From: Burkholderia plantarii
GTDB lineage: Bacteria; Pseudomonadota; Gammaproteobacteria; Burkholderiales; Burkholderiaceae
DNA: 64,000 nucleotides
Reading direction: 5' to 3'
NCBI RefSeq assembly: GCF_001411805.1
Contig: NZ_CP007213.1
Location: 1 to 64,000, forward strand
Position numbers and translations under genes: made by a program. Position 1 is the first letter of the stretch; every line of letters starts with the position of its first letter. This document shows positions 1-64,000 of the stretch, piece after piece. The notes beneath the pieces were generated by a model. That model had not been told where the DNA came from, did no database searches, and was given only the letters and a program-made list of their open reading frames with translations.

Positions 1-46
1 CCCGTCGGCCAAATGGCCAATCTTCAGCCTGTTCGTCACATATCCA

Positions 47-74
47 TTGAAATAAGAAATTCATCGGGTAAAAT
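47..74 (+). promoter_or_regulatory. Probable sigma70 promoter of parAB
   Basis: TTGAAA at 47-52 and TAAAAT at 69-74 are separated by 16 bp, a good -35/-10 pair. It would start transcription near position 81, about 20 bases before the parA start. A short inverted repeat (GGCCAAATGGCC, about 8-19) lies just upstream and could be an autoregulatory site; that is inference. Confidence 0.5.
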
Positions 75-100
75 TTCAACGATCAAAACAGGAGCGAAAA

Positions 101-763
101 TTGGCAGCCGAAATCATTGCGGTCACGCAGCAGAAGGGTGGTGTCGGAAAAAGCACCATCGCCATGCACCTCGGCGCGGCATTCCATGAAAAAGGAAAGC
201 GCGTCCTCGTCGTCGACGCCGACGGGCAAAACACGCTCATCCACTGGTCCAGCGCATCGGGCGACGCCGAAAACGGCATCCCGTTTCCCGTTGTGAACCT
301 CGCCGAAGCCGGCGGCCAAATCCATCGCGAGATCAAGAAGTTCATCAACGACTATGACATCATCGTCGTCGACTGCCCGCCCTCGATCACCGAAAAGGTC
401 TCCGGCGTCGTGCTGCTAGCCGCCACCGTGGCCGTGGTGCCGACGTCGTCGTCGCCAGCCGATTACTGGTCGAGCGTCGGCCTCGTGAAGCTGATCCAGC
501 AGGCCCAGGTGATGAACGAGGATCTGCGCGCCGTGTTCCTGCTGAACAAGACTGAAGAAAAGCGCATGCTGACGCGGGAATTGAAGCGTGCGATCGAGGA
601 ACTGGGCTTCCCGCTGCTGAAAACCCAGATCCCCACGCGCGAGGCCTACAAGCAGGCGATGGCACTTGGCCAGACCGTCCTGCAAATGAACGATCGTGGC
701 GCACGGCTCGCCGCCGCGGAAATTCGCGCATGCGCCGACGAGATCGTCGCCATGCTGCCCTGA
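101..763 (+). CDS. parA: ParA family chromosome-partition ATPase
   Basis: Walker-type partition ATPase that, with ParB bound to parS, segregates the replicon. The deviant Walker A motif KGGVGKST lies at residues 12-19, the A' segment VVDADGQ near 38-43, and the Walker B-like VVDCPPS at 89-95. At 220 residues it is a short, type Ib-like ParA without an N-terminal DNA-binding extension. The start is TTG at 101, chosen because GGAGCG lies about 5 bases upstream and the motif sits at the normal distance from the N-terminus. It is followed by a parS palindrome and parB 24 bases later, so the two form one operon. The family assignment is firm; that it serves chromosome 2 is inferred from the adjoining origin. 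Confidence 0.95.
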   Translation: MAAEIIAVTQQKGGVGKSTIAMHLGAAFHEKGKRVLVVDADGQNTLIHWSSASGDAENGIPFPVVNLAEAGGQIHREIKKFINDYDIIVVDCPPSITEKVSGVVLLAATVAVVPTSSSPADYWSSVGLVKLIQQAQVMNEDLRAVFLLNKTEEKRMLTRELKRAIEELGFPLLKTQIPTREAYKQAMALGQTVLQMNDRGARLAAAEIRACADEIVAMLP

Positions 764-779
764 CTTTATGCGCATAAAG
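764..779. other. parS centromere site
   Basis: CTTTATGCGCATAAAG is a perfect 16-bp palindrome lying exactly between the parA stop and the parB ribosome-binding region. Its core, TTTATGCGCATAAA, matches what I recall as the ParB target of Burkholderia chromosome 2, distinct from the TGTTTCACGTGAAACA site of chromosome 1. Its place inside the parAB operon is typical for a secondary replicon. I did not see another copy in the window, but I could not search exhaustively. Confidence 0.85.
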
Positions 780-787
780 GACCCTGA

Positions 788-1837
788 ATGAAACCCTCCC
801 AATTCGCCAAAGGCTTCCAGGCGCGCCCCGATACGACGACCAGCGAAAAGCGCACGGCGCTCGACCGCCTGAATGCGATCGACGGCCTCGTGAAGCCGGA
901 TGCATCGGCACCGGCAAAATCGTCGAAGAAGGACATCCCCGTCACGATCGTGGAGACGCCGCCGGCCGAGCCGACCGACGAATCGACGCAATACCACGCG
1001 TGGCGCGTCGCCAACCGTTATCAGCCGGGCCAGATCATCGAACTCTCGCTGAAAGCGATCAAGGCCAGCCCGTTCAATCCGCGGCATTTCTATCTGAAAT
1101 CGTCGATCGCCGAGCTTGCCGTCAACCTTGCTAAGCAAGGGCAGCAGCAAGCGATCCACGTGATTCCCGACTACGAGAATCCCGGCACCTTTTTCGTCAG
1201 CGATGGCGGCCGGCGCGTGCGTGCGCTGAAAGAAGCGAACAAGGAATCGGTGAAGGCGATCGTGGTCGATATCCCGATCGGCATCGAAAGCTACAAGCTT
1301 GGTTACGATCTGAATGTCCAGCGCGATTCGCAGACGGTCTTCGACAACGCCGTCGTTTGGCGCCGGTTCCTGGAAGAAAACTATTTCCAGAGTCAGAAGG
1401 AGCTGGCCGAGCATCTCGGCATCGACGAATCGACGATCGCCGTCGCGCTATCGATCGGCAAGCTGCCGGAAGCGGTGATGCAGGAAATGGTCACGCGCAC
1501 CGATCGTTTCGGTTCGAACATGGCGTACCAGGTCGGTCGCTATCACACGGCGCGCGGGACCGACGCCACGCTGCGGCTGATCAACAAGATTCTGTCCGAC
1601 GATCTGAGCACGCGCCAGGTTGCCGACATCGTGAAGGGCAGGGCGAACACGCAGGAGAACGCGAAGCCGGCTGGCCGCCAACGCTACGCGCAACGTCACG
1701 AGATCAAGATGAACGGCTCGACGGTCGGCGATCTGAAGTCCTATGGCGAGGATCGACTCGAGCTGCGGCTGCGCGGCCTGACGCGTGAGAAGCGCGATGA
1801 AATCCTGCAGCAACTCGAAAAGATGCTGTTGAACTGA
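788..1837 (+). CDS. parB: ParB/RepB/Spo0J family partition protein
   Basis: Centromere-binding CTP-switch protein that loads at parS and spreads. The N-terminal 80 residues are low-complexity linker. The ParB nuclease-like/CTP-binding domain starts near residue 84, includes SPFNPRHF at 94-101, and has the conserved DGGRRVRA box near 139-146. A helix-turn-helix that reads the parS palindrome lies around 202-226 (QKELAEHLGIDESTIA). The C-terminal basic region is the dimerisation part. The ATG at 788 follows parS and GGACC; the length of 349 residues is normal for the family. It is the second gene of the parAB operon and probably represses it through parS. Confidence 0.95.
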   Translation: MKPSQFAKGFQARPDTTTSEKRTALDRLNAIDGLVKPDASAPAKSSKKDIPVTIVETPPAEPTDESTQYHAWRVANRYQPGQIIELSLKAIKASPFNPRHFYLKSSIAELAVNLAKQGQQQAIHVIPDYENPGTFFVSDGGRRVRALKEANKESVKAIVVDIPIGIESYKLGYDLNVQRDSQTVFDNAVVWRRFLEENYFQSQKELAEHLGIDESTIAVALSIGKLPEAVMQEMVTRTDRFGSNMAYQVGRYHTARGTDATLRLINKILSDDLSTRQVADIVKGRANTQENAKPAGRQRYAQRHEIKMNGSTVGDLKSYGEDRLELRLRGLTREKRDEILQQLEKMLLN

Positions 1838-2367
1838 CGTCGCCGGTGGCCTCGCGCCAGTCGGCCAGCGATACCGATGGCGAACAGCGCGGGACGCACG
1901 CCAGACCGCGCAGGCCCAACAGGCGAATGTGCGCGGATCACACCGCCTCGCGCCAAGCGATCCAGACACCCCGAAGGCCGCACCGCGGACTTCGGGGTGT
2001 TTCCATTCGGCGGCCAACACGGCGCTCGTCAACGCAATCGATCTCCCTCGGCCGGGAAAACGACTTCCGCCAGCGCCGACAATCACGATGCCGATGCGCC
2101 GTTTCCCGCCATCTCCGCTCGTGTCGCTCGACGGGCACCCGACAGCCTCGATCCCCGACAGTCGGCGTCGGCTCGCCAAAGCGCCCCAGGCAGGAACCAC
2201 ACATCCATCGCACACGGCAACCACGCACACCCAATCAGCGCCTCGCCTTTCGCCCGTTCCACACGCGAATCCAAGCAAAAAAACCGAACCCGTTCAAAAC
2301 AGGTTCGGCTTTTTAAAAAACTTCAGCGCGAAAGCAAACGTCGTCGCGAACTACCGCCTCACATTTT
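1838..2367. other. Intergenic region between convergent parB and repA
   Basis: About 530 bases without a credible gene. Open frames here are G+C-driven and have no homologous-looking motifs. The only clear element is the terminator hairpin at 2284-2315 near the repA stop. Confidence 0.6.
2284..2315. terminator. Bidirectional rho-independent terminator between parB and repA
   Basis: A 7-bp stem CCGAACC (2284-2290) / GGTTCGG (2302-2308) is followed on the plus strand by CTTTTT and preceded by a run of A, so it can end transcripts from both strands. It separates the convergent parAB and repA transcription units. Confidence 0.8.
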
Positions 2368-3747
2368 TCAAGCCGCGCGTGACTGGTTCAGCGTGAACGC
2401 GAGCAGATCGCCATCGGTCGGCTCGCCCCAGGTCTTCAGCGCGAGCCAGTCGAAGAACGCGGTTTCAACGAGTTTCGAATCGAGGCCGCGCCGGCGCCAG
2501 TCGTCACGCAGGTGCGAACCAAGCGCCGGCAGCACGTCGCTCTCGAACGAGGTGCGCGCAAGGTCGCGTTCGGCCTCGCCCTGTTCCTCGTAGAGCGCCT
2601 TCGCCTCCTTGCGGCGATACGCATCGTATTCGCCGCGCAGGCGCGCCTTCGGATCGTCGGCCACGCCGGTCGCCGACGCGACCGCCGCCAGCTTGCCCGC
2701 GGTGCTACCCGGCAATGCGTCGGCGGGATCGGCCACCGGCGGCGCATAGCCCTTCTTCAGCGCATCCTTGAACAGCGCCGCCGCGCTACGCACCGGCGGC
2801 AGTGTCGTGCTGCGCATCCGCTGCTCGGTCATCTGCAGCGCCGCGCGAATCCGGTTTTCCTCGCTGTCGGCATAGAGCGTCTGCGCTTCCTTCAGCGGGA
2901 TGCCGATCTTCACCATCCGGTCGACAAGCGTGCTGTCGAACACGTTCGGATGTTCGTCGAGCGCGAGCATCGGCTGCTTGCGCTCCGACACGCGGAACTG
3001 GATCTCGGCCACACGGCGCCCTTCGCGGTGCTCGATCAGCTCGACGAAGATGTTCGTGACGGCGTTGACCTCGGCGATCGCCGGGCGCAGATAATCGCGC
3101 TTGAAATACTTGTACTCGCGCTTCGCTTCGTCGCCGGCCTCGGTGTCGGGCGTGCCCGACAGGATCGGGCGCCACCATTCCCACGGCTCGCGCATCGTCA
3201 GATGGCTCGGGTTCGTGAGGTAGCGCACGCAGATCTCGTAGAGCGCGAGGCCCGCGCTGCTGCGCAGCTGGCTCTGGAACTGCAGGCTCAGGCGTGCGTA
3301 CTGCACCGGATCGAGCAGCTTCTTCTTGATCTTCGGCGCGAACGAGAATTCGACCCAGACGCGGCGCGTGGCCGGGTCTTCGAGAATTTCGGCATCGGCG
3401 ATCAGCGTCGAGATGCCCCATTTTCGGCCCGGCTTCTGGCTCGAGGTGCCGGTACTCCACTCCACCTGCACCGACACCATGCGCCGCAGGTGTTCCTTGA
3501 CGAGCGCGGTGTCGTTCGAATCGAAGGCGGAGTTCGCGACGATGTCGGACAGCAGCGCACGATAGGTGTCGCCGGAATCGTCGGCCTGCTGCGCCACGGC
3601 GAGCAGGACGTTGAAGAGCTTGCGGGTCAGCAGCGTGATCTTGCCGCTCTTCGGCTGAATGGCGATCGCCTCGACCGCCTTTCGCAATTCGGCGGAGCTG
3701 GCATTCACCACATCGACATCGGTTTTCTTCGCGCGCTTCGTGGCCAT
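2368..3747 (-). CDS. repA: Replication initiator protein of the secondary replicon (Rep_3-like)
   Basis: A 459-residue initiator that should bind the iterons at 3.87-5.85 kb and open the origin. It has the two-winged-helix look of plasmid Rep_3 initiators: an early segment SGKITLLTRKLFNVLL (about residues 34-49), then a second domain near 215-260 with the hallmark LRPAIAEVNAVTNIFVEL and GRRVAEIQFRV segments. The C-terminal 150 residues are alanine/arginine-rich and unlike compact plasmid Reps. The start is ATG at 3747; no strong Shine-Dalgarno is visible. A 13-bp inverted repeat lies 16 bases upstream and two iterons about 120-250 bases upstream, which suggests autorepression. Which named initiator family it belongs to needs a profile search. 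Confidence 0.85.
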   Translation of the reverse strand: MATKRAKKTDVDVVNASSAELRKAVEAIAIQPKSGKITLLTRKLFNVLLAVAQQADDSGDTYRALLSDIVANSAFDSNDTALVKEHLRRMVSVQVEWSTGTSSQKPGRKWGISTLIADAEILEDPATRRVWVEFSFAPKIKKKLLDPVQYARLSLQFQSQLRSSAGLALYEICVRYLTNPSHLTMREPWEWWRPILSGTPDTEAGDEAKREYKYFKRDYLRPAIAEVNAVTNIFVELIEHREGRRVAEIQFRVSERKQPMLALDEHPNVFDSTLVDRMVKIGIPLKEAQTLYADSEENRIRAALQMTEQRMRSTTLPPVRSAAALFKDALKKGYAPPVADPADALPGSTAGKLAAVASATGVADDPKARLRGEYDAYRRKEAKALYEEQGEAERDLARTSFESDVLPALGSHLRDDWRRRGLDSKLVETAFFDWLALKTWGEPTDGDLLAFTLNQSRAA

Positions 3748-3762
3748 GCGTCGGGTCGGAGA

Positions 3763-3775
3763 GGGAAAGTTTCCC
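3763..3775. promoter_or_regulatory. Inverted repeat upstream of repA, likely autoregulatory operator
   Basis: GGGAAAGTTTCCC is a perfect 6-bp inverted repeat around one base, 16 bases before the repA ATG on the minus strand. Rep_3 initiators commonly repress their own promoter through an inverted repeat related to the iteron; the CCC/GGG-A-rich arms recall the 5' half of the iteron (TCCCGAAAA). Function is inferred. Confidence 0.5.
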
Positions 3776-3870
3776 GCAAGGATAGCGGCTGTGGTGATGG
3801 TCGTCTATAAGTGCGGCCTCACCATAGGCGGTGAAGCGGGACGATTCTGGCCACCTCACCCCAGGCTTTT

Positions 3871-4001
3871 TCCCGGAAAAGCTCACCGGTGGAAATTCCG
3901 GTGATTCGCGCCTCACCTTGGCTGCCGCGGGTGACGCGGACGCGCATGATATCCGCACCGATCCCGACTCGTCGAGTCGTCTCCCGTATCGGCTCACCTC
4001 A
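3871..4001 (+). repeat. Two iterons in the repA promoter region
   Basis: TCCCGGAAAAGCTCACCGGT (3871-3890) and TCCCGTATCGGCTCACCTCA (3982-4001) match the origin iteron. Partial CCTCACC elements occur at 3817-3823, 3854-3860 and 3911-3919. Their position beside repA suggests titration or repression of the initiator gene. Confidence 0.75.
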
Positions 4002-4790
4002 AAAATTTTTATCGCGATCTGGTGACACCGGCGCGTCACGGTGATCGTCGCGTGGCTGTCGGGAATCACTTGCGCGATCATGCGCATCCGCTGTGGGACC
4101 GCGGATTGCCGGGCAGCGAGCCGGCCGGTACGGCACGACTCCATCGGCAAGATCCAGCAATCCCCGGTGCTCGGCGCCCCCGCCTCGCCGGCACACAGGC
4201 ATCGCGAGCGGCCCGTGCAACCCCGGCCGCCAGGTCGCCAAGCATCGGCTGTGCTCTCTCGCCAGACCGGACATCCCCGAATCGGTATCTGAAACGCCGC
4301 CGAACGGCCGGCTCGGCGCCGCCCGAACCACGACGGTGCCGCCATCATCCCGGCGCACCGCCCATTCCGGCGTATTTCCGGCCCGTCAGCGGTTCGATTG
4401 GCCACGGCCCCCATCTCGCCGGTTCGATCTCCAGCGGCCCCGGCCATGACCGCGCGACCGCCGCAAACCGGTGTCCGCAGCATCCGCCGCCGATCGATTC
4501 CCGCGACCCGCACCACCCGCCACGCCGCATCTCGCATTGGAGCCCGCCAGACGCCCCTGTGCGGCCTTGGCAAGCCAACCTGCCGTCCCGGCGCTCCGTC
4601 AGGCCCGTCAAAAGCCCTTGAGAACGCCCAGGTGCGGGCGAGCGCCAGTTCCCCCTCACCGAACCCGGCGTGCACCGCGCCCGGTCCCCAATCCCTGTCA
4701 GGTGGCATCAATCAAGGCGCCAGACTCACCGCCGACGACAACCGGCATCCCGAATCGCCCCTCCGTGGCCACGAACGCGCGATCGATCCA
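4002..4790. other. Non-coding GC-rich spacer within the origin region
   Basis: About 790 bases with no gene I can support and no iteron. Open frames exist on both strands but show mixed, repetitive proline/arginine-rich translations without motifs. It separates the repA-proximal iterons from the DnaA boxes and the main array. Confidence 0.5.
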
Positions 4791-4795
4791 CAAAG

Positions 4796-4868
4796 ATATC
4801 CACAGCCGGCCTTTATCCAGCACGCCCGGCGGGCCTGCCATTACACGCGACAAATACAGTTGTCCACA
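4796..4868 (+). other. Two DnaA-box-like sequences
   Basis: ATATCCACA (4796-4804) and TTGTCCACA (4860-4868) each differ by one base from the DnaA box TTATCCACA and have the same orientation, 64 bp apart. They lie just before the iteron array, as in iteron origins that need both DnaA and a dedicated initiator. Confidence 0.6.
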
Positions 4869-4917
4869 GCGAGAAGCGGGCCGACGCGACGGCATTTTCC
4901 CTGATCCGCGTCCCGCC

Positions 4918-5848
4918 TCCCGCAAAACCTCACCTTTCCGCCGAAACCGGTGAAACCCTCCTGCAAACGAAAAGCACCGACATACGGGGCCCCACAGCCC
5001 GAAGCCTCCCGAAAACCCTCACCTTTGGCTTTCCCGCTCGGGCACCCATCGCGTTTTCCATCCTCCCGAAAACGCTCACCTTACGCGGAACGAGGTATAA
5101 AACATCAATGATTTCATGAGGTTACCTATTGTCCGGCAATCTCGCGACGATCGGGACAAGATCCCGGAAATCCTCACCTTTGGCGAATCCTCGATGCCCG
5201 GTCCGCTCCGATTCGGTCCTGAAAAACCTCACCTCTTGCGAAATTGGCCATGAAAAATGCGCCTCGACACCCACTCCCGGCGAGGGTTTGCGGGTAAGTG
5301 GACGCCCACTGTTCCCGAAAAGCCTCACCTTTCGCATTTTTTTGACTGTGATACGCTCCCGAAAAATCTCACCTCAGACCATTTTCGGCCTGGATTTCCG
5401 AGGTCCTGAAATCGCTCACCGATCCCGGGACTGGCGCTGAATTTGCAGGCAAAGGCTCCCGAAAAGCCTCACCTTAGGGGCTTCAAGGCCTGTGAAGCTG
5501 CTTAAAACGGTATTTTTTCCCGTAAAGGCTCACGTCAGCCCAGGCCCGAGTCCCGAGAACGCTCACCTATGCCTAATCGGTGGGCAAAATCCGCGCCAAA
5601 ACGGAGGCGAACGAAGGTCCCGCAAACCCTCACCTCTCGGTAAACGCCATGAAACGGGGCGATTCAGGCACCATGCGGGGGCCGCGGGCACAGCCCTCCC
5701 GAAAAACTTCACCTTTCGCACCGGCTGCGCGAGACTGTGATCCTGAATCCGCTCACGATCTTTCCCGCAACGGCTCACGCTGATCCCCGAACCCCATCAC
5801 TTCGGGTCCTGCAAAAGATCACCATGCTTCCCGCAAAGCTTCACCTTG
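4918..5848 (+). repeat. Iteron array of the replication origin (18 copies)
   Basis: Eighteen direct copies of a 20-bp element, consensus TCCCGAAAANCCTCACCTTT, all on the plus strand. They start at 4918, 5007, 5064, 5162, 5217, 5313, 5357, 5404, 5457, 5518, 5551, 5618, 5697, 5741, 5763, 5785, 5807 and 5829. The CTCAC core and TCC[CT]G are the most constant parts; copies at 5741 onwards are the most diverged. Spacing is irregular (33-98 bp) up to 5697 and then exactly 22 bp for the last five. This is the expected binding platform of the RepA-like initiator and, with the A/T-rich stretch downstream, the replication origin. Confidence 0.9.
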
Positions 5849-5935
5849 TCGGCCGCAATCCCTTACCCAGTAAGGCTGTGCGGTGGCGTTAACGTTTTTA
5901 ACAAGGGTTCAAGGGTGTTTACTTTTATTACTCTC
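5741..5935 (+). other. Core origin: helically phased iterons and A/T-rich unwinding element
   Basis: Five iterons begin at 5741, 5763, 5785, 5807 and 5829, a constant 22-bp period (about two helical turns), so bound initiators would sit on one face of the DNA. They run directly into a relatively A/T-rich stretch (about 5881-5935) with the inverted repeat GTTAA-N5-TTAAC at 5888-5902 and TGTTTACTTTTATTAC. I infer this to be the DNA unwinding element. Confidence 0.6.
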
Positions 5936-6219
5936 TAGGCGCCACCCGCGAGTTTCCTGAAACATCGCTTCTTTCCCCCTCCGTCCCTGTGAAACATCCC
6001 CATATTTTTGAAAGCAGGATGCTTTGCTTGTAGAAACAAGGGGTTAGCACAGAAAGTTCGATTTGTTTCACGGCATTCGACGAACTGACACGGTAGCGGC
6101 GGCTGTGGCACACCCAGGCATGCCATCTGCGAACAATTTTCGCCAAGCACAAGAAACGCGTATTGTTCGCTACGTATTTCGTTATGATTGGTACGTTTTG
6201 CTTTTCTGCCAATCGAACC
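5936..6219. promoter_or_regulatory. Upstream region of the kfrA-like gene with TGAAACA half-sites
   Basis: About 280 bases without a gene. TGAAACATC occurs at 5958-5966 and 5990-5998, and the inverse TGTTTCA at 6064-6070. Closer to the gene, ACGTA and TACGT arms flank the start region (about 6171-6196). These could be operators for the KfrA-like protein, since KfrA proteins repress their own promoter. This is inference. Confidence 0.35.
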
Positions 6220-7410
6220 ATGACTCCCGACCATCCGCTTCGCCAGACCATTCGCGAAGAACTCGACGCGATGCGCGCCACCGGCGCGCGCCGGCAGGAC
6301 CTCTCGCTGCACGCCTGCAAGCGTCTGTTCTTCGATCTCGGCGTCCGGCCATCGGCCGCCAACGTCCGCGAACTGACCCAGACCGGCAGCGCCGGCGACA
6401 TTCCGAAAGACATCGACTTTTTCTGGGAACGGATCCGCTCTGCCTCGAAAGTTCGGCTCGACGGCAGCCATCTGCCGAAGGCGCTCGAAGGCAAGGCCGG
6501 CGAACTGCTCGGCGCGCTCTATGACGAGGCATTGAAGGAAGCGCGAACCGCGCTCGAGGCCGAACGGCAACTGGCCGACGACCAGATCGCCGCCGCGGTG
6601 CAGCAGGTCCGCGATGCCGGTATCCGGCACGAGACGCTCGAAGCCGCGCTCGCGCGCAGCGAGAACCGTGCGGAACAATTGCAGGCGAAGCTCACCGAAG
6701 CCGAAATCCAGCTGGCCACCGCGTCGCTGCATGGCAGCGCGCATCACGACTCGCTGCAGGCGCTGACCCAGCGGCTCGAAAACGAAAACGAACTGTTGAA
6801 CCGGCGGCTCGAGGCCGAGCAGCAGCAAAACGCGTCGCTGCGCGAGCGGATCGACGCGCTGCACGTCGAGGCACGCCAGAACACCGAGCACTATGCGCAG
6901 CAGATCAAGGATGCGATCGCCGAGGCCGAGCGCCGCGTCAAGCCGATGCTGGTCGAGCTCGATTCGCTGAGAAGCATGGCCGGCACCTACCAGGCGGGCC
7001 TTCGCGACGTGAACCGCAAGGAATTCGAGTTCTTGCAGCAGCTCAGCGCCGCGAAGGCGCGGGCCGACCGGCTTGACGAGCAGCTGCGCGGCCAGGGCGA
7101 CGAGTTAGCCGCCGCAAGTCGCGAGATCGAGACGCTGCGCGCCGCACAGGGGATTCCGCCTGAAATGGCCGCGCTGTTGCAGCGGCTCGCGAACGCTGGC
7201 CAGCTCGATGCATCGGCGTTCGAGGCGATCGGCACCTCGCTCGATGCGCACGTCGCGCTGCCGGCGCGCTGCCCGAAATGCGATGAAGGCGAGCCCGAGC
7301 TGTCACACGCGGCCGACGGCTACGAACTGCTGTGTCCCGAATGCGAACATGCGTCCGGCGCCTGTGCCTCGCGGCTCGAAGCCGTCGCACAGTTCAGCCG
7401 GATCGGTTGA
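6220..7410 (+). CDS. KfrA-like DNA-binding coiled-coil protein with C-terminal zinc ribbon
   Basis: The N-terminal 100 residues resemble the KfrA_N DNA-binding domain of plasmid proteins (short helices, with LFFDLGVRPSAANVRELT near 36-53). A long charged, heptad-rich helix follows, about 105-340, as in KfrA, which forms filaments that help partition. The C-terminus has CX2C-X17-CX2C (C351, C354, C372, C375), a zinc-ribbon knuckle not typical of KfrA. Length from the ATG at 6220 is 396 residues; an in-frame start at 6163 exists but its extra residues are cysteine/phenylalanine-rich and unlikely. Its location at the edge of the origin supports a role in replicon maintenance. Confidence 0.75.
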   Translation: MTPDHPLRQTIREELDAMRATGARRQDLSLHACKRLFFDLGVRPSAANVRELTQTGSAGDIPKDIDFFWERIRSASKVRLDGSHLPKALEGKAGELLGALYDEALKEARTALEAERQLADDQIAAAVQQVRDAGIRHETLEAALARSENRAEQLQAKLTEAEIQLATASLHGSAHHDSLQALTQRLENENELLNRRLEAEQQQNASLRERIDALHVEARQNTEHYAQQIKDAIAEAERRVKPMLVELDSLRSMAGTYQAGLRDVNRKEFEFLQQLSAAKARADRLDEQLRGQGDELAAASREIETLRAAQGIPPEMAALLQRLANAGQLDASAFEAIGTSLDAHVALPARCPKCDEGEPELSHAADGYELLCPECEHASGACASRLEAVAQFSRIG

Positions 7411-7440
7411 TCGGCCGATCGGCGGCGCGCCGATTGTGCC

Positions 7441-7498
7441 AAAGGTGAGGAAAAACGGGAGGGGAAAGGTGAGGGCCTGCGGGAACGAAAAGCTCACG
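7441..7498 (-). repeat. Reversed iterons between kfrA-like gene and recombinase gene
   Basis: Two close copies on the minus strand, AAAGGTGAGGAAAAACGGGA (7441-7460) and AAAGGTGAGGGCCTGCGGGA (7465-7484), 24 bp apart, plus a weak plus-strand copy ending in AGCTCACG (7498). They occupy the whole gap between two convergent genes, so they are not promoter elements of either. Confidence 0.8.
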
Positions 7499-7501
7499 CC
7501 T

Positions 7502-8545
7502 TCAGACCAGGCCGGGCTCCGAGGCCGATGACACCACGGTCTCTTCGTCTTCGGCGGCGGTTTTTTCCAGGTTGCCGCGCCAGCTTCGCCACGCGCGATG
7601 CAGCCGGTTCGCGGACACGGCCTGCATGAAGCCGAGCCAGTGGCCGACGCGCTCGGGCGTGACGCCGTTCTCGAACAGCTCGGCCGCGAACGTATTGCGC
7701 AGCGTCTGCGGGCTCGCGCGCGCGACGCGCGACGCGGTGATATCGGCCGCTTCGATGATCGCGTCGACCGCGCGCAGCATGGTCGCCTTGTGCATCGGCC
7801 GGCCCGCGAGCGATGACGGAAACACGAGATCGCCGGGAATGTCGCAGCGGCGCCGCTCGGCCAGCCACGCGTCGAACAGCGCGATCGCGAACGAGGCGAG
7901 GTGCGTTTCGCGTTCGAAATCGGGATGGTTCGACGGAATCCGCACCGCCGGCTCGCCCGGTTTCACGCAACTAATGGTGAGCGCGCGCGCTTCGCCCGTT
8001 TTCAGTCCACCACCGAGGAACGCGGCCACCAGCGCCCGGTCGCGGCGTTCCTTCCATTGCGACATGCCAATGGTCGGCAAGGGCGAAAACAGATAGGCGA
8101 GCAGCGCCGCGCGCTCGGATGGCGAGAGGAAGCTGGTGGGTTCGTTGTCGCGCGCGCGGCGCCAGCTTGCTTCGCCATCCTGAGCAATGAAGCGGGCCGG
8201 ATTCGTCGAGCCGAATTCGTTGCGGCGCACGTGATCGAGCACGCGCTCGATCAGCCGCAGATAGCGCACACGCTGCGTTTTTTTGATCGGCAACTCGCCG
8301 ACGAAATTCGCGATCGACTGGGTGTCGACGGTCGCGAGCGTCTGCTGCCGTTCGGCGAGCCAGGCGAGGAACGCGCCCCATTGGGCGCGATACACGTCGG
8401 CCGACGAACGCCGAAACGCCTGGGTAGCGAGCCACGCGTCGAACGACGCGTTCGGTTGGGCGACCCAGTCGGCCTCGGTGCCGTCGAACAGATCGGGTTC
8501 GGCGGCCTCTGGCGTTCCGGTGGCCCCGGAGCTTGGGAGGGACAT
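7502..8545 (-). CDS. Tyrosine-recombinase-fold protein, probably catalytically inactive
   Basis: 347 residues from ATG 8545. An N-terminal SAM-like core-binding domain (about 33-125, FDAWLATQAFRRSSADVYRA) is followed by a catalytic-domain fold (about 140-325), as in XerC/XerD-type recombinases. The usual R-H-R-H-Y set is broken: the first arginine is K182 (GGLKTGEARAL), the box II histidine is Q280 (SPQTLRNTF) with R283 kept, H302 is kept (VGHWLG), and no tyrosine lies within 18 residues after it. I therefore expect DNA binding without strand cleavage. It lies between the origin and a reversed iteron pair, so a structural role at the origin is possible; dimer resolution is unlikely. Confidence 0.8.
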   Translation of the reverse strand: MSLPSSGATGTPEAAEPDLFDGTEADWVAQPNASFDAWLATQAFRRSSADVYRAQWGAFLAWLAERQQTLATVDTQSIANFVGELPIKKTQRVRYLRLIERVLDHVRRNEFGSTNPARFIAQDGEASWRRARDNEPTSFLSPSERAALLAYLFSPLPTIGMSQWKERRDRALVAAFLGGGLKTGEARALTISCVKPGEPAVRIPSNHPDFERETHLASFAIALFDAWLAERRRCDIPGDLVFPSSLAGRPMHKATMLRAVDAIIEAADITASRVARASPQTLRNTFAAELFENGVTPERVGHWLGFMQAVSANRLHRAWRSWRGNLEKTAAEDEETVVSSASEPGLV

Positions 8546-8678
8546 GTCTATTAATCCGTTAGTTGCTTGTTTGAGCGTAGTGCATGAGCGCCGGTTCGGC
8601 CAGTCGGCGGCGCCGGTGCTTCGCTGACCGGGCGCTATCGCGCCGGCCGGCGGCTGATTGACCGGCGAGCGCCCGGCT

Positions 8679-9065
8679 TCAGCCGCCCCAGATCCGCACG
8701 CGCCGCGGCCGCTTGCTGGCGACGGGCTGCGCCGGCCCGAGCGCGGGCTGACGCGAGGCGGCCTCGAAGGCCGACACGGCATACGAGAGCACGGCCGGCA
8801 GCGCGTTCGATTGCGCGACGTCGATCGGATCGTCGGTTTCCGGGAAGTGGAAATCCTCCGGCCGCTCGAACAGGCAGCGGACGAACGGATCGTGCCGCGC
8901 CGCGAAGCCGAGATCGGCCAGCGCCTCGGCCTCGATCGCCTGCAGCAGCCGCCACGTCAGCGGCACCTGCTGACGGATGTAGCGGGTGGCGATGTGGCGA
9001 ACGATTTTCTCCATGTCTTGCGCCGCAGCCTTGAAGCTGAGCGCGGCCAGGTCCTGTTCGGTCAT
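8679..9065 (-). CDS. Small hypothetical protein under a LexA box
   Basis: 128 residues beginning at ATG 9065, with an ideal GAGGAG ribosome site 6 bases upstream. It is acidic and helical in its first two thirds, with a basic proline/arginine tail ending KRPRRVRIWGG. I recognise no domain. An earlier in-frame start exists but lies inside the LexA box and has no ribosome site. A near-perfect SOS operator lies 21 bases upstream, so it is probably DNA-damage inducible. It is transcribed towards the recombinase-fold gene, 133 bases away. Confidence 0.7.
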   Translation of the reverse strand: MTEQDLAALSFKAAAQDMEKIVRHIATRYIRQQVPLTWRLLQAIEAEALADLGFAARHDPFVRCLFERPEDFHFPETDDPIDVAQSNALPAVLSYAVSAFEAASRQPALGPAQPVASKRPRRVRIWGG

Positions 9066-9086
9066 AGCGGGCTCCTCATGAGCCTG

Positions 9087-9106
9087 TACTGTACAAATAT
9101 ACAGTG
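9087..9106 (-). promoter_or_regulatory. LexA (SOS) box
   Basis: TACTGTACAAATATACAGTG contains CTGT-N8-ACAG (9089-9104), the LexA operator used by E. coli and beta-proteobacteria, with an A/T-rich centre. On the minus strand a candidate promoter has TTGCGC (9109-9114) and TACAGT 17 bp later inside the box, so LexA would block RNA polymerase. Confidence 0.8.
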
Positions 9107-9210
9107 GATTGCGCAACTGGCGGATTCGACAGGACCGGCGCGGAAAGCCGGCGCCCGCGCGGCGTCTGGAGGGCGGGGGCGGACGTGGATCGCGGGGAAT
9201 CGGCGACGGA

Positions 9211-9816
9211 TCAGCGGTGGATCACGATCAGCAGCGCCTTGGCCTCGCCGCGCCCGGCGTTGCGGATCGCGTGCGGCGCGTCGGCCGCATAGCGCGCGGT
9301 TTCGCCCGTCTTGAGGCGGCGCGAGGTGGTGCCGGCCTCGATCTCGATCGCGCCGGCCAGCACCGTCAGGTGCTCGCGCGTGCCGGGCTCGTGCGCGTTC
9401 GAGACCAGCGCCCCGCCGGCCGGCAGCGTCAGCTCATACCACTCGAAGCGGCCCGCCAGCTCGATCGGGCCCCACACGCGCAACTGGTATTGCCCGTCGT
9501 GGCCGGCCAGCGTCGGGATGTCGTGCAGGCCGTCCACGCGAATCGTCTCCGGCGATTTCGGCGGCGCAAACAGTTCGTCGAGGCTGATGCCGAGCGCGTT
9601 GGTCAGCCGCCATGCCACCGCGATGGTCGGATTGGCCTTGTCGCGCTCGATCTCCGAGAGCATCGATTTCGACACGCCGGCCGCGCGCGAGAGGTCGTCG
9701 AGCGTCAGCTTGCGTTCGTTGCGCAGCCGTTGGATCGTCTCGCCGACGCGCGGCGGCGTGGCGGCATCCGTGGCCGGCGCGGGGGCGCCGCGGCGCGTGG
9801 CGGAAGAACTTGCCAT
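9211..9816 (-). CDS. XRE-family regulator with cupin domain
   Basis: 201 residues: helix-turn-helix at about 24-80 (VGETIQRLRNERKLTLDDLS) and a C-terminal cupin sensor barrel at about 115-200 (EHLTVLAGAIEIEAG, HAIRNAG). Such proteins repress neighbouring catabolic or biosynthetic genes and sense a small ligand in the cupin. It is divergent from kbl-tdh with 161 bases between, containing an inverted repeat, so it most likely controls threonine/glycine interconversion. The ligand is not deducible. Confidence 0.85.
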   Translation of the reverse strand: MASSSATRRGAPAPATDAATPPRVGETIQRLRNERKLTLDDLSRAAGVSKSMLSEIERDKANPTIAVAWRLTNALGISLDELFAPPKSPETIRVDGLHDIPTLAGHDGQYQLRVWGPIELAGRFEWYELTLPAGGALVSNAHEPGTREHLTVLAGAIEIEAGTTSRRLKTGETARYAADAPHAIRNAGRGEAKALLIVIHR

Positions 9817-9839
9817 TTGTGGTCCGTTCGCTTAGAGTC

Positions 9840-9866
9840 GTTCGATATCTCGAACTCGTGTTCGAA
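9840..9866. promoter_or_regulatory. Candidate operator of the XRE-cupin regulator
   Basis: GTTCGATATCTCGAAC (9840-9855) is an inverted repeat GTTCGA-N4-TCGAAC, followed by a further TTCGAA at 9861-9866. It lies 24 bases upstream of the regulator start and about 110 bases before kbl, as expected for a shared divergent operator. Confidence 0.5.
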
Positions 9867-9977
9867 ATACAGGAAAAATACGGTAAACCTAACGGGCGAC
9901 TATAACAGTAGCAGGCCGTGCGGCGGCCGCCACGAGCGAGCCGGCCGCGCGCCGATTGCCCACCCAGGAGCAAACAG

Positions 9978-11177
9978 ATGCGTGATGCCTTCCTCGCCCA
10001 CGTGCGCGGGACCCTCGACCAGATCCGCGCCGACGGTTTCTACAAGACCGAGCGCGAGATCGCCAGCCCGCAGGCGGCGGACGTGACGCTGGCCGACGGC
10101 GCCGGCGTGCTCAATTTCTGCGCGAACAACTATCTCGGTCTCGCCAACGACACGCGGCTCGTCGCGGCCGCGCGCGCGGGCCTCGAGCGCGACGGCTTCG
10201 GGATGGCGTCGGTGCGCTTCATCTGCGGCACGCAGACGGTCCACAAGCGGCTCGAGGCGGCGATCTCGGCGTTCCTCGGCACCGACGACACGATCCTCTA
10301 TTCGAGCTGCTTCGACGCGAACGGCGGCCTGTTCGAGACGCTGCTCGGCGAGGAAGACGCGATCATCAGCGACGAGCTGAACCACGCCAGCATCATCGAC
10401 GGCGTGCGGCTGTCGAAGGCCAAACGGTTCCGCTACAAGAACAACGACCTGCAGGATCTGGAGGCGAAGCTGCAGGAGGCCGACGCGGCCGGCGCGCGCT
10501 TCAAGCTGGTGGCTACCGACGGCGTGTTCTCGATGGACGGCATCATCGCCGACCTGAAGGGCATCTGCGACGTGGCCGAGCGCTACGGCGCGCTGGTAAT
10601 GGTCGACGATTCGCACGCGGTCGGCTTCATCGGCGAACACGGCCGCGGCACGCCCGAACATTGCGGCGTGGCCGATCGCGTCGACATCATCACCGGCACG
10701 CTCGGCAAGGCGCTCGGCGGCGCCTCGGGCGGCTACGTGGCGGCCCGCCGCGAAATCGTCGAGCTGCTGCGCCAGCGCTCGCGCCCGTACCTGTTCTCGA
10801 ACACGCTCGCGCCGAGCATCGCCGAGGCCTCGCTCGCCGTGCTCGAACTGCTCGCGAGCGACGAGGGCGCGCGGCTGCGCGCGCAGGTGCGCGAGAACGG
10901 CGCGCGGTTTCGCGCGAAGATGAGCGCGGCCGGCTTCACGCTGGTGCCGGGCGAACATCCGATCATCCCGGTGATGCTCGGCGACGCGCAGGTGGCCACG
11001 CGCATGGCCGACGCGCTGCTGGCCGAGGGCGTCTACGTGGTCGGCTTCTCGTTCCCGGTGGTGCCGCGCGGGCGCGCGCGGATCCGCACGCAGATGAGCG
11101 CGGCGCACACGCCCGGGCAGATCGACCGCGCCGTGGACGCGTTCGTGCGCGTCGGCAAATCGCTCGGCGTGATCTGA
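9978..11177 (+). CDS. kbl: Glycine C-acetyltransferase (2-amino-3-ketobutyrate CoA ligase)
   Basis: PLP enzyme that cleaves 2-amino-3-oxobutanoate with CoA to glycine and acetyl-CoA, the second step of threonine catabolism. At 399 residues it is full length. The Schiff-base lysine is K244 in [19 protein letters not shown] carries the conserved Asp/His pair. The start at 9978 has AGGAG 8 bases upstream. tdh follows after 12 bases in the same operon, and the two enzymes channel the unstable ketone intermediate. Confidence 0.96.
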
Positions 11178-11189
11178 GGAGACGGCACG

Positions 11190-12233
11190 ATGAAAGCGCT
11201 GGCAAAACTCGAACGGGGCCCCGGCCTCACGCTGACCGACGTGAAGATGCCCGAGGTCGGCCATAACGACGTGCTGATCAGGATTCGCCGCACGGCGATC
11301 TGCGGCACCGACATCCATATCTGGAAGTGGGACGACTGGGCGCAGAAGACGATTCCGGTGCCGATGCACGTCGGCCATGAATACGTGGGCGAGATCGTCG
11401 AGATGGGGCAGGAAGTGCGCGGCTTCGCGATCGGCGACCGCGTGTCGGGCGAAGGCCACATCACCTGCGGCTTCTGCCGCAACTGCCGTGCGGGCCGCAG
11501 GCATCTGTGCCGCAACACGGTGGGCGTGGGCGTGAACCGCGAGGGCGCGTTCGCCGAATACCTGGCGATTCCGGCCTTCAACGCGTTCAAGATCCCGCCC
11601 GAGATCTCCGACGATCTGGCCGCGATCTTCGATCCGTTCGGCAACGCCACGCACACCGCGCTGTCGTTCAACCTGGTCGGCGAGGACGTGCTGATCACGG
11701 GCGCCGGGCCGATCGGCATCATGGCCGTGGCGATCGCGCGGCACGTGGGCGCGCGCAACGTGGTGATCACCGACGTCAACGACTACCGGCTCGAACTCGC
11801 GCGCAAGATGGGCGCGACGCGTGCCGTGAACGTCTCGCGCGAATCGCTGCGCGACGTGATGCACGAGCTGCACATGACGGAAGGTTTCGACGTGGGGCTG
11901 GAGATGTCGGGCGTGCCGAGCGCGTTCACGAGCCTGCTCGATGCGATGAACCACGGCGGCAAGGTCGCGCTGCTCGGCATCCCGCCCGCGCAGACCGCGA
12001 TCGACTGGAACCAGGTGATCTTCAAGGGGCTCGAGATCAAGGGCATCTACGGTCGCGAGATGTTCGAAACCTGGTACAAGATGGTGGCGATGCTGCAAAG
12101 CGGCCTCGACCTCTCGCCGATCCTCACGCACCGCTACGCGGTGGCCGACTACGAACAGGCGTTCGCGTCGATGCTCTCGGGCGAGAGCGGCAAGGTGATC
12201 CTCGACTGGAGCGCCGTGCCGGCCACCGCCTGA
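11190..12233 (+). CDS. tdh: L-threonine 3-dehydrogenase
   Basis: Zinc-dependent medium-chain dehydrogenase that oxidises L-threonine to 2-amino-3-oxobutanoate with NAD+. The catalytic zinc ligand C38 is in [19 protein letters not shown] follows, the structural-zinc cysteines lie in [15 protein letters not shown], and the Rossmann glycines in [11 protein letters not shown]. 347 residues, normal length. GAGGAG precedes the ATG. It is co-transcribed with kbl and ends at a terminator at 12275-12312. Confidence 0.96.
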
Positions 12234-12274
12234 GCCCTGCCGCCGGATGCGCCCGCATCCGGGCGAATCCTCGA

Positions 12275-12312
12275 TGCCGCTGTCGGCGCGCCGCGCCGGC
12301 GGCGGCATTTTT
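12275..12312 (+). terminator. Rho-independent terminator of kbl-tdh
   Basis: Hairpin with outer stem TGCCG (12275-12279) / CGGCA (12303-12307) and inner stem CGGCGC / GCGCCG, followed by TTTTT (12308-12312). A second 8-bp stem, CCGGATGC / GCATCCGG, lies at 12243-12262 without a T run. Confidence 0.75.
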
Positions 12313-12351
12313 CATGAACGCGGGGCGGGCGTGCCGCCGTCGTTGTCGCCG

Positions 12352-12978
12352 TCATTTCCGGCGCCCGCACGAGGCCAGCGTGACGAGGCGCGGCCCCGAT
12401 TCGGCCAGCGCGACGGGCCGGTTGGTCGGCCGGCACAGCATCGCGCTGTCGTAGCCGCGCCCGGGGAAGCGCACCACGTCGGCGATCTCGAAGCCGAGGC
12501 CCTGATAGAACGCGAGCAGATGGGTGGCCGGCTGCGGCGTGTCGAGCGCGAGTCGCGCATAGCCGCGCGAGGCGGCCCAGCGCAGCGCGTAGGCCACCAG
12601 CGCGCGGCCCACGCCGCGCCCCTGCCAGACCGGGTCGACACCGAACTGCCGGAGGCTCGCGACGTCGCGGCTGCGATAGAGGTCGTTCGAGGCGGCGCCG
12701 TCGCGCTCGTGCAGCGTCATGGTCGCGATCAGATGGCCATGGCAGGTCGCCACGAAGCAGGTGCCGGCCAGCGCGCGCTGGCGCGTGGCGGCGGCCGGCT
12801 GGTCGACGCAGGGGCAGTTGAGCCCCATCGCGCCGAGCCGCGCGAACGCGCGGTGCAGCAGGTCGGTCAGCGTGTCGTAGGCGTCGCTCGCGGGATCGAA
12901 GCGCCGCAGCACGATGCGATCGTGCGGCTTCGGCAGGTAGGCGGTGATCGGGGCGGGGGCGAGACGCGGAGTCGACAT
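12352..12978 (-). CDS. GNAT family N-acetyltransferase
   Basis: 208 residues. The acetyl-CoA binding segment VDPVWQGRGVGRALV (about 117-131) fits the Q/RxxGxG/A motif, followed by ARLALDTPQPATHLLAFYQGLGF, typical of the domain's end. The substrate is unknown. The ATG at 12978 has AGGGAA upstream. It stands alone, tail-to-tail with tdh. Confidence 0.85.
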   Translation of the reverse strand: MSTPRLAPAPITAYLPKPHDRIVLRRFDPASDAYDTLTDLLHRAFARLGAMGLNCPCVDQPAAATRQRALAGTCFVATCHGHLIATMTLHERDGAASNDLYRSRDVASLRQFGVDPVWQGRGVGRALVAYALRWAASRGYARLALDTPQPATHLLAFYQGLGFEIADVVRFPGRGYDSAMLCRPTNRPVALAESGPRLVTLASCGRRK

Positions 12979-13105
12979 GGTGTTCCCTGGACCTGATTCG
13001 GTTGTCCGAAGTGTAGGAACGCGCGGTCGCGCCGATCAAGAAAAAATCTCGTAAACACTGCGCGCTGCGGGCTGACCCGCGGCACGCGTGAATCCTTGGC
13101 AAGCC

Positions 13106-13789
13106 TTATCGGGCGGGGCTTTCAGCGCTCTGGGCGCCGTCGGTCGCGCCCGGCGGCGCCATCTCGAACTCGGCCTCGATCCGCACGCGCACGTCGTCGC
13201 CGACGGCCGGATACCAGGTCGGAATGCCGAACGCGGCGCGGCTGAACGTGCCGTTCGCCGAGAAGCCGACGGTCGGCTGCTTCGTCAGCGGATTGCGCCC
13301 GTAGCCGTTGAACGTGACGGCCAGCGTGACCGGCTGCGTCGTGCCGCGGATCGTCAGGTTGCCGGCCAGCTTGCCGGTGTGCTCGCCGGTCGGCGTCCAG
13401 CCGGTGCTGTCGAAGCGGATCGACGGGTAGCGCGTGGCGTCGAGCGCGTCGCTGCCCGCGATCATCCTGTCGAGCACGGGGACGTTGGTGTCGATGCTGG
13501 TCGCGTCGATCGTCGCGCTGACCTGGCTCAGGGCCGGGCCGCCGGCGCGCCAGTCGAGCACGGCGCTGGCGCGGTCGAAGCGCATCGTGAAGCGCGAATA
13601 GCCGAAGTGCGAGACGTCGAAGCCGACGCTCCAGTGATGCGGATCGAGCGTGTAGCGGCCGGCCGGCACGTTTTCCGTCGCCGTGCTCACGTGGTGCGTG
13701 AGCACCGCCACCGGCGTGCAGCCGACCACGACCGCCAAACCGACGCTGCCTGCCAGCGCGCGCCAGCGCGCGTCGAACCGTCTGATCAT
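13106..13789 (-). CDS. YceI-family lipoprotein
   Basis: 227 residues starting at ATG 13789 with AGGAGA upstream. A signal sequence ends in the lipobox VVGC (cysteine near residue 24), so a membrane-anchored lipoprotein is likely. The YceI lipocalin-like domain follows: YTLDPHHWSVGFDVSHFGYS, then KLAGNLTIRG and the TFNGYG strand. YceI proteins bind isoprenoid-like amphiphiles; the role here is unknown. It is divergent from a TetR regulator that probably controls it. Confidence 0.88.
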   Translation of the reverse strand: MIRRFDARWRALAGSVGLAVVVGCTPVAVLTHHVSTATENVPAGRYTLDPHHWSVGFDVSHFGYSRFTMRFDRASAVLDWRAGGPALSQVSATIDATSIDTNVPVLDRMIAGSDALDATRYPSIRFDSTGWTPTGEHTGKLAGNLTIRGTTQPVTLAVTFNGYGRNPLTKQPTVGFSANGTFSRAAFGIPTWYPAVGDDVRVRIEAEFEMAPPGATDGAQSAESPAR

Positions 13790-13921
13790 GTTCGTCTCCT
13801 GTCCATGTCCATGCACGATAGCGCATCCGGGCCGGGCGGGCCGGATCGCCGCCGGCAAAGTTCGGCGGCTGCGACCGTGGTTCGGCGATGTCATCGATTC
13901 GACAGATTTCATCGACGGGCA

Positions 13922-13950
13922 TTGACAAGGTGGAATGATCGTTCTACCTT
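13922..13950 (+). promoter_or_regulatory. tetR promoter with embedded palindromic operator
   Basis: TTGACA at 13922-13927 with TACCTT at 13945-13950 (17-bp spacer). The spacer is filled by an imperfect 20-bp palindrome, GGTGGAATGATCGTTCTACC (13929-13948, 16 of 20 positions symmetric). This fits TetR autorepression and shared control of the divergent yceI-like gene. Confidence 0.6.
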
Positions 13951-13957
13951 ATGCGAC

Positions 13958-14599
13958 ATGAACGATACGACCCAACGATCCCCACGCGCCGCCGAGGCGC
14001 CGGACCCGCAAGCCGGCGGCGCGCGCGAGCGGCTGCTGGAGGCGGCCGAGGCGCTCGTCTACGCGGGCGGCATCCATGCGACCGGCGTCGACGCGATCGT
14101 CAAGCGCTCGGGCGCCGCGCGCAAGAGCTTCTACACGCACTTCGAATCGAAGGAGGCGCTGGTGGCCGCCGCGCTCGCGCGGCGCGACGACCGCTGGATG
14201 GCCTGGTTCATCGACGGCACGCTCGAGCGCGCGCGCACGCCGCGTGCCCGCCTGCTGGCAATGTTCGACGTGCTGCACACGTGGTTCGAGCAGCCCGACT
14301 TCCACGGCTGCGCGTTCATCAATGCGGCGGGCGAGATCGGCGACGTGAACGATCCGATCCGCGGCGTCGCGCGCTATCACAAGGCGCGGCTGCTCGACTT
14401 CGCGCGCGAGCAGTGCGAGGCGTTCGCGCTGGCCTGCGGCGCGCCGCAGCGCGATGCCGTGCGGCTCGCGCGCCAGTGGCTGGTGCTGATGGACGGCGCG
14501 ATCGCGGTGGCGCTCGTCAGCGGTGACGCATCGGCCTCGCGCGACGCGCGCGACGCCGGCGAGGTGCTGCTGGCCGCGTTCGAGACGCGCGCCGGCTGA
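13958..14599 (+). CDS. TetR/AcrR family transcriptional regulator
   Basis: 213 residues. N-terminal helix-turn-helix at about 22-68 (RLLEAAEALVYAGGIHATGVD, then KSFYTHFESKEALV) and an all-helical ligand domain. The start ATG 13958 lies only about 8 bases after the -10 element and lacks a Shine-Dalgarno, so the message may be leaderless. The divergent partner is a YceI lipoprotein gene; the palindrome in its promoter is the probable operator. Confidence 0.88.
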   Translation: MNDTTQRSPRAAEAPDPQAGGARERLLEAAEALVYAGGIHATGVDAIVKRSGAARKSFYTHFESKEALVAAALARRDDRWMAWFIDGTLERARTPRARLLAMFDVLHTWFEQPDFHGCAFINAAGEIGDVNDPIRGVARYHKARLLDFAREQCEAFALACGAPQRDAVRLARQWLVLMDGAIAVALVSGDASASRDARDAGEVLLAAFETRAG

Positions 14600-14786
14600 C
14601 GGCGCCGCCACGGAAACACGAAGGCGCGCGCCACGCGGCGCGCGTCACGACACCCGGCCGCGCTGCCCGCGGGCCACGGCGGGTGCGGAGATGACCAAAC
14701 GCCGGGCGCGGTTGCCGGCACCATGAAACCTGCCGCGCGATGGCGCGACAGCTTGTTTGCAGTCCTCACGAAGCCAGGAGAATCCG

Positions 14787-15266
14787 ATGTCTGAAGTCAG
14801 CGAAGTCCGTCCGCCGGTGCCGCCGTTCACGCGCGAAACCGCCATCCAGAAGGTGCGTGCCGCCGAAGACGGCTGGAACACGCGCGACCCGCAGCGCGTG
14901 TCGCTCGCCTACACGCGCGACAGCAAGTGGCGCAACCGCGCCGAATTCGTGACCGGCCGCGAGGCGATCGTCGGCCTGCTCACGCGCAAGTGGGCGCGCG
15001 AATTCGACTATCGCCTGATCAAGGAGCTGTGGGCGTTCGACGGCAACCGCATCGCCGTGCGCTTCGCCTATGAATGGCGCGACGACGCCGGCAACTGGTT
15101 CCGTTCGTATGGCAACGAGAACTGGGAGTTCGACGAGAACGGCCTGATGGCGCACCGCCACGCGAGCATCAACGATCTGCCGATCCGCGAGCAGGACCGC
15201 CTGTTCAAGTGGCCGCTCGGCCGCCGGCCGGATGATCATCCGGGCCTGTCGGACCTCGGGCTGTAA
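14787..15266 (+). CDS. DUF1348 family, NTF2-like protein
   Basis: 159 residues starting at ATG 14787 with AGGAG 6 bases upstream. Conserved SnoaL/NTF2-like cone fold of DUF1348: [18 protein letters not shown], then [15 protein letters not shown], then [20 protein letters not shown]. The cellular role of the family is not established. It is followed by two reversed iterons and a terminator. Confidence 0.88.
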
Positions 15267-15324
15267 CGCTTGCGGCGCGGCACGCGATCGAGCTTGCGAC
15301 TCACTGCTTGATCACGCTATCCGG

Positions 15325-15376
15325 AAGGTGAGCCGATACGGGACCGGAACACGCGCCGAGGTGAGAGTTTTCGGGA
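15325..15376 (-). repeat. Two reversed iterons outside the origin
   Basis: AGGTGAGCCGATACGGGA (15326-15343) and AGGTGAGAGTTTTCGGGA (15359-15376) read on the minus strand as TCCCG...CTCACCT, the origin iteron. They are 33 bp apart, a spacing also found in the array. They lie 9.5 kb from the array, between a gene end and a terminator. Confidence 0.75.
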
Positions 15377-15380
15377 CCTG

Positions 15381-15428
15381 ACGAACGGTGCGGCCGGCGC
15401 CCCGCGCGGCTGCACCGTTCGTTTTTTT
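15381..15428 (+). terminator. Rho-independent terminator
   Basis: 11-bp perfect stem ACGAACGGTGC (15381-15391) / GCACCGTTCGT (15412-15422), followed by a T run to 15428. It is oriented to end plus-strand transcripts from the DUF1348 gene; the convergent ttuC ends 23 bases further. Confidence 0.85.
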
Positions 15429-15450
15429 GGTGACGCGTCGCGCGTCTGCG

Positions 15451-16536
15451 TCAGCCGAGCAACTGCGCGGCCACCGCCTCGCCCACTTCCCGCGTGCCGG
15501 CCTGGCCGCCCAGGTCGCCCGTGCGCGGGCCGTGCTTCAGCACGTGCTCGATCGCGGCGAGGATCGCGTCGTGCGCCTCGCGCTCGACGCCTTCGCCATG
15601 GCCGAGGAAGTCCACCATCATCGCGGCCGACCAGATCATCGCGATCGGGTTCGCGATCTCGCGCCCCGCGATGTCGGGCGCCGAGCCATGCACGGGCTCG
15701 AACAGCGACGGGAACCTGCGGTCCGGGTTCAGGTTCGCCGACGGCGCGATGCCGATCGTGCCGGTGCAGGCGGGGCCCAGGTCGGAGAGGATGTCGCCGA
15801 ACAGGTTCGAGGCCACCACCACGTCGAAGCGGTCCGGGTTCAGCACGAAGCGCGCGCACAGGATGTCGATGTGCTGCTTGTCCCACTTCACCTCGGGATA
15901 GCGGGCCGCCATCTCGGCCGCGCGCGCGTCCCACCACGGCATGCTGATCGCGATGCCGTTGCTCTTGGTCGCGACGGTCAGCTGCTTCGCGCGGCGCTGC
16001 GCGAGATCGAACGCGAACTTCATCACGCGCTCGGTGCCGATGCGCGTGAACACGGCCTGCTGCACCACGAACTCGCGCTCGGTGCCTTCGAACATCGCGC
16101 CGCCCACCGACGAATATTCGCCCTCGGTGTTCTCGCGCACGATCATGAAATCGATGTCGCCGGCCTTGCGGTTCGCGAGCGGGCTCGGCACGCCCTCGAA
16201 CAGCCGCGCCGGCCGCAGGTTCACGTACTGGTCGAACTCGCGGCGGAACTTCAGCAGCGAGCCCCACAGCGAGATGTGATCGGGCACCGCGTCGGGCCAG
16301 CCGACCGCGCCGAACAGCAGCGCGTCCATACCCGAAAGTTGCGTTTTCCAGTCGTCGGGCATCATCTGGCCGTGCTGCGCGTAGTAATCGCAGCTGGCCC
16401 AGTCGATATGGGTCGCCTCGAAGCGGATGCCGAAGCGCCGCGTGACCGCGTCGAGCACGCGCATGCCTTCCGGCATCACCTCGCGGCCGATGCCGTCGCC
16501 GGGAATCACCGCAATCCTGTAGACCTTCTCGCTCAT
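15451..16536 (-). CDS. ttuC: Tartrate dehydrogenase / D-malate dehydrogenase (isocitrate/isopropylmalate dehydrogenase family)
   Basis: 361-residue NAD+ and divalent-metal dependent decarboxylating dehydrogenase of tartrate or D-malate. Family marks: IPGDGIGREV near 10-19, the substrate segment with VNLRPARL, and the metal-binding segment ASNLFGDILSDLGPACTGTIG near 253-273, then EPVHGSAPDIAG. FMIVRENTEGEY is the usual IDH-superfamily phosphate-site region. A divergent LysR gene with a palindrome between supports substrate-induced control. TtuC and DmlA cannot be told apart by eye. Confidence 0.9.
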   Translation of the reverse strand: MSEKVYRIAVIPGDGIGREVMPEGMRVLDAVTRRFGIRFEATHIDWASCDYYAQHGQMMPDDWKTQLSGMDALLFGAVGWPDAVPDHISLWGSLLKFRREFDQYVNLRPARLFEGVPSPLANRKAGDIDFMIVRENTEGEYSSVGGAMFEGTEREFVVQQAVFTRIGTERVMKFAFDLAQRRAKQLTVATKSNGIAISMPWWDARAAEMAARYPEVKWDKQHIDILCARFVLNPDRFDVVVASNLFGDILSDLGPACTGTIGIAPSANLNPDRRFPSLFEPVHGSAPDIAGREIANPIAMIWSAAMMVDFLGHGEGVEREAHDAILAAIEHVLKHGPRTGDLGGQAGTREVGEAVAAQLLG

Positions 16537-16625
16537 CGCCGTGCCTCCTCGTCGTCGTCATGATCGAAGGTGCGCGCCGGCAAGCCCCGGCGCGCACCGC
16601 ATCCGCCTAGTGTATTGATTCCGTG

Positions 16626-16647
16626 CCGGATTAGAATCGGTATCCGG
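16626..16647. promoter_or_regulatory. LysR-type operator between ttuC and its regulator
   Basis: Arms CCGGAT (16626-16631) and ATCCGG (16642-16647) form an interrupted inverted repeat of LysR-box dimensions in the 132-base divergent gap, 22 bases before the GTG start of the regulator. Confidence 0.5.
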
Positions 16648-16668
16648 TTAAACGACTTTCCACGAATC

Positions 16669-17580
16669 GTGAATAAAGCACCGAATCTCGACGACCTGCG
16701 CGTGTTCAGCACGGTGGTGCGGCTGGCGAGCTTCAGCGCCGCGGCCGAGCGGCTCGGCGTCTCGCCCGCCTACGTCAGCAAGCGCGTCGCGCTGCTGGAG
16801 ACGCAGCTGGGCACGCGACTGCTGCATCGCTCGACGCGCCGCGTGGCCGTGACCGATTCCGGCGAGCGCGTGGTGGCGTGGGCCGAGAAGATCCTCGACG
16901 ACGTCGATCATCTGGTGGAGGACGTCTCGACCGCGCGCACGGTGCCGCGCGGCACGCTGCGGATCTCGAGCAGCTTCGGCTTCGGGCGTCACGTGCTCGC
17001 GCCGGCGCTGCTCGACTTCAATGCACGCTATGCGCAGATCGACGTGCGGCTCGATCTGTTCGACCGGCTGGTGGACGTGGCCGGCGAGGGCTTCGATCTC
17101 GACGTGCGGATCGGCGACGAGATCGCCGAGCACCTGATCGCCCGGCGGCTCGCCGAGAATCATCGCGTGCTGTGCGCCTCGCCCGACTATCTCGCGAAGC
17201 ACGGCGCGCCGCGCCAGATCGCCGATCTCGGCGCGCATCAGTGCCTCGCGATCAAGGAGCGCGATCACCCGTTCGGCGTCTGGCGGCTCACGCAGCGCGG
17301 CGAGACGACTTCGGTGAAGGTCGGCGGCGCGCTCTCGACCAACCATGGCGAGGTGGCCGTGCAATGGGCGCTGGCCGGGCGCGGGATCGTGCTGCGCTCG
17401 ATCTGGGAGGCCGGGCCGCTGCTCGCGAGCGGCGCGCTCAGGCGCGTGCTGCCCGACGTCACGCAGCCTGCCAACGTCTGGGCCGTCTATCCGGCGCGGC
17501 TCGCCGCGTCGGCGAAGGTGCGCGTCTGCGTCGATTTCCTCGCGCAGGCGTTCGCGCAATGGCCCGGCGCCACCGCCTGA
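16669..17580 (+). CDS. LysR family regulator of the tartrate/D-malate dehydrogenase gene
   Basis: 303 residues from a GTG start at 16669; upstream in-frame residues are unlike LysR proteins, whereas NLDDLRVFSTVVRLASFSAA is the usual N-terminus. The HTH covers about 7-65; the substrate-binding domain (about 90-295) includes GTLRISSSFGFGRHVLAP. It resembles DmlR/TtuA-type activators. It is divergent from ttuC, with a palindrome between them. Confidence 0.87.
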   Translation: MNKAPNLDDLRVFSTVVRLASFSAAAERLGVSPAYVSKRVALLETQLGTRLLHRSTRRVAVTDSGERVVAWAEKILDDVDHLVEDVSTARTVPRGTLRISSSFGFGRHVLAPALLDFNARYAQIDVRLDLFDRLVDVAGEGFDLDVRIGDEIAEHLIARRLAENHRVLCASPDYLAKHGAPRQIADLGAHQCLAIKERDHPFGVWRLTQRGETTSVKVGGALSTNHGEVAVQWALAGRGIVLRSIWEAGPLLASGALRRVLPDVTQPANVWAVYPARLAASAKVRVCVDFLAQAFAQWPGATA

Positions 17581-17631
17581 GCGCCGGCGAAGCCGCGTGG
17601 AGCCGCGCGTTGGGCCGGCGCGGGCACCAAC

Positions 17632-17893
17632 GGTGAAGGTTTTCGGGAGCCCCCGCCAGACGCCCGCGTGAAGTGCGCCCGATCACGTCGATGGCCTCAC
17701 CCCAGCGTTCGCGGACGGCGCTCGACTCGGGCGACAGTTCACGCAAAAACCCCGAGAAGCCTGCCCGGCGGGCGTTTCCGCGTTTCGGCCGCACCGTGCG
17801 ACAGCAACGCGTGCCGTAAGTCCGGTGAGTTCGCTCACCGTTGCACATGCACTCAAATCGTCGTTCGCGTGCGAAAGGTGAGTATTTTCGGGA
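17632..17893 (-). repeat. Iteron-like cluster in the LysR-GntR intergenic region
   Basis: GGTGAAGGTTTTCGGGA (17632-17648) and AAAGGTGAGTATTTTCGGGA (17874-17893) match the reversed iteron. CGGTGAGTTCGCTCACCG at 17823-17840 is an 18-bp perfect inverted repeat of the CTCACC core. A lone CCTCACC lies near 17696 and weaker GTGAGG further on. The gap 17581-17988 has no gene; these sites are its only visible content. Confidence 0.7.
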
Positions 17894-17988
17894 GATCGGC
17901 CAAGGCGTGAAAAACGCGTCGCCGTTTGCGAAAGTGAGGCACGGCTGGACCGGCGCCTCACGTTTCACGGCGGCGGCAGCGGGCCGCC

Positions 17989-18699
17989 TCAGCCTGGCGG
18001 ATGGCTCGTGTCGTGCGCCTGCTGCAGGCGTTCGCGGCTTTTGGAGAGATGCACGCGCATTGCCGCGCGCGCGTCGTCCGGGTCCTGGCGCTCGATCGCG
18101 CGATAGATCCAGCGGTGTTCGTCGAGCACGTGGCGCAGCCGGTCGATCTGGTCGAGTTGGGCAAGTTCGGCACTGCCGAGCCGCGTGCGCGGGCTGGCCG
18201 AATGGCCAAGCTGGCTCAGCACGTCGACGAAATAGCGGTTGCCGCTCGCCTGCGCGATCTGCTGGTGGAACTCGATGTCGTGCGCGAGCGTGTCGGTGCT
18301 GCCGCGTTCGAGCTCGGCCTCGAAGCGCTCGAGCGCGGCCTGCATCTGCCGCAGGTTCGGCTCGGTGCGCCGTTTCGCGGCCAGCGCCGCCGACGCGGCC
18401 TCCACGTCCATGCGGAATTCGAGCACGGCCATCGCGTCGAGCATGTTCGACAGGTCGGCGGTAGGCAGTTGCATCGTCGCGTCGTTGCGCGGCGCGAGCA
18501 CGAACGTACCTACGCCGTGCCGCGTCTCGACGATGCGCGCGGCCTGCAGGCGCGAGATCGCCTCGCGGATCACCGAGCGGCTGACCGACAGCTGCTTCAT
18601 CATCGCGACCTCGGTGGGCAGCCGGTCGCCGGGGCGCAGCGTGCCGCGGCGGATTTCTTCGGACAGGGACGCGACGACCTTCTCGGACAGGCTGCTCAT
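17989..18699 (-). CDS. FadR-type GntR regulator of glucarate utilisation
   Basis: 236 residues: winged helix at about 3-75 (SEKVVASLSEEIRRGTLRPG, then VSRSVIREAISRLQAARIVE), then an FCD ligand domain (about 92-225) with its metal-binding residues in DIEFHQQIAQASGN and DEHRWIYRAIERQD. It is divergent from the gudP-gudD-kdgD operon across 495 bases that contain repeated GTCGTCAGAC sites, so I infer control of D-glucarate uptake and breakdown. Confidence 0.87.
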   Translation of the reverse strand: MSSLSEKVVASLSEEIRRGTLRPGDRLPTEVAMMKQLSVSRSVIREAISRLQAARIVETRHGVGTFVLAPRNDATMQLPTADLSNMLDAMAVLEFRMDVEAASAALAAKRRTEPNLRQMQAALERFEAELERGSTDTLAHDIEFHQQIAQASGNRYFVDVLSQLGHSASPRTRLGSAELAQLDQIDRLRHVLDEHRWIYRAIERQDPDDARAAMRVHLSKSRERLQQAHDTSHPPG

Positions 18700-18967
18700 G
18701 GATGGCTTGCGGTGGGCGGGAATCGGGGGGGCTTGGCGGCGGGACGCTCGGCGATGTCATCCGATGTCCCGGCACGCGGCATCATAGCCGCAAACTTTTC
18801 GGATGACGACATTCGGGCGCGTTTGCGGCCTGAATATCGGGAAATCACAGAGAAATGCCGGGCGTTGCGCGCCTGTCGCGCGGCGGCCGGAGACCGCGTC
18901 GGATCATCTGACGACAGACTGTGCGGCGGACCACCACGCTGCGCCCATTTGTCAATTTCTTCTTGTT

Positions 18968-19109
18968 GTCAGACGTCCTAGCATCTGGAATGACATTCCG
19001 CGTGTCGAACCTGGCGGCGGCCCGTGACAGCCTGTAGAAAGGCTCGGAACACTACAGGGTTAACGCGGCTAACCGACTTTCCGGTCGTCAGACTACAATG
19101 TCGTCAGAC
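18968..19109 (+). promoter_or_regulatory. Repeated GntR-type operators upstream of the glucarate operon
   Basis: GTCGTCAGAC occurs at 19084-19093 and 19100-19109, exactly 16 bp apart, and GTCAGAC at 18968-18974. Each holds the short inverted repeat GTC-N4-GAC (in the 19100 copy TGTC-N4-GACA). They lie 85-230 bases before the transporter start, suitable for repression. The rest of the 18700-19194 gap shows no gene. Confidence 0.55.
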
Positions 19110-19194
19110 AACGTATCACGACGATGGCCGCCCGAATCGGCTCGCTGGTGCGTGAGGTTCATCCGGCCGTGCGCGGCCGTTTCAGGAGACATCG

Positions 19195-20529
19195 TTGACA
19201 GCAGCTCTCGGCATGGCAGCGACCCCGCTCGATTCGGCGGTCACGAAGGTGATGCGGCACGTGATGCCCTTGTTCCTGATCATGTTCATCGCGAACTACA
19301 TCGACCGCGTGAACATCGGCTTCGTCAACGCGCACATGCACGCCGACCTCGGCATCGGCGCGGCCGCCTACGGGTTCGGCAGCGGGCTGTTCTTCGTCGG
19401 CTACGCGATCTTCGAGGTGCCGTCGAATATCCTGATGCAGCGCTTCGGCGCGCGCGCCTGGCTCACGCGGATCATGGGCACCTGGGGCATCGTCGCGGGC
19501 CTGATGGCGTTCGTCTGGAACGACACCTCGTTCTACGTGCTGCGCTTCCTGCTCGGCGTGGCCGAGGCCGGCTTCTTCCCCGGCGTGGTGTTCTACTTCA
19601 CGCAGTGGCTGCCGCAATCGGCGCGCGGCAAGGCGGTGGCGATCTTCCTCGGCGGCTCGGCGTTCGCCTCGGTGCTGTCCGGGCCGATCACGGGCGGCCT
19701 GCTGTCGATCAGCGGGCTCGGCCTGAAGGGCCGGCAATGGATGTTCCTGATCGAGGGCGGCTTCTCGATCGTGCTGTGCGGCGTGAGCTGGCTGCTGCTG
19801 AAGTCGCGGATCCGCGACGCGCACTGGCTGACCGCCGACGAGCAGCACGCGCTGCAAGCGACGATCGCGGCCGAGCAGGCCGAGCGCGACGCGCGCGGCA
19901 ACGCCCACGCCCCCACCGCGAAGCTGCTGCGCGATCCGCAGATCCTGCTGTTCTGCTTCCTCTATTTCGCGATCCAGCTGACGATCTACGCGGCCACCTT
20001 CTGGCTGCCCACCATCATCCGCAAGATCGGCGGCCTGTCCGATTTCCAGGTGGGCCTGCTCAACGCGATTCCGTGGCTGATCGCGATGGCGGCGATGTAT
20101 GCGTTCGCGCTGGCCTCGGCGCGCTGGAAGCACCAGCGCGCGTGGCTCGCCACGGCGCTCGTGATCGCGGCCTGCGGCCTGTTCGCCTCGACCACCGGCA
20201 ACGCGCTGCTGTCGTTCGTCGCGATCTGCTTCGCCGCGATCGGCTTCAAGGCCGCCTCGTCGCTGTTCTGGCCGATCCCGCAGGGCTACCTCGATGCACG
20301 CGTGGCGGCCGGCGTGATCGCGCTGATCAACTCGCTCGGCAACCTCGGCGGCTTCTTCGCGCCGGCCGCGTTCGGCTACCTGCAGCAGCACACCGGCTCG
20401 ATCAAGGGCGGGCTGTACGGCCTGGCCGTCGCCTCGCTGATCGCGGCCGTGGCGGGCTTCTTCGCGCGCAGCCGGCCGAAGGGCGACGCGGAGCCGGAAG
20501 CCGGCGCGCTGTCGAGCCGGCCGCGCTGA
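19195..20529 (+). CDS. gudP: MFS transporter of the anion:cation symporter family, likely D-glucarate permease
   Basis: 444 residues with about 12 hydrophobic segments. FIANYIDRVNIGFVNAHM is the signature of the GudP/GarP/phthalate-permease subgroup, and YFTQWLPQSARGKAVAIF lies in the first half loop. TTG at 19195 is chosen because AGGAG lies 6 bases upstream; an ATG 18 bases later has none. It is the first gene of the operon with gudD and kdgD, which argues for glucarate/galactarate as substrate. Confidence 0.87.
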   Translation: MTAALGMAATPLDSAVTKVMRHVMPLFLIMFIANYIDRVNIGFVNAHMHADLGIGAAAYGFGSGLFFVGYAIFEVPSNILMQRFGARAWLTRIMGTWGIVAGLMAFVWNDTSFYVLRFLLGVAEAGFFPGVVFYFTQWLPQSARGKAVAIFLGGSAFASVLSGPITGGLLSISGLGLKGRQWMFLIEGGFSIVLCGVSWLLLKSRIRDAHWLTADEQHALQATIAAEQAERDARGNAHAPTAKLLRDPQILLFCFLYFAIQLTIYAATFWLPTIIRKIGGLSDFQVGLLNAIPWLIAMAAMYAFALASARWKHQRAWLATALVIAACGLFASTTGNALLSFVAICFAAIGFKAASSLFWPIPQGYLDARVAAGVIALINSLGNLGGFFAPAAFGYLQQHTGSIKGGLYGLAVASLIAAVAGFFARSRPKGDAEPEAGALSSRPR

Positions 20530-20622
20530 ACACCCGATCCGATTCCGGGCGGCGCCCGCGTGGCGCCGCTGTTTTCCTTCACTCCCGGCGCTGATCGCAG
20601 CGCCTTTTCCAGGTAACGCACC

Positions 20623-21972
20623 ATGACCTCGAACCCCGTCCAGGCGAACGCCACCCCCGTCGTGACCGAACTGCGCGTCGTGCCGGTGGCCGGCCGCGAC
20701 AGCATGCTGATGAACCTGAGCGGCGCGCACGGCCCGTTCTTCACGCGCAATATCGTGATCCTGCGCGACAGCAGCGGCCACACCGGCATCGGCGAAGTGC
20801 CGGGCGGCGAGGCGATCCGCAAGACCATCGACGACGCGCGCGAGATCGTGGTCGGCCAGTCGATCGGCAACCTGCAGGCGATGCTGAACCGCGTGCGCTC
20901 GCAGTTCGCCGATCGCGACGCCGGCGGCCGAGGCCTGCAGACCTTCGACCTGCGCACCACGATCCACGCCGTCACGGCGCTCGAGGCGGCGCTGCTGGAC
21001 CTGCTCGGCCAGCACCTGAACGTACCGGTCGCGGCGCTGCTCGGCGAGGGCCAGCAGCGCGACGAGGTGGAGATGCTCGGCTACCTGTTCTACATCGGCG
21101 ACCGCAACAGGACCGACCTGCCCTACGCAAGCGGCGCCGACGGTCGCGACGACTGGGAACGCCTGCGCACCGAGGAAGCGATGACGCCGGAGGCGGTGGT
21201 GCGGCTGGCCGAGGCCGCGCAGGCGCGCTACGGCTTCAACGACTTCAAGCTCAAGGGCGGCGTGCTGGCCGGCGACGCGGAGATCGAGGCGGCGCGCGCG
21301 CTGGCCGAGCGGTTCCCGAACGCGCGCGTGACGCTCGACCCGAACGGCGCCTGGTCGCTGGCCGAGGCGGTGCGTCTGTGCCGCGACATGCACGGCGTGC
21401 TCGCCTACGCGGAAGATCCGTGCGGCGCCGAGAACGGTTATTCGGGCCGCGAGGTGATGGCCGAGTTCCGCCGCGCCACCGGCCTGCCGACGGCCACCAA
21501 CATGATCGCCACCGACTGGCGCCAGATGGGCCACGCGATCCAGCTGCAGTCGGTGGACATTCCGCTCGCCGATCCGCACTTCTGGACCATGCAGGGCTCG
21601 GTGCGCGTCGCGCAGATGTGCAACGACTGGGGCCTGACCTGGGGCTCGCACTCGAACAATCACTTCGACGTCTCGCTGGCGATGTTCACGCACGTGGCCG
21701 CCGCCGCGCCGGGCAAGATCACCGCGATCGACACGCACTGGATCTGGCAGGACGGCCAGTTCCTGACGCAGGATCCGCTGCAGATCGTCGGCGGCAAGGT
21801 GAAGGTGCCCGCCAGGCCGGGCCTCGGCATCGAGCTCGACATGGACGCGCTGGAGCGCGCCAACGCGCTGTACGAGCAGCATGGCCTGGGCGCGCGCGAT
21901 GACGGCATCGCCATGCAGTACCTGATCCCGAACTGGAAGTTCGACAACAAGCGTCCGTGCCTGGTGCGCTGA
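20623..21972 (+). CDS. gudD: Glucarate dehydratase
   Basis: Enolase-superfamily enzyme converting D-glucarate to 5-keto-4-deoxyglucarate. 449 residues, normal length. The KLKGG acid/base lysine motif, the metal-binding LDPNGAW and EDPCG segments and the catalytic-histidine region [12 protein letters not shown] are all present. The following gene encodes the next pathway step. Confidence 0.95.
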
Positions 21973-22054
21973 CGCGCGCCGGCCAACGCCGCCTCGAACT
22001 CCGCAACCGGTCGAAACCGACCCGAATCCAACCGACTCAGAACCCGGCAACGCC

Positions 22055-22972
22055 ATGACCACGCCTCAGGAACTCAAGCAGATCATTTCGGAAGGGCTGC
22101 TGTCCTTCCCCGTCACCGACTTCGACGCCGAAGGCAACTTCCGCCCCGGCACCTACGTCGAACGCCTCGAATGGCTCGCCCCCTACGGCGCCTCGGCCCT
22201 GTTCGTGGCCGGCGGCACGGGCGAATTCTTCTCGCTCACGCGTGACGACTACTCGAACGTGGTGCGCACCGCCGCCGAAACCTGCAAGGGCAAGGTGCCG
22301 ATCCTGGCCGGCGCCGGCGGCCCCACGCGCGTGGCGATCGAATACGCGAAGGAAGCCCAGCGCCTCGGTGCCAACGGCATCCTGCTGATGCCGCACTACC
22401 TGACCGAAGCGTCCCAGGAAGGCATCGCCGCGCACGCCGAGGAAGTCTGCAAGGCCGTGCCCGACATCGGCGTGATCATCTACAACCGCGCCAACTCGAA
22501 GCTCAACGCCGACATGCTCGAGCGTCTGGCCGAGCGCTGCCCGAACCTGATCGGCTTCAAGGACGGCGTGGGCGAGATCGAGGCGATGGTCACCATCCGC
22601 CGCCGCCTGGGCGAGCGCTTCGCGTACCTCGGCGGCCTGCCGACCGCGGAAGTCTATGCCGCGGCCTACAAGGCGCTGGGCGTGCCGGTGTACTCGTCGG
22701 CCGTGTTCAACTTCATCCCGAAGACGGCGATGGACTTCTACCGCGCGATCGCGGCCGACGACCACGCAACGGTCGGCAAGCTGATCGACGACTTCTTCCT
22801 GCCGTACCTGAAGATCCGCAACCGCCGCGCCGGTTACGCGGTGAGCATCGTGAAGGCCGGCGCGAAGCTGGTCGGCCACGACGCCGGCCCGGTGCGCGCG
22901 CCGCTGACGGACCTGAACGAGGAAGAACTGGCGCAGCTCGACGCGCTGATCAAGCAGCTCGGCGCGCAGTAA
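22055..22972 (+). CDS. kdgD: 5-dehydro-4-deoxyglucarate dehydratase
   Basis: Class I aldolase-like (DapA superfamily) enzyme that dehydrates and decarboxylates 5-keto-4-deoxyglucarate to 2-oxoglutarate semialdehyde. 305 residues. Schiff-base lysine in [11 protein letters not shown] and the catalytic tyrosine in [10 protein letters not shown], with the [10 protein letters not shown] loop near the N-terminus. It ends the glucarate operon and is followed by a strong terminator. No semialdehyde dehydrogenase gene is present here, so the last step must be encoded elsewhere. Confidence 0.95.
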
Positions 22973-23036
22973 GCCAGACGCGGCGTTGCGGGGCTGGCTG
23001 GAGGATCGGCCGGCTCGCGGCAGGCGCTGGCGATCG

Positions 23037-23074
23037 CCCCTCGTCTCCCCCCGGGAGCGAGGGGTTTTGTTTTT
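23037..23074 (+). terminator. Rho-independent terminator of the glucarate operon
   Basis: Stem CCCCTCG-T-CTCCC / GGGAG-CGAGGGG (23037-23064) with a CCC loop and a single bulged T, followed by TTTTGTTTTT (23065-23074). Confidence 0.9.
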
Positions 23075-23103
23075 GACGCGCCTACGGGCGCGCGCTTGTC
23101 ACC

Positions 23104-23568
23104 TCACAGCTTGCCCGCCTGCCCCAGCGTCACCACGCGCGCCCAGCGCCGGGCGGCGCGCCGGTCCGGCATCGGCAGCGTCCACGCCGCGCGCGACGCG
23201 TCGCGAAAGCCGACCACCAGGCACCACTGCCCGTCCACGAGCCGTGCCTCGCAGGCGCCGACATCGCTGAGCGTGACATGCGCCTCGGTGCCTTCGCGCG
23301 ACAGCCACAGCAGCCCCTGCGTCGACGACAGCTTCAGCGCGGCCGGCCCATGGCGCATCACGTGCGTCCAGCCGCCTTCCTTCGTGTTCGGCGCGATCTC
23401 GCGGCGGCGCCGGATCCAGGCGGCCAGCGCGGCGGCCAGCAGCACGGCCACCACGGCTGCCAGGGCGATCGCGATGCCGGTGCCGAACTGCGCGGCGGCG
23501 TCGCGGAACGCCACGATCGCGCCCCACGCGAGCGCGGCCAGCACGAAGAGAACGATCAGGATCGGCAT
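23104..23568 (-). CDS. Hypothetical membrane protein
   Basis: 154 residues. Two hydrophobic helices at about 3-20 and 28-52 with a basic WIRRRRE after the second, then a soluble domain of about 100 residues rich in tryptophan. I recognise no family. It is preceded on the same strand by the patatin-bdhA-adc operon but separated from it by a terminator. Confidence 0.7.
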   Translation of the reverse strand: MPILIVLFVLAALAWGAIVAFRDAAAQFGTGIAIALAAVVAVLLAAALAAWIRRRREIAPNTKEGGWTHVMRHGPAALKLSSTQGLLWLSREGTEAHVTLSDVGACEARLVDGQWCLVVGFRDASRAAWTLPMPDRRAARRWARVVTLGQAGKL

Positions 23569-23585
23569 GACGAAAGACGGCAGCG

Positions 23586-23630
23586 GGAGAGAAAAGGAAA
23601 ACGCGGCCGGCGCGTGCCGCGCCGGCCGCG
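23586..23630 (-). terminator. Rho-independent terminator of the adc-bdhA-patatin operon
   Basis: 13-bp perfect stem CGCGGCCGGCGCG (23602-23614) / CGCGCCGGCCGCG (23618-23630) with loop TGC. Read on the minus strand it is followed by TTTTCCTTTTCTCTC. It lies 11 bases after the patatin stop. Confidence 0.85.
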
Positions 23631-23640
23631 CGGACCCCCG

Positions 23641-24852
23641 TCAGCGGGGACGGTGGATGTCGTGCGTGACGAAGCCGGCGTCGTTGACCGGCAGCGCCAG
23701 CGCGTCGTGCACGGCGAGCGTCCTGCGAATGTCGGAGAGCCCCGCGGACCAGTGGTCGCGCATCGTCGACAAGCCGAACTGATAGTCCTTGTAGTCGTGC
23801 TCATACGACTTCTGCTGGTAGATCAGATGCTGCACGTTGTAGCGCTTGCCGGTCGACAGCACGGCCGCCTGCTGCGCCCACGGATCGCTGTTGCGCACGT
23901 CCTCGGGCACCAGTTCGAGCACGCGGCGCAGCACGTTGCGAAAGCGCTGCTCGCGCTGCAGCGTGTCGGTGACGAAACGCGTGCGGCTCGAATACTGCAC
24001 GTCCTTCATGCGCTCGGTGACGTCGGCGAGCGTGCCCGGCAGCGGCCCGCGCGCATTCCAGAGATCCACCTGGAACGCCAGCGTGTCGCGTCGCGGCGAG
24101 GCGCGCAGCACTTCCATCAGCGGCGTGTTCGACACCACGCCGCCGTCCCAGTAGAACTGGCCGTCGATCTCGACCGGCGGGAACGCCGGCGGCAGCGCGC
24201 CCGAGGCCATGAAATGCTCGGGGCGCAGCGTCATCCGGGTGTTGTCGAAGTAGGTGAAGTTGCCGGTGGCGACGTTGACCGCGCCCACCGACACGCGGAT
24301 CTCGCCCGAGTTGATGCGGTCGAAGTCGCAGAGCTTGAGCAGCGTGGCGCGCAGCGCCGAGGTGTCGTAATAGCTGACGCGCTCGGGATCGTCGCGCACG
24401 CCCGGCAGCGGCGGCGGGAAGCGCGGCACGAAGAAGCCGCGCTGCCCCTGCAGGATCGCGCTGGCCGCCTGCGAGGCCGTGAATGCCTGGCGCACCGATT
24501 CGACGCTGTTGAACAGCGCGAACTCGAGCGCCGCCGGCAGGGCCGGGAAGAACGCCGGCTGGCAGATCGTGTCCCAGAACTCGCGCAGGCGCTCGAGCTG
24601 CCGCTCGGGCGGATTGCCGGCGATCAGCGCGGTGTTGAGCGCGCCGATCGAGATGCCGGCGATCCAGTTCAGCGGGATGCCGGCCTCGTGCAGCCCCTCG
24701 AACACGCCTGCCTGATAGGCGCCGAGCGCGCCGCCGCCCTGCAGCACGAGCGCGACCGTTTCGTAGGGCAGCGTGCTTGCCGGCGGCGCGCCGGCCTGCG
24801 GCTGCAGGTCGGGGTCGCTGGCCTGCTTCTCGGTGCGGGCGCGCGGCTTCAT
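23641..24852 (-). CDS. Patatin-like phospholipase
   Basis: 403 residues. The oxyanion hole motif [11 protein letters not shown] (about 40-50), nucleophile elbow GISIG with S68, and the catalytic aspartate in WDGGVVSN give a complete Ser-Asp dyad. A DUF3734-like C-terminal half follows. The ATG overlaps the bdhA stop as ATGA, so it is translationally coupled. In Burkholderia such genes often accompany hydroxybutyrate dehydrogenase; a role in polyhydroxybutyrate or lipid turnover is inferred. Confidence 0.9.
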
Positions 24853-25634
24853 TGCATGAACCAGCCGTGGCTGACGACGAACGACTGGCCGGTGAGCGCC
24901 GCGCTCGGGAACGCCGACAGGAACAGCACCGTCTGCGCCACGTCTTCCACGGTCGTGAACACGCCGTCCACCGTGTCGCCGAGCATCACGTTCTTGACCA
25001 CTTCCTCTTCGCTGATGCCGAGTTCCTTGGCCTGCTCGGGGATCTGCTTGTCGACCAGCGGCGTGCGCACGAAGCCCGGGCAGACCACGTGCGAGCGCAC
25101 GTTGTGCTTCGCGCCTTCCTTGGCCAGCACGCGCGCGAGGCCGAGCAGGCCGTGCTTGGCCGTCACGTAGGCCGACTTCAGCGGCGAGGCCTCGTGCGAA
25201 TGCACCGAGCCCATGTAGATCACCACGCCGCCGCGGTCGTCCTTGTACATGTGCTTGAGCGCGGCCTTGGTGGTCAGGAACGCGCCGTCCACGTGGATCG
25301 CCTGCATCTTCTTCCAGTCGGCGAACGAGTAGTTCTCGATCGGGTTGACGATCTGGATGCCGGCGTTCGACACCAGGATGTCGATCGTGCCGAATTCCTG
25401 CGCGGCCTTGTCGATGCCGGCGTTCACGGCTTCCTCGCTCGTGACGTCCATCGCCACGCCGAGCGCCTTGCCGCCCGCCTGCCTGATCTGCTCGGCCACC
25501 GCGTTCGCGCCGTCCTGGTTCAGGTCGGCGATCACCACGGCCGCGCCGGCCCTGGCGAGTTCCAGCGCGATTTCCTTGCCGATGCCGCTTGCGGCGCCCG
25601 TCACGACCGCGGTCTTGCCATTCAGATTGCTCAT
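24849..25634 (-). CDS. bdhA: 3-hydroxybutyrate dehydrogenase
   Basis: 261-residue short-chain dehydrogenase interconverting 3-hydroxybutyrate and acetoacetate with NAD+. The cofactor loop [11 protein letters not shown] is at 12-22, SNAGIQ near 90, and the catalytic Ser and YVTAK motif around 140-160. The end [10 protein letters not shown] fits this subfamily. It lies between adc and the patatin gene in one operon, linking acetone, acetoacetate and PHB metabolism. Confidence 0.93.
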
Positions 25635-25682
25635 GATCGTTGTTCCCGTGTGATGGTTGGAAGAAGAGGGAGCCGCAGGGGC

Positions 25683-26423
25683 TTACTGCGCGAGGTAATC
25701 GTAGACCACTTCGCCGAGGCCGAGCGTGAGGTCGGCCATGATGTGGCGCGCCTCGACGATCTCCAGCACCGGCAGGTCGGCCACCGGCGCGAGCGCGTGC
25801 GGCGCCAGATGCAGCGAGGCCGGGCCGGTCCAGGCGCCCTTCATCTGGATGTCCTGCAGGTAGTAGCGCACCAGCTCGCAGATGCGCGGGCTGCCGTCCA
25901 CGTGCGGAATGATCTTCAGCAGATAGTTCGCGCCGGCCAGGCGCTGCTGCTGTTCGACGAGATCGAGTTCCTTGTGCTTGTAGCCCATGGTGCCCGTCGC
26001 GACGCGCACCGGGCCGTAGTCGAGCGTGCCGAGCAGCGTGTCGATATGGGTTTCCAGCGTCGGCTGCGCGAGCTTCTTCGGGAATCCCCACAATTCGCGG
26101 CCACCCGCGATCGGCGGGTGATCGTTCAGGTACATCGCGAGCGTGTAGCTGCCCGGCTTGCCGTCGAACTCCACCGGAATCACCTGGCCGCTCTCGGTGT
26201 AATCGCCGAAGCCGGTGGAATCGGGCATGCGGATGAACTCGTAGTTGACGAGCGGCTGCGTGACCTTCAGCGGCTCGGGAACGATTTCCCGCAGCCGGTC
26301 CAGATCGGTGCGATAGGTGATGATCAGGAACTCACGATTGATGAAGCGGTAGGGGCCCATCGGAAAGGCGGGATTCGTGAGCGGCATTGCGAACGCGTTG
26401 GACCGGACTTGACTCGGATTCAT
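25683..26423 (-). CDS. adc: Acetoacetate decarboxylase
   Basis: 246-residue enzyme decarboxylating acetoacetate to acetone and CO2 through a Schiff base. The lysine pair is K116/K117 in ELWGFPKKL; the pocket segment includes E77 in [10 protein letters not shown]. First gene of the operon with bdhA and the patatin gene. Confidence 0.94.
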
Positions 26424-26576
26424 GCGGACTCCTGTGGATCGCTGCTGATGGCGGGTGTCGTAATCCTATTCTGTTGCAGATCGATTGTGCGGTGCCGCAA
26501 GCGGAAAAGTTTATTGCTTAATTTGCAGCATCCATGCCGTGAAGCCCGCGCATTGGCACGCAAAACCGGATAAATC

Positions 26577-26670
26577 GGTGAGGCCATACCTGGATCATCC
26601 CGTGCCGACGTGACGTTCGTGTGTGGGCTGCGGTGAGGAAATTCGGGAGTCAGGGTGAGAGAATACGGGA
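26577..26670 (-). repeat. Reversed iterons upstream of the PAP2 gene
   Basis: GGTGAGGAAATTCGGGA (26632-26648) and GGTGAGAGAATACGGGA (26654-26670), 22 bp apart start to start, plus the weaker GGTGAGGCCATACCTGGA (26578-26595). The 22-bp step repeats the phasing seen in the core origin 21 kb away. They fill the otherwise empty gap 26424-26859 between adc and the PAP2 gene. Confidence 0.75.
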
Positions 26671-26859
26671 TGCGATTTCCGTGCGATACGACTTTATTGT
26701 TGCGCGGGACATTGAACTTCCGCGGTGTGGTGCCGTCGAAGTGCCGCGCCGCAGCATGTGTTTCAGGCGGCTTTCAATCGTGGCGCGCCATTACGTTTTC
26801 CTTGTCATTGCACCTCGCGCGACCCGCTCGCGATGCCGCGCGAGCCTGCCCCTTGCACC

Positions 26860-27441
26860 ATGCCAAACCTCGATCTCGCGATGTTCTCCGCGCTCAATGC
26901 CGGCCGCGATCCGCAGCCGGCGGTCATGCATCTGGCCGTGTTCGCGGCCGACTGGCTGGTGGGCGTGGTGCCGCTGCTGCTGGCGGCGCTCTGGCTGGCC
27001 GGCACGCGTCCGGTGCGGCGCGCGGCGATCGCGGCGGCCGTGAGCGCCGGCCTCGCGCTACTGCTCGCGCAGCTCGTGTCGAACTGCTGGTATTCGCCGC
27101 GCCCGTTCGCGCTCGGCATCGGCACGCAACTGATCGCGCACGTGCCCGACAGCGCGTTTCCGAGTCATCACATGGCGTTCATCTGGAGCGTGGCGGCGCG
27201 GCTCTGGCTGTCGCGCACCACGCGCGCGCTCGGCGTGGCCACCGCGATCGACGCGCTGCTGGTGGCGTGGGCGCGCGTGTATGCGGGCGTTCACTGGCCG
27301 CTCGACATGGTGGGCGGCGCGCTGACGGGCAGCGTCGCCGCGCTGCTCGTGCAGCGTTACGGCGGTGCGCTGGTGGCGCGGATCGAGCGGGCCGGGGAGG
27401 TGGCGAGGATGATCGCGACGGGCAATCTGCGCGGTCGTTGA
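26860..27441 (+). CDS. PAP2-family undecaprenyl-diphosphatase (BcrC-like)
   Basis: 193 residues, five to six hydrophobic helices. The phosphatase signature is complete: SPRPFALG (motif 1 end), FPSHHMAF (motif 2) and ARVYAGVHWPLDM (motif 3). Likely recycles undecaprenyl diphosphate on the outer face of the inner membrane. The ATG at 26860 is preferred because the family begins with a similar short LD-x-x-F helix; ATG 26833 is possible. No regulator is adjacent. Confidence 0.85.
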   Translation: MPNLDLAMFSALNAGRDPQPAVMHLAVFAADWLVGVVPLLLAALWLAGTRPVRRAAIAAAVSAGLALLLAQLVSNCWYSPRPFALGIGTQLIAHVPDSAFPSHHMAFIWSVAARLWLSRTTRALGVATAIDALLVAWARVYAGVHWPLDMVGGALTGSVAALLVQRYGGALVARIERAGEVARMIATGNLRGR

Positions 27442-27537
27442 GCGGACTGCCGGTTGTCGACGGAATGAGGGCGGCGAGGGCCGGGCTGCGTAGCGTTCAG
27501 GCGGCGCGGCGACCGCCGGCGCGCGCCGCTCGGCCGC

Positions 27538-27777
27538 TCAGCCCGGCGTGCGCGAGGCAGGTGCCTCGGGCGCCACGTCCGGCGACGAGCCCGTGCTGCC
27601 GTGTAGTTCAAGGCTGTCGTTCGGCGCGTGCCGCGATGCTTCGCGATCGAGCGCGCTGTCGCGCAGGATCGCGCACATCGCCACGAACAGCGCGATCGCC
27701 AGTGCCGCGAGCGTGCAATAGCCGAAGATCCGGAGCGACCGGGCCAGGGATGCGTGCGTGTGGTGATCGGAGGTCAT
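27538..27777 (-). CDS. Small single-pass membrane protein
   Basis: 79 residues from ATG 27777. One strong hydrophobic helix at about 16-40 (FGYCTLAALAIALFVAMCAI), His-rich start and proline-rich tail. It follows the siderophore-interacting gene on the same strand after about 250 bases. No family recognised. Confidence 0.5.
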   Translation of the reverse strand: MTSDHHTHASLARSLRIFGYCTLAALAIALFVAMCAILRDSALDREASRHAPNDSLELHGSTGSSPDVAPEAPASRTPG

Positions 27778-27895
27778 GGTCGTGCGCCGTGGCGATGAGC
27801 ATGTGCCCGCACCGGCGGACACCGCGTGGCTGCTGCACTGTCGTTCGCGGCCGGCTGGCTTCGTCGTGCTGCGCGAGGCGAGGCGGCCGATGCCG

Positions 27896-27937
27896 ATGGC
27901 CCGCCGGTCGCGATCGCGTCGCGAACCGGCGGGCCAT
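27896..27937. terminator. Large inverted repeat between siderophore reductase and small membrane gene
   Basis: 13-bp perfect arms ATGGCCCGCCGGT (27896-27908) and ACCGGCGGGCCAT (27925-27937). There is no T run on either strand, so it may be a processing or attenuating hairpin and not a classical terminator. Confidence 0.45.
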
Positions 27938-28030
27938 TCAGTGAGATATATACCACGCGCGGCGGCGATACAAACGCCGCTCGCCTATTGTTCACAAGCT
28001 TACCGAACCGATGGCGACGGCGCCCTTGTC

Positions 28031-28855
28031 TCAGTCGTCGAGCGTCTCGTGGACGCCGGTCGCGCCGCGCTTCCAGTACGCCGAGGCGCGGATGCGTGAC
28101 TTGTGGACGCCGCGCGCGTCGCACAGGTGCTGGCGCACCGCGCGCATCGCGGCGGCTTCGCCGGCGGCCCAGACGTAGCCGTCGCCGGACGGCAGCGGCA
28201 GGTCGCGCAGCGCGGCGACCAGCTGCGCGCCGTCGCCGGCGGCCGCGGCCGGATCGTTGCGATAGCGCCAGATCGCGTAGACGTCGGCCGCCGTGTCGAA
28301 TTCGAGCTTCGCCGATTCGTCCGCCACCTCGATCACGATCGCCGCGCGGGTGCCGGCCGGCAGTTCCGCGAGGCGCCGCGCGATCGCCGGCAGCGCACTG
28401 TCGTCGCCGATCAGCAGGTGCCAGTCGAAATCGGTCGGGACCACGAACGATCCGCGCGGGCCGCCGATCGCGAGCGTCTGGCCGACTGCGGCCTGGCCGG
28501 CCCATTGCGAGGCCGGGCCCGGATGATGCAGCACGAACTCGAGGTCCAGCTCGCGCGCGGCGCGGTCGTAACGGCGCGGCGTGAAATCGCGCATGATCGG
28601 CTTCGGCGCGCCGTCGGGCAGCACCAGGCCGTTCGGGCCGAGTTCCGGCAGCGTCGGTTCGGTGTCGCCGGGCGCCGGGAAGAACACCTTGACGTGATCG
28701 TCGAACGACGCGCTGACGAAGTCGTCGAGATCGTCGCCGCCGAGCGTGACGCGCAGCAGGTGAGGCGTGACATGGGTGATGCGCCGGACGGTCAGCACGC
28801 GGCGTTTCAGGGGGTGACGCACGCGCGTGACCGCGCGTTCGGTGGGGTTCTGCAT
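28031..28855 (-). CDS. Siderophore-interacting protein (ferric-siderophore reductase, ViuB/YqjH type)
   Basis: 274 residues from ATG 28855 with GGAGA upstream. FAD-binding segment RDFTPRRYD (about 81-89) and FVLHHPGPASQWA match the SIP flavin domain; the C-terminal NAD(P)H domain contains GDDSALPAIARRL and YVWAAGEAAAMRAVR. It should reduce ferric siderophore in the cytoplasm to release iron. The PadR gene upstream on the same strand, 58 bases away, forms a likely operon. Confidence 0.92.
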   Translation of the reverse strand: MQNPTERAVTRVRHPLKRRVLTVRRITHVTPHLLRVTLGGDDLDDFVSASFDDHVKVFFPAPGDTEPTLPELGPNGLVLPDGAPKPIMRDFTPRRYDRAARELDLEFVLHHPGPASQWAGQAAVGQTLAIGGPRGSFVVPTDFDWHLLIGDDSALPAIARRLAELPAGTRAAIVIEVADESAKLEFDTAADVYAIWRYRNDPAAAAGDGAQLVAALRDLPLPSGDGYVWAAGEAAAMRAVRQHLCDARGVHKSRIRASAYWKRGATGVHETLDD

Positions 28856-28912
28856 CGATCGGATCTCCGAAGGCAAGCGGGAAGGCGGAATGGACGGGCG
28901 AGGCGTGCGGGC

Positions 28913-29710
28913 TCAGGCTTGCGGCGGCGGGCCGTCGATCTCGGCCGCGGCGCGGCGCAGGATCCCGGCGATGCGGCGCTGTTCGTCCGGTGCCGCCGCG
29001 CTCTTGCGAAACAGTGCCTGCCGCAGCGTCATGCGCGCCTCGACGAACTCGGGCAGCCAGCCGCCTTCCGGGGTCTCGTCGGCGCCCTCGCCGGCCTGAC
29101 CCGTCTGGTTCGCGAACGCGCGGCGCATGAACTCCATCTTGCGGCCGAGGTGCGCGAGCTTCGCGAACAGCAGCTCGACGCGTTCGCGCTGCGCGTCCAG
29201 ATGCGTGCGGCCGGCTTCGGCGAGCGCGTAGCGCTTGCGGTTGCCGTCGGCCTCCACCGTCACGTAGCCGAGTTCCTCCAGATACGTGAGCGCCGGATAC
29301 ACCATGCCGGGGCTCGGCACGTAGAAGCCCTGCGAGCGCGTGTCGAGCGCCTTGATCAGCTCGTAGCCGTGGCTCGGCTGCTCGGCGAGCAGCGAGAGCA
29401 GCATCAGCTGCAGGTCGTCGGAATTGAACTGGCGGCCGCGCGGCATGCGCGGATCGTCGAAACCGCCGGGGCCGCCGGGGCCGCCGAAGCCCTCGGAAAA
29501 GCCGCCGAAGCCGTGGCCGTGGCGACCGCCGCCGCGCCGGCCGCCGACCATCGCCCAGAGGCGGAACAGGCCGTGGTGGTGCGGGTGGTGGCCTTGATGG
29601 TGGCCGTGGTGATCGTGATGGTGGCGCTGGCCGTGATGGCCGCGGTGTTCGTGGCGGCCTTCGTGGCCGGGCACGGCGCCGAAGATGTCGTGGTGATGGG
29701 AGCGACGCAT
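28913..29710 (-). CDS. PadR-family regulator with histidine/glycine-rich N-terminus
   Basis: 265 residues from ATG 29710 with GGAGAAC upstream. The first 95 residues contain about 25 histidines in HH-rich runs and a glycine-rich stretch, then a PadR winged helix at about 100-180 (LLSLLAEQPSHGYELIKAL, then YPALTYLEELGYV) and a helical C-terminus. PadR proteins repress a neighbouring gene and themselves. With a siderophore reductase downstream, the His tract suggests metal (iron, nickel or cobalt) sensing, as in YqjI-YqjH of E. coli, where a metal-binding PadR represses the ferric reductase. This looks like the same pair. Confidence 0.9.
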   Translation of the reverse strand: MRRSHHHDIFGAVPGHEGRHEHRGHHGQRHHHDHHGHHQGHHPHHHGLFRLWAMVGGRRGGGRHGHGFGGFSEGFGGPGGPGGFDDPRMPRGRQFNSDDLQLMLLSLLAEQPSHGYELIKALDTRSQGFYVPSPGMVYPALTYLEELGYVTVEADGNRKRYALAEAGRTHLDAQRERVELLFAKLAHLGRKMEFMRRAFANQTGQAGEGADETPEGGWLPEFVEARMTLRQALFRKSAAAPDEQRRIAGILRRAAAEIDGPPPQA

Positions 29711-29752
29711 CGTGTTCTCCTTGAGATATGTCTTAAGATGTATCGAAAGATA

Positions 29753-29768
29753 TATATCTAAAGATATA
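29753..29768. promoter_or_regulatory. PadR operator
   Basis: TATATCTAAAGATATA is a perfect inverted repeat in the A/T-rich promoter, 43 bases before the PadR start. A second TCTTAAGA palindrome at 29731-29738 follows. These fit autoregulation and resemble the tandem A/T-rich sites of YqjI-type regulators. Confidence 0.6.
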
Positions 29769-29810
29769 AGATCAAGGGGAAAATTTGGGGCGGGATGGTG
29801 GCTGGCTTGC

Positions 29811-30360
29811 AAATTCCCGACGGCGAGGCGGTGCTGGCCATGCCGGTCGTCACGTGAGGTGATCTAATGCAGCCGCTTCGGACGGCCCGGAATGGTTCAC
29901 ACAAAGTCTTCCGATACCGCGGACTCTCGATAATGGAAAGGACTTGATTCATCATTGAACGGACACCGCATAGAGGTGGCAGCGTTGCTGCCTGGTATTG
30001 AAGCCGTATTGATTTGTTTCAGTGCCGTGACATGTGCCGATAAATACAAATGCGGACGCCGAGATGGTCAGAGTCTATTGGACACACTGCGGTATCTCGT
30101 GAATATCGCGCTCATCGGATTCGCTTTGGTTTCATGTGGTGCCTCGAACGGATCGTGTGAAGATTGTCATTGGATCAGAGAACATCGGATGATGTTCGTC
30201 GTGACTACTCGGCGAGAGCAATAACCGCATCGTCAGCGGCTCCAAGGAAACACCTCGGCTTTCGAAAAAGCCCGGCTTCTTTCCGAAATCGGCGTTCACC
30301 CAGCATATATCGATCGGCTGGCTATGCTAACGTCTCGTTTTCCGAGCGCGCTGTCACAAT
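29811..30360. other. A/T-enriched intergenic region at the left edge of the island
   Basis: About 550 bases of visibly lower G+C than the preceding genes. An 89-codon frame at 29955-30224 has no ribosome site and mixed composition, so I do not call it. AGCATA (30302-30307) and TATGCT (30323-30328) form an inverted repeat about 35 bases before the island operon and may be its promoter/operator. No integrase, transposase or tRNA is visible. Confidence 0.4.
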
Positions 30361-32184
30361 ATGTCTGCCTACGTCAAACCAAGATGGTTACGGGATCTGT
30401 TACGTTTCCTTCCGTTAAAGAGCCAGTTCGTCCTGTCAGGGAATGTGCGTGACCTGCAGGCATGCGAGGTGGCGCCGGATGTGGTGACGGCGCAGTCGTT
30501 GGTCAGTACGCTCGGCGACGCCTTGCGGGAGGTGGGTCATGCCCAGTTGGTCGTCTGGAATCCGGTTGCGGGTTTCACGGTGCCGGACAGTCGGGTGCCA
30601 TCCATGGAGCCGGCCGATGAAACGTTGCGGCGCCTTGGGCTGACGCCGATCGACGGCGTGGCGCCAGGTGGCATCGATGTGCTCACCGCGTGCCTCGAGC
30701 GTCTGGTCATGCTGCCGGGTCGGCCAATCGCCCTTGTCGTCGATTTTGCCTCCCGCCTGGCAATTCGCGCCGAAACGCTGAACCCTGCTGAGCACACGCT
30801 TTTTACGCGCGCGCTGGTTTTGGCGCACATGGCGGCGCCGCGTCCTGCTGGCGAATTGCGACGGCCGTTTTTCAATACCGTGATATGGATCGTCGACAAG
30901 GAAGGAGATCTGCCTGACTGGCTGCTGATCGACAATCCGCGCATCCGGCATATTCCCGTGTCGAAACCCGACAGCGCTGCGCGTCGTGCGTTGGCGGGCG
31001 CATTGCTGAGCGGCGTACCCGGTGCGCAAGTGGCTACGCAGGACAGTTTGACGGCGGCGGAGAAAGCTTTTGTCGATGGCGCCGAGGGTTTGCTGTTGGC
31101 CGACATGAATGCAATCGCGACGCTTGCCCGAGTCGAGCAGGTTCCCGTCGAAAAGATCGCCGATGCCGTGCGGCGCTACAAGGTCGGCGTGACCGAGGAT
31201 CCTTGGCAGCAGATCGAGCGCGACAAGATTCGTCATGCCGAGACCTTCGTTCGGCAGCGCGTCAAAGGCCAGGCGCATGCGGTCACGCACATGCTCGATC
31301 TCGTCAAGCGCGCCATGACGGGAGTCGGAGCCCAGCGCAAAGGTAACCGGCCGCGTGGGGTGGCATTCCTGGCAGGCCCGACCGGCGTCGGGAAAACGGA
31401 GCTTGCCAAGACCATCACAAGCCTGTTGTTCAGTGATGAAAGCGCTTACATCCGTTTTGACATGTCGGAGTTCAGCGCCGAGCATGCCGACCAACGGCTG
31501 ATCGGCGCGCCGCCCGGCTATGTCGGCTATGACGTTGGTGGGGAACTGACGAATGCGATTCGCGAGCGTCCATTCAGTGTGGTGCTGTTCGATGAAATCG
31601 AAAAAGCGCATCCGCGCATTCTCGACAAGTTCCTGCAGATTCTCGATGACGGTGTGCTGACATCGGGGCGCGGCGATCGAGTCTATTTCTCCGAGGCACT
31701 GATCATCTTCACCTCGAACCTCGGCATCTATCGTCAGGACGAATCGGGCCTGCGCGTGCCGAATGTCCAGCCGGGTGAGGATTTTGCGGAGATCCAGAAA
31801 AAGGTGCTCAGCGAGATTCAGCAACATTTCAAGCTGGTCCTGAATCGGCCGGAAATCCTGAACCGTATCGGCGAGAATGTCATCGTCTTCGATTTTATTC
31901 GCGAGGATGTCGCGATCGATATCTTCGAGCAGATGATTCGTGGTGTGCTCGACGACGTCACGGCCCAAGGCATCAGCGTCGATCTGGACGTGGAGTCGAG
32001 GATGGCGCTCCAGTTGCTATGCCTAGGCGATCTCTCCAATGGCGGGCGCGGTATCCGCAACCAGATCGAGGCGCATCTGCTCAATCCGCTGGCGCGCGGT
32101 CTGTTCGATCAGGACGCGAACGCGGGCGACCGGTTCGTCATCGCGGGCATCAACTCGGGCACTTTTCAACTGCAGAAGCGTTAG
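30361..32184 (+). CDS. ClpB/ClpA-type AAA+ unfoldase, single canonical module
   Basis: 607 residues. The C-terminal half is a Clp/Hsp100 D2-like module: Walker A GPTGVGKT (339-346), pore loop GYVGYD (386-391), Walker B VLFDEIEKAHP (D411, E412), sensor 1 TSNLG, and a sensor 2/D2-small domain (SNGGRGIRNQIEAHLL). The first 260 residues are not a Clp N-domain or middle domain; a segment FVLSGNVRDL and VVDFA suggests a degenerate P-loop module. The pore tyrosine is kept, so ATP-driven threading of a protein partner is likely. First gene of the island operon, 3 bases before the radical SAM gene. Confidence 0.88.
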   Translation: MSAYVKPRWLRDLLRFLPLKSQFVLSGNVRDLQACEVAPDVVTAQSLVSTLGDALREVGHAQLVVWNPVAGFTVPDSRVPSMEPADETLRRLGLTPIDGVAPGGIDVLTACLERLVMLPGRPIALVVDFASRLAIRAETLNPAEHTLFTRALVLAHMAAPRPAGELRRPFFNTVIWIVDKEGDLPDWLLIDNPRIRHIPVSKPDSAARRALAGALLSGVPGAQVATQDSLTAAEKAFVDGAEGLLLADMNAIATLARVEQVPVEKIADAVRRYKVGVTEDPWQQIERDKIRHAETFVRQRVKGQAHAVTHMLDLVKRAMTGVGAQRKGNRPRGVAFLAGPTGVGKTELAKTITSLLFSDESAYIRFDMSEFSAEHADQRLIGAPPGYVGYDVGGELTNAIRERPFSVVLFDEIEKAHPRILDKFLQILDDGVLTSGRGDRVYFSEALIIFTSNLGIYRQDESGLRVPNVQPGEDFAEIQKKVLSEIQQHFKLVLNRPEILNRIGENVIVFDFIREDVAIDIFEQMIRGVLDDVTAQGISVDLDVESRMALQLLCLGDLSNGGRGIRNQIEAHLLNPLARGLFDQDANAGDRFVIAGINSGTFQLQKR

Positions 32185-32187
32185 TTC

Positions 32188-32832
32188 ATGGACATCCGCG
32201 TTTCACGCCTGCATTTTCCTGTCACGACGCTCGGCCCGGGACGGCGCGTCGGAATTTGGTTTCAGGGGTGCTCGATTCGATGCCCGGGTTGCATTTCGAT
32301 GGATACCTGGGCAAGCGTCGGGGGCGATACCACGGTCGGTGCCGTGCTGGCACAAGTTGGAACGTGGCTGCCCGATGTCGATGGCATTACGATTTCCGGC
32401 GGCGAGCCGTTCGATCAACCCGAGGCGCTGCTCGCGCTCCTGCAAGGCCTGCGGCAGCTATCGGCCTGCGACGTCCTCGTCTACAGCGGCTATGCGATCG
32501 AATCCCTGTCTGCCACCATGGCCCGAGCCGACGGCCTGATCGATGCGTTGATTTCCGAACCGTTCGACATGGCCGTCCCGCAGACACGTCCATTGCGGGG
32601 TAGCGACAATCAACGCTTGCATTGCCTGACCCCTCTCGGTCACACGCGTTTTGCACAGTACGAGCACGCTTCACGCAACGGCGGCAAGGTGCTGGATGTG
32701 ATGTTCGACGAGGATGGCAGCGTCTGGTTCGCGGGGATACCGGAACGGGGCGACTTTGAACGCTTGAGAGACCTATTGACCGATCAGGGCCATCAGGTTC
32801 GGATCAGCGCCGACAAGGCGAAAAACAGATAA
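32188..32832 (+). CDS. Radical SAM protein related to anaerobic nucleotide-reductase activase (NrdG-like)
   Basis: 214 residues. The cluster motif is C28-X3-C32-X2-C35 (CSIRCPGC) inside GIWFQGCSIRCPGCISMDTW, and the SAM-binding GGE is in ITISGGEPFDQ. This is the compact 4Fe-4S activase type, which makes a 5'-deoxyadenosyl radical to install a glycyl radical or modify a partner. No nrdD or other glycyl-radical enzyme is in the window, so its partner is probably an island protein. The gaps are 3 bases upstream and 8 bases downstream, so it is an obligate operon member. Substrate unknown. Confidence 0.88.
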   Translation: MDIRVSRLHFPVTTLGPGRRVGIWFQGCSIRCPGCISMDTWASVGGDTTVGAVLAQVGTWLPDVDGITISGGEPFDQPEALLALLQGLRQLSACDVLVYSGYAIESLSATMARADGLIDALISEPFDMAVPQTRPLRGSDNQRLHCLTPLGHTRFAQYEHASRNGGKVLDVMFDEDGSVWFAGIPERGDFERLRDLLTDQGHQVRISADKAKNR

Positions 32833-32840
32833 GACAGGAA

Positions 32841-35800
32841 ATGTCAGCCATGATGCGTTTTTGTCCAAATTGCCGGACCGAGCGGCCGGTCAACGAATGG
32901 TTCTGCGGCGGCACGGTCGATGGTGCCGCCTGCGGCTGGGATCTGTCGAGCCTACCGATCAGGGCGCCCGGATGGCGCCCGCAGGATGTGATCACGGCCG
33001 ACGAGGTCGTTAACCAGCAGGTGGCGCCTGGCGAATCCGGCGCCGCGGCCAGCGCGCAGCGGTCCTGCCTGAATGGCCATCTAATGAACGACGGCGACTT
33101 GATTTGCCTCGAATGCGGCGCGGATTTAACCGTGCAGACCGACGCGCGGCGGCCAGATAACGGCGTTGGTGATAACCACGGTTTGGGGCATTCCACTGCG
33201 ACAGAGCCTCCCCCGGATCCGGCCGAGGAGACGCGGATCGATGGTTGGCGATTGCTACGTCAGATTTCGAGTACGGACGGTGTGCGTGAGCGTTATATCG
33301 CGCAGCATGACGAGACCGGCCGGCAGGCGGTTCTGACGCTGTACCGGCCTGGGGCGGAACCGGACCCGGCAATTTACGACGTGGTACGCCGCCTGTCGCG
33401 TGAGCATGTACCGGAAATCATCGCCACTGGACGCTGGGATCAACGCGCCTACGAAGTCGCTGAAGAACTGAGCGGCGGGACGCTGGCGGATCTGGGCATG
33501 GCGGTACGTGACGTCGCGACGATCCGGCATGTGGTCGACGAGCTCGGCCAAGCCCTGCAGGCGTTTTCGGATGTCGGCCTGCGGCATCGCGATCTGAGAC
33601 CGGGCACGTTGCTGGTGCGTAGCCATGAACCGCTGGACCTCGTGATCAGCGGCTTCGGCTCGGCACGGCTGTCCGAATTCGATCTCGACATCGTCTCACC
33701 GCTCGAAACGACACGCTACATGGCGCCCGAGGCCATCGCGGGTGGTGTTGCCGCGGCGTCCGACTGGTGGAGCCTCGGCATGATCCTGCTCGAACAGCTT
33801 ACCGACGGTCGCTGCTTCGAGGGCATCAACCCGCGTGCCTTCCTGATTCATGTGCTGGCCAACGGCGTCACGTTGCCGGACGATCTGGATCCATCGCTTC
33901 ACCTGCTGCTGCGTGGCCTGCTGGCACGCGACCGGCATCAACGCTGGCAATGGTCGCAAGTCAAGGCGTGGCTTGACGGCAAGCCGGTGGATGCACCGGT
34001 GGCGACGGGCGTCGATTCCGACGACGGCGAGGGGGCCAGTATTGCGTTAGGGGCGCGGCAATATCGCAGGCCGGCTCTCTTTGCGCTCGCTGCGGCGGAG
34101 CGCGAGAACTGGGATGCGGCCCGCGATCACTTGAATCGCGGTGTCGTGCTGACGTGGACGGAGCAGGCCGGTATCGGGGCAAAAGCGCTAGCCGGCCTCC
34201 GCCAGATCATGCAGCTCGACGGGATCGACGACGATTGTCGTCTAATGATCGCGCTCAAGCTGTTGAATCCCGACATGCCGCTCATTCTGCGCGGCGACAT
34301 CGTCACACCCGGCTGGCTGCTGCAAAACCCGCTGGAAGGCTATGACCTGATTACCGGGCCGATACCCACGTTCCTCGAGCGGCTGGGGACGGAAAGCTGG
34401 CTGTCGCGACTACGCTCGCGGGCCGAGGAGGTACGACACCGGGCCGGCCATCTTGGTGTCGAACTGGACGAGGACATGGTGCGCATCGCGCTGCTGTCCA
34501 CCTCGCGTGCCCAATTGGCGGCACAGTGGGAGGCGCGGCGCCTGTTATTGCCGGATTCGGATCATCATGGCCTGCTGTCGTTGTCCGAACGCCGCATCCT
34601 CAGTGAGGAGGATCTTATCGTCCTGCTGAGCGCGGCCATTTCCCAATTCCGCTCGGTCGATGAAATCCTTGAACAGGCCGCCACCATCGCTGAACGCGAG
34701 CAGATCCTGGCATTCGATCGCCAGGCGGCCCAGGTCGCCCTCGCGCTGCCGCGCGTCGAGCTGTTTCGCTCCGTTGACGACCGGATTGCCGGATTTGCGC
34801 GCACGGGCAATTCGACAGTCGATGCATGGGCAGAGCAATTTCGTCTCGAACGCCGCCTGCCGCTGCACGAAGTAGTCGTACTGTTGTCGGTGCCTGCAGA
34901 GCAGTGGCTGGAACCACAGAAGCAGCAGTATGTGTCGCAGATTCTCGATTTCTTCGAGAAGAAGGTTGCCACCACCGTCTTGCGCGGTCCACTGGTTCGC
35001 ATGACCATCGGCAAGACCACGGGCAGGATCGATCTCAACGAATTGAACGGCGAGCGATTCGCCAGTGCCGCGTTGCTCGATCACCTGCTTCAGCGCAACG
35101 TGCAGACGGTGTCGGTAGACCCGGCCGTGTTTGGCGCGAGCGGGACGCTGGAAGGTCGACTGAACACGCTGTATCGACAGACCTCGCTCTACAAGCGCGA
35201 TACCGGAATCGACGGGCTCTATCTGGGTTTCCCGTTCGTGCTTTGCAAGGATCACCGCAGCACGACGCGTCCCCGTATTGCTCCCGTCCTGTTGTGGCCG
35301 GTCAGGCTGCTGATGGAGCTCGGCACCCGTGGACAGGTTGCGATGGCCTTCGACGGCGAGCGAGAGGAGGTCCGCCTGAATCCGGCGCTCGAGGGCCTGT
35401 TCGGACGCGAAGCGGTCAAGGCATGGCGTGTCGCGGCTGATGAAGTACTCGGCCGTTCCGCGCTGAAGGCTGGCGATGTCGTCGATGCCTTTGGCCTGCT
35501 GGCCGAGGTGGCGAGCCGCAAGCTTGGCGCGTTGCCGCCGCCGACCATCGACCTGCCGGTTGGCACGATGCGCATTGCTTGTGCCGGCGTGCTCTTCCAT
35601 GTCGATTTCGCCGGGCAGGCCATTGGAGAAGACCTGCGTCAGCTCAAGCAATTGTCGCCCTCGGGTACGGCGCTGGAATCGATGTTGAGGCTCAAGGACA
35701 AGTCGGCCTACGATGCGCCCGAAGCGGCCGCGACGGAGCTCGACCGATTCCTGACGGTGGCGAGCGATCCGTCTCAGGAAACGGCAATTCTGCAGGCGCG

Positions 35801-38800
35801 GCAGGGGCCGGGATTGCTGGTTGAGGGGCCTCCTGGTACCGGCAAGAGCCAGACGATCGTCAACATGGTTGCCGACGCGATCGGACGGGGCCGCAGCCTG
35901 TTGATCGTGTGTCAGAAGCATGCGGCGCTGGAGGTCGTGCGCAAGCGCCTGGTCGCGGAAGGGCTGGGTGATCGTATCGTGATGGTCAATGACGTCAACA
36001 AGGACCGCGAGCCGACTATCCGGGCCGTCCGCGAGCAACTGGATGCGATTTTTCGCGGCACGGCGCTCGATCATGGCGTGATCCGTCAGCGCGAACGCAT
36101 GGCCGCGAGGATCGAGATGCTGGAGGGGGAACTGGATCGCCAGCACATGGCGCTTCATCGCGTCGACGAGTCGACCGGCCTTAGCTATCGGGCATTGCTC
36201 GCCGAGCTGATTCGGCTTGAGGCCGGCACGCCGCCTGTCAGCGTGCCGCAGCTGCGCACGTCGCTGGCCGCGCTCGATATATCTGCGTTGACGACGCTGG
36301 AGGAACACTGCGCACCCTTGGCGCGTTACTGGCTGCCGGCGAAATTCGAGGGTAGCGCTTTGGCTCAATTGGCCTCGTTCTCGACGGACGCGGATACGAT
36401 CGAGGCGTTCCGTTCGCGGTTCGCGGATTTTTGTGAGGCGGAGCGGCTGCGCACCGAGACACTCGCTGCCCACCCTGCCCGCTTCGAAGTGGACGACCCC
36501 GCACCTTATCGGAAGTGGCTCGATACCAATGCCGGCCGTCTTGTTGCGCTGGACGACGTTCAACGCAAGCGGCTTGCGCAATGGCTGCCGTTATTTCGTC
36601 CGGCCGATCAGGCCGACGCGGAAGGCCACCGGCATCATGCGTCGCTCAGTGGACTCCATCGCGATCTGCTGGCGGTCGATACCCGCGGTTTCGACGTCAC
36701 GCTGTCAGATGCCGTCGCGAGCACGTCAGATCCGGAGCTCGACCGACTCGAAAGCCAGGCGGCACTCGCGACGCGCGCGCCGTCCTTGTTGAGTCGTCTG
36801 AATCCCGCCACCTACCTGCGACGCGGGCGCCTGATGAAATTCGTCGCCGGTTGCGGCGCACCCGCGACGGACGAGACGCTGCGCAAACTGCTGGCTGCCG
36901 CGCGGCTCGAGCAGGTCTGGCGCCCGTTGCGTCAAACGTTGAACACGATCAGTCGGGCATTGCATCTCGATGTGGTCGACCCTGCATGTGGCCCGGCGCT
37001 TGCCGATGCCTGCCTTACCCGCTTGCGCCAGTTCGAGGAAATTCGCGAGCTCGCGCAGCATCTCGCGATCGCGCCACGCGGCGACGAATTCGATTCGGCT
37101 GTGATGACGGGGGATCGGGCACCGGTTGAGCAGTTGCTCGACGGTTTCGAGGCGGCGTTCATCCGCCACAACGCACGCCAACACAGTCTTCAGGCGCTGA
37201 GGCTGATCGAGGAGTGGTGCTCGGCAGAACTCGTCGCGGCCTGTCGTCAGGCGATCAGCGACAACGTCAGCTACCAGGCGCCGCTGAATCGGGTTAGCGA
37301 TGCCTTGCCGACATTGGCCGCCTATCAGCAGTTCCGTACTCGGGCGAGGCATGTCACGGCCGAAGCACTAGGCGTGTTTGCCATCCTGCGTGACCGCGAG
37401 GATGCGCTTGCTCGTCTGCCGCTTGATCATCTCGACGAGGCGGTGCGGCGGCTGATCAATCGCGAGGCTCGGCTCGGCTGGAAGCGGCGCATGGAGCAGG
37501 ATAACCCCGAGTTGCTGCTCGACCAAAGCGAGACCACCTCGAAAATCGATGCGCTGGCGGCGGCCGACGAGGAAATGCGGCGCCTGAATCGCGAGATGCT
37601 GCGCAATGGCATCGACCGCGGCAAGTTGAGTTCGGCACGAGATTGGGAGGACGTCACGCGTTTGACGGGGCGGCGCTCCCGGCGTCTGCGCGAATTCATC
37701 GAGCTCGGCAGCGGGCTGGGCCTGATGACATTGCGTCCGGTCTGGCTGATGAATCCCGATGTGGCCAGCCGCGTGCTGCCACTGAAGTCGGGCTTGTTTG
37801 ATTCCGTCGTCTATGACGAAGCCTCCCAGATGCCCGTCGAGTATGCGATTCCGACGCTGTTTCGCGGCAATCTGTCGGTCGTCAGCGGCGACGAGAAGCA
37901 GATGCCTCCGACGGCGTTCTTTGCAAGCCGAACAGATAGCGACGAGACGGAGATCTTCGACGGCGAGCAGCCTGACGACACGGCAACCGAAGACGAGCGC
38001 GAGCGCTTCGAGGACACCTGGAATCGACGTGAAATCAAGGATTGCCCCGATCTGCTGCAACTGGCGCGTAGCGCGTTGCCGGTATCGACGCTGCAGATCC
38101 ACTATCGTTCGGCGTATCGCGAACTGATCGGTTATTCGAACGCGGCGTTCTACGAGAACAACCTCAGCGTGCCGGTTCGTCATCCCGATGCCACGGTGCG
38201 CGAGGTCAAGCCGCTCGAGCTCATTCAGGTAAATGGTCTCTATGAACAGCAGACCAACGGCGACGAAGCGGATCGCGTTGTCGACTATCTGGCGCAGCTC
38301 TGGCAACAGTCTTACGCACAGCGGCCTTCGGTCGGCGTGGTGACGTTCAATCGCAAGCAGGCCGACCTTATCCTCGAACGCCTGGCGTTGCGGGCGGAAA
38401 CCGATGAAGCGTTTCGCGACGCCTATCGTGAAGAACTGGATCGCACCGATCGCGGCGAGGATATGGCCGTATTCGTGAAGAATGTCGAGAACGTGCAGGG
38501 TGACGAGCGTGACACGATCGTCTTTTCCACGACCTTCGGCCGTAACGGTCAGGGCACGTTCCGTCGCTTCTTCGGCGTACTTGGTCAGAGTGGCGGTGAG
38601 CGACGTCTGAACGTGGCCGTCACGCGCGCCCGCCACAAGATCGTGCTCGTTACCTCGATGCCGATCCGTGAGATTTCCGACATGCTCGCCACGCAGCGCA
38701 AGCCGGCGATTCCGCGTGACTATCTTCAGGGCTATATGGAGTACGCCCGCGCCATGTCGAACGGCGAGTTGCCGGCCGGTCGGGCCTTGCTGGGCCGCAT

Positions 38801-39176
38801 GAGCAGCGAACGGGCGCACGCGAAATTAAGACAAACGGATGCCTCCGACGGCTTCGCGAGCGAGGTGCTTACCTATCTCGAAGGGCTCGGCTTGACGCCG
38901 GTACCCGCGCAGGAAGGCGACGCTTTCGGGCTTGATTTCGCAATCGCGAACCCCGAGACCGGTCTGTACGCCATTGGCATCGAGTGCGATGCGCCGCGCC
39001 ATCCTTTGCTCGAACATGCACGAGCACGGGAGATCTGGCGTCCGTCCGTGCTGGGACGGGCCATCCCGAAGCTGCATCGTGTCTCGTCGCAAGCCTGGTA
39101 TCACGAACCCGATGCGGAGAAGGCCCGCCTGAAGAGTGCCGTGGAGTTTGCCCTGACCCAAGAGGATGCGGCATGA
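32841..39176 (+). CDS. Giant zinc-ribbon / pseudokinase / UPF1-like SF1 helicase / nuclease fusion
   Basis: 2111 residues. In order: zinc ribbon 1 (C8, C11, C22, C31); zinc ribbon 2 (C76, H80, C89, C92); a Ser/Thr protein-kinase fold (about 133-385) with HRDLRPGTL at 249 and MAPEA near 294, but GFG (271-273) in place of DFG and threonine in place of the HRDxxxxN asparagine; an uncharacterised linker of about 550 residues ending in a DUF4011-like segment (LYLGFPFVLC); an SF1 helicase with Walker A GPPGTGKS (K1002), DEASQ (D1659, E1660), SGDEKQMPP, HYRS, and VAVTRARHK; and a C-terminal Vsr/MTES_1575-like endonuclease (D2032, E2048-C-D2050). The order suggests sensing, signalling and nucleic-acid cleavage in one chain. 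The downstream gene overlaps it by ATGA. Confidence 0.85.
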   Translation: MSAMMRFCPNCRTERPVNEWFCGGTVDGAACGWDLSSLPIRAPGWRPQDVITADEVVNQQVAPGESGAAASAQRSCLNGHLMNDGDLICLECGADLTVQTDARRPDNGVGDNHGLGHSTATEPPPDPAEETRIDGWRLLRQISSTDGVRERYIAQHDETGRQAVLTLYRPGAEPDPAIYDVVRRLSREHVPEIIATGRWDQRAYEVAEELSGGTLADLGMAVRDVATIRHVVDELGQALQAFSDVGLRHRDLRPGTLLVRSHEPLDLVISGFGSARLSEFDLDIVSPLETTRYMAPEAIAGGVAAASDWWSLGMILLEQLTDGRCFEGINPRAFLIHVLANGVTLPDDLDPSLHLLLRGLLARDRHQRWQWSQVKAWLDGKPVDAPVATGVDSDDGEGASIALGARQYRRPALFALAAAERENWDAARDHLNRGVVLTWTEQAGIGAKALAGLRQIMQLDGIDDDCRLMIALKLLNPDMPLILRGDIVTPGWLLQNPLEGYDLITGPIPTFLERLGTESWLSRLRSRAEEVRHRAGHLGVELDEDMVRIALLSTSRAQLAAQWEARRLLLPDSDHHGLLSLSERRILSEEDLIVLLSAAISQFRSVDEILEQAATIAEREQILAFDRQAAQVALALPRVELFRSVDDRIAGFARTGNSTVDAWAEQFRLERRLPLHEVVVLLSVPAEQWLEPQKQQYVSQILDFFEKKVATTVLRGPLVRMTIGKTTGRIDLNELNGERFASAALLDHLLQRNVQTVSVDPAVFGASGTLEGRLNTLYRQTSLYKRDTGIDGLYLGFPFVLCKDHRSTTRPRIAPVLLWPVRLLMELGTRGQVAMAFDGEREEVRLNPALEGLFGREAVKAWRVAADEVLGRSALKAGDVVDAFGLLAEVASRKLGALPPPTIDLPVGTMRIACAGVLFHVDFAGQAIGEDLRQLKQLSPSGTALESMLRLKDKSAYDAPEAAATELDRFLTVASDPSQETAILQARQGPGLLVEGPPGTGKSQTIVNMVADAIGRGRSLLIVCQKHAALEVVRKRLVAEGLGDRIVMVNDVNKDREPTIRAVREQLDAIFRGTALDHGVIRQRERMAARIEMLEGELDRQHMALHRVDESTGLSYRALLAELIRLEAGTPPVSVPQLRTSLAALDISALTTLEEHCAPLARYWLPAKFEGSALAQLASFSTDADTIEAFRSRFADFCEAERLRTETLAAHPARFEVDDPAPYRKWLDTNAGRLVALDDVQRKRLAQWLPLFRPADQADAEGHRHHASLSGLHRDLLAVDTRGFDVTLSDAVASTSDPELDRLESQAALATRAPSLLSRLNPATYLRRGRLMKFVAGCGAPATDETLRKLLAAARLEQVWRPLRQTLNTISRALHLDVVDPACGPALADACLTRLRQFEEIRELAQHLAIAPRGDEFDSAVMTGDRAPVEQLLDGFEAAFIRHNARQHSLQALRLIEEWCSAELVAACRQAISDNVSYQAPLNRVSDALPTLAAYQQFRTRARHVTAEALGVFAILRDREDALARLPLDHLDEAVRRLINREARLGWKRRMEQDNPELLLDQSETTSKIDALAAADEEMRRLNREMLRNGIDRGKLSSARDWEDVTRLTGRRSRRLREFIELGSGLGLMTLRPVWLMNPDVASRVLPLKSGLFDSVVYDEASQMPVEYAIPTLFRGNLSVVSGDEKQMPPTAFFASRTDSDETEIFDGEQPDDTATEDERERFEDTWNRREIKDCPDLLQLARSALPVSTLQIHYRSAYRELIGYSNAAFYENNLSVPVRHPDATVREVKPLELIQVNGLYEQQTNGDEADRVVDYLAQLWQQSYAQRPSVGVVTFNRKQADLILERLALRAETDEAFRDAYREELDRTDRGEDMAVFVKNVENVQGDERDTIVFSTTFGRNGQGTFRRFFGVLGQSGGERRLNVAVTRARHKIVLVTSMPIREISDMLATQRKPAIPRDYLQGYMEYARAMSNGELPAGRALLGRMSSERAHAKLRQTDASDGFASEVLTYLEGLGLTPVPAQEGDAFGLDFAIANPETGLYAIGIECDAPRHPLLEHARAREIWRPSVLGRAIPKLHRVSSQAWYHEPDAEKARLKSAVEFALTQEDAA

Positions 39177-40519
39177 GCGGCCCGAAAGTGGTGCGTATCG
39201 TGACGCGTGAGGAAATCATCGCGATCTGCGAGGGACATCTGCAACGGCTTGATCAGGCCATTGCGATGTGGATCGCCGAGGGGCGGCGTACCGGCATGTT
39301 GTCGGACGAGGAGATCGCAGCGACCCGGGCACGCCAGAAGACGCTGACCGCATTGCTTGCCGCCGATGCATTCATGGACTTGCAGAAGAAGGTGCCCGAC
39401 GAGATAGGTTTCCTTAAGGCAGATCTCGCGCGGCGCCAGCAGGCGGCGGTGGAGCAGGCCGAACAGGCAATGAAGCGTCGGCGGCAGGGACGGCATGGTG
39501 CCGCGACGTTGCTCGATGCGATGGATGCGAAAGGTATCGAGATCCCGGCCGAAGTTCGCGGACAACTCGATCGCTTGCGTTCGGGAGAGGTGCTCGACAA
39601 TGCCGATGCCATGCTCGCAAAAGGGTTTGCGCTACTGGTGCCCCGCCGGACGCCGATGCTCAGCGAAGCACAGCGGACACTGGCGGATCGCTTGATGCCA
39701 ACTGAGGCCGCGACGGATTTTCAGGCCTGGAAAGCCGCACAATTGGCGCAGGCCCGCGATCCGGCGATCGATCGTCTCGACCGGCAAATCGGTGAGGCGC
39801 GGGTGTTTTTGGATGCGTCCGCGGTCGAGGGCTTTGCGTCGCGGCTCGACGTCCTGGAGGATGAGGCGAACGTTGCGCGCAAAAGCCTGTTGCTCGACAG
39901 CCTGATCCTCGATCTGTCGAGCGCTGTCGAAGCGGCTCGCTCGCGGCGCGCGGCGCTGGCCGTATTGGAGGAACTGACGGCGGAGATTCGCGCGCACGAT
40001 GCGGCGGACGCAGTAGCCTTTGTCGAACGTGCTCGACAGTGTGATCTAGCCACTGCCCCCGACGTCATCGCCGAACTGACCGGAGCCGGTCAGGATCTGA
40101 TCGCGCGGATGCGACAGCAGCAGGCCGCGGCTGCGCGGCGTAACGCAATTCTTAACGGCCTCGCGCGACTCGGCTACGAAGTCCACGACGGTATGAGCAC
40201 CGCATGGGCGAAGGATGGCCGCGTGGTCGTCAAGAAATCTTCGCTGCCCGGCTATGGCGTTGAAGTGGGGGGGCAAGCGCAAGTTGGCCGCTTGCAGGTC
40301 CGGGCGGTCTCCTTGACCGCGAATCGCGACGTTGCACGTGACAAGGACGTGGAGACACTCTGGTGCGGCGAGTTTGGCCGATTGCAGGCTTTGTTGGCAG
40401 AGCATGGCGACGATCTGTTGATCGAACGCGCGATGGGCGTCGGCGAAGTGCCGCTCAAGGTCGTTGCCGATATGGACGACAGGTACGACGCGGGGTCAGC
40501 CAGCCGGGCGATGGATTGA
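39173..40519 (+). CDS. Helical, charged hypothetical protein of the island operon
   Basis: 448 residues from the ATG that overlaps the helicase stop (ATGA), so translation is coupled. The N-terminus MSGPKVVRIVTREEIIAIC is followed by long amphipathic helices rich in Ala, Arg, Glu and Leu (coiled coil about 75-340). The C-terminal 120 residues look globular, with a beta-rich part around 350-420 (STAWAKDGRVVVKKSSLPGY). No enzymatic motif. Probably a structural or adaptor subunit of a complex with the fusion protein. Confidence 0.75.
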   Translation: MSGPKVVRIVTREEIIAICEGHLQRLDQAIAMWIAEGRRTGMLSDEEIAATRARQKTLTALLAADAFMDLQKKVPDEIGFLKADLARRQQAAVEQAEQAMKRRRQGRHGAATLLDAMDAKGIEIPAEVRGQLDRLRSGEVLDNADAMLAKGFALLVPRRTPMLSEAQRTLADRLMPTEAATDFQAWKAAQLAQARDPAIDRLDRQIGEARVFLDASAVEGFASRLDVLEDEANVARKSLLLDSLILDLSSAVEAARSRRAALAVLEELTAEIRAHDAADAVAFVERARQCDLATAPDVIAELTGAGQDLIARMRQQQAAAARRNAILNGLARLGYEVHDGMSTAWAKDGRVVVKKSSLPGYGVEVGGQAQVGRLQVRAVSLTANRDVARDKDVETLWCGEFGRLQALLAEHGDDLLIERAMGVGEVPLKVVADMDDRYDAGSASRAMD

Positions 40520-40586
40520 ATCGGTGCAAGGAAAGGTAGCCCGGCCGTGATAGTTACCACGCGCCGGACCCTTGATAATGAGCGAT

Positions 40587-41336
40587 TTAATTGCTCTTTT
40601 CCGGAACTAACGGTTGGGAGCCGAGCGAATCCGTGAACTGGCCGATACGCTCACCATATGCGTGGCGCAGGCAGTTCAGATCCTGACCGCATTGATGTCG
40701 TGCGGCGACCCAGTCCGATTCCGATTGACGAAGCGTTTCCGGATCGGAAATGGTGCGTAGCGCGGCCGAATATAACTGAGCGAGCCTCCGGTCCATTGCC
40801 GCCAGACCGGGGTCGTGGCAGATAGCCGACTCGTCGCCCTGTGATGCACGTGAACAGTCGAAACTGGTCGCGAACGTCGGATCTGGAACAGCACCGGTAG
40901 CAGGCGCCTCGGGGGCGTCATTACTTGTCGTGGATATTTCAGGAGATCGGTGGTCCGTGTCTGCCATATGGGACTCGGATGGCGCCGATGTCTGAACTTC
41001 GGGCGCCGGCGTGTCGCGGCTTTCCGATACGGTCGGAGCAGGAGTCGTTTGCGCGGTGGCGCGCTCCTCGCTGTTCGCCTCGTTCCGAATTGGCGAGGAT
41101 TGCACCGGTTCGACGTCTGAATTGAACAGGCGGTTGACAAGCAGGCCAACCAGGAAAATGCCAATTCCGCACAACAAAATCTTGCTCGCCCGTCCGAAGT
41201 TTCTGGTGTCGGGCGCGTTATTCTTATAGCCGGTCTTGAATCGCCGATCGACCTTGCGCGTGTCCATAAAACCGCTAATTCCGATCAACGATGCGAGCGC
41301 ACCGATTCCGATCAGACTATTGCCCAGCATCGTCAT
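40587..41336 (-). CDS. Membrane protein with C-terminal LprI-like (DUF1311) domain
   Basis: 249 residues. Hydrophobic helices at about 4-22 and 52-70, a Ser/Thr/Pro-rich linker (about 75-150), then a compact cysteine-containing domain (about 158-238: FDCSRASQGDESAICHD, then LAQLYSAAL, then QCGQDLNCLRHAY) of the LprI/DUF1311 lysozyme-inhibitor-like type, probably in the periplasm. It is convergent with the island operon, 67 bases away, and shares its lower G+C, so it arrived in the same or a neighbouring event. A link to the system is unproven. Confidence 0.75.
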   Translation of the reverse strand: MTMLGNSLIGIGALASLIGISGFMDTRKVDRRFKTGYKNNAPDTRNFGRASKILLCGIGIFLVGLLVNRLFNSDVEPVQSSPIRNEANSEERATAQTTPAPTVSESRDTPAPEVQTSAPSESHMADTDHRSPEISTTSNDAPEAPATGAVPDPTFATSFDCSRASQGDESAICHDPGLAAMDRRLAQLYSAALRTISDPETLRQSESDWVAARHQCGQDLNCLRHAYGERIGQFTDSLGSQPLVPEKSN

Positions 41337-42266
41337 GTGATTCCCCGTGGCAAAACTGCGGATGAGTTTGCCGTTGCTTGATATATTTTATTCGCGCTTC
41401 CTGCGCGGATGATACCTGAGTCAATCGATACGATGTCGATGTTTGTGCGTGATATCAGGAGCGCCGCTCAAGCGCTTTCCTTTTTTGCACTTGCGGTATC
41501 ACATTGCCATTGAATTTCATTCTCTGGTCATTTGTGCTTGTGCGGAGACAGGGGTGTGATGTCCTGTGCGTTCATTGCCGCGGTTCTCTTTCGACAGTTA
41601 TCGCAGTTACTGATCGCGTACTGGTCCTCGTGGAGGGGGCGGTAGCCATGGTCCGAATCGGGCTGCTATGGTGTCGGACCATAGCGGCAGGAGATGCGAC
41701 GTAGAGTTGTGGCCATGAGGCCGGACCGTGATGTCGGCTTGTGATCGAGCCCCGCTTCCAGCGTTTCCTTGCCGAGGATCGCCGACAGGCCAAAAAAACC
41801 GATCTTTTTTTGCAGGAGTTGACCTGCACGATTGAACGATTCGTTCGATTGCCAAATGCTATCGATTGCGAAGGCGGCGTCACGAATCGATGGCCCAACG
41901 CCGGCTCGCTCCGACATTGCCCCGCATTTCGACATGATCCGCCGGGTGCCCGGCGCCCCGGTTTTGTTCCAAGTCAGCACTGCAAACCAAAGTCGAATGC
42001 CGTGCCCTCGCCTGGCCGGCGCGTCCGGCTTGACACGCCTCTTGCCGCTGTTATGGAATGAACAAGGCACGCCGGACCGCCGGCACCGCAAAAGGCGGGC
42101 GACGCGCGGCAGGCCGAGGCATCGGCATGACGGCCGCGAACCTCGACCCGCATCCGCGGTGTCGCCAACCGGCTTCGTGATGGACGCGATGGTTCCGCCC
42201 GGGCAGGCGCCGGCCCGGCACGCTGGCCATTCGAAAAACACAAATGCTCAACACGGACCTCGACGA
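41337..42266. other. Gene-poor right edge of the island
   Basis: About 930 bases. The first 550 are A/T-rich relative to the chromosome, the last 350 return to high G+C. A minus-strand open frame (about 41666-42241) has a patchy, cysteine-rich translation with no motif or ribosome site; I suspect decayed sequence. No promoter for the antiporter gene is obvious. Confidence 0.4.
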
Positions 42267-43964
42267 ATGGCCAATCTCTCCAATCTGCTGATCGCCCACC
42301 CCGAAATCGCGCTGTTCGCGAGCCTCGCGCTCGGCCACCTGATCGGCTCGGTGCGGCTCGGGCCGCTTTCGCTCGGCGGCGTGTGCGGCACGCTGATCGT
42401 CGCGCTGCTGCTCGGCCAGACCGGCGCGCGGCTCACGCCGGACCTCAAGAACATCGCGTTCGCGCTGTTCATCTTCGCGCTCGGCTTCACGGGCGGCCCG
42501 CAGTTCTTCGCCAACGTCGGCCGCGGCTGGCGCTACGGGGCGCTGTCGCTGATCGAGGTGCTGACGGTGCTCGCGCTGGTGCTCGGCGCGGCGTGGTGGC
42601 TGCGGCTCGACGCCGGCACGGCGGCCGGGCTGCTGGCCGGCGCAGCGACCGAATCGGCGGTGATCGGTACGGCCTCCGAAGCGATCTCGCGGCTCGGCCT
42701 GGCCGCGCCCGACATCACTCGCCTGCAGGCGAACATCGCCACGGCCTACAGCGTCAGCTACCTGTTCGGCCTCGTCACGATCGTGCTGTTCACGAGCCAG
42801 CTCGCGCCGCTGCTGCTGCGCGTCGACCTGCGGGCCGAGGCGCTGCGCGTCTGGCGCAAGCTCGGCGGCGACGGCGCGCTCGCCGACGGCCAGTGGCCGG
42901 CCGCGCCGGGGCTGGTCGGGCGCGCGTTCCGGGTAGGCGCGCAGGCCCGCGTGGCGGGCGCGACGGTCGGGGAACTGGAGGCGCGCCATGGCGGCAACCT
43001 GACCATCGAACAGGTGCTGCGCGGCGGCGAGCGGCTGGCCGCGCATCCCGGCTTCGTGCTCGCGGCGGACGACGTGGTGCTGGTGGCGGGGCGCCGCGAC
43101 GCGGTGGTGGCGGCGGCGCCGCTGATCGGCGAGGAAGTGGCGGGCGACGGCTTCGGCGTGCTGTACTCGCAGCGCGTGGACGTGGTGCTCACGCGCCGCG
43201 AGGCCGACGGGCTCACGCTGCGCGAAGTGCGCGCGCGGGCCGAGCCGGATCAGGCGCGCGGCGTGTACGTGGAGGCGGTGTCGCGCATGGACGCGACGAT
43301 TCCCGCGCTGCCCGGCACAGAGCTGCGGCGCGGCGACGTGCTCACGCTGATCGGCGCGCCCACCGACGTGGCGCGCGGCGCCAGCGCGCTCGGCTACGTG
43401 GTGCGCGCCACCCAGAAGACCGATTTCGTCTATCTCGCGCTGGGCGTGATCGCCGGCATGGCGATCGGGCGGCTCGGCGTGCGGCTCGGCGACGTGTCGA
43501 TCGCGCTCGGCACGGGCGGCGGCTGCCTGCTGTCGGGCCTGCTGTTCGGCTGGCTGCGCGCGCGCACGCCGCGCTTCGGCGCGCTGCCGTCGGCGGCCGC
43601 GCAGATCCTCAAGGACTTCGGGCTCGCCACGTTCATCGCGGCGGTGGGCCTGTCGGCCGGCCCGGACGCGATCCGGCTGGTGCGCGAGTTCGGGCTCGCG
43701 CTGCCGCTGGTGGGTATCGCGATGGTGCTGGTGCCGGGGCTGCTGTCGCTGTGGATCGGGCGCAAATGGCTCAAGCTCGACACGCCGATGCTGCTCGGCG
43801 CGATCGCGGGCCAGCAGTGCAGCACGCCGGCCATCAGCACGCTGGTGGGCGTGACCGGCAACGCGACGCCCGTGATCGGCTACACGATCACCTATGCGAT
43901 CTCGAACGTGTTGCTGCCGCTGATGGGGCCGGTCGTGGTCGGCCTGGTGGCGAAGCTGGTCTGA
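42267..43964 (+). CDS. Aspartate:alanine exchanger family transporter (AspT/YidE type)
   Basis: 565 residues. Two inverted hydrophobic halves (about 1-185 and 385-565) flank a pair of cytosolic RCK_C (TrkA_C) domains (about 190-380), with repeated VLxxDDVVLVAG and LRRGDVLTLIG patterns. AGAATESAVIGTASEAI in the first half and GAIAGQQCSTPAISTL in the second are the paired substrate motifs of this family. The substrate (aspartate/alanine or another dicarboxylate) cannot be read. The ATG at 42267 has only a weak ribosome site. Confidence 0.88.
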   Translation: MANLSNLLIAHPEIALFASLALGHLIGSVRLGPLSLGGVCGTLIVALLLGQTGARLTPDLKNIAFALFIFALGFTGGPQFFANVGRGWRYGALSLIEVLTVLALVLGAAWWLRLDAGTAAGLLAGAATESAVIGTASEAISRLGLAAPDITRLQANIATAYSVSYLFGLVTIVLFTSQLAPLLLRVDLRAEALRVWRKLGGDGALADGQWPAAPGLVGRAFRVGAQARVAGATVGELEARHGGNLTIEQVLRGGERLAAHPGFVLAADDVVLVAGRRDAVVAAAPLIGEEVAGDGFGVLYSQRVDVVLTRREADGLTLREVRARAEPDQARGVYVEAVSRMDATIPALPGTELRRGDVLTLIGAPTDVARGASALGYVVRATQKTDFVYLALGVIAGMAIGRLGVRLGDVSIALGTGGGCLLSGLLFGWLRARTPRFGALPSAAAQILKDFGLATFIAAVGLSAGPDAIRLVREFGLALPLVGIAMVLVPGLLSLWIGRKWLKLDTPMLLGAIAGQQCSTPAISTLVGVTGNATPVIGYTITYAISNVLLPLMGPVVVGLVAKLV

Positions 43965-43982
43965 CGCGGCGGCGCGGCCGGC

Positions 43983-44891
43983 TCACGCGCCGTTCCAGAC
44001 CGCCGCCCTGGCGCGCAGCGTCTCCACGGCCAGGTCGACGAACGCGCGCACCTTCTGGTTCACGTAGCGGCCCTCGCGATGCACGACGTGGACCGGCAGC
44101 GCCTCCACCTCGTAGTCGGCCAGCAGCACGCGCAGCCGGCCCGTCGTGATCCCCTCCGCGACCTGGTACGCGAGCAATTGCGCGATGCCGAGGCCGCCGA
44201 GCGCGGCGGCGACGGCCGCGTCGTTGGTGGTGGTGGTCAGGCGTGGTTGCACCGGCCACGCCTGCGTGCGGCCGCCGAGGCGAAACCGCCACTCCGGCGC
44301 CGAGGTGAGCCCGGTCGAATGGACCAGCGTGTGCCCGGCGAGATCCTCGGGGCGGCGCGGCTCGCCGTGCGCGTCGAGATAGTCGGGCGCGGCGCACACC
44401 ACGCAGCGCACCCTGCCGACCGGGATCGCCTGCAGCGAGGAGTTCGGCAGCTCGCCGATCCGCACGCCCACGTCCACGCCCTCGTCGACGAGGTTGACGA
44501 TCCGGTCGAGGAACCAGCAATCGAGATTCACGGCCGGGTAGCGCGCCAGATAGTCCTGCACGATCGGCACCAGATAGTTCTTGCCGAACAGCACCGGCGC
44601 GGTGATCGTCAGCTGGCCGCGCGGCGTGGCGTTGACGCTGGCCGCCGACGCCTCGGCGATCTCGATCTCGGCGAGGATCCGCCGGCTGTCCTCGAAGAAC
44701 CGCGCGCCGGCCTCGGTCACGCGCACCACGCGCGTGGTGCGCGTGAGCAGCCGCACGCCGAGGTGCCGTTCGAGTTCGGTCACCACGCGCGTGATCACCG
44801 AGGGCGAGACGTTGAGCTTGCGCGCGGCGGACGCGAAGCCCTCGGTCTCGACCACGGCGACGAAGACGGTCATTGCCTGATGCCTGTCCAT
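43983..44891 (-). CDS. LysR family regulator
   Basis: 302 residues from ATG 44891. HTH about 1-60 (MTVFVAVVETEGFASAARKL, then SPSVITRVVTELE) and a substrate-binding domain with RGQLTITAPVLFGKNY. It belongs to the large group that controls flavin enzymes and glutathione S-transferases. It is the last gene on the same strand after gst and the hybrid flavoprotein; a palindrome upstream of gst may be its site. Confidence 0.87.
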   Translation of the reverse strand: MDRHQAMTVFVAVVETEGFASAARKLNVSPSVITRVVTELERHLGVRLLTRTTRVVRVTEAGARFFEDSRRILAEIEIAEASAASVNATPRGQLTITAPVLFGKNYLVPIVQDYLARYPAVNLDCWFLDRIVNLVDEGVDVGVRIGELPNSSLQAIPVGRVRCVVCAAPDYLDAHGEPRRPEDLAGHTLVHSTGLTSAPEWRFRLGGRTQAWPVQPRLTTTTNDAAVAAALGGLGIAQLLAYQVAEGITTGRLRVLLADYEVEALPVHVVHREGRYVNQKVRAFVDLAVETLRARAAVWNGA

Positions 44892-44999
44892 GTCCGGATA
44901 GCGATGGGAAAGAAGGGAATCGGAAGGAGCGCGGCCGTGGCGGCCGGCTGGCCGTAAACATAGCAGCATCGGCGCGCGGCGCGCCGCCGGCGGCCCCGC

Positions 45000-47075
45000 T
45001 CAAAGGTCGAGCAGCAGCCGTTCGCCGCCGCCCGACGCGGGGCTCGCGGGCACCGCGCAGCAGATCAGCGCCTCGCCGTCGGGGACCGGGAAGCCGGGCG
45101 GCTCGGCATAGGCGACGGCGCCCTCGACGACGCGCGCGCGGCAGCTGCCGCAGCTGCCGCCGCGGCAGCCGTATTCCGGCGTGAGCCCGCGCGCCTCGGC
45201 CAGCTCCAGCAGCGAGCCGCCGCCCGGCTGCCAGCGTGCCTCCTTGCCCGACTTCACGAACGCCACCGGCGTCGGCCGGTCGGCCGGCACACGCGCCGGG
45301 GCGGCGCCGGCCGCCGGCGCGGGCTGCCGGCGCTGGAGCCCGGACGGGCCGAACGCCTCCGCGTGGATGCGGTCGTCGGCGACGTTCAGGTCGCGCAGGC
45401 CGTCGTACATCGATTGCATGAACGCGGCCGGCCCGCACAGGTAGAAGTCGTAGTCGTTGAACGGCAGCACCTCGGTCAGCAGCGCCACGTCGATGCGCCC
45501 GCTCACGTCGAAATCGGCGCCGTGCCGCGCGCCCGCGGTGTCGGTCAGCGCGCGCACCACCGTGACCGCGCCGCTGGTGGTGGCGGCCAGCGCCGCGATC
45601 TCGTCGCCGAACGCGCGCTCGGCCAGCGAACGCGCCGAATGGAAGAACCAGGTCGGGCGCACGCGCCGCTTGCGCAGGCCCTCGTACACCACGTGCCGCA
45701 GCATCGCCAGCATCGGCGTGACGCCGACGCCCACCGCGAGCAGCACGGCGGGCCGGCGCTGGGCCGCGTCGATGGTGAACTGCCCGGCCGGCGCGCGCGC
45801 CTCGATCACGCTGCCGGCGCGCAGCGTGTCGTGCAGGTGCGACGACACCAGGCCGTCGCGCTTCACGCTGATCCGGTAGACGTCGTCGGACGGCGCGCTC
45901 GACAGCGTATAGGTGCGCAGCAGCGGCCGGTCCTGGCCGGGCGGCGTGACGCGGACCGGCAGGTGCTGCCCGGCGGCATGCGGCACGCGCCCGGCACCGT
46001 CGAGCGGCTCGAGATGGAACGAGCGGATCGTGGCGCTCTCGTCCACCACGCGCGCGACCCGGAACGGCCGCCAGGCGTCGGCCAGCTCGGCGGCCTTCAG
46101 GCGGGCGGCGGCCTCGTCCCAACTGCCCGTCATCAGCGAGTTCGGCGACCAGCCCTCGTCGCGAAACCGCCAGCGCAGCGGCATCGCGTCGGGCCGCAGC
46201 AGCACGCGGCGCGGCGTGAAGCGCCAGAGCCGCTCGGCGCCCTGGAACGCGGCGATCTCGGCCGAGTCGAGATCGACCTCGGCCTCGCCCGTCATCTGCA
46301 GCATGTCGCCGGTGGCGAAATCGACGAACACCAGCCCCGCGCGCGGATTGACGAGGAAGTTGCCGAGCGTGGCGAAGAACAGGTTGCCGGCGAAATCGGG
46401 CACGGTCAGGCGGCCGTCCGCGCCGATCCGCACGAAGCCGGCCTTGCCGCCGCGATGCGAGACGTCGACCTGCCGCGCGCCGCCGTCGCCCACATACGAG
46501 GCGACGAAAAACGTGTCGGCCGCTTCGATCATCGCGCGGGCGCGCCCGGTCAGGCCGTCGAGTTCCTGCACGGGCTGATCCGTGTAAATGCCAGGATCGC
46601 GGACGAATGCGAAATCGCGTAGCTGGATGTACTGCGGGCAGTTGCCGAACGACTGCGCGACCGCCACCTCGAAGCCCCGCGCCGAGCGGCGTTCGATCCG
46701 GCCGTTCACGCGGTTGCGGCGCCGCGTGTGCAGCTCGATGCCGAGCAGGCCGAGCGCCGCGCCGTCGCGCAGCCCGGCCGAGACGGGGTCGCGCGGGTCG
46801 CTGCCGGCCTCGATCCGCAGGGTCCGGTCGTCCGGCGCCTGCATGAAGCCCGGCTGGCCGGCGAGGAAGCTCGCCCACACGTCGCCGCGGCCGTCCACGC
46901 TGCCGGTCGCGATGAACGGCAGCTGCGCGTAGAACGCGCGGTGCTGCTCCGGCAGGTGGTCGCGCACGAAGCGCCGGCCGACGTCGTCCATCCGCGCCGC
47001 CACGCCGGCCTTTTCCTGCAGCGCCAGCTCGCCCGCGTGCCACGGCGACGATGCAACGAGGGAAGTCGTGTTCAT
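45000..47075 (-). CDS. Hybrid flavo-iron-sulfur oxidoreductase: PNPOx-like + FNR + 2Fe-2S ferredoxin
   Basis: 691 residues with three modules. About 35-245 is a pyridoxamine-phosphate-oxidase-like FMN split barrel (PFIATGSVDGRGDVWASFL, then FATLGNFLVNPRAGLVFVDF). About 340-585 is a ferredoxin-reductase module with FAD-binding RTYTLSS and NAD(P)H-binding GVGVTPMLAML. About 605-691 is a plant-type ferredoxin with the cluster motif CRGGSCGSCRARV and a fourth cysteine in ALICCAV. Electrons would flow from NAD(P)H through FAD and 2Fe-2S to the FMN-like domain or a partner. Such fusions occur beside glutathione S-transferases; the substrate is unknown. The ATG has GGAGCAG upstream. Confidence 0.88.
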   Translation of the reverse strand: MNTTSLVASSPWHAGELALQEKAGVAARMDDVGRRFVRDHLPEQHRAFYAQLPFIATGSVDGRGDVWASFLAGQPGFMQAPDDRTLRIEAGSDPRDPVSAGLRDGAALGLLGIELHTRRRNRVNGRIERRSARGFEVAVAQSFGNCPQYIQLRDFAFVRDPGIYTDQPVQELDGLTGRARAMIEAADTFFVASYVGDGGARQVDVSHRGGKAGFVRIGADGRLTVPDFAGNLFFATLGNFLVNPRAGLVFVDFATGDMLQMTGEAEVDLDSAEIAAFQGAERLWRFTPRRVLLRPDAMPLRWRFRDEGWSPNSLMTGSWDEAAARLKAAELADAWRPFRVARVVDESATIRSFHLEPLDGAGRVPHAAGQHLPVRVTPPGQDRPLLRTYTLSSAPSDDVYRISVKRDGLVSSHLHDTLRAGSVIEARAPAGQFTIDAAQRRPAVLLAVGVGVTPMLAMLRHVVYEGLRKRRVRPTWFFHSARSLAERAFGDEIAALAATTSGAVTVVRALTDTAGARHGADFDVSGRIDVALLTEVLPFNDYDFYLCGPAAFMQSMYDGLRDLNVADDRIHAEAFGPSGLQRRQPAPAAGAAPARVPADRPTPVAFVKSGKEARWQPGGGSLLELAEARGLTPEYGCRGGSCGSCRARVVEGAVAYAEPPGFPVPDGEALICCAVPASPASGGGERLLLDL

Positions 47076-47132
47076 GATCTGCTCCAGTGGAAACGGGCCG
47101 GCTTGATGATGCAGCGATGCCGCCCCGAAGGG

Positions 47133-47744
47133 TCAGGCGGCCAGGCCGACCGGCGTCTTGCGGAATTCGACGAAGCCGGGCAGCGCCTCGATGCGGCGCA
47201 GCCAGGCGTTGACGTTCGGATAGAACGACAGGTCGACGTTGCCTTCCGGCGCGCGCGCGACATAGCCGTACAGCGCGACGTCGGCGAGCGTCGGCTTCGT
47301 GTCGGCCAGGTAGTCGCGGCCCGCGAGCGCGGCGTCGATCAGCTTGAGGATGCCGTGGGCGCGCGCGATCACTTCCTCGGCATTGTGCTTCGAGCCGAAC
47401 ACGGTGATGAGCCGCGCGGCGGCCGGGCCGAACGCGATCTCGCCGGCGGCCACCGACAGCCAGCGCTGCACGGCGGCCTCGGCTTCCGGCGTTTGCGGCA
47501 GCCACTGCGAGCCGCCGTGCTTGCGCGCGAGGTAGACGAGGATCGCGTTCGAATCGGCGATCACGGTCTCGCCGTCGACCAGCACCGGTACCTGGCCGAA
47601 CGGATTGAGCTTCAGGAACTGCGGCGACTTGTGCGCGGCGGCGGCCAGGTCGACCTCGATCGCGTCGTGCTCGAGGCCGAGCAGCGACAGGAACAGACGC
47701 ACGCGATGCGAGTGGCCGGACAGCGGGTGGTGATAGAACTTCAT
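47133..47744 (-). CDS. Glutathione S-transferase
   Basis: 203 residues. N-terminal thioredoxin fold with [20 protein letters not shown], cis-proline in GQVPVLVDG and the glutathione-binding [11 protein letters not shown]; helical C-domain follows. GAGGAGA precedes the ATG at 47744. First gene of an apparent gst / hybrid flavoprotein / lysR operon, so it probably deals with an electrophile or quinone reduced by the hybrid enzyme. Confidence 0.92.
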
Positions 47745-47847
47745 GGCATTTCTCCTCGGGTCGGTGTGATCGGACATCCGGATCACGATGAGCCCGAGTC
47801 TAGGGACGCGGCCGTCGCCGGAGAATCCCGCGCGAGCCGAATGGATT

Positions 47848-47864
47848 ATTCTCGAAACGAGAAT
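47848..47864. promoter_or_regulatory. Palindromic operator upstream of gst
   Basis: ATTCTCGAAACGAGAAT is a perfect 7-bp inverted repeat with AAA in the centre and has the T-N11-A form of LysR sites. It lies 104 bases before the gst start. The rest of the 47745-48151 gap shows no gene. Confidence 0.6.
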
Positions 47865-48151
47865 GGCGGGCGCCGAGGCCCGTGGGGCGGGCCTGCGCGC
47901 GCGGTGGCGCGGGGCGGGGAAGCGAGGGGAAACGCCTGGCGAGGGACCGGAGGGCGTGGGGATCGCGCGCGAGCGGGCATGCCAGACCGCATATGAAACG
48001 GCGAGGAAGGCGGCGACGAAGCACGCGGACCGGCCGATGCGCGCGGCGGGCCGCTCGCCGTGCCGTGGCGCCATTGCCCCGTCGCGCGACCGCCCGTGCA
48101 TCGGCACGATCGCGCCCGCCGCGCACCGATGCGCGACGGCAAACCCGCCGC

Positions 48152-49522
48152 CTACTTCTGCTCGGGCAGGAACCAGTTCATCACGAGCGCGCAGATGCCG
48201 CCGGTGGCGACGCCCGAAGCCAGCACGTTCTTCAGCGCGTTCGGCAGGTGGGTGAGGATCTCCGGCACCTGCGAGACGCCGAGCCCCAGCGCCAGCGACA
48301 CGGCCACGATCAGCAGCGCGCGGCGGTCGAGCTTCACGCCGGCCAGGATGTTGATGCCCGAGGCCGCCACCGCGCCGAACATCACCATCGCGGCGCCGCC
48401 GAGCACGGGCTCGGGCACCGCCTGCAGCACGCCGGCCACCGCCGGGAACAGCCCGAGCACCACCAGCATGCCGGCGATCCAGAGGCCCACGTGCCGGCTC
48501 GCGATGCCGGTCAGCTGGATCACGCCGTTGTTCTGCGCGAACACCGAACTCGGGAACGTATTGAACGCGCCGGCCAGCAGCGAGTTCGCGCCGTTCACGA
48601 GCACCCCGCCCTTGATGCGGCGCATCCACAGCGGCCCTTCCACCGGCTCGCGCGACACCTTGCTGGTGGCCGTGACGTCGCCGATCGCCTCGAGCGAGGT
48701 GACGAGGTAGATCACCAGCATCGGCACGAACAGCGACCACGAGAAGCCGAGCCCGAAATGCAGCGGCGTGGGGATCTGGAACAGCGCGGCCTCGCGCGCG
48801 CCGGTGAAGTCGAGCCGGCCCGCGGCGCCGGCCGCCAGATAGCCGAGCGCGAGCGCGATCACGAGCGCGGTGCTGCGCACCCAGACCACCGGCACGCGGT
48901 TCAGCACGACGATCGTGCCGAGCACGAGCCCGGACAGCATCAGGTTCTGCGCGCTCGCGAAGCTGCCGTTGGCCATCGCGCCGTAGCCGCCGCCCATGCT
49001 GACGAGGCCGACCTTGATCAGCGTGAGGCCGATCAGCAGCACCACGATGCCGGTCACGAGCGGCGTGATGAGGCGCTTGACGAACGGCAGCACGCGCGAC
49101 ACGGCCATCTCCACGAACGAGCCGGCGATCACCACGCCGAAAATCGCGGCCAGCACGGCGCCCACCGGTGTGCCCTGCCTGACCATCAGGCTGCCGCCCG
49201 CGATCAGCGGGCCCACGAAGTTGAAGCTGGTGCCCTGCACGATCAGCAGGCCGGCGCCGAGCGGGCCGAAGCGGCGGCACTGCAGGAACGTGGCGATGCC
49301 CGAGATCACCAGCGACATCGACACGATCAGCGTGGTGTCGCGGCTCGGCACGTTCAGCGCCTGGCAAATCAGCAGGCCCGGTGTGACGATCGGCACCAGG
49401 ATCGCCAGCAGGTGCTGGAGCGCGGCGACGAACGCGATGGCCGGCGCGGGGCGGTCGTCGGGACCGTAGACCAGATCGGGGACGGCGGCGGGTGCGGCGG
49501 GGTCGGGATGGGTCGATGACAT
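48152..49522 (-). CDS. Xanthine/uric acid permease (nucleobase:cation symporter-2 family)
   Basis: 456 residues with about 14 hydrophobic segments. NCS2 marks: [20 protein letters not shown] near the start, [15 protein letters not shown], the ATSKVSREP loop with an acidic residue in [10 protein letters not shown], and the TM10 motif [19 protein letters not shown]. These suit the purine (PbuX/UacT) branch better than uracil. No purine catabolism genes adjoin it. Confidence 0.88.
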
Positions 49523-49683
49523 CGCGGGAAGGCCGCGGCGGCGGCGAAGGGAAAGCGGGGAATTTTACCGGCTGGGCCGCGCGCCAAAAAGCGGCGCGGT
49601 GCGTGTCCCCGAGATCCCGGGCATCGGCGGCGCGGCGGCCGGGCGTCGTGTATCGCCCCGCGTGCCGCCCGGCGCCGCGCGGC

Positions 49684-51252
49684 TTATTCGTCGTCCGACG
49701 CTTCCGAGGCGCGCCGCAGCGCGTCGGGCAGGCGTGCGACGAGGTGCTGGAAATCGGCGAGCGTGGTCACGTGGAGCTCGTCCATCAGCGTGCCGCCCGG
49801 CTTCATGTAGTCGAGCACCTTGTCGTAGACCGGCGCGAGACCCGCCTGCACCTCCGGCGGCGCCTTGGCGGTTTCCGCCAAGAGCCGGTCCATCAGGGGC
49901 CGCCAGTTGCCGGACTCGGGCCTCGACATCAGGACGGGAGTCCAGCCGAGCGTGACGTTGAGCACGATGTGGGTATCCGCCGGATCGCGCTGCGACTCGG
50001 GGATCGCCGCGATCTGGTCGAGGATCTTGTGCAGGTTGCCCATCCCGTCGCGCATCGCTTCCGGGCTGTCTTGCGCGTTGCCCTTGAGCGCGTTCACGGC
50101 CAGCCCGATCAGCGCCGGCATGCGGTGCTCGGGCGGATAGCTGGCGATCTGCGCGTTGAGATGATCGAAGGCGGCCTGCTGCGTGTTGAGCGGCTGCACG
50201 CGGTGCAGCAGCCGACCCAGGTCGGCGGTGACCTGGGCGCGCATCTCGTCGGGCTGCACGTGGTTGGCCGCCATCACGGCGTCGTACATGTCGCGGCCCG
50301 AGATGCTGCTGTCGTTGGACAAGTGCTCGAGCGTGGCGATCATCATCGGACCGACGCGTTTTTGCAGATCGGCCCGGACCTCGGGCGGCAGCTGCGAAAT
50401 CGCGACCCGCCCACGCGCGGCGTTGCCGACCGACATCGGCCGGCCCCCCAGCAGTTGCATCAGGTCATGCAGGTGCTGCGGGCCGATGTTCTCGCCGCTC
50501 TCATGGGCCTCAATGAGCTTGTTCATCCAGGCGGTGGTCTGCCGCTGCTCGGTGGACATGCGCTGCGGTGCCGCGCCGCCGGTGGTCGGCGTGGAAGGCG
50601 TGGGCGCGGCGGGCGCGTTCGTCTGGCTCGTCTGGCTGGTCGGGCGGGCGCCGTCGGCGGAGGAACTGGCCGGCGTCGGGGGGCGCTGCTGCGCGGCGCT
50701 GGCCGGAAGCGCGGTGGCTTCTTCGTAAGACGGCGGTGGCGCCTCCCCGGTGGCGCCGCCCGGGTTCGACGGCGCGGGCGAGCTGGTCTCGGCGGGCGAG
50801 TAGGGCGGCGGTGGCGGTTCGTCCGGCACCGGCACGTCCATCAGCGCCTGGCTCGCGGCGTGCGGCCGTGGTGGTGGCGGTGGCGCGACGTCGTGGCTCG
50901 TCACCGCGGGCGTTTGCGTGCCGCCGCCGGAGGCCGACAGGTCTTGCGGAGCCGGGCCGCCGGACGGCGTGGCGAGGATCTGCGGCGCGCCTTCCATTTG
51001 CAGTGCGTGGAACGCGTCCGGCAGCGAAGGCACATGCAGGGTCGTCGCGCTCGATTGCGCCTCGCCATGCCGCTGCGAGGTCTGGCCGTTGCGCTGCGCC
51101 CCGCGTCGGCGCAGGCCGCCCAGCAGCGCGTCGGGCGTCGCGTTGGCGCGGCTCGCGCCGGACGACGGCCGCGACGGCGCTTCTCCGGTCAGGCCGGACG
51201 GCGTGGAGGGAATGCCGCCGGTGGAGGCGCGGCGAATCGGCGGCGGGGGCAT
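49684..51252 (-). CDS. Candidate type III secreted effector with two PPxY motifs
   Basis: 522 residues from ATG 51252 (GGAA ribosome site 7 bases upstream); TTG at 51348 would add 32 residues. The first 230 residues are Ser/Pro/Thr-rich and disordered, like a type III secretion signal. They carry two WW-domain ligands, PPPPYSP (Tyr151) and PPPSYEEA (Tyr176), typical of eukaryotic and viral late-domain proteins. The C-terminal 290 residues are helical ([19 protein letters not shown] stretch, repeated LL/NAL helices) with no enzyme motif I recognise. A hrpII-type box lies upstream. No secretion genes are in the window; function in host ubiquitin-ligase recruitment is inferred. Confidence 0.7.
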
Positions 51253-51405
51253 CGAGGCGTTCCGTTGAGTGGGGCGGCCGGCGTCGTTCAGGCGCACACG
51301 CCGGTCGGGACGCGGCGCGGAGCCGACACCTGCCGTCGCGACGGCCAAGCGTGGTATGTCAGCCCGAAGGTATAACGCATCGCGCCGCGAGCGTGGCGCA
51401 CGAGG

Positions 51406-51429
51406 CGAACCCCGCGCGCGTCATGCGAA
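51406..51429 (-). promoter_or_regulatory. hrpII-type (HrpB-dependent) promoter box
   Basis: On the minus strand TTCG (51429-51426), 16 bases, TTCG (51409-51406): exactly the TTCG-N16-TTCG hrpII box used by HrpB in Ralstonia and plant-pathogenic Burkholderia. TTATAC and TACCTT lie 30-38 bases further, near the expected -10 distance (YANNNT). It is directed at the effector candidate. Confidence 0.6.
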
Positions 51430-51455
51430 GTTTTGCGCGTGGCCCCGGGCCGGCG

Positions 51456-51836
51456 TCAGGGCTTTCGGCCGAACGCCTCGCGCAGCTTGCGCTTGGCCCG
51501 CTCCAGTGTCGCGCGCCGCGTTTTCGGCAGGTTGCGGCCGGCGCGATTGACGTAGAAGTTCAGCATCGACATGGCCGACTGGTATGGCGATGCCTTGCGC
51601 CGGCGGCTGTGTTCGGCCGAGCGTTTCAGCGAGGCGGCGATCGCGGCGGGATCGTCGGACTTGAAGATGTCGGGTTCGACGTCGAGTGCGTCGCTGCGTC
51701 GGGTGACGTCGCCGGACCAGCGCCTGCCCGAGCCGGTGGTGCTGGCGCGGCGCCGGCCCGGGCGTCGTGTCGAATGCTTGCCGCGCGAGCCCGGCTTCGC
51801 GTGCGAGGCCGGGCGGGCGGAACGGGATGCGCTCAT
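51456..51836 (-). CDS. DUF3175 family small basic protein
   Basis: 126 residues from ATG 51836 with GGAGG upstream. The first 45 residues are Arg/Ser/Thr-rich and basic; the conserved part follows (SLKRSAEHSRRRKASPYQSA, then SMLNFYVNRAGRNLP and the lysine/arginine-rich end), which fits DUF3175. Role unknown; a nucleic-acid-binding function is plausible from charge only. The hrpII box starts 27 bases beyond its stop on the same strand, within its 3' end. Confidence 0.75.
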   Translation of the reverse strand: MSASRSARPASHAKPGSRGKHSTRRPGRRRASTTGSGRRWSGDVTRRSDALDVEPDIFKSDDPAAIAASLKRSAEHSRRRKASPYQSAMSMLNFYVNRAGRNLPKTRRATLERAKRKLREAFGRKP

Positions 51837-51995
51837 CGTGGGAGCCTCCAGGGTGACGGGCCGATGGCGGGACCGGCCGGGATCCAGATGGCCCGCATGG
51901 CAGCAGCGCATGCGGGCAGGATGGACGCGGCGGCCGGCTGGCGCGGGCCATCGGCCGGCTCCCGCCTGGCGAGGGCACGCCGCGCCGCCGCGGCT

Positions 51996-53804
51996 TCAGG
52001 ACTTGCCGTGCTTGTCGCCCGAGGGCAGCACGGCCGACAGCACCTGCCGCGCCGTCTCGACGATCACGCCGCGTTCGCGCGGATCGCCCTTCACGAGCGT
52101 CTCGGCAAACTGCCTGGCCTGCTGCAGCGTGACGTGCGGCGGCAGCGGCGGCACCTCGGGGTCGGTCTTGACCTCGATCACCACCGGCTTGCCGGCCGCG
52201 AGCGCCTCGTCCCAGGCCGCGCCGACCTGCTCCGGGCGATCGACGTAAATGCCCTTCAATCCGATCAGCTCGGCGAAGCGGTGATACGGCACGTCGGGCA
52301 CCTGCTGCGAAGCGTCGAACTTCGGATCGCCCTCCATCACGCGCTGCTCCCAGGTGACCTGGTTCAGGTCCTCGTTGTTGAGCACGAGGCAGATCCAGCG
52401 CGGGTCGTCCCACTGCCGCCAGTATTTGGCGACGGTGATCAGCTCGGCCATGTTGTTCATCTGCATCGCGCCGTCGCCGACCATCGCGATCACCGGCCGC
52501 CCCGGATACGCGAACTTTGCCGCGATCGCATAGGGCACCGCGGCGCCCATCGAGGCGAGGCCGCCCGACAGCGAGGCCAGCATGCCGCGCCGCATCTGCA
52601 GGTCGCGCGCATACCAGTTCGCGCAGGAGCCCGAGTCGCTCGCGAGGATCACGTCGTCGGGCAGGCGCGGCGAGAGCTCGGTGAACGCGCGCTGCGGATT
52701 GATGCCGCGCCCCTGGCTCGCGTCGGCGGCCGCGCGCTTGGCCAGCGTGTCGCGCCAGTCGTCGTTCCAGCGCGCGATCCGGTCGCGCCAGCGGTGCTCG
52801 GTGCGATCGGTCAGCAGCGGCAGCAGCTGCGTGAGCGTCTCGGCGCTGTCGCCCACCAGGTTGACCTCCATCGGGTAGCGCAGGCTCAGCATGTCGGCCT
52901 TCAGGTCGATCTGCACCGCCCGCGCCTGGCCTTCCTTCGGCAGGAACTCCGCATACGGGAAGCCGGAGCCCACCACCAGCAGCGTGTCGCACTCGTTCAT
53001 CAGTTCGTAGCTCGGCCGCGTGCCGAGCAGGCCGATCGGGCCGGTCACCCAAGGCAGGTCGTCGGGCAGTGCGGCCTTGCCGAGCAGCGCCTTGGCGGCG
53101 CCCGCGCCGAGCCGGTCGGCCACCGCGATCACCTGATCGGTGGCGCCGAGCGCGCCGGCGCCCACCAGCATCGCGACCTTCGAGCCCGCGTTGAGCACCT
53201 CGGCCGCGCGCTTGAGGTCCTCCGGATACGGCACCACCTTCGGGCGCGTGTAGCCGACGCCCGAATGCACGGTGCCGTGGGCGCGCGCGGGCGGCGCGTA
53301 GTCGAGTTCCTGCAGGTCGTTCGGCAGGATCAGCGCGGTGACGGTGCGCGCGCCGAGCGCGGTGCGCACGGCCCGGTCGACCAGATGGCGCACCTGCCCC
53401 GGCACGCTCGCCTGCTGCACGAACGCGCCGGCCACGTCCTTGAACAGCGCGGGCAGGTCGAGCTCCTGCTGGTAGTGGCCGCCGAGCGCGGCGCGCGCCT
53501 GCTGGCCGACGATCGCGAGCACCGGCATGTGGTCGAGCCGCGCGTCGTAGAGGCCGGTGACCAGGTGCGAGGCGCCGGGGCCGGAGGTGGCGATGCATAC
53601 GCCGAGCTTGCCGGTGTACTTCGCGTGCGCGCTGGCCATGAACGCGGCCATTTCCTCGTGGCGCGCCTGGATGAACTCGATCTTGCCGCGCGCGCGGTTC
53701 AGCGCGCCGAACATGCCGTTGATGCCGTCGCCGGGGTAGCCGTAGATGCGATCGACGCCCCATTCGGCGAGTCGTTCGACGATGAAATCCGAAACTGTCG
53801 TCAT
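51996..53804 (-). CDS. Thiamine-diphosphate-dependent pyruvate oxidase-like enzyme
   Basis: 602 residues from ATG 53804 with a perfect AAGGAGG. N-terminal Pyr domain with catalytic glutamate (RHEEMAAFMASAHAKYTG, about 49-66), central FAD/nucleotide-like domain, C-terminal TPP domain with MVGDGAMQMN and LVLNNEDLNQ. It matches the PoxB-like group, which decarboxylates pyruvate oxidatively to acetate; the membrane-binding C-terminal peptide of E. coli PoxB is not obvious here. Reaction therefore uncertain within the acetolactate synthase superfamily. Confidence 0.88.
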   Translation of the reverse strand: MTTVSDFIVERLAEWGVDRIYGYPGDGINGMFGALNRARGKIEFIQARHEEMAAFMASAHAKYTGKLGVCIATSGPGASHLVTGLYDARLDHMPVLAIVGQQARAALGGHYQQELDLPALFKDVAGAFVQQASVPGQVRHLVDRAVRTALGARTVTALILPNDLQELDYAPPARAHGTVHSGVGYTRPKVVPYPEDLKRAAEVLNAGSKVAMLVGAGALGATDQVIAVADRLGAGAAKALLGKAALPDDLPWVTGPIGLLGTRPSYELMNECDTLLVVGSGFPYAEFLPKEGQARAVQIDLKADMLSLRYPMEVNLVGDSAETLTQLLPLLTDRTEHRWRDRIARWNDDWRDTLAKRAAADASQGRGINPQRAFTELSPRLPDDVILASDSGSCANWYARDLQMRRGMLASLSGGLASMGAAVPYAIAAKFAYPGRPVIAMVGDGAMQMNNMAELITVAKYWRQWDDPRWICLVLNNEDLNQVTWEQRVMEGDPKFDASQQVPDVPYHRFAELIGLKGIYVDRPEQVGAAWDEALAAGKPVVIEVKTDPEVPPLPPHVTLQQARQFAETLVKGDPRERGVIVETARQVLSAVLPSGDKHGKS

Positions 53805-54230
53805 GCCGTTCCTCCTTGATGTCGATGGCCGCCGCGCGCAGCCGCATGCCCGCCGGGCGGCGCGCCGCCGCCGTGCCGCCGGTGCGGCGCGGGTTGCCGG
53901 TTCGCGCGCCGTGCGGCGCGTGGCGCGTTCGACCGGATCGCGCAAGGCGCGTGCCGCCCGGCGCGTCGCGGGTGGCGCGCCCGCCGGCCGCCGTTGCCGC
54001 CCGCCTTTCAGATCGCCGGACCGCATGAGTTGTGCCGGTTGACATCGGCGCTTGTAAAAACGTCGCGTCGCATGGATGCGCCGCCGCAAGCGAACCGTCA
54101 TGTCGCCGCGCCGGCCCCGCCGCACGGGCCTCCCGGCGGCGCGCGCGAGCGGGCGCGATCCTTGCTCCGCTGCCCCCGATGCGAGTTCGCACATGACCGT
54201 GCGATGCGATCCAGCCTGGAGCCACACGCG
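53805..54230. other. Divergent intergenic region between poxB-like gene and efflux operon
   Basis: About 425 bases, very G+C-rich with tandem GCGCGT/GGCGCG-like tracts. TTGACA at 54039-54044 could be a -35 element for the efflux operon, but I see no good -10. No gene or clear operator palindrome. Confidence 0.4.
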
Positions 54231-55691
54231 ATGTCCGATGTCACCGAGTTTCCATTGCCCTCCGCCGCGCGAGGCCGGCGCGCGCCGACCCGCCGCGTGC
54301 CGCGGCGCCTGGCCGACGCGCTGCATGGCGGGTTCGCGCCGCGGCGCGCGCGCGCCGCTGACGAGGATCCGCCGCCGCGTCCGTCCGGCGATCCGTCGGG
54401 CAACGGCTCGACGCGCGCGAGCGGCGGAACGGACTCGCGGGACCCGGGCGAGCGTGACGCGGGCTCGACCGATGGTGGCGAACGCAACGATCGTCCGCGC
54501 GACGGCGAGCGCCGCGATGGCGGTGGCGACGGCGGCGACGGCAAGCGCGGTGACGAGGGCGGCGGGCACCACGGCGACGGTGACGGCGGCGATAACGGCG
54601 GCGATAACGGCGGCGGCGACGATCACGACGGCAAGCGCGACGACGGCAAGCGCAAGGGCTCGAACCGCAAGACGCTGATCATCCTCGCGATCGTGGTGGT
54701 GGTGCTGCTGATCGTGGCGCTGGTCTGGTGGCTGCTCACGCGCAACCAGGTCAGCACCGACGACGCCTACACCGACGGCAACGCGATCGCGATCGCGCCG
54801 CACGTATCGGGCTACGTGACGCGCCTGAACGTCGACGACAACACCTTCGTCCATCGCGGCGACCTGCTGGTGCAGATCGATCCGCGCGATTACCGCGCCC
54901 AGCTCGACGCGGCCGACGCGCAGCTCGGCCTCGCACAGGCGCAGCTCGACGCGGCGCGCGTGCAGCTCGACATCGCGCGCGTGCAATACCCGGCGCAGTA
55001 CGCGCAGGCCCGCGCGCAGATCGAATCGGCCGACGCGTCCTACAAGCAGGCGCTCGCCGCGCAGGAACGGCAGCACGCGGTGGACGCGCGCGCCACCTCG
55101 AAGCAGGCGATCGACGCGGCCGACGCGCAGCGCGCCAGCGCCGACGCGAACGTGGCGATGGCGCGTGCCCAGGCCCGCACGGCCGCGCTCGTGCCGCAGC
55201 AGATCCGCACCGTGGAGAGCACCATCGAGGAACGCCGCCAGCAGGTGCTGGCCGCGCGCGCGCAGCGCGAGACGGCCGAGTTGAACCTGTCGTACTGCGA
55301 GATCCGCGCGCCGTCCGACGGCTGGGTCACGCGCCGCAACGTGCAGCTCGGCTCGTTCCTGCAGACCGGCAGCTCGCTGTTCTCGATCGTCACGCCGCGC
55401 ATCTGGATCACCGCGAACTTCAAGGAGTCGCAGCTCGAGCGCATGCGCATCGGTGACCACGTCGACGTGTCGGTCGACGCCTATCCCGACCTCGCGCTGC
55501 ACGGCCACGTCGACAGCATCCAGCTCGGCAGCGGCTCGCGCTTCTCGGCGTTCCCGGCCGAGAACGCGACCGGCAACTTCGTGAAGATCGTGCAGCGGGT
55601 GCCGGTGAAGATCGTGCTCGACGGCCCGCTGCCGACCAACCCGCCGCTCGGCCTCGGCCTGTCCGCCGTGCCCACCGTCCACCTGCCGTGA
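54231..55691 (+). CDS. emrA: HlyD/EmrA-type membrane fusion protein with acidic-glycine cytosolic extension
   Basis: 486 residues from ATG 54231 (GGAG 9 bases upstream). The first 145 residues are cytosolic and unusual: Arg-rich, then a Gly/Asp-rich tract (about 93-143). One membrane helix at about 148-169 (LIILAIVVVVLLIVALVWWL). Then the EmrA periplasmic part: VSTDDAYTDGNAIAIAP, lipoyl-like halves, an alpha-helical hairpin (about 230-345) and WVTRRNVQLGSFLQTG. EmrA itself has only a short N-terminus. It links the inner-membrane EmrB-like pump to the outer-membrane factor encoded downstream. Confidence 0.9.
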   Translation: MSDVTEFPLPSAARGRRAPTRRVPRRLADALHGGFAPRRARAADEDPPPRPSGDPSGNGSTRASGGTDSRDPGERDAGSTDGGERNDRPRDGERRDGGGDGGDGKRGDEGGGHHGDGDGGDNGGDNGGGDDHDGKRDDGKRKGSNRKTLIILAIVVVVLLIVALVWWLLTRNQVSTDDAYTDGNAIAIAPHVSGYVTRLNVDDNTFVHRGDLLVQIDPRDYRAQLDAADAQLGLAQAQLDAARVQLDIARVQYPAQYAQARAQIESADASYKQALAAQERQHAVDARATSKQAIDAADAQRASADANVAMARAQARTAALVPQQIRTVESTIEERRQQVLAARAQRETAELNLSYCEIRAPSDGWVTRRNVQLGSFLQTGSSLFSIVTPRIWITANFKESQLERMRIGDHVDVSVDAYPDLALHGHVDSIQLGSGSRFSAFPAENATGNFVKIVQRVPVKIVLDGPLPTNPPLGLGLSAVPTVHLP

Positions 55692-55794
55692 TGCGCCGCC
55701 CCGCCATGGCCCATTTCGCGGCGCCGCCGCCTGGGAGCGAACCGATGCTCGTGCCGTTGCCGTTGTTTCCCGCGCCTCGCGCGGGCCGCCGCTC

Positions 55795-57405
55795 ATGAGC
55801 CGGGCCGCCGATGCATCGGCCGCCCGCGACGGCGGCGGGGGCGGCGAGCGCGCCTGGCGCCCGTCGGCGAACCCCTGGCTGATCGCCGTGGTGGTCACGC
55901 TCGCCGCGTTCATGGAAGTGCTCGACACCACCATCGTCAACGTCGCGCTGCCGCATATCGCCGGCACCATGTCGGCGAGCTACGACGAGGCCACCTGGAC
56001 GCTCACCTCGTATCTCGTCGCGAACGGCATCGTGCTGCCGATCTCGGGCTTCCTCGGCCGGCTGCTGGGCCGCAAGCGCTATTTCGTGATCTGCATCGCC
56101 GCGTTCACGGTCTGCTCGTTCCTGTGCGGGATCGCCACCAACCTCGGCCAGCTGATCGTGTTCCGGATCCTGCAGGGGCTGTTCGGCGGCGGCCTGCAGC
56201 CGAACCAGCAGTCGATCATCCTCGACACGTTCCCGCCCGAGCAGCGCAACCGCGCGTTCTCGATCTCGGCGATCGCGATCGTGGTGGCGCCGGTGCTGGG
56301 GCCGACGCTCGGCGGCTGGATCACCGACACGTTCTCGTGGCGCTGGGTGTTCCTGCTCAACGTGCCGGTGGGGATCCTCACGGTGCTGGCGGTGATGCAG
56401 CTGGTGGAGGACCCGCCGTGGCGGCGCGACGGCGAGCGCGGCATCCGCATCGACTACATCGGCATCGGCCTGATCGCGATCGGCCTTGGCTGCCTGCAGG
56501 TGATGCTCGACCGCGGCGAGGACGACGACTGGTTCGGCTCGAACTTCATCCGCCTGTTCGCCGTGCTGACGGTGCTCGGGCTGACGGGCGCGGTGCTCTG
56601 GCTGCGCTACGCGAAAAAGCCGGTGGTGGATCTGGCCTGCCTGCGCGACCGCAATTTCGCGCTCGGCTGCGTGACCATCGCCTGCTTCGCGGCGGTGCTG
56701 TACGGCAGTGCCGTGATCGTGCCGCAGCTCGCGCAGCAGCAGCTCGGCTATACCGCCACGCTGGCCGGGCTGGTGCTGTCGCCGGGCGCGATCCTGATCA
56801 CCATGGAGATCCCGATCGTGAGCCGCCTGATGCCGGTGGTGCAGACGCGCTATCTGGTCGGCGTGGGCTTCGTTTTGCTGACCTTCTCGCTCGTCTATTC
56901 GCGCACGCTGGTGCCCGACATCGACTACCGGCACCTGATGATGATCCGCTGCGCGCAGTCGCTCGCGATCGGCTTCCTGTTCGTGCCGATCACCACGCTC
57001 GCCTACCTGACCATCCCGCAACGGCTCAACGACGATGCCTCGGCGCTCTTCACGATGTTCCGCAACGTGGCCGGCTCGATCGGCATCTCGGTGTCCACGG
57101 CGCTGATCCGCGAGCGCACGCAGGCGCAGATGGCGCATCTGTCCGGCCACATGTCGCCGTTCTCGCAGAACTTCCAGGACACGCTGCAGCGCAACGCGCA
57201 GTCGATCACCGCGCTGTCGGGCGCACCGCCCGCGGCCGCGCTGCAGACCGCCAACGGCCGGCTCTACGAGACCTTCGTCTCGCAGGCCACGATCCTCGCC
57301 TATCTCGACGTGTTCGCGATCCTGGCGGTGTTCTGCGCGATCTGCATCCCGTTGACGTTCATGTTCTCGCCGGTGAAGGCGGCGCAGGGCGGAGGAGGAC
57401 ATTGA
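55795..57405 (+). CDS. emrB: DHA2 family MFS drug exporter (EmrB-type)
   Basis: 536 residues with 14 hydrophobic segments. FMEVLDTTIVNVALPHIAG (motif D1), ATWTLTSYLVANGIVLPISG and GRLLGRKRYFV (motif A), and the motif C region VLGPTLGGWI identify a proton-driven multidrug exporter. It lies between the fusion protein and the outer-membrane factor, so the three form one tripartite pump. Substrates unknown. Confidence 0.93.
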   Translation: MSRAADASAARDGGGGGERAWRPSANPWLIAVVVTLAAFMEVLDTTIVNVALPHIAGTMSASYDEATWTLTSYLVANGIVLPISGFLGRLLGRKRYFVICIAAFTVCSFLCGIATNLGQLIVFRILQGLFGGGLQPNQQSIILDTFPPEQRNRAFSISAIAIVVAPVLGPTLGGWITDTFSWRWVFLLNVPVGILTVLAVMQLVEDPPWRRDGERGIRIDYIGIGLIAIGLGCLQVMLDRGEDDDWFGSNFIRLFAVLTVLGLTGAVLWLRYAKKPVVDLACLRDRNFALGCVTIACFAAVLYGSAVIVPQLAQQQLGYTATLAGLVLSPGAILITMEIPIVSRLMPVVQTRYLVGVGFVLLTFSLVYSRTLVPDIDYRHLMMIRCAQSLAIGFLFVPITTLAYLTIPQRLNDDASALFTMFRNVAGSIGISVSTALIRERTQAQMAHLSGHMSPFSQNFQDTLQRNAQSITALSGAPPAAALQTANGRLYETFVSQATILAYLDVFAILAVFCAICIPLTFMFSPVKAAQGGGGH

Positions 57406-57406
57406 C

Positions 57407-59191
57407 ATGAAGCATCAGGCTCCGCGCCCCTTCCGGGCTTTCCGGGCTCCCCGGGTACCGACGCGCGCTCGCGCCTTCGCGTGGCCGGCCGCGCTGGCCG
57501 GCTGCCTCGCGCTGGCCGCCTGCACCGTCGGGCCGGATTTCAAGCCGCCGCGCGCGGACGCACCCGCGCAGTGGCACGACCTGCAAGGCGCGAGCGGCGC
57601 GGCCGCGGCGGGGCCGGCCTCCGCCGCCGCGCCGGTGGCCGGCGCCTCGCTGACCGACGCCGCCTCGGCGCCCGACGCCGGCGTGCATTCGAAGCCGGTG
57701 GTGGACGCCGACCCCGATCCGCGCTGGTGGCAGGCGTTCCACGATCCGCTGCTCGACCGGCTGGTCGCGCGCGCGGCGCACGACAACCTCGATCTGCAGA
57801 CGGCCGTGCTGCGCATCGCCGAGGCGCGCGAGCAGCTGCACCAGGCCGCGGCGCAAGGCCTGCCGAACGTGCGCGCCACCGCCAGCTACCAGCGCGAGCA
57901 GCTTGGCGTGAAGGGCATCCTCGAGGACGAGGGCGTCAACGACCAGATCAACCGGCTCGGCGCGCCGGGCTCGGCGCTCGCCAACGCGGTGCCGGGCGGC
58001 AGCACGGCGATCCAGCAGGGCGCGAGCAAGGCGCTCGATGCGATCTCGTCGCCGACCAATCTCTGGCAGGCCGGCTTCGACGCGTCGTGGGAACTCGACC
58101 TGTTCGGCCGCGTGCGGCGCTCGGTGGAGGCGGCCGGCGCCGAGACGGGCGCGGCCGTGGCGGGCCGCGACGACGCGCTGCTCTCGCTCGAGGCCGAGGT
58201 CGCGCAGACCTACCTGCAATATCGCGGCGCGCAGGCGCTGCGCGCGCTGGCGGTGGAACTGACGCAGTCGCAGGGCGAACTGGCCGACCTCACGCGCAAT
58301 CGCGCCGCGCACGGCCTGACGAGCCAGCTCGACGTGCGCAGTGCCGAGGCGCAGCTCGCCACGATTCGCGCGCAGCTGCCGCAATACGACCAGCAGATCG
58401 CCACGCTGCGCAACGGCCTCGCGTATCTGGTGGGCGGTGCGCCCGGCGCGCTCGACGCCGAACTCGACGCGCCCGGCGCGCTGCCGGCGCTGCCGCCGAC
58501 GGTGCCGGTGGGCCTGCCGTCCACGCTGGCACGGCGGCGGCCGGACGTGCGCCGCGCCGAACTCGAGCTGCACGCGGCCACCGCGCAGGTTGGCGTGGCG
58601 GTCGCGCAGTTCTATCCCGACGTGTCGCTGACCGGGCAGATCGGCCTGCGCTCGACGCACGTGCGCGAACTCGCGCAGTGGTCGCATCTGTTCTATTCGG
58701 CCGGCCCGGCGATCTCGCTGCCGATCTTCTCGGGCGGCGCGCTGGTGTCGAACCTGCGGCTCTCGAAGGTGCAGCAGCAGGAGGCCGCGCTGGCTTATCG
58801 CGGCGCCGTGCTGGTGGCGCTGCGCGACGTCGACAACGCGCTCGCCGTCTACCGCACCGACCAGACGCGCCATGCCGAACTCGACGACGCCGTGCGGGCC
58901 GAACGCGGCGCGCTCGATCTCGCGCGCGACAGCTATCGCAAGGGCATCGTGCCGTTCCTCGACGTGCTCGACGCCGAGCGGCAGTGGTCGCAGGCGCGGC
59001 AGCAGGCGGTGCAGGGCGAGCTGCAGGCCACCACCGACCTGGTCGCGCTGTACAAGGCGCTCGGCGGCGGCTGGGATCCGGACGCGGCGCCGGCCGCGAA
59101 CGGCGCCGCCGATGACGGCGCCTCGGCTTCGCGCGGCGCGGACGACGCGGGCCGGGCGGACGGCGCCGCCGAGGTGGCGAACGCGCGCTGA
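57407..59191 (+). CDS. Outer membrane factor lipoprotein (OprM/NodT family)
   Basis: 594 residues. Signal peptide with lipobox LAAC (Cys39) followed by TVGPDFKPP, the standard start of NodT-type factors. Two repeats of the OEP helical-barrel domain follow, each with its characteristic tail (TSQLDVRSAEAQL; RKGIVPFLDVLDAERQWSQA). It is somewhat longer than OprM because of an Ala-rich N-terminal stretch and C-terminal tail. The ATG lies one base after the emrB stop, with GGAGGAGG inside the emrB end. Confidence 0.92.
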   Translation: MKHQAPRPFRAFRAPRVPTRARAFAWPAALAGCLALAACTVGPDFKPPRADAPAQWHDLQGASGAAAAGPASAAAPVAGASLTDAASAPDAGVHSKPVVDADPDPRWWQAFHDPLLDRLVARAAHDNLDLQTAVLRIAEAREQLHQAAAQGLPNVRATASYQREQLGVKGILEDEGVNDQINRLGAPGSALANAVPGGSTAIQQGASKALDAISSPTNLWQAGFDASWELDLFGRVRRSVEAAGAETGAAVAGRDDALLSLEAEVAQTYLQYRGAQALRALAVELTQSQGELADLTRNRAAHGLTSQLDVRSAEAQLATIRAQLPQYDQQIATLRNGLAYLVGGAPGALDAELDAPGALPALPPTVPVGLPSTLARRRPDVRRAELELHAATAQVGVAVAQFYPDVSLTGQIGLRSTHVRELAQWSHLFYSAGPAISLPIFSGGALVSNLRLSKVQQQEAALAYRGAVLVALRDVDNALAVYRTDQTRHAELDDAVRAERGALDLARDSYRKGIVPFLDVLDAERQWSQARQQAVQGELQATTDLVALYKALGGGWDPDAAPAANGAADDGASASRGADDAGRADGAAEVANAR

Positions 59192-59275
59192 GTCGCGTGC
59201 GGTTTCATCACGGCCGCGCGATCGATCCGTTCGGCTGATCGGTGGTTGATCCGCGCGGTTGATCACGGGGGTGTC

Positions 59276-59452
59276 GGCCCGGACCGCGCGCCGCGCCTGC
59301 CGCGTCTCGCGAACCGCGCGGCGGCCCGTCCGGCTCCCGCTCCTCGACGCGAACCGGCTGGCGCTCGTGCCCGCGATGGGTCCTGTGCGGTCGATCGCGG
59401 CAGGGCCGGCCCGGTCCGCGCGCCGCGCCTGCCGCGTCTTGCAAACCGCGCG
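59276..59452 (+). repeat. 45-bp direct repeat downstream of the efflux operon
   Basis: The segments 59276-59320 and 59408-59452 are identical except for three bases, 132 bp apart, in the 297-base gap between the convergent outer-membrane factor and CDF genes. Short GGTTGAT repeats lie just before. No function is apparent. Confidence 0.6.
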
Positions 59453-59488
59453 CGGGCGCCTCGCCTGACCTGATTCACGCCCGCCGGC

Positions 59489-60409
59489 TCATACCGGATT
59501 GCGCCCGTGCTCGCGCAGCTCCGGTTCGAAGAAGATCCACCGCGCGCGTGGAAACGCCTCCTGCAACGCGAGTTCGATCGCGTTGATGGTGCGCACCAGC
59601 GCATCGGCGCTCGGATGCGGGCGCAGTTCGGCCTGGATCGCGACCACGTGTTCGTCGGACCAGCGCAGCACCACCAGCGAGATCACGCGCACGATCTCGG
59701 GCCGCGCGCGCAGCCACGCGTCCATGTCGCGGCGCACCGTTTCGTGCGCCGATTCGCCGACGATCAGCGACTTGATCTTGCCCATCGCGAACGCCGCGCT
59801 CGCCATCAGGATCAGGCCCACCGCGATCCCGCCGAGCGCGTCGAACACCGGATTGCCGGTGGCGAGCGCGAGCCCCACGGCGGCCAGCGAGACGAGGATG
59901 CCGCCGAGCGCGGCGGTGTCCTCGATCACGGCGAGCAGCAGCGCGGGCTGGCCGGTCTCGCGCATCCAGCGCAGCAGCGCGAGCGGCCGGCCGCGCCGCT
60001 CGATGGTGTCGATCGAGGCCTTCAGCGCGAACGTCTCGATCACGCCCGACACCAGCAGCACCGCGATCACCACGCCGCCGTGCCCGACCGGCGCGTGCTG
60101 CACGAGCCGCAGCACGCCGACGGCCGACGAGACCAGCCCGCCGACGATGAAGATCTGCGTGGCCACCAGCATCGCGTAGAAATAGGTGACGCGGCCGAAG
60201 CCGAGCGGATGCGCGGCGTCGGCGCGCGCGGCGGCCGCGCGGCCGCCCGCCAGCAGCAGCACCTGGTTCAGACAGTCGGCGCTCGAATGGATCGCCTCGG
60301 CGAACGCCGAGCCGGAGTTCGTGTAGGCGGCCGCCGCGTACTTGCAGGCGGCCACGGCCAGGTTCGAGGCGAGCGCGTAGTAGACGGCGCGCGGCACCGT
60401 GGCGGACAT
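59489..60409 (-). CDS. Cation diffusion facilitator (CDF) transporter
   Basis: 306 residues, six hydrophobic helices. Metal-site motif HSSADCLNQ in helix 2 (about 41-49), AHPLGFGRVTYFYAM (family signature) and a second IEDTAALGG in helix 5 (about 161-169). C-terminal cytosolic domain present (WSDEHVVAIQAELRPHP). It exports divalent metal by proton antiport; metal not deducible. It lies 6 bases after the mgtC-like gene, its GGGAG ribosome site overlapping that gene's stop. Confidence 0.9.
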   Translation of the reverse strand: MSATVPRAVYYALASNLAVAACKYAAAAYTNSGSAFAEAIHSSADCLNQVLLLAGGRAAAARADAAHPLGFGRVTYFYAMLVATQIFIVGGLVSSAVGVLRLVQHAPVGHGGVVIAVLLVSGVIETFALKASIDTIERRGRPLALLRWMRETGQPALLLAVIEDTAALGGILVSLAAVGLALATGNPVFDALGGIAVGLILMASAAFAMGKIKSLIVGESAHETVRRDMDAWLRARPEIVRVISLVVLRWSDEHVVAIQAELRPHPSADALVRTINAIELALQEAFPRARWIFFEPELREHGRNPV

Positions 60410-60415
60410 CGGCGG

Positions 60416-61132
60416 CTACTCCCGCAGCGACCAGCTCACGCCGCCGCCGCCGTGGCTCACCAGCGCGGCGATCGCCTGCTCGACCGGATCGTCGCGCCGC
60501 GGCGCGTGCCATTTCAGTTCGTACTGGCGGCGGATCGCGCCGCTCTCGGGCAGCGCCTGCATGCCCGTCAGGGATACGCGGCAGTGCAGCGCGTCGAGTC
60601 GCGCGAGGGTGTCGGCGAGGCCGGGCGAGGGCGCGCCGCCGGCGTGCTGCATCACGCAGAGCCGGGCGCGACGCCGTTGCGGCAGGCGCCGCTCGAGCGG
60701 CTTGAGGCCGGACAGGATCGCCACGCCGAGCACGGTCGCCATCACCGCCAGCAGCAGCTGGCCGCCGCCCGCGCAGAGCCCGATCACGGTCACGAACCAG
60801 AGCGTCGCGGCCGTGGTCAGGCCGCGCACCAGCCCGTCCTTGCGCAGGATCGCACCGGCGCCGATGAAGCCGACGCCGGACAGGATGCCGAGCGGCAGCC
60901 GCATCAGGTCGAGTGTCGCGAACGACTGCGGGCCCTTGCCGGCCTGCGGCAGCAGCACGTTCACCTGCAACATCGCGAGGCAGGCCGCCAGGCCCACCAG
61001 CATCGTCGTGCGCAGGCCGGCCGACTTGCCCGAGCCGCCGCGATCGAAGCCGATGATCGCGCTGGCGACGAGACAGGTGGCGAGGCGCAGTGCGAGGTCG
61101 GCGTGGTCGAGGACGAGCGGCATGGTCGGCAT
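60416..61132 (-). CDS. MgtC/SapB family membrane protein
   Basis: 238 residues from ATG 61132. Several helices with MgtC-family core motifs: FDRGGSGKSAGLRTTMLVG (about 29-47) and LSGVGFIGAGAILRKDG (about 86-102), then a soluble C-terminal domain of about 90 residues. Such proteins affect Mg2+ homeostasis, membrane potential or ATP synthase. Co-transcribed with the CDF gene downstream, which suggests a divalent-metal stress unit. Confidence 0.9.
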   Translation of the reverse strand: MPTMPLVLDHADLALRLATCLVASAIIGFDRGGSGKSAGLRTTMLVGLAACLAMLQVNVLLPQAGKGPQSFATLDLMRLPLGILSGVGFIGAGAILRKDGLVRGLTTAATLWFVTVIGLCAGGGQLLLAVMATVLGVAILSGLKPLERRLPQRRRARLCVMQHAGGAPSPGLADTLARLDALHCRVSLTGMQALPESGAIRRQYELKWHAPRRDDPVEQAIAALVSHGGGGVSWSLRE

Positions 61133-61881
61133 CGGATCGAGCGGGCGGGGACGGTGGTGATGGCACTGGCGCAGCAAGCCGCGTGCCCGTCCGGGCGGAT
61201 TGGCGGAGCGATTCGCCGTGCTCGGGACGCGCGTTCCAAGCCGGACCGTCATCGCACGGACCGCACCGGCGAACCGCCGCCGGCGTGCGTGCGCGTGCGT
61301 GCGGCGGGCTCCGAGGCCGGCATCGACGGCCTGGCGCTTGTACGTTCCCGGTGGAATTCGCCGGCCGCGTCGCTCACCGCACCGGGCGCGCCGGCGGAAG
61401 GGTCGTTGCCCGATATTCCTTTGAGCCCGTAGGCTCTCGAGCCGCGCGCGGGCGCGGCGCGAACCGAAACGCAGGCAAGCGACGAAATCCCGACACCAGC
61501 AGGGGCCGGCCACCACGCGCGACGCGCGTGAGCGACGCGGTGCACCGTCACCACGACCGGCATCCTCCGATCCGCGCGATCCGGTGGCCTGCCCCGACTG
61601 GTGGAGCGAGCCCGGTGCCTTGCCGGCCGGCGCGTCCGAGGTGCGGCATGTGCCGGAAGCCTATCGGGAGCGGGGCATGATGCGGCGTGCCGCCGAATGT
61701 CGAGGCGGTCCGGCGCCGCAGGAGGATGCCGGCACGCGGCGCCAAGACGCGATCGCCAGGCCATGATCATGTGCCGGCGCCCACGCAAAAAGCGGGCGCC
61801 GTTGCCGACGCCCGTCCAGGACCTCACGGCCATCCGGGATGCGAGGCGGCGGCGCGCAGCCGCCAAGGGGGAGGGATCGTT
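61133..61881. other. Intergenic region upstream of the mgtC-like gene
   Basis: About 750 bases without a gene I can support. Open frames are present on both strands but show arginine/alanine-rich translations without motifs. I see no recognisable magnesium-sensor leader. The PRC-gene terminator (61787-61813) is its one clear element. Confidence 0.4.
61787..61813 (-). terminator. Rho-independent terminator of the CBS/PRC operon
   Basis: Read on the minus strand: GGGCGTC (61813-61807), loop GGCAAC, GGCGCCC (61800-61794), then GCTTTTT. It lies 68 bases after the PRC-barrel gene stop. Confidence 0.7.
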
Positions 61882-62334
61882 TCAGACCGGTCCGCGCGGG
61901 CGCACCGGCGAGCGCAGCCCGAGTTCCTCGGCGAGGCTGTACTCGCGCGGTGCATCCTCGGTGTCGTAGTGCCGGATCACGGCGCTTTCCCAGGCCGGAT
62001 CGGTCGCCACGCGCCAGGTATCGAGGTCGATCGCGGGCGCGCCGCGCACGGTGGCCGCCGACAGGGCGATGCGCAGCCCGGTGCCGTCGGCGTCGAGCGC
62101 CACGTAGTGCCAGGGCACCGCGGTCAGCAGGCGCGCGTGGGTGCGCTCGTCGAGCGCGAGCAGCGCGTAGGCGACGCGCCCGGCGCGCAGGTCGAGCATC
62201 ACTTCGCTCACGTAGCCGAGCGTGTAGCCGTCGGTGGCACGCGCGAGCGCGCCGTCGAACATGCGGGCCGGCACCAGCGCGCGGCCGGTGTGGCGGGCGG
62301 GGCCGGCGGCGGCACCGGCTGAGGTCGATTGCAT
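61882..62334 (-). CDS. PRC-barrel domain protein
   Basis: 150 residues from ATG 62334 with AAGGAG upstream. PRC-barrel at about 23-95 (GYVSEVMLDLRAGRVAYALL, then VPWHYVALD). These small domains bind proteins or RNA and occur in stress genes of Burkholderia beside CBS-domain genes. 52 bases separate it from the CBS gene upstream; both probably depend on the sigma54 promoter at 62852-62868. Confidence 0.85.
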   Translation of the reverse strand: MQSTSAGAAAGPARHTGRALVPARMFDGALARATDGYTLGYVSEVMLDLRAGRVAYALLALDERTHARLLTAVPWHYVALDADGTGLRIALSAATVRGAPAIDLDTWRVATDPAWESAVIRHYDTEDAPREYSLAEELGLRSPVRPRGPV

Positions 62335-62386
62335 CGTGAACTCCTTGGGAATCGTGTTGATGCGCGAGGCGGCGCGACGCCGGCGC

Positions 62387-62812
62387 TCAGCGCGGCTGCG
62401 ACAGGCAGTCGAGCGTCTCGCCGATCGCGTCGCGCTCGGCCACGCCGCCACGCGTCGCGAAGTCGCCGAGCGAGACCCTCTCCACCAGCCGCCGGTCGCG
62501 CGACATCACCGGGATCCGGCGCACCTGCGTGCTGGCCATCTTGCGGCGCACCGCGTCGGCGTCGTCATCCTCGCCGCACCATTCGATCGGCACCGAGGCG
62601 ACCTCGCGCACCGGGGTGCCGCCGTCCTTGCCCGCGGCCAGCGCGCGCGTGACGATATCGCGATCGGTCACCATGCCGACCACGCGCGTGCCGTCGCACA
62701 CGGGCAGCGCGCCCACGTCGTGGCGCGCCATCCATCGCGCCGCATGATGAATCGAGTCGCCCGGCGCGACATGCACGACGTCGCGCGACATGATCTGGCG
62801 AATCCGTTGCAT
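62387..62812 (-). CDS. CBS-domain pair protein
   Basis: 141 residues with two CBS motifs: IMSRDVVHVAPGDSIHHAA with VVGMVTDRDIV, and the second around 70-120 (DADAVRRKMASTQVRRIPVM, then ERVSLGDFA). CBS pairs bind adenosine nucleotides (AMP, ATP, SAM) and act as energy sensors. It is preceded by a near-ideal sigma54 promoter and followed by the PRC-barrel gene. Confidence 0.9.
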   Translation of the reverse strand: MQRIRQIMSRDVVHVAPGDSIHHAARWMARHDVGALPVCDGTRVVGMVTDRDIVTRALAAGKDGGTPVREVASVPIEWCGEDDDADAVRRKMASTQVRRIPVMSRDRRLVERVSLGDFATRGGVAERDAIGETLDCLSQPR

Positions 62813-62851
62813 CGTGTGTCTCCGTCATGAAGAGGATCGATGGGGGGATTG

Positions 62852-62868
62852 ACGCAACGCGCGTGCCA
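62852..62868 (-). promoter_or_regulatory. Sigma54 (-24/-12) promoter of the CBS/PRC operon
   Basis: On the minus strand TGGCAC (62868-62863), 5 bases, TTGC (62857-62854), matching TGGCACG-N4-TTGC. It lies about 40 bases before the CBS gene start, and the next gene upstream encodes a sigma54 activator. Confidence 0.8.
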
Positions 62869-62981
62869 CGCCCGCCCTCGCGGCCACGCGAGCGTCGGCA
62901 TGGCGGCCGGCGGGCCGGTCGCGGCGCGGCGGGTGCCGCGATTTACAAGGCATGGAAAGCGTTACCGGCGCGCCGGGCCGG

Positions 62982-63953
<972 letters not shown>

Positions 63954-64000
63954 GAACAACCAAAAACGCGCATTGAGGGGTCGGACACATGTATGACGCT

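Follow-up and report, generated by a model that had tools for sequence, protein, structure and literature searches.

What would a threading ATPase, a radical SAM enzyme, a helicase-nuclease chain and an adaptor do together in one bacterial operon? The question is raised by a locus of Burkholderia plantarii that lies in the window analysed here, the 64 kb at the start of contig 2 in a genome of 8.08 Mb and 3 contigs. A sequence-only reading of this DNA had reported four ORFs on one strand, the first three 3 and 8 bases apart and the last overlapping its neighbour by ATGA, in DNA of lower G+C content than its flanks, and had proposed that they form a new conflict system. The arrangement was found as described: on the plus strand, an Hsp100/Clp-type ATPase (AAA; 30361..32184, 607 aa) is followed after 3 bases by a short glycyl-radical-activase-like radical SAM enzyme (rSAM; 32188..32832, 214 aa), after a further 8 bases by a pseudokinase-like/helicase/nuclease chain (KHN; 32841..39176, 2111 aa) and, through the ATGA overlap, by an MSGPK adaptor (ADP; 39173..40519, 448 aa). 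The difference in base composition was confirmed as well, the G+C content of 2-kb windows being 58-64% over 30001-42000 versus 67-74% in the five windows on each side. Among the listed genes, which do not include ADP, GC3 was 0.71-0.74 in AAA, rSAM and KHN, 0.83-0.90 in the four preceding the operon and 0.90-0.95 in the first three beyond a convergent gene (40587..41336, minus strand), which itself has a GC3 of 0.64.

We examined whether the four genes keep together in other genomes. A scan of the named genomes with a single ADP sequence yielded no loci, and a profile of 25 ADP sequences yielded 110, of which the best 80 were analysed. All four genes, in one order and on one strand, were present in 75 of these best 80 loci (AAA in 75, rSAM in 77, KHN in 80 and ADP in 80, the last by selection); the 75 include one locus (L049) in which the AAA gene is cut by a contig edge. 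Four of the other loci (L018, L054, L057, L088) have an incomplete set and end at a contig edge, and in the fifth, on a Microvirga plasmid (L089), KHN is interrupted by an ISKra4 transposase gene and AAA and rSAM are absent. The KHN gene is fragmented in two loci (L075 and L085). Since order and strand are the same in 75/80 loci and the rest are explained by contig edges or a transposon, the linkage is not due to chance, and the idea that the genes stay together is borne out from Burkholderia to Chlamydiota. From the titles of the records, we take the hosts to be Burkholderiales, Pseudomonas, Xanthomonadaceae, Orbaceae, Legionella, Rhizobiales and Chlamydiota. The catalytic motifs of the second ATPase ring (D2), of rSAM, of the helicase and of the nuclease are nearly unchanged over 75-77 sequences, and the residues named beforehand were kept in every relative: K345 in the Walker A motif of D2 (75/75), C28/C32/C35 of rSAM, together with GGEP (77/77), and K1002 and E2048 of KHN (76/76). 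Few other neighbours recur; the most widespread is a short-chain dehydrogenase-like family, found at 9 loci and at varying distances.

In Burkholderia, the operon has the appearance of a mobile cassette (30280..41350), whose limits are those of the DNA shared with other Burkholderia. Of 61 genomes searched, 8 contain ADP, and all of these are among 37 genomes of the same genus. Homology to the window starts at 30280-30305 in the 8 operon-bearing loci (L200, L204, L205, L010-L014) and ends at 40470 in two of them (L204 and L013) and at 41324-41354 in the other six. The left-flank DNA of the window was matched in 61/61 genus genomes, and long matches to the right flank were limited to 3 other genomes. 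Among the 8 operon-bearing loci, the left flank was matched in L200 only, the other seven giving no match to the window flanks over the 318 bases to ~10 kb compared on each side (only 318 bases upstream in L010). Three further loci (L201-L203) match the left flank only, up to 29551-29796, and thus represent that site without the operon. To judge from these alignments, the cassette is present at different sites in Burkholderia and probably moves horizontally. The convergent gene lies inside the homologous DNA in six of the 8 loci, is clustered in L010-L012 and L019, and comes after the operon in certain loci of Burkholderia and Pandoraea; it matches Pfam LprI at 5.5e-4, below the model cut-off, and is probably a passenger. 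Presence is also sporadic more widely: a profile of the ATPase N-terminus matched 9 of 398 Pseudomonadota genomes, one of them the genome analysed here and at least one a doubtful match, and 1 of 25 genomes of the genus of P. aeruginosa PA7, namely PA7 itself.

KHN combines zinc-ribbon-like Cys motifs, N-terminal to a probable pseudokinase domain (residues ~130-378), with a DUF4011 domain (767-851), an SF1 helicase (~970-1940) and an MTES_1575/Vsr-like nuclease (2005-2100), as assigned from Pfam and from motif conservation in 76 sequences. The Cys motifs, kinase fold, helicase and nuclease that had been recognized in this fusion thus stand, but an active kinase is not supported: with positions assigned by eye, a threonine occupies the place of the VAIK lysine in 73/76 sequences and a glycine that of the DFG aspartate in 72/76. 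These replacements indicate that the kinase domain is probably a conserved pseudokinase. KHN scored highest with models of anti-phage proteins, established or candidate, namely ProA (NF058533; 481 bits) and PDC-S37 (460 bits, a model without a stated cut-off). The helicase-nuclease part of KHN is of an already known kind. Membership of ProA was rejected, as the score is far under the cut-off of 1500, and so was membership of Hhe (NF042953), with 296 bits for a cut-off of 2000. The matches to ProA, PDC-S37 and Hhe span the helicase and nuclease half; unlike these proteins, KHN adds the Cys motifs, the kinase-fold domain and a four-gene operon. KHN also resembles Mokosh (MkoA/MkoB, MkoC) in its helicase-nuclease logic. 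Yet the four-gene set differs from Mokosh by its additional ATPase, rSAM and adaptor, and membership was rejected: the best of three stretches matching MkoA covers only residues 1652-1942, with 159 bits (below ProA and PDC-S37), and no PLD nuclease domain, a feature of MkoB/MkoC, was detected in any of the four at E<=0.1.

The ATPase had been described as a ClpB-like unfoldase. It matches Pfam AAA_2 (1.4e-45), and its full-length Foldseek matches are ClpC, ClpA and ClpB (best E 2.4e-26), the structure model having a pLDDT of 75.5, with D2 low. The two-ring architecture of these disaggregases was upheld, as were the motifs of D2 (residues ~330-600; Walker A 339-346, Walker B 407-412) and the pore loop GYVG (386-389). 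In contrast, the D1-like first ring (residues 1 to ~260) has lost its Walker A motif (0 of 75 sequences by motif count), and the score against the ClpB model TIGR03346 is 261 bits for a cut-off of 1232; membership of ClpB was rejected on both grounds. AAA is thus a Clp-type double-ring protein with a single ring predicted to be active. It further differs from ClpB, ClpC and ClpA in that its length would leave no space for an N-domain or an M-domain, and in that the ClpP-type tripeptide is absent in 74/75 sequences and present in 1/75; on these motifs, the motor is probably ClpP-independent. A ClpB-like ATPase also occurs in Dodola (DolB, whose partner gene is DolA) and in the candidate defence system PDC-M37B. 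AAA matched these two with 67 and 97 bits, respectively, in both cases only over residues 262-454. Dodola membership was rejected, no other Dodola model being matched by the four proteins (for KHN, among the best 25 of 31 matches).

rSAM has the features of a glycyl-radical activase, as predicted from its CX3CX2C motif (28-35), its GGE motif (GGEPF, 71-75) and a core like those of PFL-AE and NrdG. It matches Pfam Fer4_12 (1.4e-22) and the NrdG profile (E 1e-21), and its closest solved structure, by profile, is that of the PFL activating enzyme (E 5e-19). Assignment as an NrdG equivalog was rejected, with 77.3 bits for a cut-off of 126.1 and no glycyl radical enzyme in the operon. Indeed, a Pfam scan found no such enzyme among the operon products, in keeping with the earlier view of an activase-type enzyme lacking its usual partner, and no Gly_radical-domain match was found in the whole genome. 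A single NrdD is encoded in the genome, at about 3.07 Mb on the contig that also carries the operon (contig 2, 3.74 Mb), with an activase-like gene adjoining. Taken together, these findings indicate that rSAM probably serves the operon itself. We considered the possibility that it acts like viperin, producing a modified nucleotide or a small molecule, with the ATPase acting elsewhere. The rSAM of a related operon on a Polaromonas plasmid weakly matches prokaryotic viperins (E 7e-6), but rSAM of the window matched none of the PADLOC families at E<=0.1 and hence not pVip, so that membership of the prokaryotic viperins was rejected. Furthermore, the PFL activase, the closest solved enzyme, modifies a protein, and pairing with an unfoldase also suggests a protein substrate. 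We regard a viperin-like activity as very improbable.

The adaptor had been described as helical. This is so for residues 12-332, which form long helices, but not for the whole protein, since a C-terminal alpha/beta domain (341-422) is also present, in addition to an N-terminal strand (2-10). The likeness of the ADP head to KA1 is borderline. An MSGPK start was found in 195/198 adaptors of this type (type I), the locus frames having earlier been trimmed to MSGPK where present, and in 81/81 of the untrimmed locus sequences. In Chlamydiota-like loci (L081-L084), identity to the window falls from ~59-60% for AAA to 51-53% for rSAM, 44-45% for KHN and 31-34% for ADP, indicating that the adaptor evolves fastest.

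Relatives of AAA were also found in other operons, with 32-39% identity to the window protein over 89-99% of the length (69% in Geminocystis), Walker A in D2 only and an rSAM of the same kind nearby. In a second architecture (type II), the order is helicase-type protein, PIN protein, ~370-aa protein, AAA and rSAM; it occurs on five plasmids, of Moellerella, Polaromonas, Acinetobacter, Photobacterium and Leisingera, two of which are typed as conjugative. In the Polaromonas set, the only one profiled, the helicase adjoining the pair is MkoA-like (340 bits) and the PIN protein matches the MkoB N-terminus (E 1.4e-4). The third (type III), on a plasmid of Aristaeella (Firmicutes), reads DUF4011 protein, kinase, MSGPK protein, FHA, rSAM, AAA, phosphatase, DUF6273 and kinase. 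Its adaptors start with MSGPK in 99/117 cases and contain SGPK within the first 60 residues in 113/117, and profile scores between type I and type III adaptors were not significant. The Firmicutes MSGPK adaptors have 776 homologues, the gene context described here being that of one locus. None of 54 type II adaptors starts with MSGPK, and no homology to type I ADP was detectable. One Pseudomonadota genome has AAA, rSAM, a CPKC-motif protein and phosphatase-like and kinase-like genes, with no match to the reference helicases. In a looser case, on a Geminocystis (cyanobacterial) plasmid, the AAA and rSAM genes are ~8.7 kb apart, and on two short contigs an ATPase relative had no rSAM within reach. 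The recurrence of the pair in at least three operon architectures is a new finding, and it makes AAA plus rSAM a module to look for.

The plasmid-borne operons raise the possibility that the targets are incoming plasmids or conjugation, and not phages. This would fit the helicase-PIN type, whose five plasmids come from different hosts and include two typed as conjugative, and the single, doubtful match (E 5.5e-4) of the type II adaptor profile in 398 Pseudomonadota genomes. Yet type I adaptor matches occur in only 11 of 72,556 plasmid records, which argues that plasmid carriage is not general, and we consider competition between mobile elements an unlikely role. Viral contigs gave one locus each for ADP and for the plasmid-type adaptor and none for the Firmicutes type; this near-absence counts against the anti-invader reading.

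More information came from the genomic context. In PA7, the operon (~2539700-2549763, minus strand) is separated from pheT (2516991-2519363) by DndH-like, type II methylase and REase-like genes, 3 of the 7 intervening proteins scanned being matched at E<=1e-5. The passages of PMC10250203 on core defence hotspot 1 (cDHS1) of P. aeruginosa give its right flank as small hypothetical, large DUF4011 and radical SAM genes, and place merR and DUF4011 markers in every isolate, the DUF4011 flank gene being core. These passages treat the genes, which are of the same kinds as ours, as flank markers, and describe neither the four-gene system nor the ATPase there. The PA7 operon is thus at the border of cDHS1 and matches the flank gene set next to pheT, as given in those passages.

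A core DUF4011 gene is unusual for a defence cassette, and it fits a stress or repair system, in which KHN would process damaged DNA or stalled complexes and be repaired or matured by the ATPase and the radical enzyme, with no anti-invader role. The flanks of the operon loci also lend this idea some support. They comprise 440 genes, with 321 candidates lying no more than 6.5 kb away; 148 were drawn at random and 134 scanned, the last in locus order being omitted and L010-L014 and L089 left out. In the Pfam tally of this sample, LysR regulators, short-chain dehydrogenases and acyl-CoA dehydrogenases rank first. At E<=1e-20, 17 PADLOC rows with 20 member matches were obtained, to Mokosh, Upx, JetD, PDC-S15, mad and QatD, most simply counted by system name as 7-8 of 134 proteins, versus 4 rows of one member each and at most 4 of 131 proteins in a control drawn from other genomes (131 of 156 genes, 11 arbitrary regions). 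These counts give no clear sign, either way, of an enrichment of defence genes. Against a stress or repair role are the sporadic presence of the operon elsewhere, at differing sites, and the anti-phage models that KHN matches best. So are insertions in PA2727, which we take to be the orthologue in P. aeruginosa. The relevant passages report one of 15 bases in a CF isolate pair (PMC4918941) and one of a single base in a clone comparison (PMC3697988). On balance, a stress or repair role seems rather unlikely, though less so than plasmid competition.

The four-gene set is not described as a system in PADLOC 2.0.0, in NCBIfam 20 or in the literature searched (bioRxiv and most subscription papers being outside its scope), in agreement with the sequence-only reading, which knew of no such set. 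Its proposal of a new conflict system is thus retained in part, on account of the linkage, the scores to anti-phage models, the hotspot border in PA7 and the novelty of the set, but without an active kinase. A conflict role of some kind is probable. The arguments for it, and for the scheme that follows, are the conserved order in 75/80 loci, the nearly constant catalytic motifs of D2, rSAM, helicase and nuclease, the best scores to anti-phage models, the pair beside helicase and PIN genes on five plasmids, the sporadic and site-variable presence in Burkholderia, the position beside cDHS1 in PA7 and an operon devoid of a glycyl radical enzyme. On the other side stand the core DUF4011 gene of P. 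aeruginosa, the rarity of adaptor relatives in viral contigs, flanks that show no clear excess of defence genes, the borderline KA1 likeness, a plasmid-type adaptor with no detectable homology to ADP, and ATPase relatives that have no rSAM near them.

We give about even chances to a horizontally moving conflict system, most likely directed at invaders, that would act as follows. KHN would be sensor and effector: the SF1 helicase would engage nucleic acid that is foreign or abnormal, the Vsr-like domain would cut, and the zinc-ribbon and pseudokinase half would restrain the protein. ADP would be a rod-shaped scaffold that bridges the components of a complex, with a composite head, made of the MSGPK strand and the C-terminal alpha/beta domain, docking on KHN, perhaps on its pseudokinase. 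The threading motor, with its one active ring, would pull a stretch of ADP or KHN open. rSAM would modify this exposed stretch by radical chemistry of the activase type and in this way set the armed or triggered state. This specific order of events is much less probable than a conflict role as such.

A bolder hypothesis is that AAA and rSAM form a portable post-translational trigger in several conflict operons. The motor would thread the MSGPK-bearing adaptor chain, or a segment of KHN, past rSAM, producing a backbone-carbon radical. Oxygen cleaves PFL at its glycyl radical; similarly, in aerobic hosts, it might cut the chain at the radical and irreversibly release the helicase-nuclease, and in the Firmicutes type the cut chain might release a kinase-phosphatase circuit. 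We know of no immune switch that operates by radical chemistry on a protein, and we consider this idea improbable.

Helicase-nuclease defence proteins are known, but we found none described as having both a radical SAM enzyme and an unfoldase of the threading kind as partners. With the operon at the border of the main defence hotspot of P. aeruginosa, simple deletions in a laboratory strain could reveal what it does, and the MSGPK adaptor, being conserved, offers a handle for finding substrates. The AAA and rSAM pair extends from Pseudomonadota and Chlamydiota to plasmids, including one of Firmicutes and, in a looser form, a cyanobacterial one.

The window's first genes, at 101-3747 on the very start of contig 2, encode ParA-, ParB- and Rep3-type initiator proteins. 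This gene set resembles the locus from which a secondary replicon is replicated and partitioned. The same contig carries an NrdD match at 3072399-3074787, split into two parts whose open frames run to 690 and 137 amino acids (covering positions 2-531 and 532-561 of the profile, respectively), and an activase-like match follows it.

The gene for KHN, the operon's protein with probable pseudokinase, helicase and nuclease domains, is fragmented or interrupted by a transposase in several genomes (L075, L085, L116 and L220). We take PA2727 to be its orthologue in P. aeruginosa. PA2727 is reported to carry insertions in a pair of cystic fibrosis isolates and in a comparison of clones (PMC4918941, PMC3697988).

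Another gene recurs close to the operon, upstream of it in L061, where the copy begins MQNVSGNLYLSSTDLVGHLNC, and downstream in L069 and L076. It looks like the N-terminal part of proteins in a RecB-like nuclease family.

A Firmicutes operon (type III; plasmid locus L092, 1-16909) has this AAA and radical SAM pair as well, together with kinases, FHA and PP2C proteins and an MSGPK adaptor. The latter has 776 homologues; few of the 120 listed carry names, and those named are of Clostridia type.

AAA and radical SAM genes are also found in five-gene plasmid operons (type II) at L091, L093, L094, L095 and L096, along with genes for a helicase-type protein, a PIN protein and a protein of about 370 amino acids. 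The helicase of the L093 operon is similar to MkoA, the helicase of the anti-phage system Mokosh. The operon type is a candidate for a Mokosh-like variant carried on plasmids.
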